Assembly (NCBI RefSeq): GCF_017377795.1
Contig: NZ_JAFRDR010000007.1
Location: 1-64,000, forward strand
From: Williamsia soli
GTDB lineage: Bacteria; Actinomycetota; Actinomycetes; Mycobacteriales; Mycobacteriaceae
DNA length: 64,000 nt
Reading direction: 5' to 3'
Shown here: positions 1 through 64,000 of the stretch, piece after piece
Numbering within the stretch: the stretch's first letter is position 1
How the letters are laid out: each line of letters opens with the position of its first letter
Program-made: the position numbers and the translations under genes
The notes under the pieces: generated by a model
Told to the model about the DNA's origin: nothing
Databases searched by the model: none
The model's input: only the letters and a program-made list of their open reading frames with translations

Positions 1-495
1 TACATCGCTGCCGGTGGCCCGGTCGTGGCCCGCTACGCAGGCCGGTCGGGTGACGGTTTCATCTGTACCTCGGGCAAGGGTATGGAGCTCTACACCGAGA
101 AGCTGATCCCGTCGGTCAAGGAAGGCGCGGACAAGGCCGAGCGGAACTTCGAGGAGATCGACCGGATGATCGAGATCAAGATCTCCTACGATCCCGACCC
201 CGAGCTGGCGTTGGAGAACTGCCGGTTCTGGGCGCCGCTGTCGCTGACGCCGGAGCAAAAGCACAGCGTGAACTCCTCGACGGAGATGGAACGTCTCGCC
301 GACGAGCTGCCGATCGAGCAAGTCGCCAAACGCTGGATCGTCGCCTCCGATCCCGACGAGGCCGTCGAGAAGGTCAAGGCCTACACCGACGCGGGCCTGA
401 ACCACCTGGTCTTCCACGCACCCGGTCACGATCAGCAACGGTTCCTGACCAACTTCCAGAAAGACCTCGAGCCCCGCCTGCGCAAGCTCGGCTGA
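1..495 (+). CDS. fgd: F420-dependent glucose-6-phosphate dehydrogenase, C-terminal part
   Basis: The reading frame is already open at base 1, so only the last 164 residues are present; the apparent GTG at base 25 is internal. The fragment matches the C-terminal half of the mycobacterial luciferase-like TIM-barrel enzyme FGD, which oxidises glucose 6-phosphate to 6-phosphogluconolactone while reducing cofactor F420. Recognisable stretches are the opening [63 protein letters not shown] and the end [18 protein letters not shown] supplies reduced F420 in mycobacteria and relatives. In M. tuberculosis fgd1 directly precedes pta and ackA; here about 4.7 kb of other genes separates them. Identification is by sequence memory but is strong over the visible length. 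Confidence 0.95.
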
Positions 496-501
496 CCGGT
501 T

Positions 502-554
502 GTGGTGGGTTCTGGCGACCATTTCCCCAGGTGGGAAGCGTCAGAACCCACCAC
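502..554. terminator. Long hairpin between convergent fgd and DUF1206 gene
   Basis: GTGGTGGGTTCTG at 502-514 is exactly repeated in inverse as CAGAACCCACCAC at 542-554, and the 27-base interior can fold further (TTCCC against GGGAA). It starts 7 bases after the fgd stop and ends 9 bases before the stop of the opposing DUF1206 gene, the expected place for a bidirectional terminator. A short TTT follows on the plus strand, so intrinsic termination is likely but not certain. Confidence 0.75.
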
Positions 555-563
555 TTTCGGGGG

Positions 564-1382
564 TTACATACGGGAGTAGCGGGCCATCGCGAAGCTGTAG
601 AGGCCGTAGGCGGCGATCCCGATGCCGGCGAGGATCAGCAGGAACTTGCCGAACGGTGCTTCCCCGAGCGTCTTGACCGCCCCGTCGATGCCGGTCGCCT
701 TGGATGGGTCCGAGTTGATGGACGCCACGATCACCAGGATCCCGGCACCAATCAGAACCGCCCCCTTGGCGACGTAGCCGACGACGCCGAGTGGGGTGAT
801 CGCCGTGCCCCCGGAGATCTTGAGGTCGTCCAGGAAGTTCTTCGTCACGCCCTTGTAGACGTGGTAGCCGCCGATCGCGATGATGACCAGACCGGCAACC
901 ACAAGGACTGCTTTCCCGGCCGTGTTCTCCATGAGTCGTGCCGACAGACCAGAACTCTGCTTTCCGCTGGACTGACCGGAGCCGCGAGCGAACTGAACAG
1001 CCGAGAACGCGAAGCCGAAATAGACCACCGCAACGCCGGCGGCTTTTGCCCGATCGAAGAGTCCGGACGCGCCTGAATCGCCGTTACCCGGCTCGGTGGC
1101 GTGTGGACCGATGATGGCCTCCGCAACCCGCCACAGTGCCATCGCCAAGAAGGCGACCGCCGCGATCCACAGCATGGCTTTACCGCCGGGACTGCTGCCG
1201 AGGGTGCCCAGCGCTCCGGACTGGTCGGCGTTGCCCCCGGAGCCGAAGGCGATCCGGATGATGATGAACGCGATCAGCAGGTGGACCAGCCCGCTCACGA
1301 TGTGACCGGCCCTGGCCGCCCGTTCGAACGCCGTGCTGTCGGTGGCTTTGTCCACCGCGCCACTCACTCGATTTTCAGACAT
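564..1382 (-). CDS. DUF1206 family integral membrane protein
   Basis: A 272-residue hydrophobic protein. It is built from three repeats of about 80 residues, each with two predicted membrane segments: one opens near AARAGHIVSGLVHL, one near AKAAGVAVVYFGFA and one near VVGYVAKGAVLIGA. That architecture is typical of DUF1206, a family widespread in actinobacteria with no assigned function. The start chosen is the ATG at 1382 (MSENRV), preceded by AGAGGTG; the longer open frame back to 1472 adds an arginine- and proline-rich stretch unlike a membrane protein N-terminus. The gene stands alone and converges on fgd across a long hairpin. No function is proposed. Confidence 0.85.
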   Translation of the reverse strand: MSENRVSGAVDKATDSTAFERAARAGHIVSGLVHLLIAFIIIRIAFGSGGNADQSGALGTLGSSPGGKAMLWIAAVAFLAMALWRVAEAIIGPHATEPGNGDSGASGLFDRAKAAGVAVVYFGFAFSAVQFARGSGQSSGKQSSGLSARLMENTAGKAVLVVAGLVIIAIGGYHVYKGVTKNFLDDLKISGGTAITPLGVVGYVAKGAVLIGAGILVIVASINSDPSKATGIDGAVKTLGEAPFGKFLLILAGIGIAAYGLYSFAMARYSRM

Positions 1383-1637
1383 GGGCACCTCTGACGTGTA
1401 GTGATGAGACGGGGCGCGGTCTGGACCTCGTGGATCCCTCAACATTAGTGGGCCTATGGTCGGCTTGGTCACAGGAGGCCGCTCCTGGCTCGACTCACGT
1501 GCGCATTGCGCCTACGTTGGGGAACTCGATCAACCGGTGTTCGATCCGCACAGCACGGTCGATCACCATGCGCGTCATCAAGAAGTGAGTCAGTGCCGAC
1601 TCCGGCGGCATCAACATCTCTCACTCAGGAGTCCCCA

Positions 1638-1757
1638 GTGCAGTTCTTTCCCCTTCTCGTCGTCCTTCAGGGCATTCTCTTGTCGACGTGGGTGATCTAC
1701 GGCATGGCCGCGATCATCGTCCGTCGCGCCGACCAGACGCCGCCTCAGGCTGCCTGA
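1638..1757 (+). CDS. Small single-pass membrane protein, 39 aa
   Basis: A GTG-started frame of 39 residues with a clear ribosome binding site, AGGAG at 1627-1631, six bases upstream. Residues 1-28 (MQFFPLLVVLQGILLSTWVI onwards) form a hydrophobic helix, followed by a basic RR and a short polar tail. I do not recognise the family. Its last 13 bases overlap the 3' end of the convergent lysR gene. The binding site and hydrophobic profile argue that it is real; codon choice over 39 codons is too short to be decisive. Confidence 0.55.
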   Translation: MQFFPLLVVLQGILLSTWVIYGMAAIIVRRADQTPPQAA

Positions 1758-2641
1758 CGCACGGCGACCCGCTCCCGGAGCAGGTCGATGATCCGCTGCA
1801 CCGCGGGGTTGTCGCGTACCGCCTCCCGGGTTCGGACGGCGATCGTCCGCATCGGGGTCGGGTTGATCAGCGGCCTCGCCACCAATCCTGCGGGCAGGAT
1901 CCCGATGCCGAGTCGGGGCAGCACGGTGATGCCGATGCCTGCGGCGACGAAGCTGATCGCTGTCGGGTAGTCGTGCGTCTCGATGTGGAATCCGGGACTG
2001 AAGCCCACCACCGAACAGGCATCGAGAATCGATTGCCGGCATGGGCCGCGGGACACGTCGTTGTCGACCCACCGCTCGTCGCGCAATGCTGCGAGTTCCA
2101 CATGTTCGCGGCCGGCGAGTGGATGGTCCTCGGGCAGGACCACCACATAGGGCTCGCTCAGCAGTTCCTCGACGTCGTATCCGCGCAGCGATGTCGACGC
2201 GGCTCCTTCGACGTAGATCTCCACATCGGGGTCGCCCGAAGAATCGTGGGCAAGTTCGACGAGCCGCAAATCGACCCGGAGCCTGGGGAATTCGTGGGTG
2301 ATCGCGGCGATCACAGGGGGTATCCAGGCTGCGCCCGCCGATGCGAAGTAACTCACGGACAAACTGCCGACTCGACCCGAGCGTAGGTCTGAGACGAGTG
2401 ATTCGAGCTCCGCCAACCGTTCGAGGACGTGTGCCGCTTCCTCGGCAAGGGTTCGGCCCGCGGCGGTCGTCTCTATGCCGCGACCATGTTTCTCGACGAG
2501 GGTGAGGCCGGTTTCCCGTTGCAGGGCGGTGAGGTGCTGGCTGATCGCTGATGGCGTGTATCCGAGCGCAGCCGCGGCGCCGTTGATCGAGCCGGCCGCG
2601 ACGACGGCCCGGAATAAACGTAAGCGGTGCACATCGAGCAT
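1745..2641 (-). CDS. LysR-family transcriptional regulator
   Basis: A 298-residue LysR-type regulator of normal family length. Residues 1-60 hold the winged helix-turn-helix (HRLRLFRAVVAAGSINGAA, then LGYTPSAISQHLTAL), and residues from about 90 form the periplasmic-binding-protein-like effector domain. It is transcribed divergently from the EamA-family exporter gene starting at 2724, with 82 bases between the two starts. This is the classic arrangement in which a LysR protein controls its neighbour and itself. The inducer cannot be read from sequence. Confidence 0.93.
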   Translation of the reverse strand: MLDVHRLRLFRAVVAAGSINGAAAALGYTPSAISQHLTALQRETGLTLVEKHGRGIETTAAGRTLAEEAAHVLERLAELESLVSDLRSGRVGSLSVSYFASAGAAWIPPVIAAITHEFPRLRVDLRLVELAHDSSGDPDVEIYVEGAASTSLRGYDVEELLSEPYVVVLPEDHPLAGREHVELAALRDERWVDNDVSRGPCRQSILDACSVVGFSPGFHIETHDYPTAISFVAAGIGITVLPRLGIGILPAGLVARPLINPTPMRTIAVRTREAVRDNPAVQRIIDLLRERVAVRQAA

Positions 2642-2723
2642 CTGTCAATCGTACAGTCGGACTGAAGTGTCATCAAGAAGTAATCGCTTGTGCTTACGTA
2701 TGCGAGTCGGCGACAGTGGACCC

Positions 2724-3650
2724 ATGAAAGCCAAGCTCTCGGGCAACCTTGCCGTTGTCGCCGCAGTGATCACCGTGCTGCTGTGGGCCTCGTCGTTTGT
2801 CGTCATCCGTTTTGTCGGGGAATCGTTGTCGCCTGGGGCGATGGCGTTCTCCCGTCTGTTGGTCGGGGCGGCGGTCCTGGCGGTGATCGCGGTGCGGTAC
2901 CGCAGGCCCATCCCGCGGGGTCGGGCACTGGGCCTGGTCATCGGCTACGGACTGCTGTGGTTTGCGGCGTACACGGTGTTGCTGAACTGGGCCGAACAGC
3001 ACCTGGACGCCGGCACAGCCGCCCTGCTCGTCAACTTCGCCCCGATCCTGGTGGCGATCTTCGCGGGTCTGTTCATGGGCGAAGGGTTTCCGCGACCACT
3101 GGTCATCGGGATCGTCATCGCGTTCGCCGGGGTGCTGCTGATCGCCCTCGGAGGTTCCGGCGGCAGCCACAACGACCGACTCGGCATCATCCTCGGCCTG
3201 ATCACCGCCGTTCTCTATGCGGCGGGCGTGCTCATGCAGAAGGTGGCCCTTCGTACGGTGGACGCGGTCACCGCTACGTGGGTGGGCTGTTTCGCGGGCC
3301 TGCTCGCCACCACACCGTTCGCGCCGCAGGCGGTGGGCGAACTGGCCGACGCGTCCGCGGGGGCGATCGCAGGCGTGGTGTTCCTGGGTGTCGGACCGAC
3401 CGCGATCGCGTTCCTGACCTGGGCGTACGCGTTGTCGCGCACCGACGCAGGCAAGATGGCCGCGACGACTCTCGCGGTTCCGGCGATCGCCATCGGGCTG
3501 TCGTGGGTGTTCCTCGGTGAGGTTCCGACCGTGCTCGGGCTGGTGGGCGGCGCCATGGCGTTGACCGGCGTCGCGATCAGCAGGCGCAGGCCCCGGCAAC
3601 GGACACCCGCTGTCGATGCCCAGGTACCCGAAGCGAGCCCGACCTCCTAA
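2724..3650 (+). CDS. EamA/DMT-family membrane transporter
   Basis: A 308-residue protein with about ten hydrophobic segments arranged as two EamA halves, as in drug/metabolite transporters. Visible hallmarks are ITVLLWASSFVVIRF at the start, LLNWAEQHLDAGTAALLVNF near the end of the first half and FLTWAYALSRTDAGKMAA with SWVFLGEVPT in the second. Such proteins usually export amino acids or other metabolites. The ATG at 2724 (MKAKLSG) is preferred because the open frame upstream is a shadow of the divergent lysR gene and its promoter. Regulation by the adjacent LysR protein is inferred from the divergent layout. Confidence 0.9.
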   Translation: MKAKLSGNLAVVAAVITVLLWASSFVVIRFVGESLSPGAMAFSRLLVGAAVLAVIAVRYRRPIPRGRALGLVIGYGLLWFAAYTVLLNWAEQHLDAGTAALLVNFAPILVAIFAGLFMGEGFPRPLVIGIVIAFAGVLLIALGGSGGSHNDRLGIILGLITAVLYAAGVLMQKVALRTVDAVTATWVGCFAGLLATTPFAPQAVGELADASAGAIAGVVFLGVGPTAIAFLTWAYALSRTDAGKMAATTLAVPAIAIGLSWVFLGEVPTVLGLVGGAMALTGVAISRRRPRQRTPAVDAQVPEASPTS

Positions 3651-3659
3651 TCTTCATGT

Positions 3660-4220
3660 ATGGATCGTGAGCGGATGGTCGACGTCGCCATCGCAGTGGT
3701 GGAGAGATTCGGTGCGCGGGCGCTGAGTCTGACGTCGGTCGCTCGGCATGCCGGCGTCGGGAGGGCGACTGCATACCGGATGTTCGGAGGTCGTGACGAA
3801 CTGGTCCAGGCAATCGTCGAGCGTGAGGTGAGGACTCTCGGTGACCTGATCAAGGAGTGGACGGCCTCCCGGTCCGAACCGGCGGACAAGGTCCGGATCC
3901 TCGTCATCAACGTGATGGCGTATATCCGCAAACATGAGGCGCTGCAATACATTTTGCAGAACGAGCCGGAAGAGATCATCACGACCCTGGTCGCCCGCGG
4001 GCCTGATCGGGGGACCGATGTCACCATAGTCGACCTGATCGTGGCCAACAGTGTCGGCAACTTCGAGGGAGAACCCGAACTTGAGGCCGCGTTGGTGCCC
4101 GATTCGCGTCGGGCCACCGAGCTGATGGTCCGAGTCGTGTACTCGTACATGCTGATTCCGCGTAGCGCGATGTCTGACGAGGACATCGCCGACATGGTGG
4201 TGCGCTCGGTGATCCGCTAG
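3660..4220 (+). CDS. TetR-family transcriptional regulator
   Basis: A 186-residue protein with a TetR DNA-binding N-terminus at residues 1-50 (VDVAIAVVERFGARALSLTS, then VARHAGVGRATAYRMFGGRDEL). A helical ligand-binding region of typical size follows. It begins 9 bases after the EamA gene stop, so it may be co-transcribed, but no good ribosome binding site is evident. No ligand can be predicted. The gene downstream is a decayed glycosyltransferase, so the original target may have been lost. Confidence 0.88.
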   Translation: MDRERMVDVAIAVVERFGARALSLTSVARHAGVGRATAYRMFGGRDELVQAIVEREVRTLGDLIKEWTASRSEPADKVRILVINVMAYIRKHEALQYILQNEPEEIITTLVARGPDRGTDVTIVDLIVANSVGNFEGEPELEAALVPDSRRATELMVRVVYSYMLIPRSAMSDEDIADMVVRSVIR

Positions 4221-4260
4221 TTCCTCCGGCTTCGGCGGGTTTTCCGGTTGCAGTCGGAGG
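4221..4260 (+). repeat. GC-rich intergenic repeat, copy A
   Basis: This stretch begins directly after the tetR stop codon with TTCCTCCG and ends with GTTGCAGTCGGAGG. It aligns with the minus strand of 50233-50273, downstream of the mbtF-like gene, at about 31 of 41 positions by hand count with one gap. CCTCCG and CGGAGG at its ends can pair into a hairpin. A terminator-like dispersed element is one reading. Confidence 0.4.
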
Positions 4261-4349
4261 TGGAGGCCAACGTCGGAGGATGTGCGGTTCCCAGGAATCT
4301 CCCAGGGTTCGCGCAGCCGTAGCGCAACCGGCGACCCCAGTGTGGTCGC

Positions 4350-5185
4350 ATGACAACAGTGCTGAGCCGGCCCACGGCCGAACCCGACGAAGGGCGACAC
4401 CGCGCGCCTGATACGCAACCTCGAGAGAGGGTGGCCACATACCGGCTGGGTGCGGCGGGTGCTGCATCTGCTGGGTGCCGCCCTCGCCCTGGTCGCGGCG
4501 GCCGGCTGGTGGGTTCTCGCCGTCGCATTGTGGCCGGCAAGCGCGCGCCCATATATCGGCGGCTCGACGGACTACACCGTGATGGATCTCGTGCTCGGCT
4601 ACAACGGTCTGGGCCGGATCTTCGGCGCCTCCGGTGGTGGCGGAGGTGGTGGCGGTGGCCAGGGCGGCGCAGGATCGAGCTTCGGTGGTGCCACCGGCCT
4701 GAGCCGGCTGTTCTCTTCGGAGATGGGTTACGAGATCTCCTGGCTGCTGCCGGTGCGCCGCGGTCCGAATTCGTTGACGCGCAACACCCAAGCCGCGCTG
4801 ATGCTGTGGTCGGGCTGGCTCGTGGTGACGGCTCTGGTGTTCAGTTACATGAGCGGCACCATCCACCCGTACTACACCGTCGCGCTGGCTCCCGCCGTTG
4901 CAGCGCTTGTCGGCATCGGGGGTGTCCTGGCGTGGGAGCTCCGCGGCACGGCGATCGGCCGGCTCGCTCGCCGGACTCGGGGGAGTAGGTACTTTTGCGA
5001 TCGCGACCGCCGCGACGGCGCACAGTGGTTCGATTCTGATCGCGCTGCTCGAGGCCTCCGACGCCACATGGGCTGCGGCGACCTGCGGATCTGCGGCTGC
5101 CGGGCAACTCGAGATCGCCAGCGGCACAGCGGTGATGGCCATCGGCGGCTGGAGTGGGAGCAGCACCGTCTACAAGCTCATATAG
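4350..5185 (+). pseudogene. Remnant of a PMT/ArnT-like membrane glycosyltransferase
   Basis: Pieces of one gene are scattered over three frames. From 4350 a plausible N-terminus (MTTVLSRPTAEPDEG) runs briefly. From about 4438 a second frame gives family-typical stretches: ALWPASARPYIGGSTD, VLGYNGLGRIFG, a poly-glycine tract, TGLSRLFSSEMGYEISWLLP and SYMSGTIHPYYTVALAPAV. From about 4985 a third frame carries the C-terminal end (WAAATCGSAAAGQLEIASG, AVMAIGGWSGS) and stops at 5185. Family members are far longer, so the catalytic first loop and most membrane helices are missing, and at least two frameshifts are needed. The middle frame stays open into pta, producing a spurious 955-residue reading frame. 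Intact relatives transfer sugars from polyprenyl phosphates at the membrane. Confidence 0.8.
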
Positions 5186-5229
5186 CCGGTAGGCACGAAG
5201 AGCCCGTGTGGCCCACTATGGTGGGCGGC

Positions 5230-7309
5230 ATGGGCTCTTCCTCGTCGAGCAGCATCTATCTGGCCTCACCCGAAGGCGACACCGGCAAATCGACAGTCGC
5301 GTTGGGGGTGTTGCACCTACTGGCTGCCTCCGGAGGGCGGGTGGGGGTGTTCCGGCCGATCTCGCGTACCAACTCGGGCCAGCGTGATTACATCCTGGAA
5401 CTGTTGATCGAGCACGACTCCACCGATCTGAGCTATGAGGATTGCATCGGTGTCACGTACGACCAGGTGCACGCCGACCCCGACGGCGCGTTGAGTGAGA
5501 TCGTCACCCGCTTCCATGCGGTCGAGCAGCGGTGCGACGCCGTCCTCGTGATCGGTTCCGATTACACCGACATCGCCAGTCCCTCCGAGCTCAGTTTCAA
5601 TGCCCGGATCGCCGCCAATCTCCAGACACCGATGCTGTTGGCCCTCAAGGCAGCGGAACGCAGCGAGGCCGAGGTCGTCGGTTTGGCGGAACTCTGCCTG
5701 GCCGAGCTGGCCACCAATCACGCCCAGGCGGTCGCACTGATCGCGAACCGTTGTGATCCAGCGCGGCTGGCCCAGGTGAAGGAAGCGCTGGAGTCGGCGA
5801 CCGGCCTGCCCGCCTGGGCGCTGCCGGAAGATCCGGTGCTGATCGCCCCCACCGTCGGAGAACTGATGGCCGAGTTGGGCGGGGCGATTTACAGCGGCGA
5901 TCCCGAACTGCTGAGCAGGGAAGCGATGCATGTGATGGTCGGCGGGATGACTGTCGAACACATCTTGGAGCGGCTCACCGAGGGGCTGGCGGTGATCACC
6001 CCGGCCGATCGGTCCGATGTCCTGGTCTCGCTCGTCGCAGCAAATGCGGCCGAAGGGTTCCCCAAACTCTCCGGCATCATCCTCAACGGCGGGCTCGAGC
6101 CGCACCCCAAGATCGCCGCGTTGATGGAGGGATTGCAGTCCTCCCTCCCGATCATCACCTGTGAACAGGGGACGTACGAAACAGCGCGGGCCGCAGCACA
6201 TGCCCGGGCCCGGATGAACATCGACTCGGTCCGCAAGATCGATGTCGCGCTCAACCTCATGGAAGAGCACGTCGATTCGGTGGGCTTGCTCGAGAAGCTG
6301 CAGCTGCCGATTCCCGAGGTCGTCACGCCGCAGATGTTCGAGTACCAGCTGATCGAGCAGGCCCGCAAGAACAAGAAGCGAATAGTGTTGCCGGAGGGGG
6401 GAGATGACCGCATCCTGCGGGCAGCGGGACGGTTGCTGCGGCGTCAGGTCGCCGACCTCACCATCCTCGGCGACGAACGCGCCGTCCGGGACCGGGCAGC
6501 CGAACTGGGTATAGATTTGTCCGAGGCCACCGTCATCGACCCGGCAACGTCGGAGCTCCTCGACGAGTTCATCGACACCTACACCGAGTTGCGCAAGCAC
6601 AAGGGTATGGACAAGCAGCGGGCGCGAACGATCGTGCAGGACGTCTCGTACTTCGGCACGTTGATGGTGCAACTCGGCTATGCCGACGGCATGGTTTCGG
6701 GGGCGGTGCACACCACCGCACACACCATCCGGCCGGCGTTCGAGATCATCAAGACCGTGCCGGGAGTCTCGACGGTGTCGAGTGTCTTCTTCATGTGTCT
6801 CGCCGATCATGTTCTGGCCTATGGGGATTGCGCTGTGGTTCCCGATCCGACAGCCGAGCAACTCGCCGACATCGCGATCTCGTCGGCTGCCACCTCGGCC
6901 CGCTTCGGTATCGAGCCACGGGTCGCGTTGCTCTCGTACTCGACCGGAGAATCCGGCAGCGGCGCCGATGTCGAGAAGGTGCGTGAGGCGGCCAAACTCG
7001 TGCGCGAGCGGGCCCCGGAACTGTTGATGGAAGGGCCCATCCAGTACGACGCCGCGGTCGACCCGTCGGTGGCGAGCACGAAGATGCCCAACTCTCCGGT
7101 GGCCGGTCAGGCGACCGTACTGATCTTCCCGGACCTCAACACCGGCAACAACACCTATAAAGCCGTGCAGCGCAGCGCCGACGCCGTTGCTGTCGGGCCT
7201 GTCCTGCAGGGCCTGCGTAAACCGATCAATGACCTGTCCCGCGGCGCGCTCGTGTCCGACATCGTCAACACCGTCGCGATCACCGCGATCCAAGCCCAGG
7301 GGCAACCAG

Positions 7310-7317
<8 letters not shown>
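5230..7317 (+). CDS. pta: Phosphate acetyltransferase
   Basis: A 695-residue long-form Pta, which interconverts acetyl-CoA and acetyl phosphate in the cytoplasm. Residues 1-220 form the P-loop DRTGG-associated domain ([18 protein letters not shown]). The middle is the DRTGG region. The last 330 residues are the catalytic PTA_PTB domain ([74 protein letters not shown]). The ATG at 5230 is chosen because [16 protein letters not shown] matches the M. tuberculosis start MADSSAIYLAAPE; an in-frame ATG at 5218 is possible. Its 3' end overlaps ackA by 8 bases, indicating translational coupling in a Pta-AckA operon. Confidence 0.96.
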
Positions 7318-11817
<4,500 letters not shown>

Positions 11818-11821
<4 letters not shown>

Positions 11822-13239
11822 CGGTACTCCCTGATTCGCGGGAACAGCCCGGCCAGCGCCGCGACCGCCGCGGCGATACCCAGCAGCATGATGCCCAATC
11901 CGGCGTACCCGATCACGACGCGGGCGGTGTTGATGTCGTCACGGAACGTCTCCCGTGTGTCGGTGATGCCCTCGACCAAAGCCGTGTCGAGTCGGGTGTA
12001 GGCCGCTGCCGCACCGTCCGGATTGTCGCCGACGGCAATGGCTGTCGCCCCGTTGAAATCGCCGGCGTTGGTGCGCTCGAGCATGGCCGCGTGCGCGTCA
12101 CGCCACATGGCGAGCGCCGCGACAGCTTCATCCACCGAACCCTCGGCGACATCTCGGCGTTCGTCGTCGCGGTAGTCGTCGAGTAGTGCGCCGATCTGTG
12201 CGGTGGCGTCGGCGTACCCCGCTTCCAGGGATTCCTGATCGCCGCGACGCACCAGCGACAGCGTCTCGTCGGATCGGGCCTGCTGGATCAGGATGCGTGC
12301 CGAGGTCAGCTCGCGCAGCGGCGCGGCCCCTCGATTCTCGGCATTGCTGGTGGCGTTCACCGAGAGGAGACCGCCGACCAACAGCCAGAGCAACCCGATG
12401 ACCAAGAACCCGACGCCACTGAGCAGTCCGACGTTGAACCGGCGGCGACTGCGGCGGGCGACGTAGATGTGCGTACCGATCATGACGGCGAGCACCAGGA
12501 CGAGAGCGATGTAGACACCCCAGGGCGGGCTGGTGAAGTTGGTCCGCGCGTCGCCGATGGCGTCGGCCCGCTCGGTGTACAACCGTTCGGCCGCGGGCAG
12601 GATCGTCGACTGCATCATGTTCGACGCCTCACCGAGATACGCGGAGCCGACCGGGTTGCCGAGGCGGTTGTTGATGCGAGCGGATTCGATGAGTCCGGTG
12701 TAGACCGGGATCTGTGACGAGAGGATGGTGAGGTCCTCGCGGATCCTGGCGTTGTCGATCGACGCACCGCTGACCGATTGGACGAGAGCCTGCCCAGACG
12801 TCGCGATCGCGTCGTTGTAGCGTTGCCGCAGTTCGGCCGGTTCGAGCCCGCCGGATATGAACGCGGTGTTGGCTGCGGCGTCGGCGATGGACAGCGAGCT
12901 GTACAGAACCTGTGAGGCCTCGGCAAGGGGTTCGGTCTCGACGATCATCCCCTCGAGAGTGCTGGTGCGATCGTCCAGCGTGTCGGAGGCGTACCAGCCG
13001 ACCGTCACGCACGAGATCACCAACACGATCGCCAGCAAGAACAATTTGCCGGGGCTGGTCCACGCCAGCTGCCGCATGTTCGTGAAGGGATTCTGGGCGC
13101 GTTCGCGGGTCAGGACCATCAGTTCGCGCCGCGTCAGTGGAGCAGGCCGATCGGCCCCGGCCCGCCGGAAACGGTACCCCTCGGCTCTGTCGGCACGCAT
13201 GAGCCGGGTACGCAAAGAGGTTGCGTTGCCGCCGGTCAC
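11818..13239 (-). CDS. glnX: GlnX-like transmembrane signalling protein
   Basis: A 473-residue membrane protein with four predicted helices: near residues 65-85 (FLLAIVLVISCVTVGWY), 235-255, 270-295 and 445-465. They bound two extracytoplasmic helical regions of about 150 residues resembling chemoreceptor-type sensors. It is the counterpart of M. tuberculosis Rv0412c/GlnX, which is thought to receive the amino-acid signal from GlnH and pass it to PknG. First gene of the operon, with its start at 13239 and a 180-base divergent intergenic region shared with the Nudix gene. Function is assigned from operon conservation; no catalytic motif is visible. Confidence 0.88.
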
Positions 13240-13418
13240 ACGATCCCTTCTTCCCGGAGTTCGCCGGTTGCTCAGGGTCTTACCTGAGAGGATGTTTTGT
13301 TGCTGAAACCGACATTACTGCGAATGCAGGTACACCAGTGACAGTGCGGCACCGTGTCACCACGTCGGTCCAAGTAGCGTGAGGATCGAGAACGGTTGGC
13401 CTGGCGAGGAGGTGCCGC

Positions 13419-13898
13419 GTGCGTGGCGACGGCGACGGATGGGTTTTCGACGCGGATGGATCGCGGTATTGGGGTCGACACGGCGCTGCCGGCTTGCTCC
13501 TCTTCACATCTAGTGAAACGAGCGCAGCGCTCATTCTGTTACAGCACCGTGCGGTCTGGAGTCATCAGGGCGGCACCTGGGCGCTGCCCGGCGGGGCGCG
13601 CGACTCCCACGAGAGTGCCGTCGACACCGCCACCCGGGAAGCCGACGAGGAGGCCGGCATCGCGGACGCCGAGCTCACCGTCCACGCCGAACTGGTGACT
13701 CACCGAGCGCCCAGCGGCTGGACCTACACGACGGTCATCGCCGAGGTGGCGGCCCCGCTGGCGACGACGGCCAACATGGAGTCGGTCGAGCTGCGCTGGG
13801 TGACCCCCGAGGAAGTGGACGGGCTCTCGCTGCACCCGGCGTTCGCGGCGAGTTGGCCCGAACTGCGCGCACAACTCATCGGGCTGGCCGGCGCGTGA
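13419..13898 (+). CDS. mutT3: Nudix hydrolase, MutT3-like
   Basis: A 159-residue Nudix protein. The Nudix box is complete: a glycine, five residues, E, seven residues, then READEEAGI, read in GGARDSHESAVDTATREADE and the following EAGI. Such enzymes hydrolyse nucleoside diphosphates linked to another moiety; MutT-type members clean oxidised nucleotides. The position next to pknG/glnH/glnX and thiE equals that of M. tuberculosis mutT3, hence the symbol, but substrate is not proven. The GTG at 13419 is supported by AGGAGG at 13407-13412. Confidence 0.87.
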   Translation: MRGDGDGWVFDADGSRYWGRHGAAGLLLFTSSETSAALILLQHRAVWSHQGGTWALPGGARDSHESAVDTATREADEEAGIADAELTVHAELVTHRAPSGWTYTTVIAEVAAPLATTANMESVELRWVTPEEVDGLSLHPAFAASWPELRAQLIGLAGA

Positions 13899-13919
13899 GT
13901 CCGGTTGCGGGGCCGCGGT

Positions 13920-14381
13920 TCAGCTGAGCCGGTTGGCTGCCGCGATCAGCGCGCCGAGTGCGGACTCTTCGCCACCCGGACCGTTGCCCATCGACCAGCT
14001 CCGTCGTTCATCTCGCTCACAGAGCAGGAATGTCGCGACCCCGCCCGCGTGCGGGTACTGGTGCAAGCTGATGATCTCGACGCCCGAACCCAGCCGGTAG
14101 AGCATGTCCGACAACGCAGCGATCGAGCCTGTCGCGGTCGCCGTCAGCGAGGCGATCGTGGTGCCGGAGGCGATGGTCGCCTGGCACTCGAGCAGATCAT
14201 GGCGCGTACGCGAAGCGGTCCAGGCGCCCAGCCGGATCGGGCCGGTGGCCGGAGCGTAGGTCTCGGTGAAGGTGGACCAGCTCATGCCGGTCGACTCGGC
14301 GCGCAGCGCGGGCGGGAGCGGGGTGCGAAAGTGCGAGGCACAGGAATCGAAACGGGTGTCAGGTGAGGTGAGAGTGTTCAT
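13920..14381 (-). CDS. Stand-alone LeuA regulatory-domain-like protein
   Basis: A 153-residue protein lacking any TIM-barrel catalytic domain. Its second half (ATATGSIAALSDMLYRLG, VEIISLHQYPHAGGVATFLL, ESALGALIAAANRL) resembles the C-terminal leucine-binding dimerisation domain of 2-isopropylmalate synthase, where NGP-xxA and a closing SAVNR-like helix are typical. The first half (LPPALRAESTGMSWSTFTET) has no assignment from me. Upstream lies a short leader rich in branched-chain codons, which fits a role tied to leucine/valine/isoleucine status. It could sense leucine or form mixed complexes with LeuA; both are inference. Codon use looks native. Start at 14381 has GGAAG upstream. Confidence 0.6.
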   Translation of the reverse strand: MNTLTSPDTRFDSCASHFRTPLPPALRAESTGMSWSTFTETYAPATGPIRLGAWTASRTRHDLLECQATIASGTTIASLTATATGSIAALSDMLYRLGSGVEIISLHQYPHAGGVATFLLCERDERRSWSMGNGPGGEESALGALIAAANRLS

Positions 14382-14424
14382 GAGAGCGGTCTTCCGATGA
14401 GATGAGGATGACCAGCAGATAGCA

Positions 14425-14451
14425 CGACGGCCCGCAGCGGGGGGCCGGTCG
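14425..14451 (-). promoter_or_regulatory. Attenuator-like hairpin after the ILVV leader
   Basis: CGACGGCCC at 14425-14433 pairs with GGGCC-G-GTCG at 14442-14451 (one bulged base), a strong hairpin located 3 bases beyond the leader-peptide stop and 44 bases before the start of the LeuA-domain gene. No U-run follows on the minus strand, so control may be through pausing, Rho or translation rather than a simple intrinsic terminator. Confidence 0.4.
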
Positions 14452-14453
14452 GA

Positions 14454-14495
14454 TCAGACCCCGCTACGGGTGCGTACTACGAGAATTCGCTTCAT
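14454..14495 (-). CDS. Leader peptide with Ile-Leu-Val-Val run
   Basis: A 13-codon frame, MKRILVVRTRSGV, opens with ATG at 14495 and stops at 14454, 72 bases before the LeuA-domain gene. Codons 4-7 are isoleucine, leucine, valine, valine, i.e. all three branched-chain amino acids in a row, which is the hallmark of attenuator leaders of ilv/leu genes. A stable hairpin follows directly. The ribosome binding site is weak. Peptides this short arise by chance, but composition, position and the hairpin agree. Confidence 0.55.
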   Translation of the reverse strand: MKRILVVRTRSGV

Positions 14496-14514
14496 GATCG
14501 CTTCACCATAGACC

Positions 14515-15210
14515 TCAGGTTTTCGGTGACGCAAGCAGCTTCCGCCGCAGTCGTTCTGCCGCTGCGCGAGGATCATCGGCCGCGGTTATGGCCCTGACCA
14601 CCACGATCCTGCTCGCGCCTGCGGCGACGACGTCAGGGAGCCGGGCCTCGTCGATGCCACCTATCGCGAACCACGGCCGTTCGGTGGCCAGCGCCGCGGT
14701 ATCGCGGACGAGGTCGAGTCCCGGTGCCGGCCGGCCGGGTTTGGTCGGCGTCGGCCAGCACGGTCCGGTGCAGAAGTAATCGACCCCCGCAGCTGTCGCG
14801 GCGGCGGTGGCCTCGGAGGTCGCATGGGTGGAGAGTCCGACGAGGATGTCGTCGCCGACGATCGTGCGGGCGAGGTCCACCGGTAGATCGTCCTGACCCA
14901 GATGGAGTACATCGGCGCCGGTGAGCGCGGCGATGTCGGCGCGGTCGTTGACCGACAGCAGGGCGCCGTGCCGTGAGGCGACCTCCGCCAGTGCACCGAG
15001 CAGGTCGATCTCCTGCGCGGCCTCGAGTGGTCCGAACTCGCGTTCGCCCGCCGAGCCCTTGTCCCGGAGCTGGATGACGTCGACGCCACCGGCGAGCGCC
15101 TGATCGGCGAACGCGATCAGATCTCCGCGTTCGCGGCGGGCGTCGGTGCAGAGGTAGAGCCGGGCTTCGGCCAGGCGAGCGCTGCGGGTGGAACGGGCGA
15201 TGGGAGTCAC
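14515..15210 (-). CDS. thiE: Thiamine-phosphate synthase
   Basis: ThiE couples hydroxymethylpyrimidine diphosphate to the thiazole phosphate. The TIM-barrel signatures are [68 protein letters not shown] and PWFAIGGI, with RIVVVRAIT at the end. Length is 231 residues from the GTG at 15210, close to the mycobacterial protein; the frame stays open to an ATG at 15252, which would add 14 residues running into the divergent riboswitch region, so the start is uncertain. Transcribed away from thiOSG, as in M. tuberculosis. Confidence 0.92.
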
Positions 15211-15250
15211 GAGGTCAAAATGTACCGGCGTACCCTCGAAGCCAGTACAC

Positions 15251-15345
15251 ACACGGGTGCTCGAGGGAGACGTCGGGCTGAGATCGGGACGCGAGCCGTC
15301 CAGAGACCGTTACACCTGATCCGGGTAATGCCGGCGAAGGAAGGA
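15251..15345 (+). promoter_or_regulatory. TPP riboswitch upstream of thiO
   Basis: The conserved thi-box elements are present in order: ACGGGTGC near 15253, GGGCTGAGATCGGGAC near 15275, and ACCTGATCCGGGTAATGCC with GGCGAAGGAAGG ending near 15343. This is the THI element that binds thiamine pyrophosphate. Its 3' edge runs into the thiO ribosome binding site (AAGGAGG at 15341-15347), so ligand binding probably hides that site and shuts off translation of thiOSG. Confidence 0.95.
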
Positions 15346-15351
15346 GGTGGG

Positions 15352-16391
15352 ATGAAAACCCTCGGGGTCGTCGGCGGCGCTGTCATCGGCTTGTCCTGCG
15401 CGCTTTACGCTGCCGAGAATGGTTGGGAAGTAACGGTTTTCGAACCCGACGAAAGTTCTGCGGCGTCGCGTGTCGCGGCGGGCATGCTGGGCATCGCAGG
15501 GGAGAGCCGTACCGGAGAAGACACGTATCTGGCGTTCGCCGAACAGGCGATGTCCCGGTGGCCCGCCTTTCTCGAGCGGCTCGGCGACGACGGTATCGTG
15601 GCCGCGTCGTCGAGCCTGATGGTCGGCGTGGACAGCGCCGATGTGGGTGAGCTGACAATGGTCGCCGACTGGCTCGCCGGCCGCGGGCACCCGGTGAAAC
15701 CGTTGACCGGCAGAGACATTCGTGCACTGGAGCCGACCGTCTCACCCCGGATCCGCAGCGGTTTCTGTGCCTCCGGCGAGCTCGCGGTGGACAATCGACG
15801 GCTGCTGCAGGTGCTGTCGGATCGGGCTTCGGCAGCAGGGGTGCGGATCGTCCGATCGCAGGTCGCCGACCTCGCCGACGTTCCGGGAGACCAGGTAGTG
15901 CTGGCGGCAGGTGTGGGCTCTGCGAGGTTGTGGCCGGGCCTGGGTGTCTATCCGTCGAAGGGCGAGATCTTGCGGTTGGGCTGGGCGGCGGGAGCGCTGC
16001 CGCCACCGGAACATGTTGTTCGCGGCCGGATCAACGGACGAGCCGTCTACGTCGTGCCGCGCCACGATGGAGTCGTGGTGGGGGCCACGCAGTACGACGG
16101 CGGCGACGACCGGTTGCCCGGCGCGGGCGGGGTCGCGGATCTGTTGAGCGACGCCATCGAACTCATGCCGCCACTGAGGGAGTACCGGTTGCTCTCTGCG
16201 GAGGCCGGTCTGCGCCCGGCCACACCGGACGGGATGCCGCTGATAGGCCGTCTGGATGAACGCACCGTGGTGGCCACCGGGCACGGCCGCAACGGCATCC
16301 TGATGAGCGCCATCACCGCGGAATTGATCACAGAGGTGCTGGCGGGCAGGACCATTGACAATCCGTCGATCGATGCAGGGAGAAGACGGTC

Positions 16392-16395
<4 letters not shown>
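15352..16395 (+). CDS. thiO: Glycine oxidase ThiO
   Basis: A 347-residue FAD-dependent D-amino-acid-oxidase-family protein supplying dehydroglycine (iminoacetate) for thiazole formation. The N-terminal Rossmann motif is VVGGAVIGLSCALYAAENG, slightly unusual in having GGAVIG rather than GGGIIG. The C-terminal FAD-contact region is AEAGLRPATPDGMPLIG followed by TGHGRNGILMSAITAELI. The start ATG at 15352 follows AAGGAGGTGG directly after the TPP riboswitch. It overlaps thiS by 4 bases (ATGA) and heads a thiO-thiS-thiG operon. Confidence 0.94.
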
Positions 16396-17376
<981 letters not shown>

Positions 17377-17444
17377 GTGGTCGGGCGCAAGATCAACCGC
17401 AAGGATGAGGCGTCGGTGCGTGGTGCTCTGGCACACTGACCTCC

Positions 17445-18476
17445 ATGATCAGTGTTCAGGGATTGACAAAGGTCTATGGAAAGAATCAGGTGGTCAGCAA
17501 TCTGACCTTTGATGTGAAACCCGGTGTCGTCACCGGTTTCCTCGGGCCCAACGGGGCCGGGAAATCGACGACGATGCGCATGATTCTCGGACTGGACCGG
17601 CCCACCTCGGGTGTGGCGACCATCAACGGCGTCACGTATCAGCAGTTGAAGAACCCGTTGACGCAGGTCGGTGCGTTGCTCGACGCCAAGTGGGTCCACC
17701 CGAATCGCAGCGCCCGAAGTCACCTGCGCTGGATGGCCGCCGCGAACGGCATCCCCGCACATCGCGTCGACCAGGTGCTGAGCGATGTCGGCCTCACCGA
17801 GGTGGCGGGCAAAAAGGCAGGCGGGTTCTCGCTCGGTATGTCGCAGCGGCTCGGGATCGCCGGTGCCCTACTGGGTGATCCCGGTGTCCTGCTGTTCGAC
17901 GAGCCGGTCAACGGTCTCGATCCGGAAGGCATCGTCTGGATCCGAAAGTTCATGCGGGCGTTGGCCGATCAAGGCCGGACGGTCCTGGTCTCCAGCCACC
18001 TGCTGACCGAGATGTCCCTCACCGCAGAGCATTTGGTCGTCATCGGGCGGGGTCAGCTCATCGCGAACTCGTCGGTCAAGGACTTCACCAGCAACGCACA
18101 GGTCACCGTGCGAGTGCGGAGCCCACGGCTCGGTGAGCTGCAATCCGCGCTGGCATCGGCCGGTTTGCGGTCGGTACCCCTGCCCGACGACGGCGCGGGT
18201 CCCGCGCTGAGCCTGGAGAACGTCACCACCGATCAGGTCGGTGACATCGCGGCGGCCAACGGGATCGGTCTGCACGAACTCTCGGGCAAGACCGCCTCCC
18301 TCGAAGAGGTGTTCATGTCGATGACCGCCGGTGCGGTCGAGTACCACGGCGACTCGTCGATGGCGTACAGCGCGCAGCAGCAGGCCCCGTACAGCGCCCA
18401 GCAGCCTCCGTACGGTGGTCCGCCGCCGGGTCAATCGCCGCAACAGCCGAAGCAGTTCGGGGGAGGACACGCCTGA
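17445..18476 (+). CDS. ABC transporter ATP-binding protein
   Basis: A 343-residue ATPase of the ABC-2 exporter type. Residues 1-230 hold Walker A (GPNGAGKSTTMRM), a signature written FSLGMSQRLG, Walker B (LLFDEPVNGLDPEG) and a switch histidine in VSSHLLTEM. The last 45 residues are a Q/P/Y-rich tail (AYSAQQQAPYSAQQPPYGG) probably disordered. It overlaps the permease gene by one base (TGATG), so the two make one transporter. Substrate is unknown; related pairs in actinobacteria export small molecules or antibiotics. Confidence 0.9.
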   Translation: MISVQGLTKVYGKNQVVSNLTFDVKPGVVTGFLGPNGAGKSTTMRMILGLDRPTSGVATINGVTYQQLKNPLTQVGALLDAKWVHPNRSARSHLRWMAAANGIPAHRVDQVLSDVGLTEVAGKKAGGFSLGMSQRLGIAGALLGDPGVLLFDEPVNGLDPEGIVWIRKFMRALADQGRTVLVSSHLLTEMSLTAEHLVVIGRGQLIANSSVKDFTSNAQVTVRVRSPRLGELQSALASAGLRSVPLPDDGAGPALSLENVTTDQVGDIAAANGIGLHELSGKTASLEEVFMSMTAGAVEYHGDSSMAYSAQQQAPYSAQQPPYGGPPPGQSPQQPKQFGGGHA

Positions 18477-19222
18477 TGTTGACCAATACCATTGCAGCCG
18501 AACGAATCAAGCTGATCACCACCAGGTCGCCCTACTGGTGTGTCGGCATCGTCATCGTCTTGGGGATCGGGCTCGCCCTCATCTTCGGATTGGTGACGAA
18601 CGGCGAGAGTACGAGCGCAGACACCAACGTTTCCGACTACGTGATCGGTGTCACCGGATTCGGCATCACGGTCTTGATGATCATGGCCGTGCTCGCGGTG
18701 ACGAGCGAGTTCAGGTTCGGCACCATCAGGACCACCTTTCAAGCCGTGCCACAGCGGTACAACGTCCTCATCGCCAAAGCCGTCGTCTACGGAGGCCTGT
18801 CGGCGGCGATCACGTTCGTGCTGACACTCATCTCACTGCCGATGGGCAAGGCGCTCTCGGGTAGCGACGTCGACCTGCTCGGCTCACACGCCGTGCGGCT
18901 CTACTGGGGTGTCCCGGTCTACGCGTTCTTCGCGGTGCTGATCGGGCTCGGGCTCGGCGCACTGATCAGGCAGACGGCAGGTGCGATCGTGATCCTGCTG
19001 GTGTGGAGCCTGGTGTTGGAAAACGTCCTGTCGGCCATCCCGAAGGTCAGCGACGTCGCCGGACCGTTGATGCCCTTCCTCAACGCCAACCACTTCATCG
19101 ACGGCCGCGAGTACGGATTCGACTGGTGGTGGAACGAATACGGATCGCTGCTGTACTTCGTGGTGATCTCCGCGCTCATCTTCGGTGCCGCCGTCTTCGT
19201 CACCGATCGCCGCGACGCCTGA
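18476..19222 (+). CDS. ABC-2 type permease
   Basis: A 248-residue protein with about six hydrophobic segments (GIVIVLGIGLALIFGLV, VTGFGITVLMIMAVLAVTS, FVLTLISLPMG, and three more). It carries the motif EFRFGTIRTTFQAVPQR typical of ABC-2 membrane subunits. It is the partner of the ATPase immediately upstream, with overlapping stop and start codons. A hairpin terminator follows before the convergent thiD gene. Substrate unknown. Confidence 0.85.
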   Translation: MLTNTIAAERIKLITTRSPYWCVGIVIVLGIGLALIFGLVTNGESTSADTNVSDYVIGVTGFGITVLMIMAVLAVTSEFRFGTIRTTFQAVPQRYNVLIAKAVVYGGLSAAITFVLTLISLPMGKALSGSDVDLLGSHAVRLYWGVPVYAFFAVLIGLGLGALIRQTAGAIVILLVWSLVLENVLSAIPKVSDVAGPLMPFLNANHFIDGREYGFDWWWNEYGSLLYFVVISALIFGAAVFVTDRRDA

Positions 19223-19238
19223 TCTGTCCTACACACAC

Positions 19239-19300
19239 CCACCCGTTCCGGGCACACCCAGCAGCTGCAACACCTGGGTGTTCCTGGGGCGGGTGGTTTT
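19239..19300 (+). terminator. Nested hairpin with T-run after the ABC permease
   Basis: An outer stem CCACCCG (19239-19245) pairs with CGGGTGG (19290-19296) followed by TTTT, and an inner stem ACACCCAG (19254-19261) pairs with CTGGGTGT (19274-19281). It lies 16 bases after the permease stop and just before the end of thiD on the other strand. This is a good intrinsic terminator for the plus-strand transporter operon. Confidence 0.75.
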
Positions 19301-19304
19301 GTGT

Positions 19305-22037
<2,733 letters not shown>

Positions 22038-22068
22038 GTGTGCTTACCGAACGCAGCCTACGCCAGCG

Positions 22069-23691
22069 TCAGGTGAGTTGTGCCACGAGTGTGCGTTTGT
22101 CGATTTTTCCCACCGCGGTGACCGGTAGTGAACGCACCACCCGCAGCTGGTCGGGTTGCTTGAACGTCGCGAGCCCGCGGTCGGCCAGAAAGGCCCTGAC
22201 CGCGGGTAGGTCGGGTGCCGAGTCGTTGGTGACGATGGCCGCGCAGATCTTCTCCCCGAGGCCCGGATCGGGCAGGCCGACGACGGCGGCCTGCCGAATG
22301 TTCGGGTGAGCCAACAGGTTCTCTTCGACATCGTCGGCGGCGACGTTCTCGCCGCCGCGGACGATGGTGTCCTTGATGCGCCCGGTCACCATCAGATGTC
22401 CCGAGGCCAGCCTCCGCACCCGGTCCCCGCTGCGGTAGTAACCGTCGCCGGTGAACGAGCGCGCGTTGTGGTCCTCGGCGCGGTAGTAGCCACGAATCGT
22501 GTACGGGCCGCGGACCAGCAACTCGCCCTCAGACCCGTCGGCCACGTCGACACCGTTGTCGTCGACGATCCTCACATCGTCGAGATCGCTCATCGGCCTG
22601 CCCTGGGTGCGGGTGACGACCTCGTCGGCGTCGTCGGCCCGCGTGTAGCAGATGAGCCCTTCCGCCATGCCGAACACCTGCTGCACAGCGCCGCCGAACA
22701 CGGCGTTGGCGGCGATCGCGTCGGGTTCGGCCAGCTTGGCCCCGCCGACCTGGAGGAGACGCAGTGATGAGATGTCCGCGGGCTCCCATTCGGTGGCAGC
22801 GGTCCAGACCTGGGCCAGCGCCGGCACGAGTGCGACGACGGTGACGTGATGTTTCTCGATGAGGTCGAACGTGTTGTCGGGGGACGGGTTGTCGGTGAAG
22901 ACGGTGTGCCCGCCCACCGACAGGACGCCCAGCAGTCCTGGGCAGGCGAGGGGGAAGTTGTGGGCGGCGGGGAGGGCGACGAGGTAGGTGTCGTGCGCGG
23001 TCAACGCGGCGATCTCGGCGCTGCGCTGCGCGTTGAACCGGTAGTCGTTGTGGGTGCGTGCGATGAGTTTGGGTAGACCGGTGGTACCACCGGAGACGAG
23101 AAACAGGGCAGGCGCATCGGGGTCGGGTGCGGGTACGTCCCGCAGAGACTCGGCGTCACCATCGGGCAACGGGGAGAACTCGGCGGGGTCACCCGTCACG
23201 AAGATGTTCTGCACCGCGGGCTCCCGGGTGACCAGTTCGCGCGCGAGGTCGCGGTAGTCGAAGTCCTTGCTCTCGTCGTGGCAGATGTATCCGACCGCGC
23301 CGGCCGTGTGCGCGAGGTGAGCGATCTCGCTGATCCGGTGCGCGGGCAGAGTCATCACCGGGGCCATGCCGCCGCGGAGCAACCCGAACAGGTTGATCGC
23401 GAACTCCACGGAGTTCTGGTTCTGCAGGATGACGCGGTCACCCGCGCGGAGTCCGGCGTCGAGGAAACCCGCGGCGCGGGCCTGCGCGGCGCCGACGAAC
23501 TCTTGATACGTCAGGGTCCGGTCGGCATCGGACACCGCAGCCGCCTGTGGACGAGTATCGGCCTGGTCCCACAGCACCCGCCACAGCGGTAGGTCCAGCC
23601 ATAGACCGAGGTCGCGGTAGCGCGCGGCGGCGGGACCGGGGTGATCGGTGAAACCGCTGGTGAGATCGCCGAAAGAGGTGACGTCAGGCAT
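22069..23691 (-). CDS. mbtA: Salicyl-AMP ligase, MbtA-like
   Basis: A 540-residue stand-alone adenylate-forming enzyme of the DhbE/EntE/MbtA group, predicted to activate salicylate and load it on the aryl carrier domain of the MbtB-like NRPS. The phosphate loop is FLVSGGTTGLPKLIARTHND, with the SGGTTG form typical of aryl-activating enzymes. The hinge and ribose contacts are YRSGDRVRRLASGHLMVTGR and the catalytic lysine is in VGKIDKRTL. The start at 23691 (MPDVTSFGDL) has GAGGAA seven bases upstream. It diverges from mbtI across an intergenic region with two iron boxes. Confidence 0.93.
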   Translation of the reverse strand: MPDVTSFGDLTSGFTDHPGPAAARYRDLGLWLDLPLWRVLWDQADTRPQAAAVSDADRTLTYQEFVGAAQARAAGFLDAGLRAGDRVILQNQNSVEFAINLFGLLRGGMAPVMTLPAHRISEIAHLAHTAGAVGYICHDESKDFDYRDLARELVTREPAVQNIFVTGDPAEFSPLPDGDAESLRDVPAPDPDAPALFLVSGGTTGLPKLIARTHNDYRFNAQRSAEIAALTAHDTYLVALPAAHNFPLACPGLLGVLSVGGHTVFTDNPSPDNTFDLIEKHHVTVVALVPALAQVWTAATEWEPADISSLRLLQVGGAKLAEPDAIAANAVFGGAVQQVFGMAEGLICYTRADDADEVVTRTQGRPMSDLDDVRIVDDNGVDVADGSEGELLVRGPYTIRGYYRAEDHNARSFTGDGYYRSGDRVRRLASGHLMVTGRIKDTIVRGGENVAADDVEENLLAHPNIRQAAVVGLPDPGLGEKICAAIVTNDSAPDLPAVRAFLADRGLATFKQPDQLRVVRSLPVTAVGKIDKRTLVAQLT

Positions 23692-23786
23692 GCGTTGATT
23701 CCTCGCTGGGGGGCCTACGGGGTTGGCCGGGGCCGAAGTCGGCTCCGGACCGGCGTCGCTTCGCCACAAGAGACTTGGCGCCCCGC

Positions 23787-23805
23787 TTTGCTTAGGCTAA
23801 CCTTC
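23787..23805 (+). promoter_or_regulatory. IdeR/DmdR-like iron box 1 (mbtA-mbtI)
   Basis: TTTGCTTAGGCTAACCTTC matches the actinobacterial iron-box consensus TTAGGTTAGGCTAACCTAA at 14 of 19 positions by hand, including the unbroken core TTAGGCTAACCT. It lies about 95 bases before each divergent start, where an iron-loaded IdeR/DmdR dimer would repress both salicylate genes. Confidence 0.85.
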
Positions 23806-23809
23806 AAGC

Positions 23810-23828
23810 TGAACTTAGCCAAGCCTAA
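23810..23828 (-). promoter_or_regulatory. IdeR/DmdR-like iron box 2 (mbtA-mbtI)
   Basis: On the minus strand this reads TTAGGCTTGGCTAAGTTCA, matching the same consensus at 14 of 19 positions. It follows box 1 after only 4 bases, so the two sites could bind regulator cooperatively, one for each direction of transcription. Confidence 0.78.
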
Positions 23829-23899
23829 GTGTTGCACGGTCGCGTGATGCGGTGAGCAGAGGATGTCATGAGCAAAGCATGGGCCGCGGGAGTGCCGCG

Positions 23900-25264
23900 A
23901 TGACGGCCATCATCGACACCGAGAACAACGATCACACCCACTCCGGCGTCGTCGGCACCATGAATGCGGCGCAGGTCTGCGCTGCGTGGGCCGCAGCGGG
24001 CATCAGTTCCGACCATGTGGTCTACGAGCGTGAGAACCGATGGGTCTTCGCCGGAGGCCACCGCGCTGAGCTCACGCTCACCACCGAGACGATCACCACC
24101 ATCGCCGGCGACGGAGAGACTGTCGGCGAATGGACCGGGTCACCCGCGGCCGTGATCGCGAAGGCGTTGGCGGAGTTGCCGTTCCCACATTGGCGCGTCT
24201 ATGGCTGGGTGGGCTTCGATTTCTGTGCCCCGGGGCTGGGCGCCGGCCATCATCTCGCTGCGGGCAGTGTCCTCGCGCACCTCATCGTGCCGGAGTTCGA
24301 GGCCTGGATCGACAACGACGGGATACGCATCGAGGGTGCCGACACGGCCACCGAGGCGCGCCTGCGGCAGATCGCGGCGGACACCGATCACACCGATGCG
24401 GTGGTGCCGCGCCCCCTGCCGGTCCACGAGGACACCTCCGACTACCGCGCGCGGGTGGCGACCGCCGTCGCCGAGATCCACCGCGGCGACTATGAGAAGG
24501 TCATCATCTCGCGCGCGGTAGAGGTCCCGTTCGACGTCGATGTCGCGGCCACCTACGCCGAAGGTCGCCGGAACAACAACCCGGCGAGGTCGTTCCTGTT
24601 GCGACTCGGCGGCCTCGAGGCCGCCGGGTTCAGCCCGGAGCTCGTCGGCGCCGTCGATGCTGCCGGGACTCTGGTCACCGAACCGCTGGCGGGCACCCGT
24701 GCGTTCGGCCGATCGGACGAGATGGATCGGTCGGCACGTGCCGAGCTGATCTCCGACGCCAAAGAGATCGTCGAACACGCGGTGTCGGTGCGTACCTCGT
24801 TCGCGGAGGTCCAGTCCGTGGCCGTCCCCGGCACCACCGCGGTCACCGAGTTCATGGTCGTCCGCGAACGGGGAAGCGTTCAGCACCTGGCTTCGACGGT
24901 CGAAGGCACACTGGCTCCGCAGTTCGGACCGTGGGATGGACTCGAGGCGCTGTTCCCGGCGGTCACCGCGTCCGGAATCCCGAAAGCGGCTGCGGTCGAC
25001 GCGATCTACCGCCTCGAGGCCACCCGCCGTGGGCTCTACTCGGGTGCGGTCCTGACCGCATCGTCGGAAGGCGAACTCGAAGCCACCTTGGCCCTGCGCA
25101 CCGTCTTCCGTGAGGACGGACGTTCGTGGATCCGGGCGGGCGCGGGGATCGTGGGGCAGTCGTCCCCGGACCGTGAGTTCGAAGAGACCTGCGAGAAACT
25201 CGGCAGTGTCGCGCCGTATCTCGTCGAGCGCGAGCTGCACCACGGCCGTGAGGACAAGAGGTGA
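23900..25264 (+). CDS. mbtI: Salicylate synthase, MbtI-like
   Basis: A 454-residue chorismate-binding enzyme making salicylate from chorismate via isochorismate. The C-terminal catalytic region is complete: YEKVIISRAVEVPF, LVTEPLAGTRAFG, ELISDAKEIVEHAVSVRTSF, HLASTVEGTL and LFPAVTASGIPKAAAVDAIY, then GLYSGAVLTA. Length is close to M. tuberculosis MbtI. The ATG at 23900 (MTAIIDTEN) has GGGAG upstream; longer starts run into the iron-box region. First gene of a rightward operon continuing with an ABC exporter, separated by 3 bases. Confidence 0.94.
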   Translation: MTAIIDTENNDHTHSGVVGTMNAAQVCAAWAAAGISSDHVVYERENRWVFAGGHRAELTLTTETITTIAGDGETVGEWTGSPAAVIAKALAELPFPHWRVYGWVGFDFCAPGLGAGHHLAAGSVLAHLIVPEFEAWIDNDGIRIEGADTATEARLRQIAADTDHTDAVVPRPLPVHEDTSDYRARVATAVAEIHRGDYEKVIISRAVEVPFDVDVAATYAEGRRNNNPARSFLLRLGGLEAAGFSPELVGAVDAAGTLVTEPLAGTRAFGRSDEMDRSARAELISDAKEIVEHAVSVRTSFAEVQSVAVPGTTAVTEFMVVRERGSVQHLASTVEGTLAPQFGPWDGLEALFPAVTASGIPKAAAVDAIYRLEATRRGLYSGAVLTASSEGELEATLALRTVFREDGRSWIRAGAGIVGQSSPDREFEETCEKLGSVAPYLVERELHHGREDKR

Positions 25265-25267
25265 ACT

Positions 25268-26257
25268 GTGTCGGCAGTTGTCATTGATGAATTGGTCAAG
25301 GACTACGGAGAGATCCGAGCGCTCGACCAGGTGAGCTTCGCGGTCCCTGAAGGTGCCGTGCTCGGATTGCTGGGTCCGAACGGCAGTGGCAAGACCACTG
25401 CGTTGTCGATCTTGGCGACGCTCCAGCGACCGACGGGTGGTCGCGCAACCGTCGGTGGATTCGACGTGGTCGGCGATCCCGCCCGCGTGCGGGAACTGAT
25501 ATCGCTGACCGGGCAGTACGCGTCGTTGGACGAATCGCTCACGGCCAGAGAGAACCTCACGATGTTCGGTCGGCTGACCGGGTTGAGCAGGCGTGGGGTC
25601 CGCGCGCGGATCGGCGAGGTGGCCCGCGACTTCGGTCTCGAGGAGTTCATCGATCGACGGATCGGCACGCTGTCCGGAGGCATGCGTCGCCGGGTCGACA
25701 TCGCCTGTGCGCTGGTGACGAGGCCGCAGGTGCTGTTCTTGGACGAACCGACCACCGGACTCGATCCCCGCAGCAGGCAGTCGGTCTGGGAGACGGTCTC
25801 CACTTTGCGTACCCAGGGCATCACGGTGCTGCTCACCACCCAGTACCTCGAAGAGGCCGACCGGCTCGCCGATCAGATCGTCATGCTCGATCACGGGCAC
25901 GTGGTCGCCGAGGGCACCTCCGAAACCCTGAAAGCCCGGGCGGGTGGGGCCATCTGCGAGATCAATGTGCAGGATCCGACCGATCTGAATCGCGCGCGAA
26001 CGGCACTGGCCGGGCTGGCGCTGATCGAGAACGGCGACAGTACCGCCGCCACAGCGCATCCACGTCTCGGGGTGGCAGCGCCGGATGGGATGGCCACCGT
26101 CGCCGACGTCATCGCCCGCCTGCAGGACCACTCGATCGAGGTGTTCGACATCGGCCTGCGCCGACCCTCGCTCGACGAGGTGTTCTTCCGGCTGACCGGG
26201 ATCGACCCCCAGCCCGTCGACAGCGCCACCGGCGATATCGGGTCGGTTGTGCCGTGA
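25268..26257 (+). CDS. DrrA-like ABC exporter ATP-binding subunit
   Basis: A 329-residue ATPase of the DrrA/daunorubicin-resistance type. Walker A is GPNGSGKTTALSIL, signature LSGGMRRRVDIACAL, Walker B LFLDEPTTGLDPRS, and the H-loop position is TTQYLEEADRLAD, where Gln replaces His as in DrrA relatives. The C-terminal DrrA-specific part includes FDIGLRRPSLDEVFFRLTG. Embedded between mbtI and the mbtB-like gene and overlapping the next permease gene by 4 bases, it is predicted to power export of the siderophore; the window has no MmpL/MmpS pair. Confidence 0.92.
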   Translation: MSAVVIDELVKDYGEIRALDQVSFAVPEGAVLGLLGPNGSGKTTALSILATLQRPTGGRATVGGFDVVGDPARVRELISLTGQYASLDESLTARENLTMFGRLTGLSRRGVRARIGEVARDFGLEEFIDRRIGTLSGGMRRRVDIACALVTRPQVLFLDEPTTGLDPRSRQSVWETVSTLRTQGITVLLTTQYLEEADRLADQIVMLDHGHVVAEGTSETLKARAGGAICEINVQDPTDLNRARTALAGLALIENGDSTAATAHPRLGVAAPDGMATVADVIARLQDHSIEVFDIGLRRPSLDEVFFRLTGIDPQPVDSATGDIGSVVP

Positions 26258-27066
26258 GCCTCGCCGCCCAGATCGACCGCGCGCCGGCGAGCAACGCAGC
26301 GGTGCGTACGAGCGTTCGCTTCGGGCCTGCGCTGCAGGTCCTTTCGGCTCGTTCGATCGGTTCGGCCTGGCGCGACGGTGATCTGATCTCCGGTGCACTC
26401 ACCCCGGTCATCTTCTTCGTGTGCTTCTATGTTCCGCTGCACGGACAGTTCGAGCGGTCCGGCATCGACTACGCGCAGTATCTGACGCCCGTGATCCTGC
26501 TGCAGACAGGACTGTTCACCGCGATCATGGCTGCGCAGAACGCGGGCATCGACGCCGCAGCCGGCGTGCGCGACCGGCTCACGTCGTTGCCCATCTCCCG
26601 ATCTGCACCCATCCTCGCCCGGATGTCGGTGGTGATCGTCATGTCGCTGGTCTCGACATCCGGCGGCCTCATCATCGGTTCCGTCTTCGGGTTCCGCTTC
26701 GATACGACGGCAGTCGGGATCGCGGTGTTCGTACTCCTGGTCGTGGTCTTCGCCCTGGCACTGAGCCTGCTCACCGACGCGCTCGGGTCCGTGATCACCA
26801 ACGCGGAGAGCGTCGGACAGGCTCTGATGATCCCGCAGCTGATCCTGGTGATGCTCTCGACCGGCATCGTGCCGGCTGCGGCGTTCCCGGAGTGGGTGCA
26901 ACCGGTGGTCCGCAACTCGCCGGTTTCTCAATTCGCCGACGCGCTACGGGCACTGTCCACCGGATCGGAATTCGACGCCACCGCACCGACCATCTGGGCT
27001 GTCGGCCTGCTGGTCGCCGGAGGCGTGGCCGCCGGTGTGGTCGGTCGCCGGGCGGCGAGTCGATGA
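26254..27066 (+). CDS. ABC-2 exporter permease 1 (DrrB-like)
   Basis: A 270-residue membrane protein with about six helices and a DrrB-like layout (LISGALTPVIFFVCFYVPL, QNAGIDAAAGVRDRLTSLPI, MIPQLILVMLSTGIVPAAAF, EWVQPVVRNSPVSQFADAL). The start is GTG at 26254, overlapping the ATPase gene by 4 bases, and the stop overlaps the next permease start (ATGA). It should pair with permease 2 and the DrrA-like ATPase. Siderophore export is inferred from location. Confidence 0.88.
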   Translation: MSLAAQIDRAPASNAAVRTSVRFGPALQVLSARSIGSAWRDGDLISGALTPVIFFVCFYVPLHGQFERSGIDYAQYLTPVILLQTGLFTAIMAAQNAGIDAAAGVRDRLTSLPISRSAPILARMSVVIVMSLVSTSGGLIIGSVFGFRFDTTAVGIAVFVLLVVVFALALSLLTDALGSVITNAESVGQALMIPQLILVMLSTGIVPAAAFPEWVQPVVRNSPVSQFADALRALSTGSEFDATAPTIWAVGLLVAGGVAAGVVGRRAASR

Positions 27067-27887
27067 GTCAGGCGCAGACGGCTTCAGTCGCTGCCACCGC
27101 ATCTTCCGTCACTCGGAGCCGTGTCGGTCTCGGCACCCAGAGCACGGTGCATGCCGCGGCATTGCTGCGAGCGTGGTCCCGCGATCCTGCTGTCGTGGTG
27201 CAGGCTATCGTCTTCCCCGCATTCCTGCTCGTCATGTTCCAGCTCGTTCTCGGTGAGACCGTCACGGCGATGGGCGGTGGTGACAGCGTGTACGGCAACG
27301 TCGGGCTCGTCGCCCTCGTGGGCACGATGTTCGGCACCGTCTCGACCGGTCTGAGTCTGACCGCCGAGCGCGAAAGCGGGCTGCTCGGGCGGCTGTGGAC
27401 GTTGCCGGTGCCGCGGATCGGTTTCATCACCGGGCGGCTGCTGGCAGAGATCGTCCGTACCGGGATCGGCACGATCATCTTGTTCATGGTGGCCATCCCC
27501 ATGGGATTCCGGTTCGAGCAGGGAATCGCTTTGGGGGTGGCGGCCATCGGCGTCGCGATGCTGTGTTCGCTCGGCTGGGCGGTGCTCGTGATCGCTCTCG
27601 CCACCGTCTCCTCCGGCAAACAGATCGTCACCCACCTCGGCGCGCTGTTCCTGTTGATGCTCTTCTTCAACAGCGGATTCGTCCCGGTCACCGAATATCC
27701 GGGATGGCTGCAACCGATCGTCCGATACCAGCCGATGAGTCCGGCCATCGACACGATGTCCAGCCTCACCGAGGGCGGCGCCATCGCGGCGCCCCTGGCG
27801 CTCACGCTGTTGTGGGTGGCGGGCATGACGGTGGTGTTCGGGGGATTGGCCGTCAGGGGCTATCGCAGAGCTGCGGAGAACAGCTGA
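27063..27887 (+). CDS. ABC-2 exporter permease 2 (DrrC-like)
   Basis: A 274-residue permease related to its upstream neighbour, so the exporter is a heterodimer of two membrane subunits. Recognisable stretches are GTVSTGLSLTAERESGLLGR, LWTLPVPRIGFITGRLLAEI, LLMLFFNSGFVPVTEYPGWL and QPIVRYQPMSPAIDTM. The ATG at 27063 overlaps the previous stop by 4 bases; the longer frame upstream is a shadow of permease 1. It is followed directly by the mbtB-like NRPS gene. Confidence 0.88.
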   Translation: MSQAQTASVAATASSVTRSRVGLGTQSTVHAAALLRAWSRDPAVVVQAIVFPAFLLVMFQLVLGETVTAMGGGDSVYGNVGLVALVGTMFGTVSTGLSLTAERESGLLGRLWTLPVPRIGFITGRLLAEIVRTGIGTIILFMVAIPMGFRFEQGIALGVAAIGVAMLCSLGWAVLVIALATVSSGKQIVTHLGALFLLMLFFNSGFVPVTEYPGWLQPIVRYQPMSPAIDTMSSLTEGGAIAAPLALTLLWVAGMTVVFGGLAVRGYRRAAENS

Positions 27888-27903
27888 AATGAGGAATACC
27901 GTC

Positions 27904-30900
27904 GTGACAGGACACAACGCATCGGATGCATTGGGACTGAGTCAGATCCGTGAGCAGGTTGCTGCGCAGCTCGACATCGCGGTCGACGACGTCGCGGTCG
28001 ACGCAGACCTGATCGGGCTCGGCCTGGACTCGATCCGGATGATGAAGATCGCCGGCTCGTGGCGAAAACGGGGTCATGACGTGAATTTCGCCCAGTTGGC
28101 AGCGGCCCCCACCATCGCGGCCTGGGCCGAACTGATCGGGGTGGCAGCAGAGCCCACCGTCGCGGACATCGCTGCACCCCGGGTCGATTCGGCGTCGACC
28201 GAGTCGTTCCCGCTGGCGCCGATGCAGCACGCCTACTGGATCGGGCGATCGGATGGTCAGGAGCTGGGTGGGGTCGCGGCACATCTCTACGTCGAATTCG
28301 ACGGGTCCGGCGTCGATCCCGAGGTGCTGCGCGCAGCGGTCGGTGCACTGGCGGCGGCGCATCCGATGCTGCGTGCGCAGATCTTGCCCGACGGTACCCA
28401 GCGGATCCTGCCGGCCCCGGGGCGCGAGGTGTTCTCCGTGGTCGACCTTCGCGATCTCGCCCGCGATGAGCTCGACCAGCGGCTCCACACGATCCGGGAC
28501 ACGAAATCACATCAGGTGCTGCCCATCTCGGACGGCCAGGTCTTCGACATCACGCTGTCGCTGCTGCCGCAGAACCGGACCCGGCTGCACGTGGACGTCG
28601 ACATGATCGCAGGCGATGCGACGAGTTATCGCACGATGCTCGCCGACCTCGCCGCGCTGTATCACGGGGCCCGGATCCCCGCGGTCGACTTCACCTACCG
28701 TGATTATCTGACATGGCGCAGCGCCAACCCCGACCCAGCGCGTGATCGCGACCGGGACTGGTGGGCCGAGCGCCTCTCGGAATTACCTGCTGCACCGGCA
28801 CTTCCCCTCATTCCGCAGTCGCAGCGTACGGACTCCGGTCACGTCGTCCGCCATCACCACTGGATCGACGCCGAGGCCAAGGAAGCGCTCGCAGCGGCCG
28901 CCCAGGAACGTGGTGTGACGATGGCGATGGCGCTTGCCTCTGTGTTTGCGGAGTCGATCGCACGCTGGTCCAGCGCCCAGCGGTTCCTGTTGAACCTGCC
29001 CCTGTTTCATCGCGAGCCGGCGCACCCCGATGTCGACCACCTCGTCGGCGACTTCACCACATCGGTGCTGCTCGACGTCGATGCCTCCGCTCCGACCACC
29101 ATTGTCGATCGGGCGCGACAGATCCAGAAGACCATGCACGCCAATGGCTCGCATGCGTCGTACAGCGGTTTGGAAGTGCTTCGCGATCTCGGCAGGCAGC
29201 GGGGTGAACAGGTTCTCGCGCCTGTCGTCTACACCAGCGCCATCAATCTCGGTGAGCTCTTCTCCAGCGAGGTCGTGGCCACCTTCGGAGAACCCGAATG
29301 GATCGTGTCGCAAGGCCCCCAGGTGCTGCTCGATGCGCAGGTCACCGAATTGCGCGGCGGCTTGTTGCTGAATTGGGACGTCCGGGAATCAGCATTCTGC
29401 CCCGGCGTGATCGACGCGATGTTCGCGCACTATCGGGGCGCGGTCGACCGGTTGACCATGTCGGGTGCCGCGTGGGAGGCCGACACCACCGGTCACCTGC
29501 CGCTCGACCAGCGCGCGGTACGGGACAGCGTCAATGCCACCGACTTCCCGACCAGCGATGATGTTCTGCACGAGGGCTTCTTCCGGTGGGCACAGGCAAC
29601 CCCGGATGCACCTGCAGTACGTTTCGGTGCCGACGGGATGCTGACCTATCGCGAGGTGTCCGCGCGAGCCCTGGCGGTGGCGGGGGCGTTGCGCGACGCC
29701 GGGGTACGGCAGGGACAGGCCGTCGCCGTCCAGCTGCCCAAGGGTCCTGACCAGCTCATCGCGACCCTCGGGATCCTGGCCGCCGGTGCCACATACGTCC
29801 CCGTCGGACACGACCAGCCCGCCGCCCGGCGCGCGCACATTCTCACCGCCGGTGACGTCGTGGCCTGGCTCGGCGTGGACGCGACGGCCGGGCAGCAACC
29901 GGAGGCAGTGGTGTCGCTGTCGTACTCCGATGCCGCCGGTCATCGAAATCCGCTTGCGCACGCGGTGATCCCGGATCCGGAGGTGCCGGCGTACGTCCTG
30001 TTCACCTCCGGTTCCACCGGGGTCCCGAAAGGTGTGCAGGTACCGCATCGCGCGGTGATGAACACGATCGAGGATCTGCATCATCGGTTCGGGGTCACGG
30101 CCACCGACAGCGCGCTGCTCGTGTCGAACCTCGAGTTCGACCTCTCGATCTACGACATCTTCGGACTGTGGGGGGTCGGAGGTACCGTGGTCACCCTCAC
30201 CGATGCCGAACGTGCGAACCCGGACACCTGGGTCGACTTGATCGATCGGTACGCGATCACCCTGCTCGCCTGCGTCCCGAGCCTGCTCGACATGTTGCTC
30301 AATGCGACGCCGGCCGGCAGTACCGCCCTGACGTCGGTGCGAGCGGTGTTCCTCGGCGGGGACTGGGTGGGTGTGGACCTGCCCAGGCGCATGGCGGCCC
30401 TCTCCCCGGGCGTCCGCGTCGCCGGGCTGGGTGGCACAACCGAAACCGCCATCCACGCCACGATCTGTGAAACCGTCGACCCGCCCGCCCACTGGGCGGC
30501 CGTGCCCTACGGGGTGCCGCTGCACAACGTCCAGTGCAGGGTCGTGGACGCGGCGGGCAACGACTGTCCGGATTGGGTCACCGGGGAACTGTGGATCGGT
30601 GGCGCCGGTGTCGCACTCGGCTACCGGAACGATCCCGAACGGACGGCCGACCGGTTCATCCGAAAGTTCGGGCAGAACTGGTACCGCACCGGCGATCTGG
30701 CCAGGTACTGGCCGGACGGTTGCCTCGAATTCCTCGGCCGCGCAGACCATCAGGTCAAGATCCGCGGGTACCGCGTCGAACTCGGCGAGGTCGAGGGCGC
30801 CCTGCGGCTGTTGCCGGGTGTGCACCGCGCCGTCGCGTCGGTGATCACGACGGCCGCACCGAAACTGGTCGCCGCCGTCTCACCCGAGCCGGGCGTCGAA

Positions 30901-31392
30901 CTGGATCATGACGTGGTCCTCGAAGGTCTGCGGGAATTGCTGCCCGGCTACATGATCCCCGGGCACCTGCTGATCATCGAGGTCTTCCCGATCACGAGGA
31001 ACGGCAAACTCGACCGGCGGGCAGTGCAGACACAGCTCGAGTCCGGTGAGGACGAGAACGCATTCGAAGCGCCCCGGACTGCGCTCGAACGGGCGCTCGC
31101 GCAGATCGTGGGCGAGTTGCTGGGCGTCGACGTGGTGGGACGAGGTGACGATTTCTTCTCTCTCGGCGGCGATTCGGTACTGGCGACCACTTTGATCGCC
31201 CGCATCCGGGAGTGGCTGGACGCGCCCAGGGCCGGGGTCGCCGACGTGTTCTCCGGACGGACCATCGCCACGATCGCCGATCGCCTGGCGGTGTCGGACA
31301 ACTCGGGCGATCGGCTCGAACGCGTCGCCGAGATGTACCTCGATGTCCTTGCGCTCGACGATGACGACCTCTCGCAATTGGTGGCGGAGTAG
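27904..31392 (+). CDS. mbtB: MbtB-like NRPS: ArCP-cyclisation-adenylation-PCP
   Basis: A 1,162-residue synthetase joining salicylate to Ser or Thr and cyclising it to a hydroxyphenyl-oxazoline. The domains are an aryl carrier (LGLDSIRMM, Ser43) and a heterocyclisation domain. That domain has FPLAPMQHAYWIGR near residue 98 and the cyclase motif D233-x4-D238-x2-S241 in place of HHxxxDG. An adenylation domain (FTSGSTGVPKG from F700, YRTGDL, GRADHQVKIRGYRVELGEVE, ITRNGKLDRRA) and a PCP (LGGDSVLAT, Ser1091) follow. Unlike M. tuberculosis MbtB there is no C-terminal thioesterase. The GTG at 27904 is preferred: GAGGAA at 27891-27896 fits it, whereas it lies inside the alternative frame starting at ATG 27889. 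Confidence 0.94.
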   Translation: MTGHNASDALGLSQIREQVAAQLDIAVDDVAVDADLIGLGLDSIRMMKIAGSWRKRGHDVNFAQLAAAPTIAAWAELIGVAAEPTVADIAAPRVDSASTESFPLAPMQHAYWIGRSDGQELGGVAAHLYVEFDGSGVDPEVLRAAVGALAAAHPMLRAQILPDGTQRILPAPGREVFSVVDLRDLARDELDQRLHTIRDTKSHQVLPISDGQVFDITLSLLPQNRTRLHVDVDMIAGDATSYRTMLADLAALYHGARIPAVDFTYRDYLTWRSANPDPARDRDRDWWAERLSELPAAPALPLIPQSQRTDSGHVVRHHHWIDAEAKEALAAAAQERGVTMAMALASVFAESIARWSSAQRFLLNLPLFHREPAHPDVDHLVGDFTTSVLLDVDASAPTTIVDRARQIQKTMHANGSHASYSGLEVLRDLGRQRGEQVLAPVVYTSAINLGELFSSEVVATFGEPEWIVSQGPQVLLDAQVTELRGGLLLNWDVRESAFCPGVIDAMFAHYRGAVDRLTMSGAAWEADTTGHLPLDQRAVRDSVNATDFPTSDDVLHEGFFRWAQATPDAPAVRFGADGMLTYREVSARALAVAGALRDAGVRQGQAVAVQLPKGPDQLIATLGILAAGATYVPVGHDQPAARRAHILTAGDVVAWLGVDATAGQQPEAVVSLSYSDAAGHRNPLAHAVIPDPEVPAYVLFTSGSTGVPKGVQVPHRAVMNTIEDLHHRFGVTATDSALLVSNLEFDLSIYDIFGLWGVGGTVVTLTDAERANPDTWVDLIDRYAITLLACVPSLLDMLLNATPAGSTALTSVRAVFLGGDWVGVDLPRRMAALSPGVRVAGLGGTTETAIHATICETVDPPAHWAAVPYGVPLHNVQCRVVDAAGNDCPDWVTGELWIGGAGVALGYRNDPERTADRFIRKFGQNWYRTGDLARYWPDGCLEFLGRADHQVKIRGYRVELGEVEGALRLLPGVHRAVASVITTAAPKLVAAVSPEPGVELDHDVVLEGLRELLPGYMIPGHLLIIEVFPITRNGKLDRRAVQTQLESGEDENAFEAPRTALERALAQIVGELLGVDVVGRGDDFFSLGGDSVLATTLIARIREWLDAPRAGVADVFSGRTIATIADRLAVSDNSGDRLERVAEMYLDVLALDDDDLSQLVAE

Positions 31393-31395
31393 AAG

Positions 31396-32712
31396 ATGAC
31401 CGAAGACTCGACGACCCCGAAACCGGTGGACACGCTGCTTGTTGTCGGTGCCGGCCCCAAAGCGCTGGCGGTCGCGGCGAAGGCCGCGGTGATGCGCGAT
31501 CTGGGTCTGCCGGCACCACGGGTCATTGCCGTCGATTCCCATGCGGTCGGCGGGAACTGGGAGGCGGGCGGCGGTTGGACAGACGGGCGGCACCGCCTCG
31601 GGACCAGTCCGGAGAAAGATATCGGGTTCCCCTATCGCTCCAACATCGCGCCCGGCCACAATCAGAAGATCAACGCCGCGATGATGGCGTACAGCTGGTC
31701 GTCTTTCCTGGTGGACCGCGGCACCTACGCGGAGTGGATCGACCGTGGCAGGCCCAACCCCCCTCACCACAACTGGGCGAAGTATCTCCAGTGGGTCGCC
31801 CAGAAGATCGACCTCGAATTGGTGGTGGGCACGGTGACGTCGGTGTCCTCGGACGGTGCCGGGTGGACCGTGCAGGTGACATCGGCAGATGGCACGGCAC
31901 GCACCCTGCAGGCCGACGGGCTGATGATGTCGGGACCCGGTCGCAGTGACCGGGCGCTGGCCTCCCACCCGAAGGTATTGAGCATTGCCGAGTTCTGGAA
32001 TCTGGCCGGCCGCAGAGAGATCCCGCCCTCATCGCGGGCTGCGGTGATCGGCGGCGGCGAGACTGCGGGGTCTGCACTCGACGAGCTCATCCGTCATGAC
32101 GCGATGACGATCTCCGTGATCTCGCCGACGGCGACGATCTACACCCGCGGTGAGAGTTTCTTCGAGAACGCTCTGTTCAGCGACCCGTCGAAGTGGGCCG
32201 CGCTGAGCACCGTCGAACGCCGCGACGTCATCCGGCGGACGGACCGCGGGGTGTTCTCCGTCCGGGTACAGGAGACCCTGATCGGCGACGCCCGGGTGCA
32301 TCATCTGCAGGGCAGGGTTGTCCGGGTGGCCGACCAGAACGGTTCGGTCGCCCTGACCCTGCACAACGAACTGCGTGCCGCGCAGGCACACACCTTCGAC
32401 CTGGTGGTCGATGCGACCGGTGGTCAGCCTCTGTGGTTCATGGACCTGTTCGACTCGGCCACAACAGATCTGCTCGAGTTGGCGATCGGCTGGCCGCTGA
32501 ATTCCGAACGTCTCGAGCTGTCCATCGGATATGACTTGGCCGTGACCGGTCTGGAACCCAAGCTGTATCTGCCGAACCTTGCCGGGTTCGCCCAGGGACC
32601 CGGATTCCCGAATCTCAGTTGCCTCGGCGAGCTCTCCAACCGCGTGCTGCGGTCGGACGACGCAAAAGCCAGGAGCGCCAGCCGTTCACAGGCCCGATCG
32701 GGGCGCCGGTGA
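31396..32712 (+). CDS. mbtG: L-lysine N6-hydroxylase, MbtG-like
   Basis: A 438-residue flavin monooxygenase. It matches the MbtG family rather than generic IucD: LLVVGAGPKALAVAAKAAVM (FAD site), VGGNWEAGGGWTDGRHRLGT, EKDIGFPYRSNIAPGHNQKI, the NADPH site AAVIGGGETAGSALDELI, and GFAQGPGFPNLSCLGELSNR near the end. MbtG hydroxylates lysine N6, in mycobactin after or before acylation, creating the hydroxamate iron ligands. It starts 3 bases after the mbtB-like stop and is probably the last gene of the mbtI operon. The mbtK-like gene converges from the other side with 17 bases between. Confidence 0.93.
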   Translation: MTEDSTTPKPVDTLLVVGAGPKALAVAAKAAVMRDLGLPAPRVIAVDSHAVGGNWEAGGGWTDGRHRLGTSPEKDIGFPYRSNIAPGHNQKINAAMMAYSWSSFLVDRGTYAEWIDRGRPNPPHHNWAKYLQWVAQKIDLELVVGTVTSVSSDGAGWTVQVTSADGTARTLQADGLMMSGPGRSDRALASHPKVLSIAEFWNLAGRREIPPSSRAAVIGGGETAGSALDELIRHDAMTISVISPTATIYTRGESFFENALFSDPSKWAALSTVERRDVIRRTDRGVFSVRVQETLIGDARVHHLQGRVVRVADQNGSVALTLHNELRAAQAHTFDLVVDATGGQPLWFMDLFDSATTDLLELAIGWPLNSERLELSIGYDLAVTGLEPKLYLPNLAGFAQGPGFPNLSCLGELSNRVLRSDDAKARSASRSQARSGRR

Positions 32713-32729
32713 ACGGCCGCGGCGTTGTG

Positions 32730-33392
32730 TCAGGAACGCCTCATGGTGTGCAGCGCGATCCGACGACCGGGCCGTACGTCGAACTCCCCGAGTTCGGTGT
32801 ACCCCCGCTTCTGCAACGCCCGCCGCATCCGGGTGTTGCGGTGGTCGGGGTCGACGATGATGGTGTCGCACCGGCGGTCCGCCGCGAAGATGGCGTCGGC
32901 GAGCTGTGCCATCCAGGCCGAGATGACGCCACGGTCGATGAATTCTGTTGGCCCGGTGGCGATGTGAAATCCCATGTCGCAGGGGTTGGCGTCGTACACC
33001 CGGGCGTTCTCGTCGCGGGCGGCACGGTACAACTCCACGTAGGCGACATCGGTCACCCCGGCACTGCCGACAGTGAGGTCTGCGCCGGACGGCGTCGCGT
33101 CGAACCCGTCGAGCTGCGAGACGTCGACACCGAGGATGCACGGTCGCGAGTAGTCTCCCGCCAACCGGGCCGCCGAGTCGGCGCGCCACTCCTCACGCGT
33201 CCACGGTTGCTCCCACGATTCGACCAGGTGCGGCAACGACATCCACGACGCGATGGTGTCGGGATCCGCACTGTCCGGATCGACCAGCCGGAGAGAATAC
33301 GGAGTGGTGAACGTCGGGACCACCGGGGGGCCTGCCGCCCGGATGTCGTCACCGACATCGACGATTTCACGTTTGAGGACGTGCGATGTCAT
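32730..33392 (-). CDS. mbtK: Lysine N6-acyltransferase, MbtK-like
   Basis: A 220-residue GNAT protein of the MbtK/IucB siderophore group, predicted to place an acyl chain on lysine N6. Matching stretches are PPVVPTFTTPYSLRLVD, IASWMSLPHLVESWEQPWTR, VAYVELYRAARDENARVYDA, CDMGFHIATGP and DTIIVDPDHRNTRMRRALQK, the last very close to M. tuberculosis Rv1347c (FDPDHRNTATRR). It is the only core siderophore gene here read leftwards between mbtG and mbtT. In M. tuberculosis mbtK sits in a separate locus, so its presence in the main cluster is a difference. A weak iron-box-like site lies 36 bases upstream. Confidence 0.9.
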   Translation of the reverse strand: MTSHVLKREIVDVGDDIRAAGPPVVPTFTTPYSLRLVDPDSADPDTIASWMSLPHLVESWEQPWTREEWRADSAARLAGDYSRPCILGVDVSQLDGFDATPSGADLTVGSAGVTDVAYVELYRAARDENARVYDANPCDMGFHIATGPTEFIDRGVISAWMAQLADAIFAADRRCDTIIVDPDHRNTRMRRALQKRGYTELGEFDVRPGRRIALHTMRRS

Positions 33393-33427
33393 GTCGGGGG
33401 TGCTCCGTTCACGTGCATGGGGTCAAT

Positions 33428-33446
33428 GAACGAAAGCCTACGTCAA
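33428..33446 (-). promoter_or_regulatory. Weak iron-box-like site between mbtK and mbtT
   Basis: On the minus strand this reads TTGACGTAGGCTTTCGTTC, matching the iron-box consensus at about 10 of 19 positions with the central TAGGCT intact. It lies midway between the divergent mbtK- and mbtT-like starts, where a shared iron-responsive site is expected, but the match is poor. Confidence 0.3.
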
Positions 33447-33493
33447 GGCCTCGCGGCCTCCGCACCGCCGCCGAATATGAGGAGCACCACCCA

Positions 33494-34294
33494 ATGTCAC
33501 GTGATCTCGGATGGATCAGGCAATTCCACAAACCCGTCTCGGCTGACAATCCGCCTCTGCTGATCTTCCCGCATGCGGGAAGCGGCGCGTCGACCTACCG
33601 GGCGTTCTCCAAGCAGCTCAGCGCGGATCTCGATGTCGCGATCATCCAATACCCCGGTCGACAGGACCGCGCCCGCGAAGCACCGGCGCAGACCCTGCCT
33701 GAACTCGCCCGGGGGGCGTTCGGCGAGTTCGTGTCGTCCCGATGGAATCGACAGGTCCCGATCGCGGTCTTCGGACACAGCATGGGGGCGATCGTCGCGT
33801 TCGAATTCGTCCGGCTCGCCGAGGCCGCCGGTATCGAGGTCCGACTGCTCGGGGTCTCGGCCGCGGTCGCGCCGTCGCAGGTCGAGAATCTGCCGCCGCA
33901 CCCCACAGAAGACCCCGAGTTGCTCGCCCATCTGTCGGCACTGAACGGCACCGGCGGTGACGTGTTGGCCAGTGCTGATCTGATGAGGATGGCGTTGCCG
34001 GTCATGAAGATGGACTACCGCGCGTTCGACGCATACTCCTGCGCGGCAGACGTCACCGTCGCCGCCGAGATCCAGGCGCTGGGCGGGGCCGAAGACCCCT
34101 TCATCAAACCCCGCGAACTGTACGGCTGGTCCGCACACACCACCGGGGAGAGCGGGGTGAGCGTCTTCGACGGCGGCCACTTCTATCTGGACGAGAACCG
34201 GGATCCGATCGCAGAACTCCTGGCGCCCCAGCCGTCGGTGTCCCCAACCTCGGTGTCCCAAACCTCGGTGACCCAGACCTCGATGTACCGATAG
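33494..34294 (+). CDS. mbtT: Type II thioesterase, MbtT-like
   Basis: A 266-residue alpha/beta hydrolase of the type II thioesterase family that clears misprimed carrier domains. The start shows LLIFPHAGSGASTYRAFSKQ, the nucleophile elbow is FGHSMGAIVAFEF (Ser96), and GGHFYLDENR supplies the catalytic His. The ATG at 33494 (MSRDLGWIRQF) has GAGGAG ten bases upstream. The last 20 residues are three SV[ST][PQ]T pentapeptide repeats encoded by 15-base near-repeats, an odd tail not needed for the fold. It heads the mbtT-mbtC-mbtD run. Confidence 0.9.
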   Translation: MSRDLGWIRQFHKPVSADNPPLLIFPHAGSGASTYRAFSKQLSADLDVAIIQYPGRQDRAREAPAQTLPELARGAFGEFVSSRWNRQVPIAVFGHSMGAIVAFEFVRLAEAAGIEVRLLGVSAAVAPSQVENLPPHPTEDPELLAHLSALNGTGGDVLASADLMRMALPVMKMDYRAFDAYSCAADVTVAAEIQALGGAEDPFIKPRELYGWSAHTTGESGVSVFDGGHFYLDENRDPIAELLAPQPSVSPTSVSQTSVTQTSMYR

Positions 34295-34304
34295 GAACCT
34301 TGAC

Positions 34305-35666
34305 ATGACCGATGACACAGCCGATCCCATCGTCATCTCCGGGATGGCCGTGGAGGCACCCGGTGGTATCGACGACCTCGGGTCGTTCTGGGACGCCCTG
34401 CGCGGCGGACACGAACTGATCGGTGCATTCCCCCGCAACCGGGACTGGGACATCGAGGAGGTCCTCGCGCTCGATCGCGTCGCCGGGTGGACGAAGGTCG
34501 CTGATGCCGGTGGGTTCCTCGACGCGGCAACCGAATTCGATCCGCTGTTCTTCGGCATCAGCCCCCGCGAGGCGGTCGCCATGGATCCGCAGCAGCGGGT
34601 GGCACTGCGGGTCGCCTGGCGTGCTCTCGAGCATGCGGGCATCAATCCCGGGGCGCTCGACGGTGAAGAGGTCGGTTGCTACATGGGCGTCTCGATCAGC
34701 GAGTACGGCCCTCGCGCCGCAGCGGTCAATGAGTTCAGCGGGCACCGCATCGCCGGTACCGCCCTCGGCGCCGCGAGCGGTCGGATCTCACACAGCCTCG
34801 GGCTCATCGGCCCCTCCGTCAGCGTCGACACCGCATGTGCGTCGTCGCTGACAGCCCTGCACCTGGCTGCGGGCGCGGTTCGCGGTGATGAGTGCGACTG
34901 GGCGATCGCCGGTGGTGTCTGCGTCATGGGTTCCCCGGCAGCCTTTTACGAGTTCTCCAAGAACAACGGTCTCGCCTCCGACGGGCACTGCCGTTCCTAC
35001 GCCGCCAACGCCACCGGCACCCTGTGGGGTGAGGGCGCCGGTGTCGTCATCGTGGAGCGCGAATCCCGGGCTCGGGCCATGGGGCACCGGGTGTACGGCA
35101 GGGTCGAAGCGACCCGTATCAACCACAACGGCAAAGGCATGCCCATCGTGGTGCCCAGTGCCTCGGCACAGGAGAAACTGATCCGAAAGACGTTGCTGGC
35201 AGCCCAAATCGAACCCCGCGAGGTCGGTTTGATCGAAGGACACGGGACAGGCACCCCGCTCGGTGATCCGATGGAACTGACCGCCTTGCAGAACACCTAC
35301 GGCAAGTCCGGTGCGTCTGAGGTGAAGCTCGGATCGGTCAAGTCGAACGCCGGGCACGCCCAGGCGGCATCCGGGATGTTGGGTCTGATCAAGGTGTTGC
35401 TGTGCGGCGATCACGGTCAGACGGCACCGAGCCTGTTCGCCGACGATCCCACGGACAAGGTCGACTGGGACGCTTCGGCCCTGCGTCTGGCCGACGGTCT
35501 CGATCACTGGGAGCCCACCAACGGCGTTCGATACGGCGCCGTTTCTTCCTTCGGGGTGTCCGGCACCAATGCCCACGCGATCATCGGAATGCCCGTGCCG
35601 GCTGACGTCGGTCCGCGGAGTCCGTCCCAACGTGCGAACACTGCCGCGGAGGTCTCACATGCCTAG
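34305..35666 (+). CDS. mbtC: MbtC-like stand-alone ketosynthase
   Basis: A 453-residue beta-ketoacyl synthase, one half of the split PKS that adds the beta-hydroxy acid unit of mycobactin-type siderophores. The active-site cysteine is in VDTACASSLTALHL (Cys178), and the two histidines lie in EGHGTGTPLGDPMEL and KSNAGHAQAASGML. Length is close to M. tuberculosis MbtC. The 3' end overlaps the mbtD-like gene by 8 bases, so the two polypeptides are probably made in equal amounts. Confidence 0.93.
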   Translation: MTDDTADPIVISGMAVEAPGGIDDLGSFWDALRGGHELIGAFPRNRDWDIEEVLALDRVAGWTKVADAGGFLDAATEFDPLFFGISPREAVAMDPQQRVALRVAWRALEHAGINPGALDGEEVGCYMGVSISEYGPRAAAVNEFSGHRIAGTALGAASGRISHSLGLIGPSVSVDTACASSLTALHLAAGAVRGDECDWAIAGGVCVMGSPAAFYEFSKNNGLASDGHCRSYAANATGTLWGEGAGVVIVERESRARAMGHRVYGRVEATRINHNGKGMPIVVPSASAQEKLIRKTLLAAQIEPREVGLIEGHGTGTPLGDPMELTALQNTYGKSGASEVKLGSVKSNAGHAQAASGMLGLIKVLLCGDHGQTAPSLFADDPTDKVDWDASALRLADGLDHWEPTNGVRYGAVSSFGVSGTNAHAIIGMPVPADVGPRSPSQRANTAAEVSHA

Positions 35667-38600
35667 CTACCGGTTGCCCGACGGCCGTGTCCCGGTGATC
35701 GTGTCCTCTGATTCGGCGGAGCTGTTGCGGACCGAGGCCGCATCCTTGGCCGACTACCTGCACCGGCACCCGGAGGTGACGGTCGGGGACGTGGCCTCGA
35801 TGCTGATGCGCACCCGGGTCGTCCGGCGACACCGGGCGATGGTCCTGGCCACCGACACCGCGCAGCTGACCGAAGCGCTCGAAGCCCTGGCCGAGAGTGC
35901 GGACCACGCGGACGTGGTCGTCGGGAGAGGCGCAGCTGCCAAGCGCACCACCGGATTCATCTTCCCGGGTCAGGGCAGCCAGCGACCGGGGATGGGCAGG
36001 CTGTTCTACGACCTCTCGCCGGTGTTCCGCGAGTCCGTCCACAACAGCAATGCGCTCTTCGCGGAGCTGTACGACATCTCGCCTCTGGATTACCTGCTCG
36101 GAGAGGAATCCGACGAGCGCGAGGACATCCGGATCGTCCAGCCGGCGTTGCTGATGCAGATGGTCGCGCTCGCGGAGATGTGGCGATCAGCAGGAGTGGA
36201 ACCGGCGACCACGGTCGGGCACAGCCAAGGCGAGATCGCTGCGGCGTACCTCTCCGGGGCGATGTCGTTGGCCGACGCCATCCACGTCGTGACCAGCCGG
36301 GCGAACCTGGTCGTCGAGTTCTCGCCGACGGGCTATTCGATGGCCGTCGTCGCCATCGACCGCGACGAATGTGAGGCGATGCTCGCCGCGAACTCCGGAT
36401 GGGCCGAGCTCTCCGTCGTGAATTCACCCCACATCCTGTGCATCTCGGGTGACCGCGGCACGGTCATCGAAATGGTCGAAGCCCTGACAGCGCAGGGCAA
36501 GTTCGCCAAGGAGATCCGGGTCGACTATCCCGCGCACACATCGATAGTGGCCAAGTTCCGTACCAAGCTCGGCGAGGCGATCGGCGACAAGCTCGAGAAC
36601 CAGGCGTTTCTCGAGACGGACATCGGTTGTGTCGGTGGCACGCTCGGCAAGCAGGTCACGACCGACTACCTGCTCTCCGACTATTGGTTCTGGAATCTGC
36701 GCAATCCGGTCCGGTTCGATCTCGCGGTCGGGGCGGCGATCATCGGTGGCGCCGACACGTTCATCGAGATCGCCGAACATCCGACCCTGATGCTGGCCAT
36801 CGGCGAGAACATCAGCGTCACCGCACCTGATGCGACGATCCCGGTCATCGGCACCTCGCGCCGTAGCTCTGTCGACCTCTCCGAGTTCACGAGAAATCTC
36901 GCCACGGTCGCGGTCAACGACACCGGATACCGCTGGGAAGCACTGGCTGTCGCTGACGAAGCGGTCCCGCCGCCATTGCCCCTGCGAGACTTTCCGGGGG
37001 TGCAGATGAAGGCGACGTCGCTGTGGGCGTCTCACCTCGCTCCAGGCGAGAAGCCCCGTGGTGCGGCAATGACGCCCGAGTATCCGCGTCGTGTGGTCGA
37101 GACCTGGACGCGGCTGCAGCGTCGCAAGCTGGGTCCACCGCGATCCCTGCTCATCGTCGAACACGGCGATGGCCGTCCCGATTTCGCTGCAGGGCTCATG
37201 GCCACGGCCGCCGACCACGGCGCGACCGCCACCCTGTACGAGGCGGGGGTTGTCGAGGGAACGTTCGATTCGGTGGTTGTCGTGCTACCGGCCCTGCCGA
37301 GCGTCGACCTCCCGACCGCAGTGGCCGGATTGGCACAGCTCTTCGGAGACCCGCAGTGGCTGCCCGACGTCGCGAGGAGTGCCGGCGAATGCTGGCTGGT
37401 CACGGTGAACGGCGAGTCCGTCCTGCCCGACGACGAGCTCCCGCAGCTGTTCGGCGCAGGCGCCGCGGCGGGATTCCGTTGTCTCTCCGCCGAATTCCCG
37501 ACCACGGTGTTCCGGCACCTGGATCTTCCGGCGGACGCGCCCGCGGGAACGGTTGTCGGTGCGTTGCACACGGCAGGCGAATCGGACCTCGCGCTGCGTG
37601 GGGGCAAGATCTACGCCAAACGACTGGTCTACGCAGAGTCCGATGCGCCCGGAACCGACCCACGGCCCGCGACCGAGGATCTGAGTCACGTCGTGATCGT
37701 CGGCGGCACCGGCAAACTAGGACTCGAGTTCTGCGAGCACTACGCACGCGCGGGTGCCGAGCGGATCACTCTGTTGAGCCGCACCGGCGCGAGTGCGGCC
37801 ATCGAACCGCGACTGCGGGCGATCCGGGCGCTCGGAGATGCTGACATCGTCGTCGCCTCCTGCGACGTCGGCGAAGAGTCCTCCGTGCTCCAGTTCGCTG
37901 CGGCACACGAGAACCTTCCGGCGGGGGTGCTCGTCCATGCCGCCGTCAATTACGTCGACGCAGGACTGGACGACATCACGCCGGAGATGGTCACCGAGGC
38001 CGCCTCCTCGAAGGTGCTGGGCATCGCCAACGTGCTGCGATCGTTCCCGCTCACCGCTGACTGCCGGGTGCTGCTGTGTTCGTCGATCGCGGCGTCACTG
38101 GGCGGTCGCGGTCAGATCCTGTACGCGGTGACCAATCGGCTTCTCGATATCCTGGCCCGCACGCTGCGGGTCCAGGGCATCGACGCCTACGCGCTGCAGT
38201 GGGGACTGTGGAGTGTGCAAGGTCCGCTCGATCAGGCGGCCGTCGACAGGGTCGAGGGCGCGGGCGTCGTCCCGATGAGGCCGGCAGATGCGCTGGCAGT
38301 CGCCTTCGAGGGCAGGCAGCGTGACTCGATCATCGCCGCGGCGGATTGGGCGCAGGTGCATGCCCTGGTATCGGCGTTCGGGCATGGATCGCTGATCGAG
38401 GGGCTTGTCCCGGAACCGGTGGTGATGGCAACCCCGCCCCCGGTTGTCGCAACCGGTCCACGTGCTCCGGCCACCGAGTTGCCTGCGCTCTCGTTCGCAG
38501 AACTCGTTGTCGCCGAACTGAACCGGGTGATGGGCATCGACGGAGGCGATATCGACCGGTCGATGCCGCTGGTGGCGCTCGGACTCGACTCGCTGCAGGC

Positions 38601-38730
38601 CCTCGACTTCCGGAAACGGGTGAAGGCAGAACTGAACCGGGACCTTCCGATCGAGGCCATCCTTGGTGGCGCGTCGTTGGACGAGGTCGTGGCGTTGATG
38701 GACGAGCAGTCCCGGAGCCGGGTCGGCTGA
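35659..38730 (+). CDS. mbtD: MbtD-like PKS: acyltransferase-ketoreductase-ACP
   Basis: A 1,023-residue polyketide synthase complementing the MbtC-like ketosynthase. It has an acyltransferase domain (GFIFPGQGSQRPGMG, active site VGHSQGEIAAAYLSG with Ser189) and a ketoreductase (VVIVGGTGKLGLEFCEHYAR from about residue 680, catalytic LLCSSIAASLGG and YAVTNRLLD). An acyl carrier domain (LGLDSLQALDFRKR, Ser978) closes it. There is no dehydratase, so the product is a 3-hydroxyacyl unit. The start ATG lies inside the mbtC end. A promoter with an iron-box-like site follows, so this gene likely ends the transcript. Confidence 0.93.
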   Translation: MPSYRLPDGRVPVIVSSDSAELLRTEAASLADYLHRHPEVTVGDVASMLMRTRVVRRHRAMVLATDTAQLTEALEALAESADHADVVVGRGAAAKRTTGFIFPGQGSQRPGMGRLFYDLSPVFRESVHNSNALFAELYDISPLDYLLGEESDEREDIRIVQPALLMQMVALAEMWRSAGVEPATTVGHSQGEIAAAYLSGAMSLADAIHVVTSRANLVVEFSPTGYSMAVVAIDRDECEAMLAANSGWAELSVVNSPHILCISGDRGTVIEMVEALTAQGKFAKEIRVDYPAHTSIVAKFRTKLGEAIGDKLENQAFLETDIGCVGGTLGKQVTTDYLLSDYWFWNLRNPVRFDLAVGAAIIGGADTFIEIAEHPTLMLAIGENISVTAPDATIPVIGTSRRSSVDLSEFTRNLATVAVNDTGYRWEALAVADEAVPPPLPLRDFPGVQMKATSLWASHLAPGEKPRGAAMTPEYPRRVVETWTRLQRRKLGPPRSLLIVEHGDGRPDFAAGLMATAADHGATATLYEAGVVEGTFDSVVVVLPALPSVDLPTAVAGLAQLFGDPQWLPDVARSAGECWLVTVNGESVLPDDELPQLFGAGAAAGFRCLSAEFPTTVFRHLDLPADAPAGTVVGALHTAGESDLALRGGKIYAKRLVYAESDAPGTDPRPATEDLSHVVIVGGTGKLGLEFCEHYARAGAERITLLSRTGASAAIEPRLRAIRALGDADIVVASCDVGEESSVLQFAAAHENLPAGVLVHAAVNYVDAGLDDITPEMVTEAASSKVLGIANVLRSFPLTADCRVLLCSSIAASLGGRGQILYAVTNRLLDILARTLRVQGIDAYALQWGLWSVQGPLDQAAVDRVEGAGVVPMRPADALAVAFEGRQRDSIIAAADWAQVHALVSAFGHGSLIEGLVPEPVVMATPPPVVATGPRAPATELPALSFAELVVAELNRVMGIDGGDIDRSMPLVALGLDSLQALDFRKRVKAELNRDLPIEAILGGASLDEVVALMDEQSRSRVG

Positions 38731-38757
38731 CAGATGGCCGGCACACCTGGACGCTAG

Positions 38758-38776
38758 TAAGGACAGGCTTACCATT
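38758..38776 (+). promoter_or_regulatory. Iron-box-like site upstream of the MTB12-like gene and mbtE-mbtF
   Basis: TAAGGACAGGCTTACCATT matches the iron-box consensus at about 12 of 19 positions, with AAGG and AGGCTTACC conserved. It lies 70 bases before the start at 38846 in the only sizeable gap (115 bases) between mbtD and the NRPS genes, so iron probably controls this second half of the cluster separately. Confidence 0.6.
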
Positions 38777-38845
38777 TCGGTAACCACCGTGGTTGAATGA
38801 GCCGAACCATAATTGCGGACCAGATGTGAGTAGAAGGCAGATGCA

Positions 38846-39589
38846 GTGACCGGGAAACCAAGTTCAGGTGTCAACATGCCGACGGTGTTCGTCGCCGCTG
38901 GTGTGTCGGCGATCATCTCGGCCCTGATCGTCTCGATCGGCGTGGTCGGAGTCCTGTTCGCCGTCGACTCCGACAACTCCAGCGCCACGGCCGCGCAGCC
39001 GACCGTCGTCAATCTCGGTTCCGCCGCCAACCAGCAGGGGACCGCGCCGGTCGCCGGAAACGCACAGACCACGGCGCCTGCGGCTCCGGCGCCCGCGCCG
39101 ACGACCCAGGCTCCCGCAGCCGCTCCGGCTCCCGCCGTGGGCGGCGGAACATCGGGAGGTGGCGGCTATGCGGCCCCGCAGTCGCAGGCCCCGGCAGCCA
39201 CACAGGCACCGGCAGCGGAGACGGAACCACAGGTTGATGCACCCGCCGCGCTGTCGACGGACGAACTGAACAGCAAGCTCAAGACCGTCCTGAACGGGTC
39301 CAGTGGTCAGAAGGCAGATGAGCTCGAGGGTGGCGCCAAGGCGGTGCCGGTCGGCGAAGGTATCGGCAGCACTCTGCGTACGTTCGAGCCCGTGGGACTC
39401 AAATGGTGGATCGCCGGCCCCGTGAACGTCAGCGGCAACACGCTGACCGCCAACCTGGTGCTTCGCTCACCCGGATTCAACGACGCGACGATGGGTCTCA
39501 CCTGGGTCTGGAAAGACGGCAAGTGGAAATTGTCGAACACCAGCGCCTGCGAGATCGCGGCCTACGCGCAGGTCCCCTGCTCCCTGTAA
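38846..39589 (+). CDS. Membrane-anchored MTB12-like extracytoplasmic protein
   Basis: A 247-residue protein with three parts. Residues 10-40 form one membrane helix (GVSAIISALIVSIGVVGVL), and residues 45-130 are a low-complexity Ala/Pro/Gln linker. The rest is a compact domain resembling the mycobacterial low-molecular-weight antigen MTB12/CFP-2: helix SKLKTVLNGSSGQKADELEG, then strands ending WVWKDGKWKLSNTSACEI and a second Cys in AQVPC. It should face outwards, tethered to the membrane. It sits between mbtD and mbtE behind an iron-box-like site. A role in siderophore trafficking is inference from position. The 64-residue protein at 54402 shares its membrane segment. The start is GTG at 38846. 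Confidence 0.75.
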   Translation: MTGKPSSGVNMPTVFVAAGVSAIISALIVSIGVVGVLFAVDSDNSSATAAQPTVVNLGSAANQQGTAPVAGNAQTTAPAAPAPAPTTQAPAAAPAPAVGGGTSGGGGYAAPQSQAPAATQAPAAETEPQVDAPAALSTDELNSKLKTVLNGSSGQKADELEGGAKAVPVGEGIGSTLRTFEPVGLKWWIAGPVNVSGNTLTANLVLRSPGFNDATMGLTWVWKDGKWKLSNTSACEIAAYAQVPCSL

Positions 39590-39668
39590 CTCCCAGGGGA
39601 GATAGTTGATCTCTTCGTGGCGGCCCGACTCTGCCCACACCAGCTGAAAGATTAGTAAAGGCCGTCAG

Positions 39669-42600
39669 ATGTCAGAAGATGTGATTGCGCGACGAAAAGA
39701 GCTGCTGCGCCGAAGGTTGCGTGAACGCGGACTGAGTGCAGAGACCGCGCCGGTACCGGTCCGGGTACCGGGCGAACGCTCGCCGCTGGCTCCCGGCCAG
39801 CAGCGGCTGTGGTTCGTCCAACACCGCGACCCGGCCGACACCACGCTCAATGTGTGTGTGGCATACCGACTCACGGGTGCTCTGGACCCGAACAAGCTGC
39901 GTGCGACGGTGAATGCGGTCGTCGAGCGACACGAGATCCTGCGCACCTCCTACGGCGTCGACGACTCGGGAACTCCGTACCAGGTCGCCGCGGCGCACGT
40001 GGACGTGCCGTGGAGCGAACACGATCTGTCCGAGCTCCCCGAGCAGGGCCGGGCCCGCCGACTCGAGGTGCTCGCACGACGACAGTTCTCTCGCTCATTC
40101 GACCTGAGCTCGGACGCGCTCCTGCGGATCAGCCTGGTGCGCACAGATGTCGACGAGTGGGCGTTCATCTTCGTGGTGCATCACATCTGTTGGGACGACG
40201 ATTCTTGGGAGGTGTTCTTCGGCGAGGTGAACGCCGCCTACAACGCCGGATCCGAGCCCCAGGCCCCGACGGCACAGTTCGTCGACGTCGAGGTGCTCGG
40301 TCGACGCCTGAGCGAAGTCGACGACACGACGGGTATCGAATACTGGCGCTCGAAGTTGCGCCCGCCGCCCGAGTGGCTCGAACTCCCGGCCGAGAATGCA
40401 GGTCCCGCAGCGAAGACCGCAGGGCACGGCAGGCGCGATATCCCGTCCGAGGTGATCGACGCCGTCACCCGGTACGCGAGGGAGCAGTCGAGCACACCGT
40501 TCGCGGTGCTGCTGGCGGCGTTCAACGCTGTTGTCAATCGCTACACCGGTAGCGACGACTTCCTGGTCGCCGTACCGATCGTGGATCGCGCCGCGTCTGC
40601 GCAGTCGCTGATCGGCTACTTCGGCAACAGCCTGCTGTTGCGGTCGAGTGTGCGTCCCGACGGGACCTTCGCGGATCTGGTCGCCGCCACCCGTGACGAG
40701 GCGCTCGGCGGATTCGCGCACCAGCACATCGGGGTCGATCGCGTGGTCCGGGAGATCAACCCCGACCGTGTCAGCGGCAGCGATGGGCTCGAACACATTG
40801 TGCGACTCAGCTTCTCCACCCGAAAGAGTGCGGTCGGCTTCGCGCTGGACGACGTGCGTGCCGAGCAACTGGAGCTGACCAGTTCGGTGACCCAGCTGCC
40901 CCTCGGGCTGACTGTGGTGCTCGGCGACGACGGAGCGCATGTGGAGGCGGAATACTTCGCCGATGTACTCGACGGACGGATAGTCGACCGGATGCTCGCC
41001 GGTTACGTGGATCTGCTCCGCGGCGCCGTGGCCGAGCCGGACCGGCGGATCGGTGAGCTGGACATCCTCGGTGACGAACGGGCCGAGGTGATCGAACGAT
41101 CGCTGGGCGAGCAGGTCCCCTCGGCCGCGACAACGTTGCCCGCGATGATCGAGGCCCGGGTCGCTGCGCATCCGGACCACCCTGCGGTCACCGACGATCA
41201 CGTCGTGTTGACGTACCAGGACCTCAACTGTCGCGCAAATCGTCTGGCGCACTGGTTGATCGGTACGCATAGCATCGGTCCCGAGGACATCGTCGCCCTC
41301 GAGGTCGCGGCCTCGGTGGAGTTCGTCGTCGCGGCGACAGCGGTCCTCAAGGCAGGTGCGGCGTACCTGCCGATCGACCCGTCCTACCCGGGTGACCGCA
41401 TCGCCTTCATGATCGAGGACGCGAATCCGAAACTCGTACTGGGCGCAGCCGAACTCGCAGCAGCAGAGCGCGCTGCGGGCGGCCTCTCGGTTGCCGATCC
41501 CGTGGATGCGGACAGGGTGACGCCCCTGCTGCCGGAGGCGCTTGCGTACGTCATCTACACGTCGGGCTCGACCGGTAAGCCGAAAGGTGTCTCGGTACCG
41601 CACGTGGCCATCGCGGACCACCTGTCGGGTTTTCACGCTCAGTTCGGGATGACCGCGGACGACCGGCTCGTGCAGACGTCGTCGGTGAGTTTCGATGCGT
41701 CGTTGTTCGAGGTTTTCTGCACCCTGACCCTCGGCGCCACTCTTGTTGTTCCCAAACCCGATGCCCTCCAAGATATTCCGTACATGGCAGATCTGCTGGT
41801 GCGTCAGCGGGTGACGGTCATGCACATGGTCCCGTCGATGCTGAGCATGTTCCTGCTACTGCCGGGTGTGAACGAATGGACCACGCTGCGGCAGATCCCG
41901 GTCGGCGGAGAGGCGTTGCCCGGTGAGGTGGCGGACAAGTTCGGGACGGTGTTCGACGCGCAACTGCGTAACAACTACGGTCCGACCGAAGCCGTGGTGG
42001 CCGCAACGCATTACCCGGTCGATGGCCCGCAGGGTGTGCGAGTGGTCCCCATCGGGGTGCCCAACCGGAATGTGTCGGTATATCTGCTCGATCGAACACT
42101 GCAGCTTGTTCCGGCCGGAGTCGTCGGTGAGATCTACATCGGCGGTGATCAGCTTGCGCGCAGTTATCACGGCCGCCCGGCGCTGACTGCGGAACGGTTT
42201 GTCGCCGATCCGATGCGACCCGGTGGCAGGCTGTACCGCACCGGGGATCTGGCTCGGCGCAACGTCGATGGCGATATCGAGTTCGTCGGCCGAGCAGACG
42301 AGCAGGTGAAGATTCGTGGATTCCGGATCGAACTCGGTGAGGTCGAGGCCGCGCTGTCCACCCACCCGGCAGTCGCCCGTGCGCTCGTGATCGTGACCGA
42401 GGATCCCAACGTGGGACCCGCGCTGGCCGCCTACCTCGTCGGTGAGCGCGGCGCGGTGGTGGACATCGATTCGGTGCGCGAACACGCAACCGCGGTCCTG
42501 CCGGACTACATGGTGCCCAGCGCATTCGCCGTGATCGACGAGGTGCCGCTGACCGCGCACGGAAAACTGGACAGGGACGCGCTTCCGGACCCGGCCGACG

Positions 42601-45551
42601 CGGCGCCGCGAGTCTTCCGCGCGCCGGCGACGGGCACCGAGATCCGCGTGGCGGCGCTGTTCACGCAGCTGTTCGGCCGGGATTCCATCGGTGCCGACGA
42701 TTCGTTCTTCGAACTCGGTGGGCACTCGCTGCTCGCCGCCCGCCTGGTGACGCAGATCCGTACCGAGTTCGGGGTGGACATCGACGTACGCGCGCCCTTC
42801 GACACCCCCACGGTCGCCGGTCTGGCCTCGTGGCTCGTCGCGCAGGTGCGCGATGAGTTCGGTATCGACCTCGATGCTGCTGACGACGACTACGAACCGA
42901 TCGGTGGCGCAACGACACCGCAACGGCCGCCGTTGGTGAAGCGGGATCGTCCTGAACGCGTTCCCTTGTCGTACTCGCAGCTCGCGATGTGGTTCGCGCG
43001 GCGTTTCGAGGGTGCGAGTGCTGTGGGAAACATTCCCATGGCGGTGCGAATCGACGGCCCGGTGGACGCGACTGCGCTCACTGCCGCCATGGGCGATGTG
43101 GTGGCGCGCCACGAGGCCCTGCGCACGACGTTTCCCGAACACGAGGGTATTCCGTACCAACTGATCGGGCCGATCGCCTCTGTGCCGCTACCGATCACGG
43201 TGCTCGGCGGTGAGTCGGTCGCCGAATCGGAGATGGAGCTGGCCGCGCACCTCGAGGCGATCGCCCAGTACAACTTCGCAGTCGAATCCGAGCCGCTACT
43301 GCGCGCGCACCTCTTTGTGCTCGGTGACGACGCGCACGTGCTGTCGATCCTGGTGCATCACATGGTCATCGACCACTGGTCGTTCGGGGTGCTGTTGTCC
43401 GATCTCGGTATCGCCTACCGACATCGCCTCGCGCACGGGACGGGCCCTGACTGGGTGCAGCACCCGATCGAGTACGCCGATTACGCATTGTGGCAGCGTG
43501 ACCTGTTCGATGGCGATGGAGCGTCGGTCGAGGTGGGTGCGGCCCAGATCGATTATTGGCGAACCACCTTGTCAGGTGCACCCGACGAGATCACCGTGGC
43601 GCCAGATCACCCACGACCGGCGGTACTCGGTAAGACGGGTGAAGTGGTGTCGTTCTCGGTGCCGGCGGAACTGCGTACCCGCCTACGGGAGATGGCCGAC
43701 ACGATCGGCGTCAGCGAGTTCATGGTGCTGCAATCGGCCGTCGCGACCCTGCTGCACAAGCTCGGTGGCGGCGACGACATCGCGATCGGTACGCCCGTCG
43801 CCGGCCGAACCGACGAGGTGACCACGGATCTGGTGGGACTGTTCGCGAACATGGTCGTGTTGCGCAACATCCTCGGTGGTGAACTCTCGCTCCGCGAGGT
43901 CCTGCTGCGGGGACGCGACGTCGCACTCGGTGCCTACAGCAATCAGGACGTGCCCATCGAGCGCCTGGTCGAAGCACTCAACCCGCGGCGTTCCCGTTCC
44001 CGCAATCCACTGTTCCAGGTCATGATGCATTTCCGGGACGACTACAGCGCCCCGGACAGCCAGGCGTTCACCGAATCCGGGGACACCACGCTCACTCTGC
44101 TGCCGGTGGAGTTCGAGACCTCGTTCCTGGATCTGAACATCATCTTCGCTTCACAATCAGGCGGTGGACTGGGTGCACGTCTGGTCGCCGCGGGCGATCT
44201 GTACACCCGGGAGGGTGCGGAATTACTCGCTGCGCGGCTGATGCGTGTGCTGGCGGCATTCGCCGACGACGTCGATCAACAGGTCCGGCGCATGGACGTG
44301 CAGTCGCCGGACGAACGGGAGCGGGTGCTCGGCACCTACAGTCGCGGCGCAGACGTGACTCCCGGCGCTCTTGCTGCGCGACTGAGCGCTGTTGGACGGC
44401 AGAGCCCTGATTCGGTTGCCGTGGTGCGTGGTTCGCAGTCCCTGACCTATGGGGAACTGCGGTCCGGCGATGCTGCTGGATTCGCCGACGTCCGCGAGGT
44501 GTTCGCGCGCGCGGCCGGAGGCGACGGGCCCGCCTCGACCGGTGGGCCGGATGCAGTCGACGGGCCTGTCGGCGTGCGACTGATCGCGGCGTCGCCCGCG
44601 TCGCCTGCGGGCACTGCCGAATTGCTCGCAGGACTCGCCGGGTCGGCAACAGTGGTCCTGGCAACCGATGCAGAGCGAGATGATCCGGTTGCGCTGGCAC
44701 ATCTCATCGCCAGGCATTCGGCCGAGCGGGTCGTCGCGGAGCCAGAGGTGTTGGCGCTCCTTGCTCATTCAGGCACATCCGTGATGCCGTCGGTACGCAG
44801 CTGGGTTGCGTCGTCGCCGGGCGGACCGGCTTCCCTGGCCGAGGTGCTCTCGGCACTGTCCGAGAGATCGACCAGTCATTACTACTATGCGCCTGCAGAT
44901 TTCGGATCTGTGGCCGTGGTGGGTCAGATGGGCGGGAAGCGGTCGGGCCGTCCGGCGCCCGGGGCGTCGGTGCTGATCCTCGACCAGTCGCTGGCGCCGA
45001 CACCGGTCGGTGTGTTCGGTGAGGTGTACTTGGCGGGTACGGAGACCGCCGTCGGTGAGTGGGTGTCGAATCCATACGCGCCCGGGTCGCGGTTGCTGCG
45101 TAGCGGGGATCGAGCCAAGTGGGACCACGACGGACGCCTGATTTTCGAGATCACCGCCGCGGACGTGGCAGTCGCCGGTGTCGGAGGTGGCGGGGAAGCT
45201 CCCCAGACCGCCACGGAGAAGGCGATGTGCGACCTGTTGGGGGAACTTCTCGAGATCGACGACGTGGGCCGCGACGACAACTTCTTCGCGCTCGGCGGCG
45301 ACAGCGTGATCTCCATTCAGATGGCCGGGCGGGCGGCGGCCGACGGCCTGCCACTGACCCCGCAGATGATCTTCGATCATCACTCGATCGCAGAACTCGC
45401 GGCCGCCATCGACGACGCGCTCGCCAATCCGCCAGTCGAGGTGGAGGCCGCCGCGGAGCCGGTGACCCTCACCTATGCACCGATGAGTGCGTCCGGACTC
45501 AGCGACGACGCACTGGCCGCTCTCACGGCCAACTGGAAACCCGGATCATGA
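39669..45551 (+). CDS. mbtE: MbtE-like NRPS with an eroded second adenylation domain
   Basis: A 1,960-residue synthetase with order C-A-PCP-C-(A*)-PCP. C1 has HHICWDD (H171), A1 has [11 protein letters not shown] (Y630), [34 protein letters not shown] and AHGKLDRDA, and PCP1 is LGGHSLLAA (S1020). C2 has HHMVIDH (H1230). From about residue 1550 an adenylation-like segment follows ([24 protein letters not shown]) but the phosphate loop, the YGPTE motif and the catalytic lysine are missing and it is only about 300 residues long. PCP2 is LGGDSVISI (S1879). By analogy with MbtE the first module loads the acyl-hydroxylysine; module 2 cannot activate its own substrate. Its stop overlaps mbtF by 4 bases. 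Confidence 0.92.
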
Positions 45552-48500
45552 CCGGAGGGGTGGTCGATCGGTCGGCGCCGCCTGCCATCGAGGATGTGCT
45601 CGCGCTCAGCCCTTTGCAGGAGGGTCTGTTCTCGCTGTCGAAGATCGCCGGTGACGATCTGGACCTGTACTCCATGCAGTTCATCGTCGAGATCAGCGGT
45701 CCGGTGGATGTGGCGTTGCTACGCCGCAGCGTCGACGTGATCTTCCAACGGCATCCGAACCTCCGGGTGTCGTTCTACGACCGCGACATCCCGACGCCCG
45801 TGCAGATCGTGCCGACGTGGGTGGACGTCCCGTGGTCCGAGCGTGACGCCGACCCCGCCGAATTCGATGCGATCGCCGAGGCGGAGCGGCGCACGAACTT
45901 CGACCTGTCCTCGGGTCCTGCGTTGCGGGTGGTCCTGGTCGACTTCGGCAACCAGCGCGGCAGCCGCAGCGACGACGCGCCGGGCCACGGGGGCCGCCGT
46001 CGATTGCTGATCACGGCGCACCACATCTTGATGGACGGCTGGGCCGTCGCGATCTTCTTCCAAGAGTTGCTCGCACTGTACGAGGCGGGCGGCGAGTCGG
46101 CCTCGTTGCCCGCGCCGCGGCCCTACCGCGACTACATCGGTTGGCTCGCTGCTCAGGATTCGGTGGCGGCGACCGACGCGTGGGCGACCTACCTCGCCCG
46201 GTTGAGTGCTCCTCTGATGCTCGCCGAAGGGGCGGTGGCGCCAGCTGATGCAGTACCGAGGCGTACTCGTGTGCAACTGGATTCGCCTGACACCACTCGG
46301 CTGATCACCTGGGCGCGCACCAACGGGATCACCATCAACACCGCGGTCCAGTTCGCCTGGGCAGTGGTGCTGGGCCGTCTCACCGACCGCCGCGACGTGG
46401 TCTTCGGAACCACGATCTCGGGTCGCCCCGATGCGTTGCCCGGCGCCGAGACGATGATCGGACTGTTCATCAACACGGTGCCTTCGGTCGTCGACATCGA
46501 CCCGGCCGGAACTGTTCTCGAACTGTGTAAAAGGCTGCAACGCGAGTCGGCGACGATGCGTGAGCTCGGCTTCCTCAGCCTGTCCGCAGTGCAGCGGGCC
46601 GGCGGCCGGGGCAGTTTGTTCGACACCCTGTTCGTGTTCGAGAACGCCCCGATCGGCGCCGTGACCGAACCCATCAGCCTCGGCGACGGCACCCGATTCC
46701 TACCGGTGGCGATGGAAAGCCTCGCCCACTACCCACTGACCATTGCCGCGTACCAGCTCGGTGTCAATCTCGTGGTGATGACCGAAGCCATCGACGGCGC
46801 GTTGCCGCACCTGCCACCGGCCGAGATCGCGGAACGAATCCTGCTGGTGCTCCGGCAACTACCGGATGCAGCGGATTCAGGTCCCGATCATCTGGAGGTC
46901 CGCCTGGCTGATGAGGTCACGGGCGACGAGCTGTCGGTATCGGCACCGGACGCGGTACCGAGCGGCACCATCGCGGACATCTTCGCGCGGCAGGTGGACG
47001 CGACACCCGACGCGCCGGCGTTGACCAGCACGCTTCGCGACTACACCTATGCAGAGCTGCACGACGACGTCATGCGTCTGGCGAATGAGCTGGTCGGCCG
47101 CGGTGTCGGTCCTGAGTCGGTGGTGGCGGTGGCCCTCGACAGATCTGCCGAATCGATCGTGACGATCTTCGCGGCGTTGTCCGCCGGTGCCGCCTACGTC
47201 CCGATCGATCTGTCGCTCCCGGCACCCCGGATCAGTTCGATTCTGCAACAATCGAATCCGAGGATCATCGTCACCGCGGGCCCACACATCGACCTGCTCG
47301 AGGCGGCCGGTGCGGGTCGTACGCAGCGCCTGGTCCTGGACGACCCGGCGACGTCTGCGGCACTCGGTGTCCAGTCGACGTCACGCCCGAAAGGTGTTGC
47401 GACGCCCGACCTTGCCGCCTATCTCATCTTCACGTCGGGTTCGACCGGTGAGCCGAAGGGTGTCATCGGTACGAATGGCGCAGTCGCAAGCTATTTCGTG
47501 GACCACCGCGATCACGTTTATGCGCCGGCCACGGCCCGGCTCGGCCGGAAACTCCGGATCGCGCATGCCTGGTCGCTGAGTTTCGATGCGTCCTGGCAGC
47601 CGATGATCGGATTGCTCGACGGGCACAGCGTGCACCTGTTCGACGGAGCGCAGATGCGTGATGCGGAGCAACTCGTGTCCGGTCTGGTCGCCCACCGGAT
47701 CGACATGATCGACACCTCGCCGTCGATGTTCGGTCAACTCGCTGCCGCGGGCATTCTCGGGAGGCCGGAGGCGGAGCTCGACGGCACGACTGGCGCGCGA
47801 TTGTCGGTGCTGGCACTCGGTGGGGAAGCGATCAGTCAGGCTCTGTGGCAACAGTTACAGGCATTCGAGGATGTCGACGTCTACAACTGTTACGGCCCGA
47901 CCGAGACCACCGTGGAGGCGCTGGTCGCCCCGATAGCCGACTCTGATGTCCCGACGGTCGGTATCCCTGCCGATCGCATGACCGCCCATGTCCTGGATTC
48001 CAGGTTGCGCCCGGTACCGCGCGGCGTCGTCGGCGAACTGTACCTGGCCGGAGCCCAGGTCACCAGAGGCTATGTGGGACAACCGGGTGTGACCGCAGGG
48101 CGCTTCGTCGCCGATCCCGCCGCGCGCGGTGGCCGGATGTACCGGACGGGCGATCTGGTCCGACATCTCCCAGACGGAAACCTCACGTTCCTCGGACGTG
48201 CCGACAGCCAGGTGAAGATCCGCGGTTTCCGGATCGAGATCGGCGAGATCGAAACGGCGATGCGCCGGTTGCCCGGGGTCGAGACCGCCGCGGTCGTGGT
48301 GTTGCGGCGTCCGACGGGTGCGACCCTGGTCGGGTTCGTGGTCGGGGTGAGCGTGCCTGTCGCGCAGGCACGTTCGGCCCTGGCCGAGACACTGCCGACC
48401 CACATGCTGCCCGCCCGGGTGCTGACCGTGCCGGCGTTGCCGATGACCTCGAACGGCAAATTGGACGAGGCGGCGCTGATGACACTGGCGCGGGAGGCCC

Positions 48501-50182
48501 TGGCCGGTTCGTCGGGACAACAAGCGCAACCGGCGACGGACACAGAACGTCTGCTGTGCATGGTGTTCGGTGAGCTGGTGGACGGTCCGGCTCCTGGTGT
48601 CGACGAAGACTTCTTCGACCTCGGTATGGACAGCATCGTGGCCATGTCCCTGGTGAACTTGTTGCGACGGCAGGACGTTCAGGTGAGTCCGCGCCTCGTG
48701 CTGGCGAATCCGTCGGTACGGACCCTGGCTGCGGCGATCGACAACGGCGTGTTCGTGGGATCCGACGACGAAGGCGAACACGGCGGTCCGGGTGAGGTCG
48801 TCGCGCTGCCGGTTGTCCGCTGGATGTACGACTTCGGGCGGTTCCGGCGGTTCACGCAGACCACCCTCATCGCCCTGCCGAAGGGGTTGTCCGACGCCGA
48901 ACTCGAAGCGACGCTGCAGGCGATCCTGGATTCTCACGACATGCTGCGGTCGCAGTTGCAGGACACCGGGACCGGGTATCAGCTGATCACCAGGACCGTC
49001 GGGTCGGTGCGTGCGACCGACATCCTGACCACGGTGTCGGTCGGTGACGACCTTGCGGCCGGCGTGTACCGTGCAGCGCCGACCGCGATGGACCGCATCG
49101 ATCCGATGGCCGGGACCATGGTCGCCGCGGTGCGCCTGGTCGGAGGTGGCGATGACGAGGGTGATGTCCTCCTTCTCGCGATCCACCACCTCGCCACCGA
49201 TGCGGTGTCGTGGCACGTGCTGTTCGGAGACCTCGCCGAGTGCGGTCGGCAGCTGAGGTCCGGGACCCTGCCCACCCTCGGGTCGGAGTCCACGTCGTAC
49301 CGGCGGTTCTCGCACCTGCTGGCCGAACGCAGCGGCACAGCGGAGGTGCTCGAGCAGCGTCCGTATTGGGCCGTACAGGTCGGCGGGCCGGACCCGATCA
49401 TCGGTGCGCGAGCGGTGAATCCGGACGGCGACACCTGGACCTCGCTCCGCACCACAGCAGCGCACACGTCCGTCGATCAGACCGCGGCCGTTCTCGCATT
49501 ACTCGGCGGAGCGATCGGGATGAGGGAGTTCCTGCTCACCGCGCTCACGCTGACGATCAACACCTGGCGCACCGTCAACGGCCAGGACAAGTCGGCCGGC
49601 GCCTTCATCGCCCTGGAAGGCCATGGGCGCGAAGACGAGACCGTCGGTGTGGGTGTCGACACGTCACAGACCGTGGGCTGGTTCACGAGCGTGTTCCCGG
49701 TCCGCCTCGGTGCCGGCGCTGATGCAGTGGACCTCGACGTCGCGGCCAGAGAACCGGAATCCGTTCGTGCGCTGATCGATTCGGTGACAGAACACATCGC
49801 GGGTATACCCAACCGGGGACTCGACTACGGTCTGCTGCGGCATTTCGAGCGGGTGCCTGAACTGGTCGCGTCGACCGATCCGCAGGTGGAGTTCAACTAT
49901 CTCGGCCGGTTCGACCTCAGCTCCGCCGGGGCCTCCGACACACCCGAGCCATGGGCACCCATCACCGATCTCGACCTCAACGACCGGCTCCCGACAGCGC
50001 CAGAGCCCGAGCTTCCGCTGCGGTACGCACTGGACGTGGTCTCGGTGGTGCGTGGCACACCCCTGGGACCGCAACTGGTCACGAGCTGGCGGTGGAGTGA
50101 CCAGCTCATGGTGGAGGCGGACGCAGACCGGTTGGCCGAGATCTGGCAGCGTGCGCTGTCCGCCGTGGCTGCCGCACTCTAG
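45548..50182 (+). CDS. mbtF: MbtF-like NRPS: C-A-PCP with terminal E-type domain
   Basis: A 1,544-residue synthetase starting inside the end of the mbtE-like gene (ATGA). It has a condensation domain ([19 protein letters not shown] at H158, and FENAP) and an adenylation domain ([11 protein letters not shown] at F628, [49 protein letters not shown]). A PCP ([10 protein letters not shown]1029) follows. The terminal domain is of epimerisation type ([10 protein letters not shown] at H1213, [27 protein letters not shown]). In mycobactin assembly MbtF adds the last lysine, released as a seven-membered lactam. No thioesterase is fused, so release probably depends on the terminal domain or spontaneous cyclisation. 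Confidence 0.92.
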
Positions 50183-50232
50183 CGCTCCGCCGGAACCGGA
50201 GGATTCGGGTCTTCGTCCGGCTTTGGCGACGT

Positions 50233-50273
50233 CCTCCGTCTGCAACGGGAGGACCTGCGCGGAGTCGGAGGAA
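50233..50273 (-). repeat. GC-rich intergenic repeat, copy B
   Basis: Read on the minus strand it begins TTCCTCCG and ends GTTGCAGACGGAGG, aligning with copy A at 4221-4260 at about 31 of 41 positions. It lies in the 132-base gap after mbtF, which is full of alternating CCTCC and GGAGG blocks able to form hairpins; it may end mbtF transcription. Confidence 0.4.
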
Positions 50274-50314
50274 TTGTCGCGTCCTCCGACGTCGGGATCG
50301 GTCATACTCATCCC

Positions 50315-51226
50315 ATGATCTACGGCGTCCTGGCCGCACTTTTCGCCTGCATCGCGTACGGCACCTCGTCGGTGTTGCAGGCCTACGGTGCCCGCAAGTC
50401 CAAGGGCGACGCCCTCTCGCGCGGCGAGACCGCGGGCCTGGAGACCGCGACGGGTGGGCCGACGTTGCGAGCGACGATGGCTGCGGTCCTCACCACGGCC
50501 TTCATCGCCGGTACCTGCCTCGACGTCGTCGGGTTCGCGGGCAACGCCGTGGGCTCGCGCTTGGCGCCGCTGTTCTTGTCGCAGACCATCGTCAGCGCGT
50601 ACCTGGTGGTCACGGCGATCCTCGGGATCTTCGTCCTCGGCATCACGTTGCTGCCCCGCGACTGGATCGCGATCGGTGCGGTGGTCGCGGCCCTGTGCGC
50701 GATCGGGCTGTCGGCGGATCAGGACGGCCACGGACACGACGGCACCTGGTTCCACTGGGGTGTGCTGATCGCGGCGGTCGTGTTGTTCGCGATCTCGTCG
50801 GCACTCGTCCGGTGGCTCGGATCCCGCGCCGCCATCGCTGCCGGACTGTGTGCCGGTGCGATGTTCGGCGTGGTCGCGGTGTCGGTGCGCATCCTGCACG
50901 GCATCTCCGACTTCGACATCGTCGAGATCCTCAGCGACCCGGCCGCATACGCCATCGCGCTCGCCGGGGTCGGTGGTTATTACCTCAACACAGTTGCGCT
51001 GCAACTCGGTTCGGTGAACTCGGCAACGGCCGCGGTGGTGGTCGGCGAGACGGTCATCCCGTCGATCATCGGCATCATCTGGCTCGGCGACGATGCGCTA
51101 CCCGGTCGCACCTGGCTGGCAGTGGTCGGTTTCGTGGTCGCGGTGGCCGGTGCGATGGTCATCGCCTGGTCGGGAGCCGCCCAGGCGGCCAACGAGGCAG
51201 AGGCCGGTGTGGATGCGAGGACCTGA
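50315..51226 (+). CDS. DMT-superfamily multi-helix membrane protein
   Basis: A 303-residue protein with about nine hydrophobic segments (YGVLAALFACIAYGTSSVLQ, LAPLFLSQTIVSAYLVVTAI, GVLIAAVVLFAISSALV, TAAVVVGETVIPSIIGIIWL). It resembles drug/metabolite transporter-like proteins common in actinobacteria. It follows mbtF by 132 bases and is convergent with the SagB-type gene, its last 68 bases overlapping that gene's end. A link to the siderophore is possible but only positional. Substrate unknown. Confidence 0.8.
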   Translation: MIYGVLAALFACIAYGTSSVLQAYGARKSKGDALSRGETAGLETATGGPTLRATMAAVLTTAFIAGTCLDVVGFAGNAVGSRLAPLFLSQTIVSAYLVVTAILGIFVLGITLLPRDWIAIGAVVAALCAIGLSADQDGHGHDGTWFHWGVLIAAVVLFAISSALVRWLGSRAAIAAGLCAGAMFGVVAVSVRILHGISDFDIVEILSDPAAYAIALAGVGGYYLNTVALQLGSVNSATAAVVVGETVIPSIIGIIWLGDDALPGRTWLAVVGFVVAVAGAMVIAWSGAAQAANEAEAGVDART

Positions 51227-52619
51227 CCTCTCGGTGACGGTCGTTCAGCGTTTCGGGGGTGCCGAGTACGAGGCTGCCCAGCGCGCATTCGGTCAGCTCG
51301 TCGACACCGGCGAGTTCGGCGAAAGCCGCGGTGTCGCAGTAGCCCTGGGCGACGGTACCCAGCCCCATGTCGGTGGCGACCAACGACATCGTCTGCGTGA
51401 GCACCCCGACATGTTTGAGCATCACCGCGTAGGGGATCTGCTCGTAGGTCCACATGATCCGACCGACGCGGGCCGCGAAGACGAAGAGGATCTGCGGTAG
51501 TTGGCCGCCGGAGAGGGTGAGCGACGACGGGGTCAGCAACCGGCCGATCGCGGCATGCTCGATGCCGGTGACCGGACGCAGGACGTGGTCGAACGAGTCG
51601 TAGTGATACATGCCTGCAGACAATCCCTGGCATTCGCGTACAACGGGATACACCTCGAGTTCGTACAAACCCCCGCCGGATGGATACGGCCGGGACGGAA
51701 ATTCCTCGGTGCCGATCACCCGCAGCTCGCGGTTGCGGTGCGTGCGATAGAGGAACTCGCCGAGCTGGTCGAGGGTCGGGGTCGAGGTGGTGTCGAAGTC
51801 GCGACACGATCTCCGATCCTCGATGGCGCTGGTGAGGGCATCCCCGGTGACGCGGAGTTCGTCGAGGTCCACGTCCTTCAGTGCGACCGCCGGACCCGGA
51901 TATTCCGGCTTGCGCGCAGGTAGTGGGGGATACGAGCCCGCCGCCCACTTGGTCGGGCCGAACCGTCCCCAATCCTTGGCGCGTACACCGAAGGTGCTCT
52001 TGCGGTGAAACCACAACTCGTGGGCGCCCCAGCTACGGGTGGCGAACCCGGACTCTTCGGCGTCGTCCTGCGTGGTGAAACCCGCCCACGTCAGGTCTCG
52101 GGCGAGTTCGGCCACAACCGGGGGTACCGGCCGATCGACCCCGGGCAGCCCGGTGAGCACCGCCAGCACACCCGCGTCGTGGATCTCGATGTCGCACCAC
52201 GACAACGGATGTTCGGCCACGCACCGACCGTCGACCCGATGGATCACCGTGAACTTCGAGAGCTGTTCCACGGCAGTGCACTCGTGCGAGACCGGCGGCC
52301 GGGGCGGGGGAGTGTCGAAGGGCCGCAGCGTGTACAGATCGGCGCCCGCCCACCGCATCGTGACCGTGAGCAGCCCCTGACCGACCAGTTGGTCGAGGAT
52401 CCCGGTCACCGCAGGATCAGCCCCTGCACCCGGAAGTTCGCTCAGGGCCGGTCGACCCCTGCCCAGAGCTTTGAGTGTCTGCATCTGTGCCGGCGTCAGT
52501 CCGGTCAGTCGCTGCTTCGCGGGCAACAGCACCGCAACGCCTCCGGAAGCGGTCATCGCGGACGCCCCCGCACGGAAGGCGTAGGCGAACTCGTGGCCGG
52601 TCACCGGTGCTGCCGTCAC
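51159..52619 (-). CDS. SagB-type FMN dehydrogenase (putative azoline oxidase)
   Basis: A 486-residue protein of the SagB/ThcOx/McbC nitroreductase family. The first 260 residues are the variable SagB N-terminal region. The nitroreductase domain starts at SAIEDRRSCRDFDTTST and shows RPYPSGGGLYELEVYPVVRE, GLSAGMYHYDSFDHVLRPV, VGVLTQTMSLVATDMGLGTV and ALGSLVLGTP. Family members oxidise oxazolines or thiazolines to oxazoles or thiazoles with FMN, usually in peptide-derived natural products. No YcaO cyclodehydratase or precursor peptide is present here, but the MbtB-like cyclisation domain makes an azoline, so it is the likely substrate. Start at 52619 overlaps the upstream lipoprotein gene by 4 bases, making SIP, lipoprotein and SagB one iron-controlled operon. 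Confidence 0.88.
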   Translation of the reverse strand: MTAAPVTGHEFAYAFRAGASAMTASGGVAVLLPAKQRLTGLTPAQMQTLKALGRGRPALSELPGAGADPAVTGILDQLVGQGLLTVTMRWAGADLYTLRPFDTPPPRPPVSHECTAVEQLSKFTVIHRVDGRCVAEHPLSWCDIEIHDAGVLAVLTGLPGVDRPVPPVVAELARDLTWAGFTTQDDAEESGFATRSWGAHELWFHRKSTFGVRAKDWGRFGPTKWAAGSYPPLPARKPEYPGPAVALKDVDLDELRVTGDALTSAIEDRRSCRDFDTTSTPTLDQLGEFLYRTHRNRELRVIGTEEFPSRPYPSGGGLYELEVYPVVRECQGLSAGMYHYDSFDHVLRPVTGIEHAAIGRLLTPSSLTLSGGQLPQILFVFAARVGRIMWTYEQIPYAVMLKHVGVLTQTMSLVATDMGLGTVAQGYCDTAAFAELAGVDELTECALGSLVLGTPETLNDRHREVRSSHPHRPLPRWPPGRLPTRR

Positions 52620-53590
52620 TGCGCGGCGTTCTCGAATGCGGGGGTCATCTTCTCCAGTACGAACGGAAGCGACAGCGGGGACGGCTGATTGATGGCGCTG
52701 ACCTCGGCAACACTGAGTTCGGCAACGGCATTCTTCTTCACCGAGGTGAGATTCGAATAGCCGGGCAATGTCTTCATCTTCTCGTTGAGGGCCGGTGAGT
52801 TGGCGGCGAGGATCATCATGTCCGACTGCAGTTCCGGGACGTTCTCGGTGGAGATCGGGAACCGTGGCTGCCCGTCGCGTTCGAAGATCTTCTGAAGCTC
52901 CGGCGCCATGGTCATGCCCATCGAGGTGAACACCTCTGCCGCGCCGTCGGCGGGATCACCGAAGACCTGGATCTGGTCGTTGCTGAGTATCCAGGCGAGT
53001 GCGAAGCTCTTGCCCTGCAATCCCGGATTGGCTTTCTTGATCCCGTCGATCTTGCTGTTGACGCCATCGATGATCTGCTGCGCCTTTTCGGGCTCCCGGA
53101 GCACGGTGCCCATGAAGACGACCATTTCCTCCCAAGGGTCCACCTGCTTGCCGGTGATGGAAGGGATTGTCGGGGCCAGCTTGCTCAGCTTGGCGAAGGT
53201 CTCTGTCTGGTCGCCGAAATCCGTCGAGACGATGAGGTCGGGATCCACGGCCGCGACCTGGCTGGCCACGTCGCGCGAGGGATCGATGGCCTCGGAGGAT
53301 TCGAGTCGGTCTCCGACCCAGGGCGTCGGGGCCTTGGTCAGCAGTTCCACGTTGTCGAGGTACGCGACGGGGGTGACGCCGAAAGCCAGTGCCACATCGG
53401 TCCATTGGGTACCGATGGTGACGATGTTCTCGGGGACGCCGTTGATCGTGACCTGGCCCATCGGGGTGTTCACCTGGATGGGTGCCCCGTTGTCCTTGTC
53501 CTCGTCCGGTGAACTGCAGGCCGTGACAGCGAGAGTCAGCGCCGCGAGGAGGGCGAGCACTACGGTCAGGCGGTTGGAACGGGCTCGCAT
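52616..53590 (-). CDS. Iron-siderophore ABC transporter substrate-binding lipoprotein
   Basis: A FecB/FepB-type class III binding protein of 324 residues. It has a signal peptide (LTVVLALLAALTLAVTAC) with lipobox cysteine, then VTIGTQWTDVALAFGVTPVA, VAAVDPDLIVSTDF and PTIPSITGKQVDPWEEMVVF, typical of the two-lobed fold. It should capture ferric siderophore at the cell surface. No matching permease or ATPase gene is in the window. The start used is ATG at 53590; an in-frame ATG at 53611 that overlaps the stop of the SIP gene (ATGA) would add 7 residues and is equally possible. Confidence 0.9.
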   Translation of the reverse strand: MRARSNRLTVVLALLAALTLAVTACSSPDEDKDNGAPIQVNTPMGQVTINGVPENIVTIGTQWTDVALAFGVTPVAYLDNVELLTKAPTPWVGDRLESSEAIDPSRDVASQVAAVDPDLIVSTDFGDQTETFAKLSKLAPTIPSITGKQVDPWEEMVVFMGTVLREPEKAQQIIDGVNSKIDGIKKANPGLQGKSFALAWILSNDQIQVFGDPADGAAEVFTSMGMTMAPELQKIFERDGQPRFPISTENVPELQSDMMILAANSPALNEKMKTLPGYSNLTSVKKNAVAELSVAEVSAINQPSPLSLPFVLEKMTPAFENAAQ

Positions 53591-53607
53591 GGATCCATCT
53601 CTCTTGA

Positions 53608-54303
53608 TCATTTCCAGTAGGCCTGGGACTTGACCGATGTCTTGGGGAGTTTGCTCCTGAGTGACTTCGTGATGTCTCTGGTGGTGTAGAACTCGCAGGC
53701 CACCCATCCGAACGCGCCCGGGGCAACCGCCAACTGTGCGGCCGTGTCGCGCAGGGCTTGTCCTTTGGTGCCGCGCTCGACCCACTCCACGGTGGTCGCG
53801 GGCGTCGCTTTCAGAGGAAGGTTCTTGTCCGATTCGTGCTGCCACTCGAGCCAGACCCGGGCAGGGACATCGCCGATCGCGTCGAGCAGGGAATTGATCG
53901 CGGGCACGGCGGCCGGATCGCCGAAGATGACGTACTCCGACGGAGCCGGGTCGGGGATCGCGAACTTCGAGCCCATGACGGTCGCGCCGATGGTCTCGCC
54001 GACGTCGGCGGCCACGGCCCAGTTCGCGGCAGGACCGTCGTGAATCGCGAACTCGATGTCGAAGGTGTCGGCCGTCTCGTCCGGGTCGACCAGGGTGTAT
54101 CCGCGCTGCTGTTGCTTGTCGCCGTTCGGTATCCACAACCGGATCCACTGGGTCGGGTGGCGGTCGTGGTGACCGAGCAGTCCGCCGGCCTGGAAACTGA
54201 TCCGGAGGTAACTGTCCGTGACCTGCTGTTTGCCGGTCACGGTCAGTACGTAGTCGTCTGCGCCGAGTGCCTTGAGTACCAGCCCTTGTAGTCCCCTGCT
54301 CAT
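53608..54303 (-). CDS. Siderophore-interacting protein (FAD-dependent ferric reductase)
   Basis: A 231-residue SIP/ViuB-family flavoprotein that reduces ferric siderophores to release iron in the cytoplasm. The FAD-binding half contains QWIRLWIPNGDKQQQRGYTL (RxYTL motif) and FDIEFAIHDGPAANWA, and the NAD(P)H half YVIFGDPAAVPAINSLLDAI and VWLEWQHES, ending in a basic KSQAYWK tail. First gene of a leftward operon with the binding lipoprotein and the SagB-type oxidase. A perfect palindrome matching the iron box sits 7 bases before its ATG, so iron repression is expected. Confidence 0.92.
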   Translation of the reverse strand: MSRGLQGLVLKALGADDYVLTVTGKQQVTDSYLRISFQAGGLLGHHDRHPTQWIRLWIPNGDKQQQRGYTLVDPDETADTFDIEFAIHDGPAANWAVAADVGETIGATVMGSKFAIPDPAPSEYVIFGDPAAVPAINSLLDAIGDVPARVWLEWQHESDKNLPLKATPATTVEWVERGTKGQALRDTAAQLAVAPGAFGWVACEFYTTRDITKSLRSKLPKTSVKSQAYWK

Positions 54304-54308
54304 GACGG

Positions 54309-54327
54309 TGAGCTTAGCCTAAGCTCT
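54309..54327 (-). promoter_or_regulatory. Palindromic iron box before the SIP gene
   Basis: GAGCTTAGCCTAAGCTC at 54310-54326 is a perfect 8+1+8 palindrome. The surrounding 19-mer TGAGCTTAGCCTAAGCTCT matches the iron-box consensus at about 13 of 19 positions. Only 5 bases separate the 19-mer from the SIP start codon, so the transcript must start inside or next to the site and be nearly leaderless. It also lies in the 98-base gap shared with the divergent 64-residue protein gene. Confidence 0.8.
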
Positions 54328-54401
54328 ACGCCGCGAGAATCCTCGGACAGCGCGAAGTCGGTGTACTCATTCCGGCGGGCGAGGCGTGCTCTAATGGCCC
54401 G

Positions 54402-54596
54402 ATGCAGCAGTCGGACGATGACGACGTGACCCAGGAGATCGGTCCCTGGGAATCGGGCGAACCGCAGGAGGAAGACGCGGCGTCGGCGGGCATCAACTCT
54501 GCGACGGTGCTGGTCGCCGTGGGTGTATCGGCGATCATCGCCGCCCTGATCGTCACCGTCGGTCTCGTCGGCATCCTGCTGCTGCACAGCAACTGA
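54402..54596 (+). CDS. Small single-pass membrane protein, 64 aa
   Basis: Residues 1-28 are acidic and polar (MQQSDDDDVTQEIGPWESG), and residues 30-60 form one helix (GVSAIIAALIVTVGLVGIL) ending HSN. The helix is nearly the same as that of the MTB12-like protein at 38846 (GVSAIISALIVSIGVVGVL), so the two are related through this segment although this one has no outer domain. It diverges from the SIP gene across the palindromic iron box and so may also be iron-regulated. I know no function for it. Confidence 0.7.
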   Translation: MQQSDDDDVTQEIGPWESGEPQEEDAASAGINSATVLVAVGVSAIIAALIVTVGLVGILLLHSN

Positions 54597-54646
54597 CCGA
54601 CCGCGGGCGCATCGTCGGCTTGCGTGGGCCATGCCGGCACCGTAAT

Positions 54647-54668
54647 TTAGTTGTAGCCCTACAACTAA
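54647..54668. promoter_or_regulatory. Perfect palindromic operator for the MarR-type regulator
   Basis: TTAGTTGTAG, two bases, CTACAACTAA: a perfect 10+2+10 inverted repeat 24 bases before the MFS start codon. Size, symmetry and AT-rich arms fit a MarR-family dimer site, and a marR gene is the second gene of the same operon. Autoregulation of exporter and regulator by this site is the likely mechanism. Confidence 0.8.
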
Positions 54669-54692
54669 CTACCAATGCCTGGGGGCGCCTCC

Positions 54693-56441
54693 ATGACGGC
54701 AGAAGTGACCACAGGTCGGATGAGCAGTGACCACCCCGGCTACAAATGGGTGGCACTGACCAACACCACGCTCGGGATGCTGCTGGTGACGGTCAACAGC
54801 TCGATTGTCATCATCTCTTTGCCGGCCATCTTTCGTGGGATCGGTCTGAACCCCCTCGAACCCGCCAACGTCAGCTACCTGCTCTGGCTGCTGATGGGGT
54901 TCTTGCTCGCGTCGGCGGTGCTGGTCGTCACCTTCGGTCGCCTCGGCGACATGTACGGACGCGTCAAGATCTACAACCTCGGATTCGTCGTCTTCAGCGT
55001 CTGTGCGGTCATGCTGTCCATCGATCCCTTCGTCGGCGACCTCGGAGCCATCTGGCTCATCGCCTTCCGAGTGATCCAGGGGGTGGGCGGTGCCATGCTG
55101 ATGGCGACCTCGGCGGCCATCGTCACCGACGCGTTTCCCTCGCGACAGCGAGGAATGGCGCTGGGAATCAACATGGTTGCTGCTGTGGCCGGATCGTTCA
55201 TCGGGCTGATCGTCGGTGGGCTGCTCTCGGAATGGCACTGGCGCGCGGTGTTCTGGGTGAGCGTTCCGCTCGGCATCGCCGGAACGCTGTGGAGTATCCG
55301 GTCGCTGCGAGAGGTGGGTAGCCGCAACGCGGGAAAGCTGGACTGGCCGGGCACGATCCTCTTCGGAATCGGATTGACCGTGCTGTTGACCGCCATCACG
55401 TACGGCATCCAGCCGTACGGCGACAAGGCAACCGGATGGACCAGTCCGTGGATACTCGGTGGTGTCGCCGCCGGAGTGCTGTTGCTCGTTGCCTTCTGCG
55501 TGGTCGAGACGAAGGTCGCCGACCCGATCTTCGACGTCAAGCTCTTCAAGGTCCCAGCCTTCGGTCTCGGCAACCTCGCGGGTTTGATGAACGCGATCGG
55601 CCGCGGTGGACTGCAGTTCATGCTGATCATCTGGCTGCAGGGCATCTGGCTCCCGCTGCGCGGCTACGACTTCGAGTCGACACCACTGTGGTCGGCGATA
55701 TTCCTTCTGCCGTTGACGGTCGGCTTTCTGGTGAGCGGCCCGGTAGCCGGCTGGCTGTCCGACCGATACGGCGCCCGATGGTTCTCCGCGGGCGGATCGC
55801 TGATCGTGGCGGCGACGTTCATTGCGCTGCTGCTCATACCGGTCGACTTCGACTACTGGCTGTTTGCACTGCTCATCTTCCTCAACGGCGTCGGGTCCGG
55901 GCTGTTCGCATCCCCGAACACCGCGGTCATCATGTCGAGTGTCCCGGCCCGGCAGCGTGGGGCGGCATCGGGAGTGCGAGCGACCTTCATGAACTCGGGC
56001 AACGCGTTGTCGATCGGTGTCTTCTTCTCGCTGATGGTGGTCGGCCTCGCCCAGCATCTGCCGTCGGCGTTACGCGACGGGCTGATGACCCACGGCGTCT
56101 CTGCGGCAGCCGCGGGACAGACCGCAGACCTGCCACCCGTCGGGAGTCTGTTCGCGGCGTTCCTCGGGTACAACCCGATCGAAGAACTGCTCGCCGACAG
56201 CGGGGAATTGTCCCGGCCTGCGGTTGACGCCGACACCCTCACCGGCCAGAGCTTCTTCCCGCACCTGATCTCCGAACCCTTCCATGACGGCTTGGTCGTG
56301 GTGTTCGTCGCAGCCGCGGTGATGATGGTGATCGCGGCGGTGGCCTCGGCCGTGGCGCCGGTAACCTATGTGGACGACGACCTGGCGCGGACCGATGACG
56401 ACGGCTCCGTCGCCGCCGCGCAACTGACGGGAAAACGGTGA
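54693..56441 (+). CDS. MFS drug exporter, DHA2 (14-helix) type
   Basis: A 582-residue proton-coupled exporter with about 14 hydrophobic segments. The motif-A loop is FGRLGDMYGRVKIYNLG, an antiporter motif-C-like stretch is VAAVAGSFIGLIVGGLL, and the second-half loop is SDRYGARWFSAGG. It resembles EmrB/QacA-like multidrug pumps. The ATG at 54693 (MTAEVTTG) is used; an ATG at 54675 is in frame, and both follow the palindromic operator. The stop overlaps the marR start, so pump and regulator are co-translated. Substrate unknown; siderophore export cannot be excluded. Confidence 0.9.
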   Translation: MTAEVTTGRMSSDHPGYKWVALTNTTLGMLLVTVNSSIVIISLPAIFRGIGLNPLEPANVSYLLWLLMGFLLASAVLVVTFGRLGDMYGRVKIYNLGFVVFSVCAVMLSIDPFVGDLGAIWLIAFRVIQGVGGAMLMATSAAIVTDAFPSRQRGMALGINMVAAVAGSFIGLIVGGLLSEWHWRAVFWVSVPLGIAGTLWSIRSLREVGSRNAGKLDWPGTILFGIGLTVLLTAITYGIQPYGDKATGWTSPWILGGVAAGVLLLVAFCVVETKVADPIFDVKLFKVPAFGLGNLAGLMNAIGRGGLQFMLIIWLQGIWLPLRGYDFESTPLWSAIFLLPLTVGFLVSGPVAGWLSDRYGARWFSAGGSLIVAATFIALLLIPVDFDYWLFALLIFLNGVGSGLFASPNTAVIMSSVPARQRGAASGVRATFMNSGNALSIGVFFSLMVVGLAQHLPSALRDGLMTHGVSAAAAGQTADLPPVGSLFAAFLGYNPIEELLADSGELSRPAVDADTLTGQSFFPHLISEPFHDGLVVVFVAAAVMMVIAAVASAVAPVTYVDDDLARTDDDGSVAAAQLTGKR

Positions 56442-56881
56442 TGGATCTGCAGGGAGCATCGGCCGCTTCGGTGTACCGCGACCTGGCGCGGGTCGTCCGA
56501 TCGCTGCGGTCGCGGACCGGTCAGAACTCCCAGCCGCTCAGCTCCCTGTCGGCGCTGTGGGTCCTCATCGACACTGCTCGACCGATCCGGCTGTCGGAAC
56601 TCGCGGAGCGCGAAAACGTGACGGTACCGACGATGTCGCGCATCGTGACAGGACTCGAACGGGACGGACTCATCGCGCGGACCGCGGACCCGGACGACGG
56701 CCGGGCCAGCCTCCTGGCGGTGACCGAGGCAGGTGCCGACCTGATCAAGGGCAGCAGATCCCGCCGGGTGCAGGCCCTGGAGACGGCTCTCGAGGGTCTC
56801 GACGAGGCCGAACGTGAAGTGCTGGGCCGCACCCTGCGCAAGGTGGCCGACGAACTTGCCGAGCGCCCCGAGCAGACCTAG
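56441..56881 (+). CDS. MarR-family transcriptional regulator
   Basis: A 146-residue winged-helix regulator. The recognition helix region is LAERENVTVPTMSRIVTGLE, followed by the wing RDGLIARTADPDDGRASLLA, which is the classic MarR DPxDxR signature. The start may be ATG at 56441 or GTG at 56438, both overlapping the MFS stop. It very probably represses the MFS gene through the perfect palindrome at 54647-54668 and is released by a drug-like ligand. The convergent xthA gene ends 17 bases downstream. Confidence 0.92.
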   Translation: MDLQGASAASVYRDLARVVRSLRSRTGQNSQPLSSLSALWVLIDTARPIRLSELAERENVTVPTMSRIVTGLERDGLIARTADPDDGRASLLAVTEAGADLIKGSRSRRVQALETALEGLDEAEREVLGRTLRKVADELAERPEQT

Positions 56882-56897
56882 ACTCGGCTGCGCAGCT

Positions 56898-57701
56898 CTA
56901 CACCACGTCGATGATGACCGGCGCGTGATCGCTGGCGCCCTTGCCTTTTCGTTCCTGCCGGTCGATCTCGGCGCCGCTCACCCGGCTCGCGAGCGCCGGT
57001 GAGCACAGGCTGAAGTCGATGCGCATGCCTTCCTTGCGAGGAAAACGCAGCTGCGTGTAGTCCCAGTAGGTGTAGACCCCGGGTCCAGGAGTGTAGGGCC
57101 GCACGACGTCCGTGAAGCCCACCTCGGTCATTGCGTTGAAGGCGGCGCGCTCGGGCTCGGACGTGTGTGTCTTGTCTGCGAACAGGGCCGGATCCCACAC
57201 GTCGTCGTCGGTGGGGGCGATATTCCAGTCCCCGCTGAGGACGATCTCGGCGGTGGGGTCGTCGGCGAGCCACTTGGCGGAGGTATCACGCAGTGCAGCA
57301 AGCCATTCGAGCTTGTACGTGTAATGGGGGTCGGTGAGGGTGCGGCCGTTGGGGACGTACAGGCTCCAGACCCGCACCCCGCCGCAGGTGGCACCGATCG
57401 CACGGGCCTCGATCGCGGGGTCCACCTCGGCGTCCTTGCTGAAACCGGGCTGGTTCTCGAAGCTCGACTCGATGTTCTCGAGACCGACACGGGACGCGAT
57501 CGCGACGCCGTTCCACTGGCTGAAACCGACCGTGGCGAGCTCGTAGCCGGCGGCGGCGAAGCCCATCTCGGGGAACTGCTCGTTCTTGCATTTGGTTTCC
57601 TGCATGGCCAGGACGTCGATGTTTGCCCGTTCGAGCCAGTCGACGACCCGTTCGCTGCGGGCGCGGATGGAGTTGACGTTCCAGGTGGCGATGCGAAGCA
57701 T
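56898..57701 (-). CDS. xthA: Exodeoxyribonuclease III
   Basis: A 267-residue AP endonuclease/3' exonuclease of the base excision repair pathway. Catalytic motifs are MLRIATWNVNSIRAR, LAMQETK (metal-binding Glu), SLYVPNGR, IVLSGDWNIAPTDDDVWDP (Asp-Asn pair), MRIDFSLCSP and SDHAPVIIDV (catalytic His). The ATG at 57701 begins exactly at the conserved N-terminus; the open frame upstream is a shadow. In M. tuberculosis xthA lies just beyond thiC, so this gene marks the right edge of the block carrying the siderophore locus. Confidence 0.95.
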   Translation of the reverse strand: MLRIATWNVNSIRARSERVVDWLERANIDVLAMQETKCKNEQFPEMGFAAAGYELATVGFSQWNGVAIASRVGLENIESSFENQPGFSKDAEVDPAIEARAIGATCGGVRVWSLYVPNGRTLTDPHYTYKLEWLAALRDTSAKWLADDPTAEIVLSGDWNIAPTDDDVWDPALFADKTHTSEPERAAFNAMTEVGFTDVVRPYTPGPGVYTYWDYTQLRFPRKEGMRIDFSLCSPALASRVSGAEIDRQERKGKGASDHAPVIIDVV

Positions 57702-57819
57702 GACTTCGAGTTTTTCACACTGCCTTCGCGGACGCGGGCCGCGCCCGGCAGAGGCCCGGGTCAGGGGCGTAAGCTGGTCGGATCGGGACCTATCAGGTTC
57801 CCAATCAAGGGATCGCCAC

Positions 57820-57954
57820 ATGGCCGACAAGTCGCCACGTCAAGGTATGACCAAGAAATCCGGTAAGTCCCTCAAAGAAAAACGTGCGATCAAGAAGGGG
57901 AAGGCAGACGCCGCCCCGGGCGAGACCATCTTCACCGGCAACAAGAAGCGCTGA
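57820..57954 (+). CDS. Small basic conserved protein, 44 aa
   Basis: MADKSPRQGMTKKSGKSLKE begins a lysine-rich, probably unstructured protein ending in FTGNKKR. Similar short proteins recur in actinobacterial genomes as hypotheticals, as far as I recall; no function is known to me. AAGGGAT precedes the ATG. The stop is one base before the TTG start of the next gene, so the two are probably translationally coupled. Confidence 0.7.
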   Translation: MADKSPRQGMTKKSGKSLKEKRAIKKGKADAAPGETIFTGNKKR

Positions 57955-57955
57955 C

Positions 57956-59143
57956 TTGCCGAAAACCGCTGAAATACCAACTCTTTCGATCGGAATACTG
58001 GCTCACTCAGCGAAGGAGAACGAGCGACGTCTGCCCATCCACCCGCGGCATTTCGAGAAGATCAAGCACGGACTGCGCTCGTCGATCCGCCTCGAGCACG
58101 GTTACGGCGAGCACTTCGGTGTCACAGATGACGATCTGCGGCCACTCGTGGCAGGCATCGGCACGCGCTCGGAGCTCATCGCCGAGTGCGATGTGATCCT
58201 GCTGCCCAAGGTGCAGGCCGAAGACCTTCTCGAAATGCGTGTGGGGCAGACTGTTTGGGGTTGGCCGCACTGCGTGCAGGACGCCAGGCTCACCCAGGTC
58301 GCCATCGACCGGCGGCTGACCCTCATCGCCTTCGAGGCGATGAACCACTGGACTGAAGACGGCGGATTCGCGCTCCACGTGTTCCACAAGAACAACGAGC
58401 TCGCCGGATACTGCTCGGTGCTTCATGCACTGGAGTTGGCAGGGAAAACCGGTGACTACGGTCGCCGGTTGCGGGCCACCGTCATCGGATTCGGTGCCAC
58501 TGCGCGCGGCGCGGTGACCGCACTGAACGCGCACGGCGTCGACGATGTGCATGTCTTGACGAACCGCGACGTAGCAGCGGTCGGTTCACCGATCCACTCG
58601 ACGCAGATCGTGCAACTCGAATACGGCGATCCCCGGGACCCGCACAGCATGTGGGCCGAGACGCCGTCGGGACGACTCCCGGTCGCCGAGTTCCTGGCGG
58701 GCAACGACATCATCGTCAACTGCGTTCTGCAGAACACCGACACGCCGCTGACATTCCTCGACGAGACAGATCTGCCGGGGTTCCCGCCGGGAACCCTGAT
58801 CATCGACGTCTCGTGCGATGAAGGTATGGGTTTCAGCTGGGCCCTGCCGACGACGTTCGAAGCTCCGGCATTCACCGTGGGCAACGGCGTGCTCTACTAC
58901 GCGGTCGATCACAGTCCCTCATACCTGTGGGACTCGGCGACGTGGGAGATCAGCGAGGCCTTGCTGCCGCACCTGCTGTCAGTTCTGGCCGGACCGGACC
59001 AGTGGGATCAGGCGCCGACGATCTCGCGGGCGATCGAGATCCGGGAGGGTGTCGTCCAGAATCCGAGTATCCTGTCGTTCCAGCAGAGGTCAGAGACGTT
59101 TCCGCACGCGTTCCTCGAAGATCCTGTCGCCGCGGTGACCTGA
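57956..59143 (+). CDS. Alanine dehydrogenase/N5-carboxyethylornithine synthase-like oxidoreductase
   Basis: A 395-residue protein of the alanine dehydrogenase/PNT family. The N-terminal domain shows SIGILAHSAKENERRLPIHP, where the KEnErR-type motif binds the 2-oxo acid. The NAD(P)-binding domain is ATVIGFGATARGAVTALNAH, and it ends with NGVLYYAVDHSPSYLWDSAT. N5-(carboxyethyl)ornithine synthases make an opine from ornithine and pyruvate; the true substrate here is unknown. No ATG or GTG occurs before the conserved region, so the start must be TTG at 57956, one base after the stop of the 44-residue gene, suggesting coupled translation. Confidence 0.8.
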   Translation: MPKTAEIPTLSIGILAHSAKENERRLPIHPRHFEKIKHGLRSSIRLEHGYGEHFGVTDDDLRPLVAGIGTRSELIAECDVILLPKVQAEDLLEMRVGQTVWGWPHCVQDARLTQVAIDRRLTLIAFEAMNHWTEDGGFALHVFHKNNELAGYCSVLHALELAGKTGDYGRRLRATVIGFGATARGAVTALNAHGVDDVHVLTNRDVAAVGSPIHSTQIVQLEYGDPRDPHSMWAETPSGRLPVAEFLAGNDIIVNCVLQNTDTPLTFLDETDLPGFPPGTLIIDVSCDEGMGFSWALPTTFEAPAFTVGNGVLYYAVDHSPSYLWDSATWEISEALLPHLLSVLAGPDQWDQAPTISRAIEIREGVVQNPSILSFQQRSETFPHAFLEDPVAAVT

Positions 59144-59158
59144 TCGTGCACCCGGTGA

Positions 59159-59194
59159 CGCACCACCCGTCGCAATGTTCGGGCGGGCGGTGCG
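59159..59194 (+). terminator. Hairpin after the oxidoreductase gene
   Basis: CGCACCACCCG at 59159-59169 can pair with CGGGCGGTGCG at 59184-59194 (one mismatch or bulge), starting 15 bases after the stop codon. A short AAAT follows, not a T-run, so it is a probable but unproven terminator before the ethanolamine operon. Confidence 0.5.
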
Positions 59195-59283
59195 AAATCG
59201 GCCGGATTTGCGAACAGAAAGTACGAAACACGTCGGAAAAGCCGATCTAACACGACGGTTTCAGTTGCTGGCTATCGTTGCGT

Positions 59284-60684
59284 ATGACTGAAACAGCCGC
59301 CTCCTCCGAGTACTTGGAGAAACGACAACTCCGTAAAGGCACCGCCGGGTGGGTCCTGCTCGCGGGACTTGGGGTGAGCTATGTGATCTCGGGTGATTAC
59401 GCCGGCTGGAACGCGGGACTACTCGAAGGTGGCTTCGGTGGCCTGCTCATCGCCGCCGTCGTCATCGCGGCGATGTACCTCGCGATGGTCCTGGGCATGG
59501 CCGAGATGTCGTCGGCACTGCCGGCCGCGGGCGGTGGTTACACCTTCGCCCGAAGAGCGCTGGGTCCGTGGGGTGGTTTCGCCACCGGCACGGCGATACT
59601 CATCGAATACGCGATCGCGCCGGCCGCCATCGCCACCTTCATCGGCGGCTACGTCGAATCGCTCGATCTGTTCGGGATCTCCGACGGGTGGTGGGTGTAC
59701 CTCGCCGTCTACGTCATCTTCATCGGAATCCATCTCGTCGGCGCCGGCGAAGCGCTGAAGGCGATGTTCGTCATCACCGCGATCGCGCTGGTCGGTCTGG
59801 TCATCTTCGGCATCGCCGCGATCAGCCACTTCGACGCCGCATTGCTCACCGACATCGCACCCGATGCGGACGCCGCGGGCTCGTCGGACTTCCTGCCGTT
59901 CGGTTACCTCGGGGTGTGGTCGGCGATTCCGTTCGCCATCTGGTTCTTCCTGGCGATCGAAGGCGTGCCGCTGGCGGCCGAAGAAGCAGAGAATCCGGAG
60001 AAGAACGTGCCGCGCGGCATCATCGCTGCGATGGGCGTCCTGTTGCTCACCGGTGCGCTGGTGCTGTTCATGGCCACCGGCGCACTTGGTGCGCAGGGCG
60101 TCGGTGAATCGGTGAATCCGCTGGTCGACGCGATCGACGGCACCGCAGCCACCGTCGTCAACTACGTCGGTCTGGCCGGACTGATCGCGAGCTTCTTCTC
60201 CATCATGTACGCGTACTCGCGGCAGCTGTTCGCGCTGTCGCGGGCCGGCTACCTTCCGCGGGCGCTCTCGGTGACCAACACTCGCAAGGCGCCCACCTGG
60301 GCGCTGATCATCCCGGGCATCATCGGGTTCGCGCTGACCTTCACCGGTGAGGGCGCGATTCTGCTGAACATGGCCGTCTTCGGTGCGGCCCTGAGTTACG
60401 TGCTGATGATGGTCAGCCACATCGTGCTGAGGGTTCGCGAGCCCGACATGCACCGGCCCTACCGCACCCCCGGTGGCATCGCCACCACCGGTTTCGCTCT
60501 GGTCATCGCGGTGGTCTCGGTGATCGCCACCTTCCTCGTGGACACGACCGCAGCGCTGTGGTGTCTGGTCGCGTTTGTCGCCTTCATGGCGTACTTCGGT
60601 CTCTACAGTCGTAAGCACCTGGTTGCGAACTCGCCTGACGAAGAGTTCGCGATGCTCGCCGCAGCCGAAAGCGATGTGGGATGA
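59284..60684 (+). CDS. eat: Ethanolamine permease
   Basis: A 466-residue APC-superfamily permease with about 12 helices. Typical stretches are GVSYVISGDYAGWNAGLLEG near helix 1, MAEMSSALPAAGGGYTFARR, PFAIWFFLAIEGVPLAAEEA and SIMYAYSRQLFALSRAGYLP. The ethanolamine assignment comes from these stretches and from the eutB gene starting 7 bases after its stop. The ATG at 59284 is used; TTG at 59278 is in frame. First gene of the eat-eutB-eutC operon; no regulator gene is adjacent. Confidence 0.9.
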   Translation: MTETAASSEYLEKRQLRKGTAGWVLLAGLGVSYVISGDYAGWNAGLLEGGFGGLLIAAVVIAAMYLAMVLGMAEMSSALPAAGGGYTFARRALGPWGGFATGTAILIEYAIAPAAIATFIGGYVESLDLFGISDGWWVYLAVYVIFIGIHLVGAGEALKAMFVITAIALVGLVIFGIAAISHFDAALLTDIAPDADAAGSSDFLPFGYLGVWSAIPFAIWFFLAIEGVPLAAEEAENPEKNVPRGIIAAMGVLLLTGALVLFMATGALGAQGVGESVNPLVDAIDGTAATVVNYVGLAGLIASFFSIMYAYSRQLFALSRAGYLPRALSVTNTRKAPTWALIIPGIIGFALTFTGEGAILLNMAVFGAALSYVLMMVSHIVLRVREPDMHRPYRTPGGIATTGFALVIAVVSVIATFLVDTTAALWCLVAFVAFMAYFGLYSRKHLVANSPDEEFAMLAAAESDVG

Positions 60685-60691
60685 ACCGACG

Positions 60692-62113
60692 ATGAGCCGT
60701 TATCAGCACACCTTGGCTGGGACCACCTACGCCTTCGACGGCCTCGTCGAACTGATGGCAAAAGCGACACCGGCGCGCAGCGGTGACGAACTGGCGGGGT
60801 GTGCCGCCGAGTCCGATACCGAGCGGGCCGCGGCGCAGTGGGCGCTGGCCGATGTGCCGCTGACGGTGTTCCTGAACGAAGCGGTGGTTCCTTACGAGAG
60901 CGACGAGATCACCCGGTTGATCATGGATACCCATGATGTGCAGGCCTTTTCGCCGGTCAAGGCGATGACGGTCGGGGGATTGCGGGACTGGCTACTCGAG
61001 GTTGCGTCGGGCCCCGCCGATGTTGCTGCGGCCACGTTGACCGCTGTCTCGCACGGGTTGACCCCCGAGATGGTGGCGGCAGTCTGCAAGCTCATGCGCA
61101 ACCAGGATCTGATCGCGGTGTCGCGGGCGGTGAGCGTGGTCTCGGCGTTTCGGACGACGATCGGGCTACCGGGCACACTCGCCACCCGGCTGCAACCGAA
61201 CCATCCGACCGATGACCCGACCGGGATCGCAGCAGCGACGCTCGACGGACTGCTGCTCGGCTGCGGGGATGCGGTGATCGGGATCAATCCGGCGACCGAC
61301 TCGCCGCACGCCACGTCGGAGTTGCTGCATCTGCTCGACGACATCCGGCAGCGGTACGAGATCCCGGTGCAGTCGTGTGTGCTCTCGCACGTGACGACGA
61401 CGATCGGGCTGATCGAGGCGGGTGCCCCGGTGGACCTGGTGTTCCAGTCGATCGCCGGGACCGAAGGCGCGAACAAGGGTTTCGGTGTCGACATCGCCAT
61501 TCTCCGAGATGGTAACGAGGCGGGGAAGTCGCTGCATCGCGGCACCGTCGGTGACAATGTCATGTACCTCGAGACGGGCCAGGGTTCGGCGTTGTCGGCA
61601 GGTGCCCACATCGGTACCGGTGGCAAGCCGGTGGATCAGCACACCCTCGAGACCCGAGCGTATGCCGTTGCGCGCGAGCTGGATCCGTTGCTGATCAACA
61701 CCGTTGTCGGGTTCATCGGGCCGGAGTACCTGTTCGACGGCAAGCAGATCTTGCGCGCCGGACTCGAGGACCACTTCTGCGGCAAACTGCTGGGTCTGCC
61801 GATGGGGGTGGATGTCTGCTACACCAACCACGCAGAGGCCGATCAGGACGACATGGACAATCTGCTGACCCTGCTCGGCGTCGCGGGGGTGCCGTTCGTG
61901 ATCACCGTGCCCGGTGCCGATGATGTGATGCTCGGCTACCAGAGCCTGTCGTTCCACGACGCGCTGTATGCCCGTCGCACATTGGGTTTGAAGCCGGCCC
62001 CGGAGTTCGAGGCCTGGCTCGACCGGGTGGGGATGCTCGGCGCCGATGGTCGGGTCCTGGATCTGCAACCCGAGTCGTCGCCTCTGCGCAGCCTCACCGG
62101 GCCGGTGTCCTGA
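60692..62113 (+). CDS. eutB: Ethanolamine ammonia-lyase large subunit
   Basis: A 473-residue TIM-barrel subunit of the adenosylcobalamin-dependent lyase that splits ethanolamine into acetaldehyde and ammonia. Family stretches are YEDD-like VVPYESDEITRLIMDTHD, VKAMTVGGLRDWLL, MRNQDLIAVSRAV, FRTTIGLPGTLATRLQPNHP, GLLLGCGDAVIGINPATDS, QSIAGTEGANKGFGVDIAIL and MGVDVCYTNHAEADQDDMDN. The ATG at 60692 gives normal length. It overlaps eutC by one base (TGATG), as expected for subunits of one enzyme. Confidence 0.95.
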   Translation: MSRYQHTLAGTTYAFDGLVELMAKATPARSGDELAGCAAESDTERAAAQWALADVPLTVFLNEAVVPYESDEITRLIMDTHDVQAFSPVKAMTVGGLRDWLLEVASGPADVAAATLTAVSHGLTPEMVAAVCKLMRNQDLIAVSRAVSVVSAFRTTIGLPGTLATRLQPNHPTDDPTGIAAATLDGLLLGCGDAVIGINPATDSPHATSELLHLLDDIRQRYEIPVQSCVLSHVTTTIGLIEAGAPVDLVFQSIAGTEGANKGFGVDIAILRDGNEAGKSLHRGTVGDNVMYLETGQGSALSAGAHIGTGGKPVDQHTLETRAYAVARELDPLLINTVVGFIGPEYLFDGKQILRAGLEDHFCGKLLGLPMGVDVCYTNHAEADQDDMDNLLTLLGVAGVPFVITVPGADDVMLGYQSLSFHDALYARRTLGLKPAPEFEAWLDRVGMLGADGRVLDLQPESSPLRSLTGPVS

Positions 62114-62844
62114 TGAGTGAATTGTGGGATGCCCTGCGTCTGCGGACCGCAGCACGAATCGGGTTGGGCCGCACCGGGGATTCGCTGCCGACCACTCGGG
62201 TACTGGAGTTCGCGGCGGCCCATGCTGCAGCGCGCGATGCGGTCCACCAGCCGCTCGATGCCGACGCGCTCGCCGTAGCGGTGGGTCAGCTGGAGTTGGG
62301 TTCGCCGATCGTCGTGACGAGCCAGGCAGGTGATCGGAGCGAGTACCTGCGCCGACCAGATCTGGGTCGGTCCCCGGCTGATCTGAGTGAGCTCGCGGAG
62401 GTGGATGCCGATGTGGGCTTCGTCCTCGCCGACGGACTTTCGCCGATCGCGTTGTCCGAACATGCGACCGGCCTGTTGTCCGCACTCAAAGACGTGCTTG
62501 CGCACAAATATTCGTTCGCGCCACCGGTGATCGCGACCCAGGCCCGGGTTGCCCTCGGTGATCACATCGGAGCCGCCCAGAAGGTCGGAACGTTGATCGT
62601 GATCATCGGGGAGCGCCCCGGTCTGTCGGTCGCCGACAGCGTCGGCATCTACCTGACGCACCTACCACGACCGGGACGCGCAGATTCTGAACGGAACTGC
62701 ATCTCCAACATCCACCCACCCGGAGGGCTGGGCTACGCCGATGCTGCTCGGGTGTGCGCGGCCTTGATCGAGGGTGCTCGCCAATTGGGCCGCAGCGGAG
62801 TCGATCTCAAAGACAACAGTCGCGCCATCGCTGAAGGTGCCTGA
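62113..62844 (+). CDS. eutC: Ethanolamine ammonia-lyase small subunit
   Basis: A 243-residue small subunit contributing to the cobalamin site. Recognisable stretches are RTAARIGLGRTGDSLPTTRV, LRRPDLGRSPAD, DVGFVLADGLSPIALSEHA, RVALGDHIGAAQKVGTLIVI, IIGERPGLSVADSVGIYLTH and NCISNIHPPGGLGYADAARV. No microcompartment shell genes, reactivating factor (EutA) or acetaldehyde dehydrogenase follow, so acetaldehyde must be handled by enzymes encoded elsewhere, possibly reaching acetate through the pta-ackA pair. Confidence 0.95.
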   Translation: MSELWDALRLRTAARIGLGRTGDSLPTTRVLEFAAAHAAARDAVHQPLDADALAVAVGQLELGSPIVVTSQAGDRSEYLRRPDLGRSPADLSELAEVDADVGFVLADGLSPIALSEHATGLLSALKDVLAHKYSFAPPVIATQARVALGDHIGAAQKVGTLIVIIGERPGLSVADSVGIYLTHLPRPGRADSERNCISNIHPPGGLGYADAARVCAALIEGARQLGRSGVDLKDNSRAIAEGA

Positions 62845-62859
62845 AATTTCGGGGTGGAC

Positions 62860-63429
62860 CTAGAGACCCGGGCCTTCGGCGCGCAGTGCGTCGACGTCGT
62901 CCATCGCCGATCGTAGTTTGCCCAGCCACTCCTCGGTGTGTTCGCCGACGAGTTTGACCGACCACGCGAGTGCGTCTGCCCGCGAGCGGGCGACTCCGGC
63001 GTCGACGAGCGTGTCGAGCACCTGGCGTTCTGGCTGTCGCAACCGCGTCATGACCGGAACGGCGATGTGGGTGTACAGGATTCGCTGATCGCCCACCCGG
63101 ACGCCCCAGGAAACCTTGCGCGCGTATCGGGCCTGGGCCTCGTCGGCGATGGCCATCCGTTCACCGCGGGTGTCCTCGCGGAAGCGTGATGCTCGACCTT
63201 CTGCCGCGGCGGTCGCGGTGCTCTCGTCGGATTCCGGGGCAGTCAAGGTGCCGATGACGGTGATCTCGTCGCGGTCGACGGTGACCTCTGCGGTGCCCTC
63301 GAACCAGTCGTCGGGCAGTCTGCCGGCGAACCAGCCGGATGCGTCGGACGCGTCGGGTAGTTCTGCCTGCTGCCAGCCTCCGCGGCGTCCGCCGCCTGGT
63401 CCGCGTGATCCTTTGTGTGTGCTTTTCAT
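62860..63429 (-). CDS. Conserved actinobacterial protein of unknown function
   Basis: A 189-residue soluble protein. The N-terminus is basic and glycine-rich (MKSTHKGSRGPGGGRRGGWQ). A middle part contains GWFAGRLPDDWFEGTAEVTV, and the helical C-terminal half has RLRQPERQVLDTLVDAGVAR and SRADALAWSVKLVGEHTEEW. I recall similar proteins across actinobacteria but no assigned function. ATG at 63429 is chosen: AGGAG (63435-63439) is five bases upstream, whereas the in-frame GTG at 63435 overlaps that site. A double TGATTACA motif lies just upstream. Confidence 0.75.
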   Translation of the reverse strand: MKSTHKGSRGPGGGRRGGWQQAELPDASDASGWFAGRLPDDWFEGTAEVTVDRDEITVIGTLTAPESDESTATAAAEGRASRFREDTRGERMAIADEAQARYARKVSWGVRVGDQRILYTHIAVPVMTRLRQPERQVLDTLVDAGVARSRADALAWSVKLVGEHTEEWLGKLRSAMDDVDALRAEGPGL

Positions 63430-63444
63430 CTTCACTCCTTTGTA

Positions 63445-63462
63445 GTGATTACATGATTACAC
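63445..63462 (-). promoter_or_regulatory. Tandem TGATTACA element before the conserved protein gene
   Basis: GTGATTACATGATTACAC contains TGATTACA twice in direct tandem (63446-63453 and 63454-63461), a marked AT-rich island 15 bases upstream of the start codon at 63429. It may hold the -10 region or a regulator site; on the gene's strand it reads GTGTAATCATGTAATCAC. Confidence 0.4.
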
Positions 63463-63541
63463 CGTTGCATTGATTCGTCACTCGAGTTCGCTGTGGGCGG
63501 AGGCCGCCGTCGCGGACAGAAGGGTCGTCTAGGGTGAAATT

Positions 63542-63970
63542 GTGGCCACAACCTGGGACGATTCCACCGCGGGTCTCTTACGGCTGCCATCGGGACGGAC
63601 TGTCCGCGGACGAGGATTACGTCACGGGATACCCACAGGCCCCGACCCCGACTTCGGGCTGTACTTACTCGGACACGAACCGCCCGCGGTCGATTGGCCG
63701 AGCCGCTGGCTGAGGTGGCGCGACTTCTGGCTCCCGGCCGATCGCGTCGACGCGGCAGACGCGTTCCGGGAGGCGTGGTCGCGGTCGGAGGGGGAGAGGG
63801 CCGAGATCGCGTGTCTGGGCGGACGAGGGCGGACGGGTACCGCGCTGGCGTGCATCGCCGTGATCGATGGGGTGCCTGCTGCCGAAGCCGTCGCGTACGT
63901 CCGGGCTCACTATTCGCCGTCTGCGGTCGAGACACCCTGGCAGCGCCGCTACGTCGCCCGCTTTCCGTAA
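63542..63970 (+). CDS. Small tyrosine-phosphatase-like protein
   Basis: A 142-residue protein with a cysteine-phosphatase P-loop: IACLGGRGRTGTALACIAV, which has the C-x5-R spacing of protein tyrosine/dual-specificity phosphatases. Upstream, LYLLGHEPPAVDWPSRWLRW and LPADRVDAADAFREAW match a small actinobacterial phosphatase group as far as I recall. The usual histidine before the catalytic Cys is replaced by Ala. The start is GTG at 63542 with AGGGTGAAA upstream. It is divergent from the conserved unknown gene, with 112 bases between. Nothing is seen in the final 30 bases. Confidence 0.7.
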   Translation: MATTWDDSTAGLLRLPSGRTVRGRGLRHGIPTGPDPDFGLYLLGHEPPAVDWPSRWLRWRDFWLPADRVDAADAFREAWSRSEGERAEIACLGGRGRTGTALACIAVIDGVPAAEAVAYVRAHYSPSAVETPWQRRYVARFP

Positions 63971-64000
63971 AAGCACACCGTTGAGTCATGTGCACACGTT

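Follow-up and report, generated by a model that had tools for sequence, protein, structure and literature searches.

sagB lies on the minus strand of the window, the whole 64,000-nucleotide stretch of Williamsia soli DNA that was analysed. The gene is an open reading frame of 486 codons that starts with GTG, and its 486-aa product scored 141.4 bits against the SagB model TIGR03605 (cut-off 78.4), 64 bits against Pfam Nitroreductase and 34 bits against the ThcOx N-terminal domain PF22767, the last two also being over their cut-offs. A preliminary description made from the letters alone had placed a full SagB/McbC-family FMN dehydrogenase here. The results confirmed that the gene is real and had been read correctly, with the right coordinates. 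The features of the locus are listed in Table 1.

Table 1. Features of the sagB locus and of the neighbouring siderophore cluster (positions in the window)
Feature	Position	Strand	Basis
AMP-binding aryl-activating enzyme (salicylate–AMP ligase-like; substrate inferred)	22069..23769	-	domain profile
Iron-box-like sites upstream of salicylate synthase-like gene	23787..23828	.	pattern match
Chorismate-binding enzyme (salicylate synthase-like; product inferred)	23852..25264	+	domain profile
NbtF/MbtB-like T-Cy-A-T NRPS	27889..31392	+	domain profile, profile vs solved structures
Cy motif D-MIAG-D-AT-S (DMIAGDATS) in NbtF/MbtB-like NRPS	28600..28626		sequence
Lysine/ornithine N-hydroxylase (NbtG-like)	31396..32712	+	domain profile
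Thioesterase	33386..34294	+	domain profile
Ketosynthase (presumably NbtB-like)	34305..35666	+	domain profile
NbtC polyketide synthase (AT-KR-T)	35569..38730	+	NF037941 model
NRPS-like ORF (presumably NbtD/E-like)	39669..45551	+	ORF; homologues beside SagB elsewhere
NRPS-like ORF (presumably NbtD/E-like), putative start, overlaps preceding ORF as listed	45119..50182	+	ORF; homologues elsewhere
sagB-family FMN azoline oxidase (predicted)	51159..52619	-	ORF, TIGR03605 and Pfam profiles
W390-T391-Y392 in SagB; Y392 aligns with BmdC Tyr260	51444..51452	-	alignment
FMN-binding motif R269-R-S271-C-R273, aligned with BmdC Arg145/Arg146/Ser147/Arg149	51801..51815	-	alignment
Fe-siderophore substrate-binding lipoprotein (Peripla_BP_2), overlaps sagB	52616..53590	-	domain profile
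SIP-type siderophore-interacting flavoprotein, first gene of run	53608..54303	-	domain profile
Iron-box-like palindrome, 5 bp before SIP start codon	54309..54327	.	pattern match

The SIP gene is followed after a gap of 17 bp by the lipoprotein gene, the product of which carries a lipobox-like VTAC, and then, with an overlap of 4 bp, by sagB as the third gene. The overlap had been described as ATGA; it is present, but its sequence is GTGA. A search with a pattern that we take to be the iron-box consensus gave 10 matches in the window, compared with 0.12 expected in shuffled sequences; because palindromes count on both strands, these matches represent 5 places, which form 3 clusters. Of the iron-box-led operon with the SIP gene that had been described, the gene run and the iron-box-like palindrome were thus found, whereas transcription of SIP, lipoprotein and sagB as a single transcript is suggested by their spacing, and control of the run by iron is a likely property.

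The cyclisation domain with the pattern D-x4-D-x2-S, reported for the same locus in the preliminary description, was present in the NbtF/MbtB-like T-Cy-A-T enzyme. When profiles were compared with solved structures, the best solved relative of this enzyme was dihydroaeruginoic acid synthetase (736 bits). The polyketide synthase scored 1381.5 bits against the NbtC model NF037941, over the cut-off of 1150, versus 733.7 bits against the MbtD model NF037940, below its cut-off of 1150. The NRPS ORFs between 39669 and 50182 were judged by their homologues at other SagB loci alone. The T-Cy-A-T enzyme (NbtF), the lysine hydroxylase, the salicylate supply and two more NRPS, which make up the nocobactin-type parts list, were all found, and judged by these genes the cluster beside sagB is of the nocobactin type.

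The distribution of SagB was assessed in a family sample of 401 genomes, in which a SagB match of at least 370 bits was called strong, a polyketide synthase of at least 850 bits with the NbtC model was called NbtC-type, and one below 850 bits MbtD-like, a threshold set for this analysis. For matches in two pieces, the bits were summed (G008, G304) or taken from the tool total (G376, G133, G300); the second pieces of NbtC in G008, G304, G376 and G300 and of SagB in G151 were left off the list. SagB was matched at 1e-25 in 50 genomes, 46 of them strong. The results showed that 45 of these 46 genomes carry an NbtC-type polyketide synthase (Fisher p about 3e-36, without kinship correction), on the same contig in 42 and within 30 kb in 40; the sole exception, G016, has a strong SagB and neither an NbtC nor an NbtF match. 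Co-occurrence of this SagB clade with Cy-domain siderophore clusters, which the preliminary description had offered as a check on its proposal, was therefore observed. It had pointed to Gordonia, Nocardia and Rhodococcus for the neighbourhood search; the nearest named relatives of the locus were instead Williamsia, and the SagB of this locus is 47–58% identical to strong matches from other genera. sagB was found in 8 of 9 Williamsia genomes. These 8 also carry an NbtC-type polyketide synthase, which exceeds the cut-off in 7 of them and is split into two pieces in one; the remaining genome, G001, had no relative of sagB, NbtC, NbtF or the lipoprotein at the thresholds used. In the wider order, 11 of 397 genomes gave a match at 1e-60, 8 in Mycobacteriaceae and 3 outside it, which score below 300 bits.

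Among the 80 NbtC-type genomes, strong SagB was present in 45 and absent from 35 (one of the latter, G211, having a short copy), and the 35 genomes would fit oxazoline producers. SagB was found in none of the 39 genomes that scored below 850 bits. Of these, 38 are Mycobacterium, and the remaining one (G021), a contig-end fragment from a 66% complete genome that is possibly NbtC, was kept outside the 38. Within Mycobacterium, strong SagB occurred in 4 of 5 NbtC-type genomes compared with 0 of 38 with an MbtD-like match alone; two of the SagB-bearing genomes also have an MbtD-like match (G321, G353), and none was seen at 1e-150 in the other two (G089, G252). Two genomes, G163 and G193, keep the lipoprotein–SagB pair with no NbtC match and with an altered active-site motif.

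Gene neighbours were counted in 45 of the 46 strong genomes (G008 left out) over about 9–10 kb on each side, or less at contig ends, with short flanks at L039, L041, L092, L106 and L109. An NRPS match of at least 400 bits was found within the examined flanks in 34 of the 45 genomes, and a lipoprotein gene on the same strand lies within 450 bp of SagB in 33 of 41 non-mycobacterial genomes. At 11 named mycobacterial loci, SagB stands tail to tail with an NRPS, which is Cy-bearing and 0–40 bp away at 8 loci and another NRPS, 150–231 bp away, at 3; the tail-to-tail arrangement with an NRPS also applies to the 4 sampled mycobacterial genomes. The clade extends to slow-growing mycobacteria. No lipoprotein or SIP relative was present in the examined flanks of these 11 loci or of all 4 sampled mycobacterial genomes (one is in both sets). 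The lipoprotein was also searched in 39 genomes, namely the 35 NbtC-type genomes without strong SagB together with G163, G193, G016 and G001, and was matched at 1e-25 in 32 of them. The 35 NbtC-type genomes contributed 30 of these matches, 27 of at least 200 bits; the matches in G375, G059 and G177 are weak and may be unrelated binding proteins. The 27 genomes indicate that the uptake genes do without SagB there, and together with the mycobacterial loci, where SagB lies by an NRPS, they point to the nocobactin assembly line as the partner of SagB across genera.

Among solved structures, the sequence closest to the Williamsia SagB was the cyanobactin oxidase ThcOx/CyaGox (5lq4; 299 bits, profile positions 35–449 of 451), followed by BmdC of the bacillamide synthetase (7ly4–7ly7; 55–57 bits) and McbC of microcin B17 (6gos; 41 bits). 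ThcOx/CyaGox differs from the Williamsia protein in its RiPP substrate (PMC8795117) and in the Lys-Tyr of its active site. McbC, of the same FMN dehydrogenase family, also has a RiPP substrate and lacks an N-terminal domain (PMC8795117). BmdC resembles the Williamsia SagB as a stand-alone FMN oxidase with an RRE-like N-terminal domain whose azoline substrate is formed by the Cy domain of an NRPS (PMC8795117), but its substrate is a thiazoline rather than an oxazoline, it has 336 aa, and it carries Lys beside the Tyr where the Williamsia SagB has Thr. According to the BmdC study, Arg145, Arg146, Ser147 and Arg149 are FMN contacts and Tyr260 is the proposed base (PMC8795117).

The FMN-binding Arg/Ser residues and Tyr260 of BmdC align with residues of the Williamsia protein (Table 1); R269, S271 and R273 did not vary among the 21 sequences aligned, and the second Arg (BmdC Arg146) did. 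The full alignment had 66 rows, and 58 siderophore-clade rows remained after five YcaO-linked rows, the short L104 and the odd G163 and G193 were dropped; the 58 include 2 duplicates of genomes under another id and the orphan G016. The Tyr at the Y392 position is retained in 58 of 58 rows, and the residue before it is Thr in 50, Ser in 5, Ala in 2, Gly in 1 and Lys in none, so that the Lys adjoining the Tyr in ThcOx and BmdC is represented by Thr391 in Williamsia. In the odd rows, Ser precedes a Tyr in G163 and a His in G193. The five YcaO-linked rows have Lys before the Tyr in four cases and Thr in one (Micromonospora), and therefore Thr before the Tyr is not diagnostic by itself. The Lys beside the catalytic Tyr is important in RiPP dehydrogenases, and its replacement throughout the siderophore clade thus makes a changed mechanism possible. 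We treated the position as variable, because the family model and the published Nocardia chemistry still fit the family.

This chemistry comes from Nocardia, where nocobactin clusters with an adjacent sagB were associated with phenoxazole products and clusters from which sagB is absent with phenoxazoline (Männle et al. 2020, PMC7413640). That paper also proposes that SagB oxidises the hydroxyphenyl-oxazoline in the nocobactin pathway, and reports two strains with SagB-type clusters (subfamilies III and VII) in which no nocobactin was found (PMC7413640). The SagB-type dehydrogenases of subfamilies I, III, V and VII share gene type, cluster type and adjacent transporters with the present locus (PMC7413640); the host here is Williamsia, and the oxazole product is a prediction. 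BmdC acts in trans during assembly on a thiazoline tethered to its NRPS, and its released product was not converted (PMC8795117). The action of a SagB protein on an NRPS product, put forward in the preliminary description, had thus been anticipated: it is stated for Nocardia (PMC7413640), and the relative BmdC acts on an NRPS azoline (PMC8795117).

We conclude, with a probability of about 0.87, that sagB encodes an FMN azoline oxidase that stands alone, acts in trans and serves a nocobactin-type siderophore pathway. The preliminary description had the enzyme oxidise the hydroxyphenyl-oxazoline made by MbtB, giving a nocobactin-like product; the co-occurrence in 45 of 46 genomes and the published oxazole/oxazoline split in Nocardia support this claim (PMC7413640). 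In the proposed sequence of events, the NbtF-like T-Cy-A-T enzyme would join salicylate to Ser or Thr and close the 2-hydroxyphenyl-oxazoline ring on its own carrier domain. SagB, presumably made under iron starvation along with the uptake genes, would then take two electrons from the ring via FMN and convert the oxazoline to an oxazole; the base in this step is probably Tyr392. The behaviour of BmdC makes it most likely that SagB works before the ring is released from the assembly line. This Williamsia strain is accordingly predicted to make an oxazole siderophore. Points against this reading are the replaced Lys, the position of sagB with the uptake genes, the exceptions G163, G193 and G016, the 35 NbtC-type genomes that lack a strong SagB, and the two Nocardia strains whose SagB-type clusters yielded no nocobactin (PMC7413640).

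The position of sagB also bears on the substrate within the oxidase reading. Since the gene sits among uptake genes, outside the NRPS gene run, and assembly-line action of BmdC was shown for its own pathway only, SagB could oxidise the released, finished siderophore instead of the carrier-bound ring. We consider this unlikely, because BmdC, the closest studied NRPS case, did not convert its released product (PMC8795117). A more distant alternative assigns SagB to uptake itself, where it would work with the SIP protein and the lipoprotein and reduce or alter the incoming ferric siderophore to free the iron. Nitroreductase-fold flavoproteins can reduce many substrates, and the gene run shared in Williamsia and the lipoprotein neighbours in the 33 of 41 non-mycobacterial genomes agree with such a role. 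It is nevertheless very improbable, given that the mycobacterial SagB genes adjoin an NRPS and their examined flanks contain no relative of the lipoprotein or SIP, that 27 of the 35 NbtC-type genomes lacking strong SagB have lipoprotein relatives of at least 200 bits, and that the published oxazole/oxazoline split tracks sagB (PMC7413640).

The SagB family takes its name from RiPP enzymes, and the genome does hold a YcaO, so that the gene might belong to a thiazole/oxazole-modified peptide pathway and stand by siderophore genes through chance. This explanation is disfavoured, and we give it the least weight of all. No YcaO was found near sagB at the Williamsia locus, in agreement with the preliminary description, and the sole YcaO match of the genome lies on another contig (C4), near a separate SagB-domain protein of 246 aa that scored 122.9 bits against the SagB model. 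With one YcaO protein as query, no YcaO match above chance level lay close to any of the 45 examined strong SagB genes; matches at L089, L011, L031, L083 and L097 (E 0.065 to 0.62) were at chance level and were disregarded. With a single query protein, a YcaO of very divergent sequence might escape such a search, and one of the two flank screens, which missed the YcaO beside L103 (50 bits), is not fully sensitive alone. A YcaO match was found nearby for SagB relatives in Lentzea, Micromonospora, G364 (second copy) and G348. The co-occurrence with NbtC, far above chance in a test without kinship correction, likewise argues against a RiPP role and for the siderophore oxidase.

Literature matches were judged by title and abstract. 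With coverage short of most subscription journals, no work on SagB and siderophores was found besides PMC7413640; among the matches listed, none on Williamsia siderophores or nocobactin dealt with the sagB gene or a measured product, and none on mycobacterial nocobactin or oxazoles dealt with SagB. Within the literature searched, the new points are the occurrence of the gene in Williamsia, the counts over a wider set of genomes, the spread to mycobacteria and plasmids, and the replacement of the Lys. These results carry the published rule, by which sagB present means oxazole and sagB absent means oxazoline, over to Williamsia and, on the basis of gene context, to Mycobacterium; the extended rule can be put as a simple prediction for mass spectrometry. 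Having consistently lost the active-site Lys, this lineage offers a useful natural variant for the study of azoline dehydrogenases.

In a quick tree, the 15 mycobacterial SagB rows clustered together (support 100), nested in a larger group whose other members are g22 and g19 genomes, the g22 genomes probably being Nocardia; the placement of the long YcaO-linked rows is unsure with this method. The grouping suggests that the nocobactin cluster was transferred into Mycobacterium. We lean, by a small measure, towards a broader history in which this SagB lineage moved from RiPP chemistry to siderophore assembly lines, exchanged the Lys of Lys-Tyr for small residues, and spread together with entire nocobactin clusters from Nocardia-like hosts to slow-growing mycobacteria and to plasmids of M. 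avium/intracellulare. Some mycobacteria would then make an oxazole nocobactin, either in addition to the oxazoline mycobactin or in its place. NbtC has been reported from the pMAH135 plasmid group (PMC11877719). Five Mycobacterium avium/intracellulare plasmid records carry a SagB (48% identical) and an NbtF-like NRPS (56–57% identical), with 54 bp between the matches.

In two genomes, G163 and G193, the SagB gene was retained beside the lipoprotein gene (loci L101 and L102, respectively), and the motif ending at the active-site tyrosine position was changed to D-S-Y in G163 and D-S-H in G193. A genome-wide search of both genomes gave no match to the polyketide synthase NbtC; an NbtF-like NRPS was present on a different contig from the lipoprotein-SagB pair. 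The orphan SagB of G016 (L096) had transposase, integrase, SIP and thiC genes nearby, and the search for nocobactin genes found none. A thiC gene also adjoins the window's cluster, and L096 looks like the remnant of a lost cluster.

Two further SagB copies lie beside nocobactin genes: the match in L104 (G211) was partial, covering residues 10-189, while that in L099 (G151) was split over two frames. The Williamsia-like locus L033 comes from an entry whose title, Kitasatospora arboriphila NRRL B-24581, may be wrong. On Mycobacterium avium/intracellulare plasmids, a gap of 54 bp separates a SagB match from an NbtF-like NRPS match (NZ_AP012556.1, NZ_CP059000.1, NZ_CP076857.1, NZ_CP076859.1 and NZ_CP023152.1).

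Compared with close Williamsia relatives, the window's SagB carries 29 extra C-terminal residues, and its gene overlaps the 3' end of a convergent gene by 68 bp. In the close relative G006, the stretch matching this extension was a separate match.

Apart from the window's SagB, the Williamsia soli genome encodes a YcaO and, near it, a 246-aa SagB-domain protein (L113, contig C4). Profile searches of the YcaO gene gave 164 bits for PF02624 and 218.0 for the SagD model, slightly below its cut-off, and alignment showed Lys-Tyr in the SagB-domain protein's motif. L113 may be a small azole RiPP locus, with a potential link to metals; an iron-siderophore permease-like gene, whose best models were FhuB-type and under cut-off, lies about 3 kb from the pair.

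Coordinates of features in the window and in L113
Feature	Sequence	Position
thiC	window	20183-21940
Convergent gene	window	50315-51226
Region of the SagB C-terminal extension	window	51159-51250
YcaO and SagB-domain gene pair	L113 (G000:C4:68000-87900)	9341-12615
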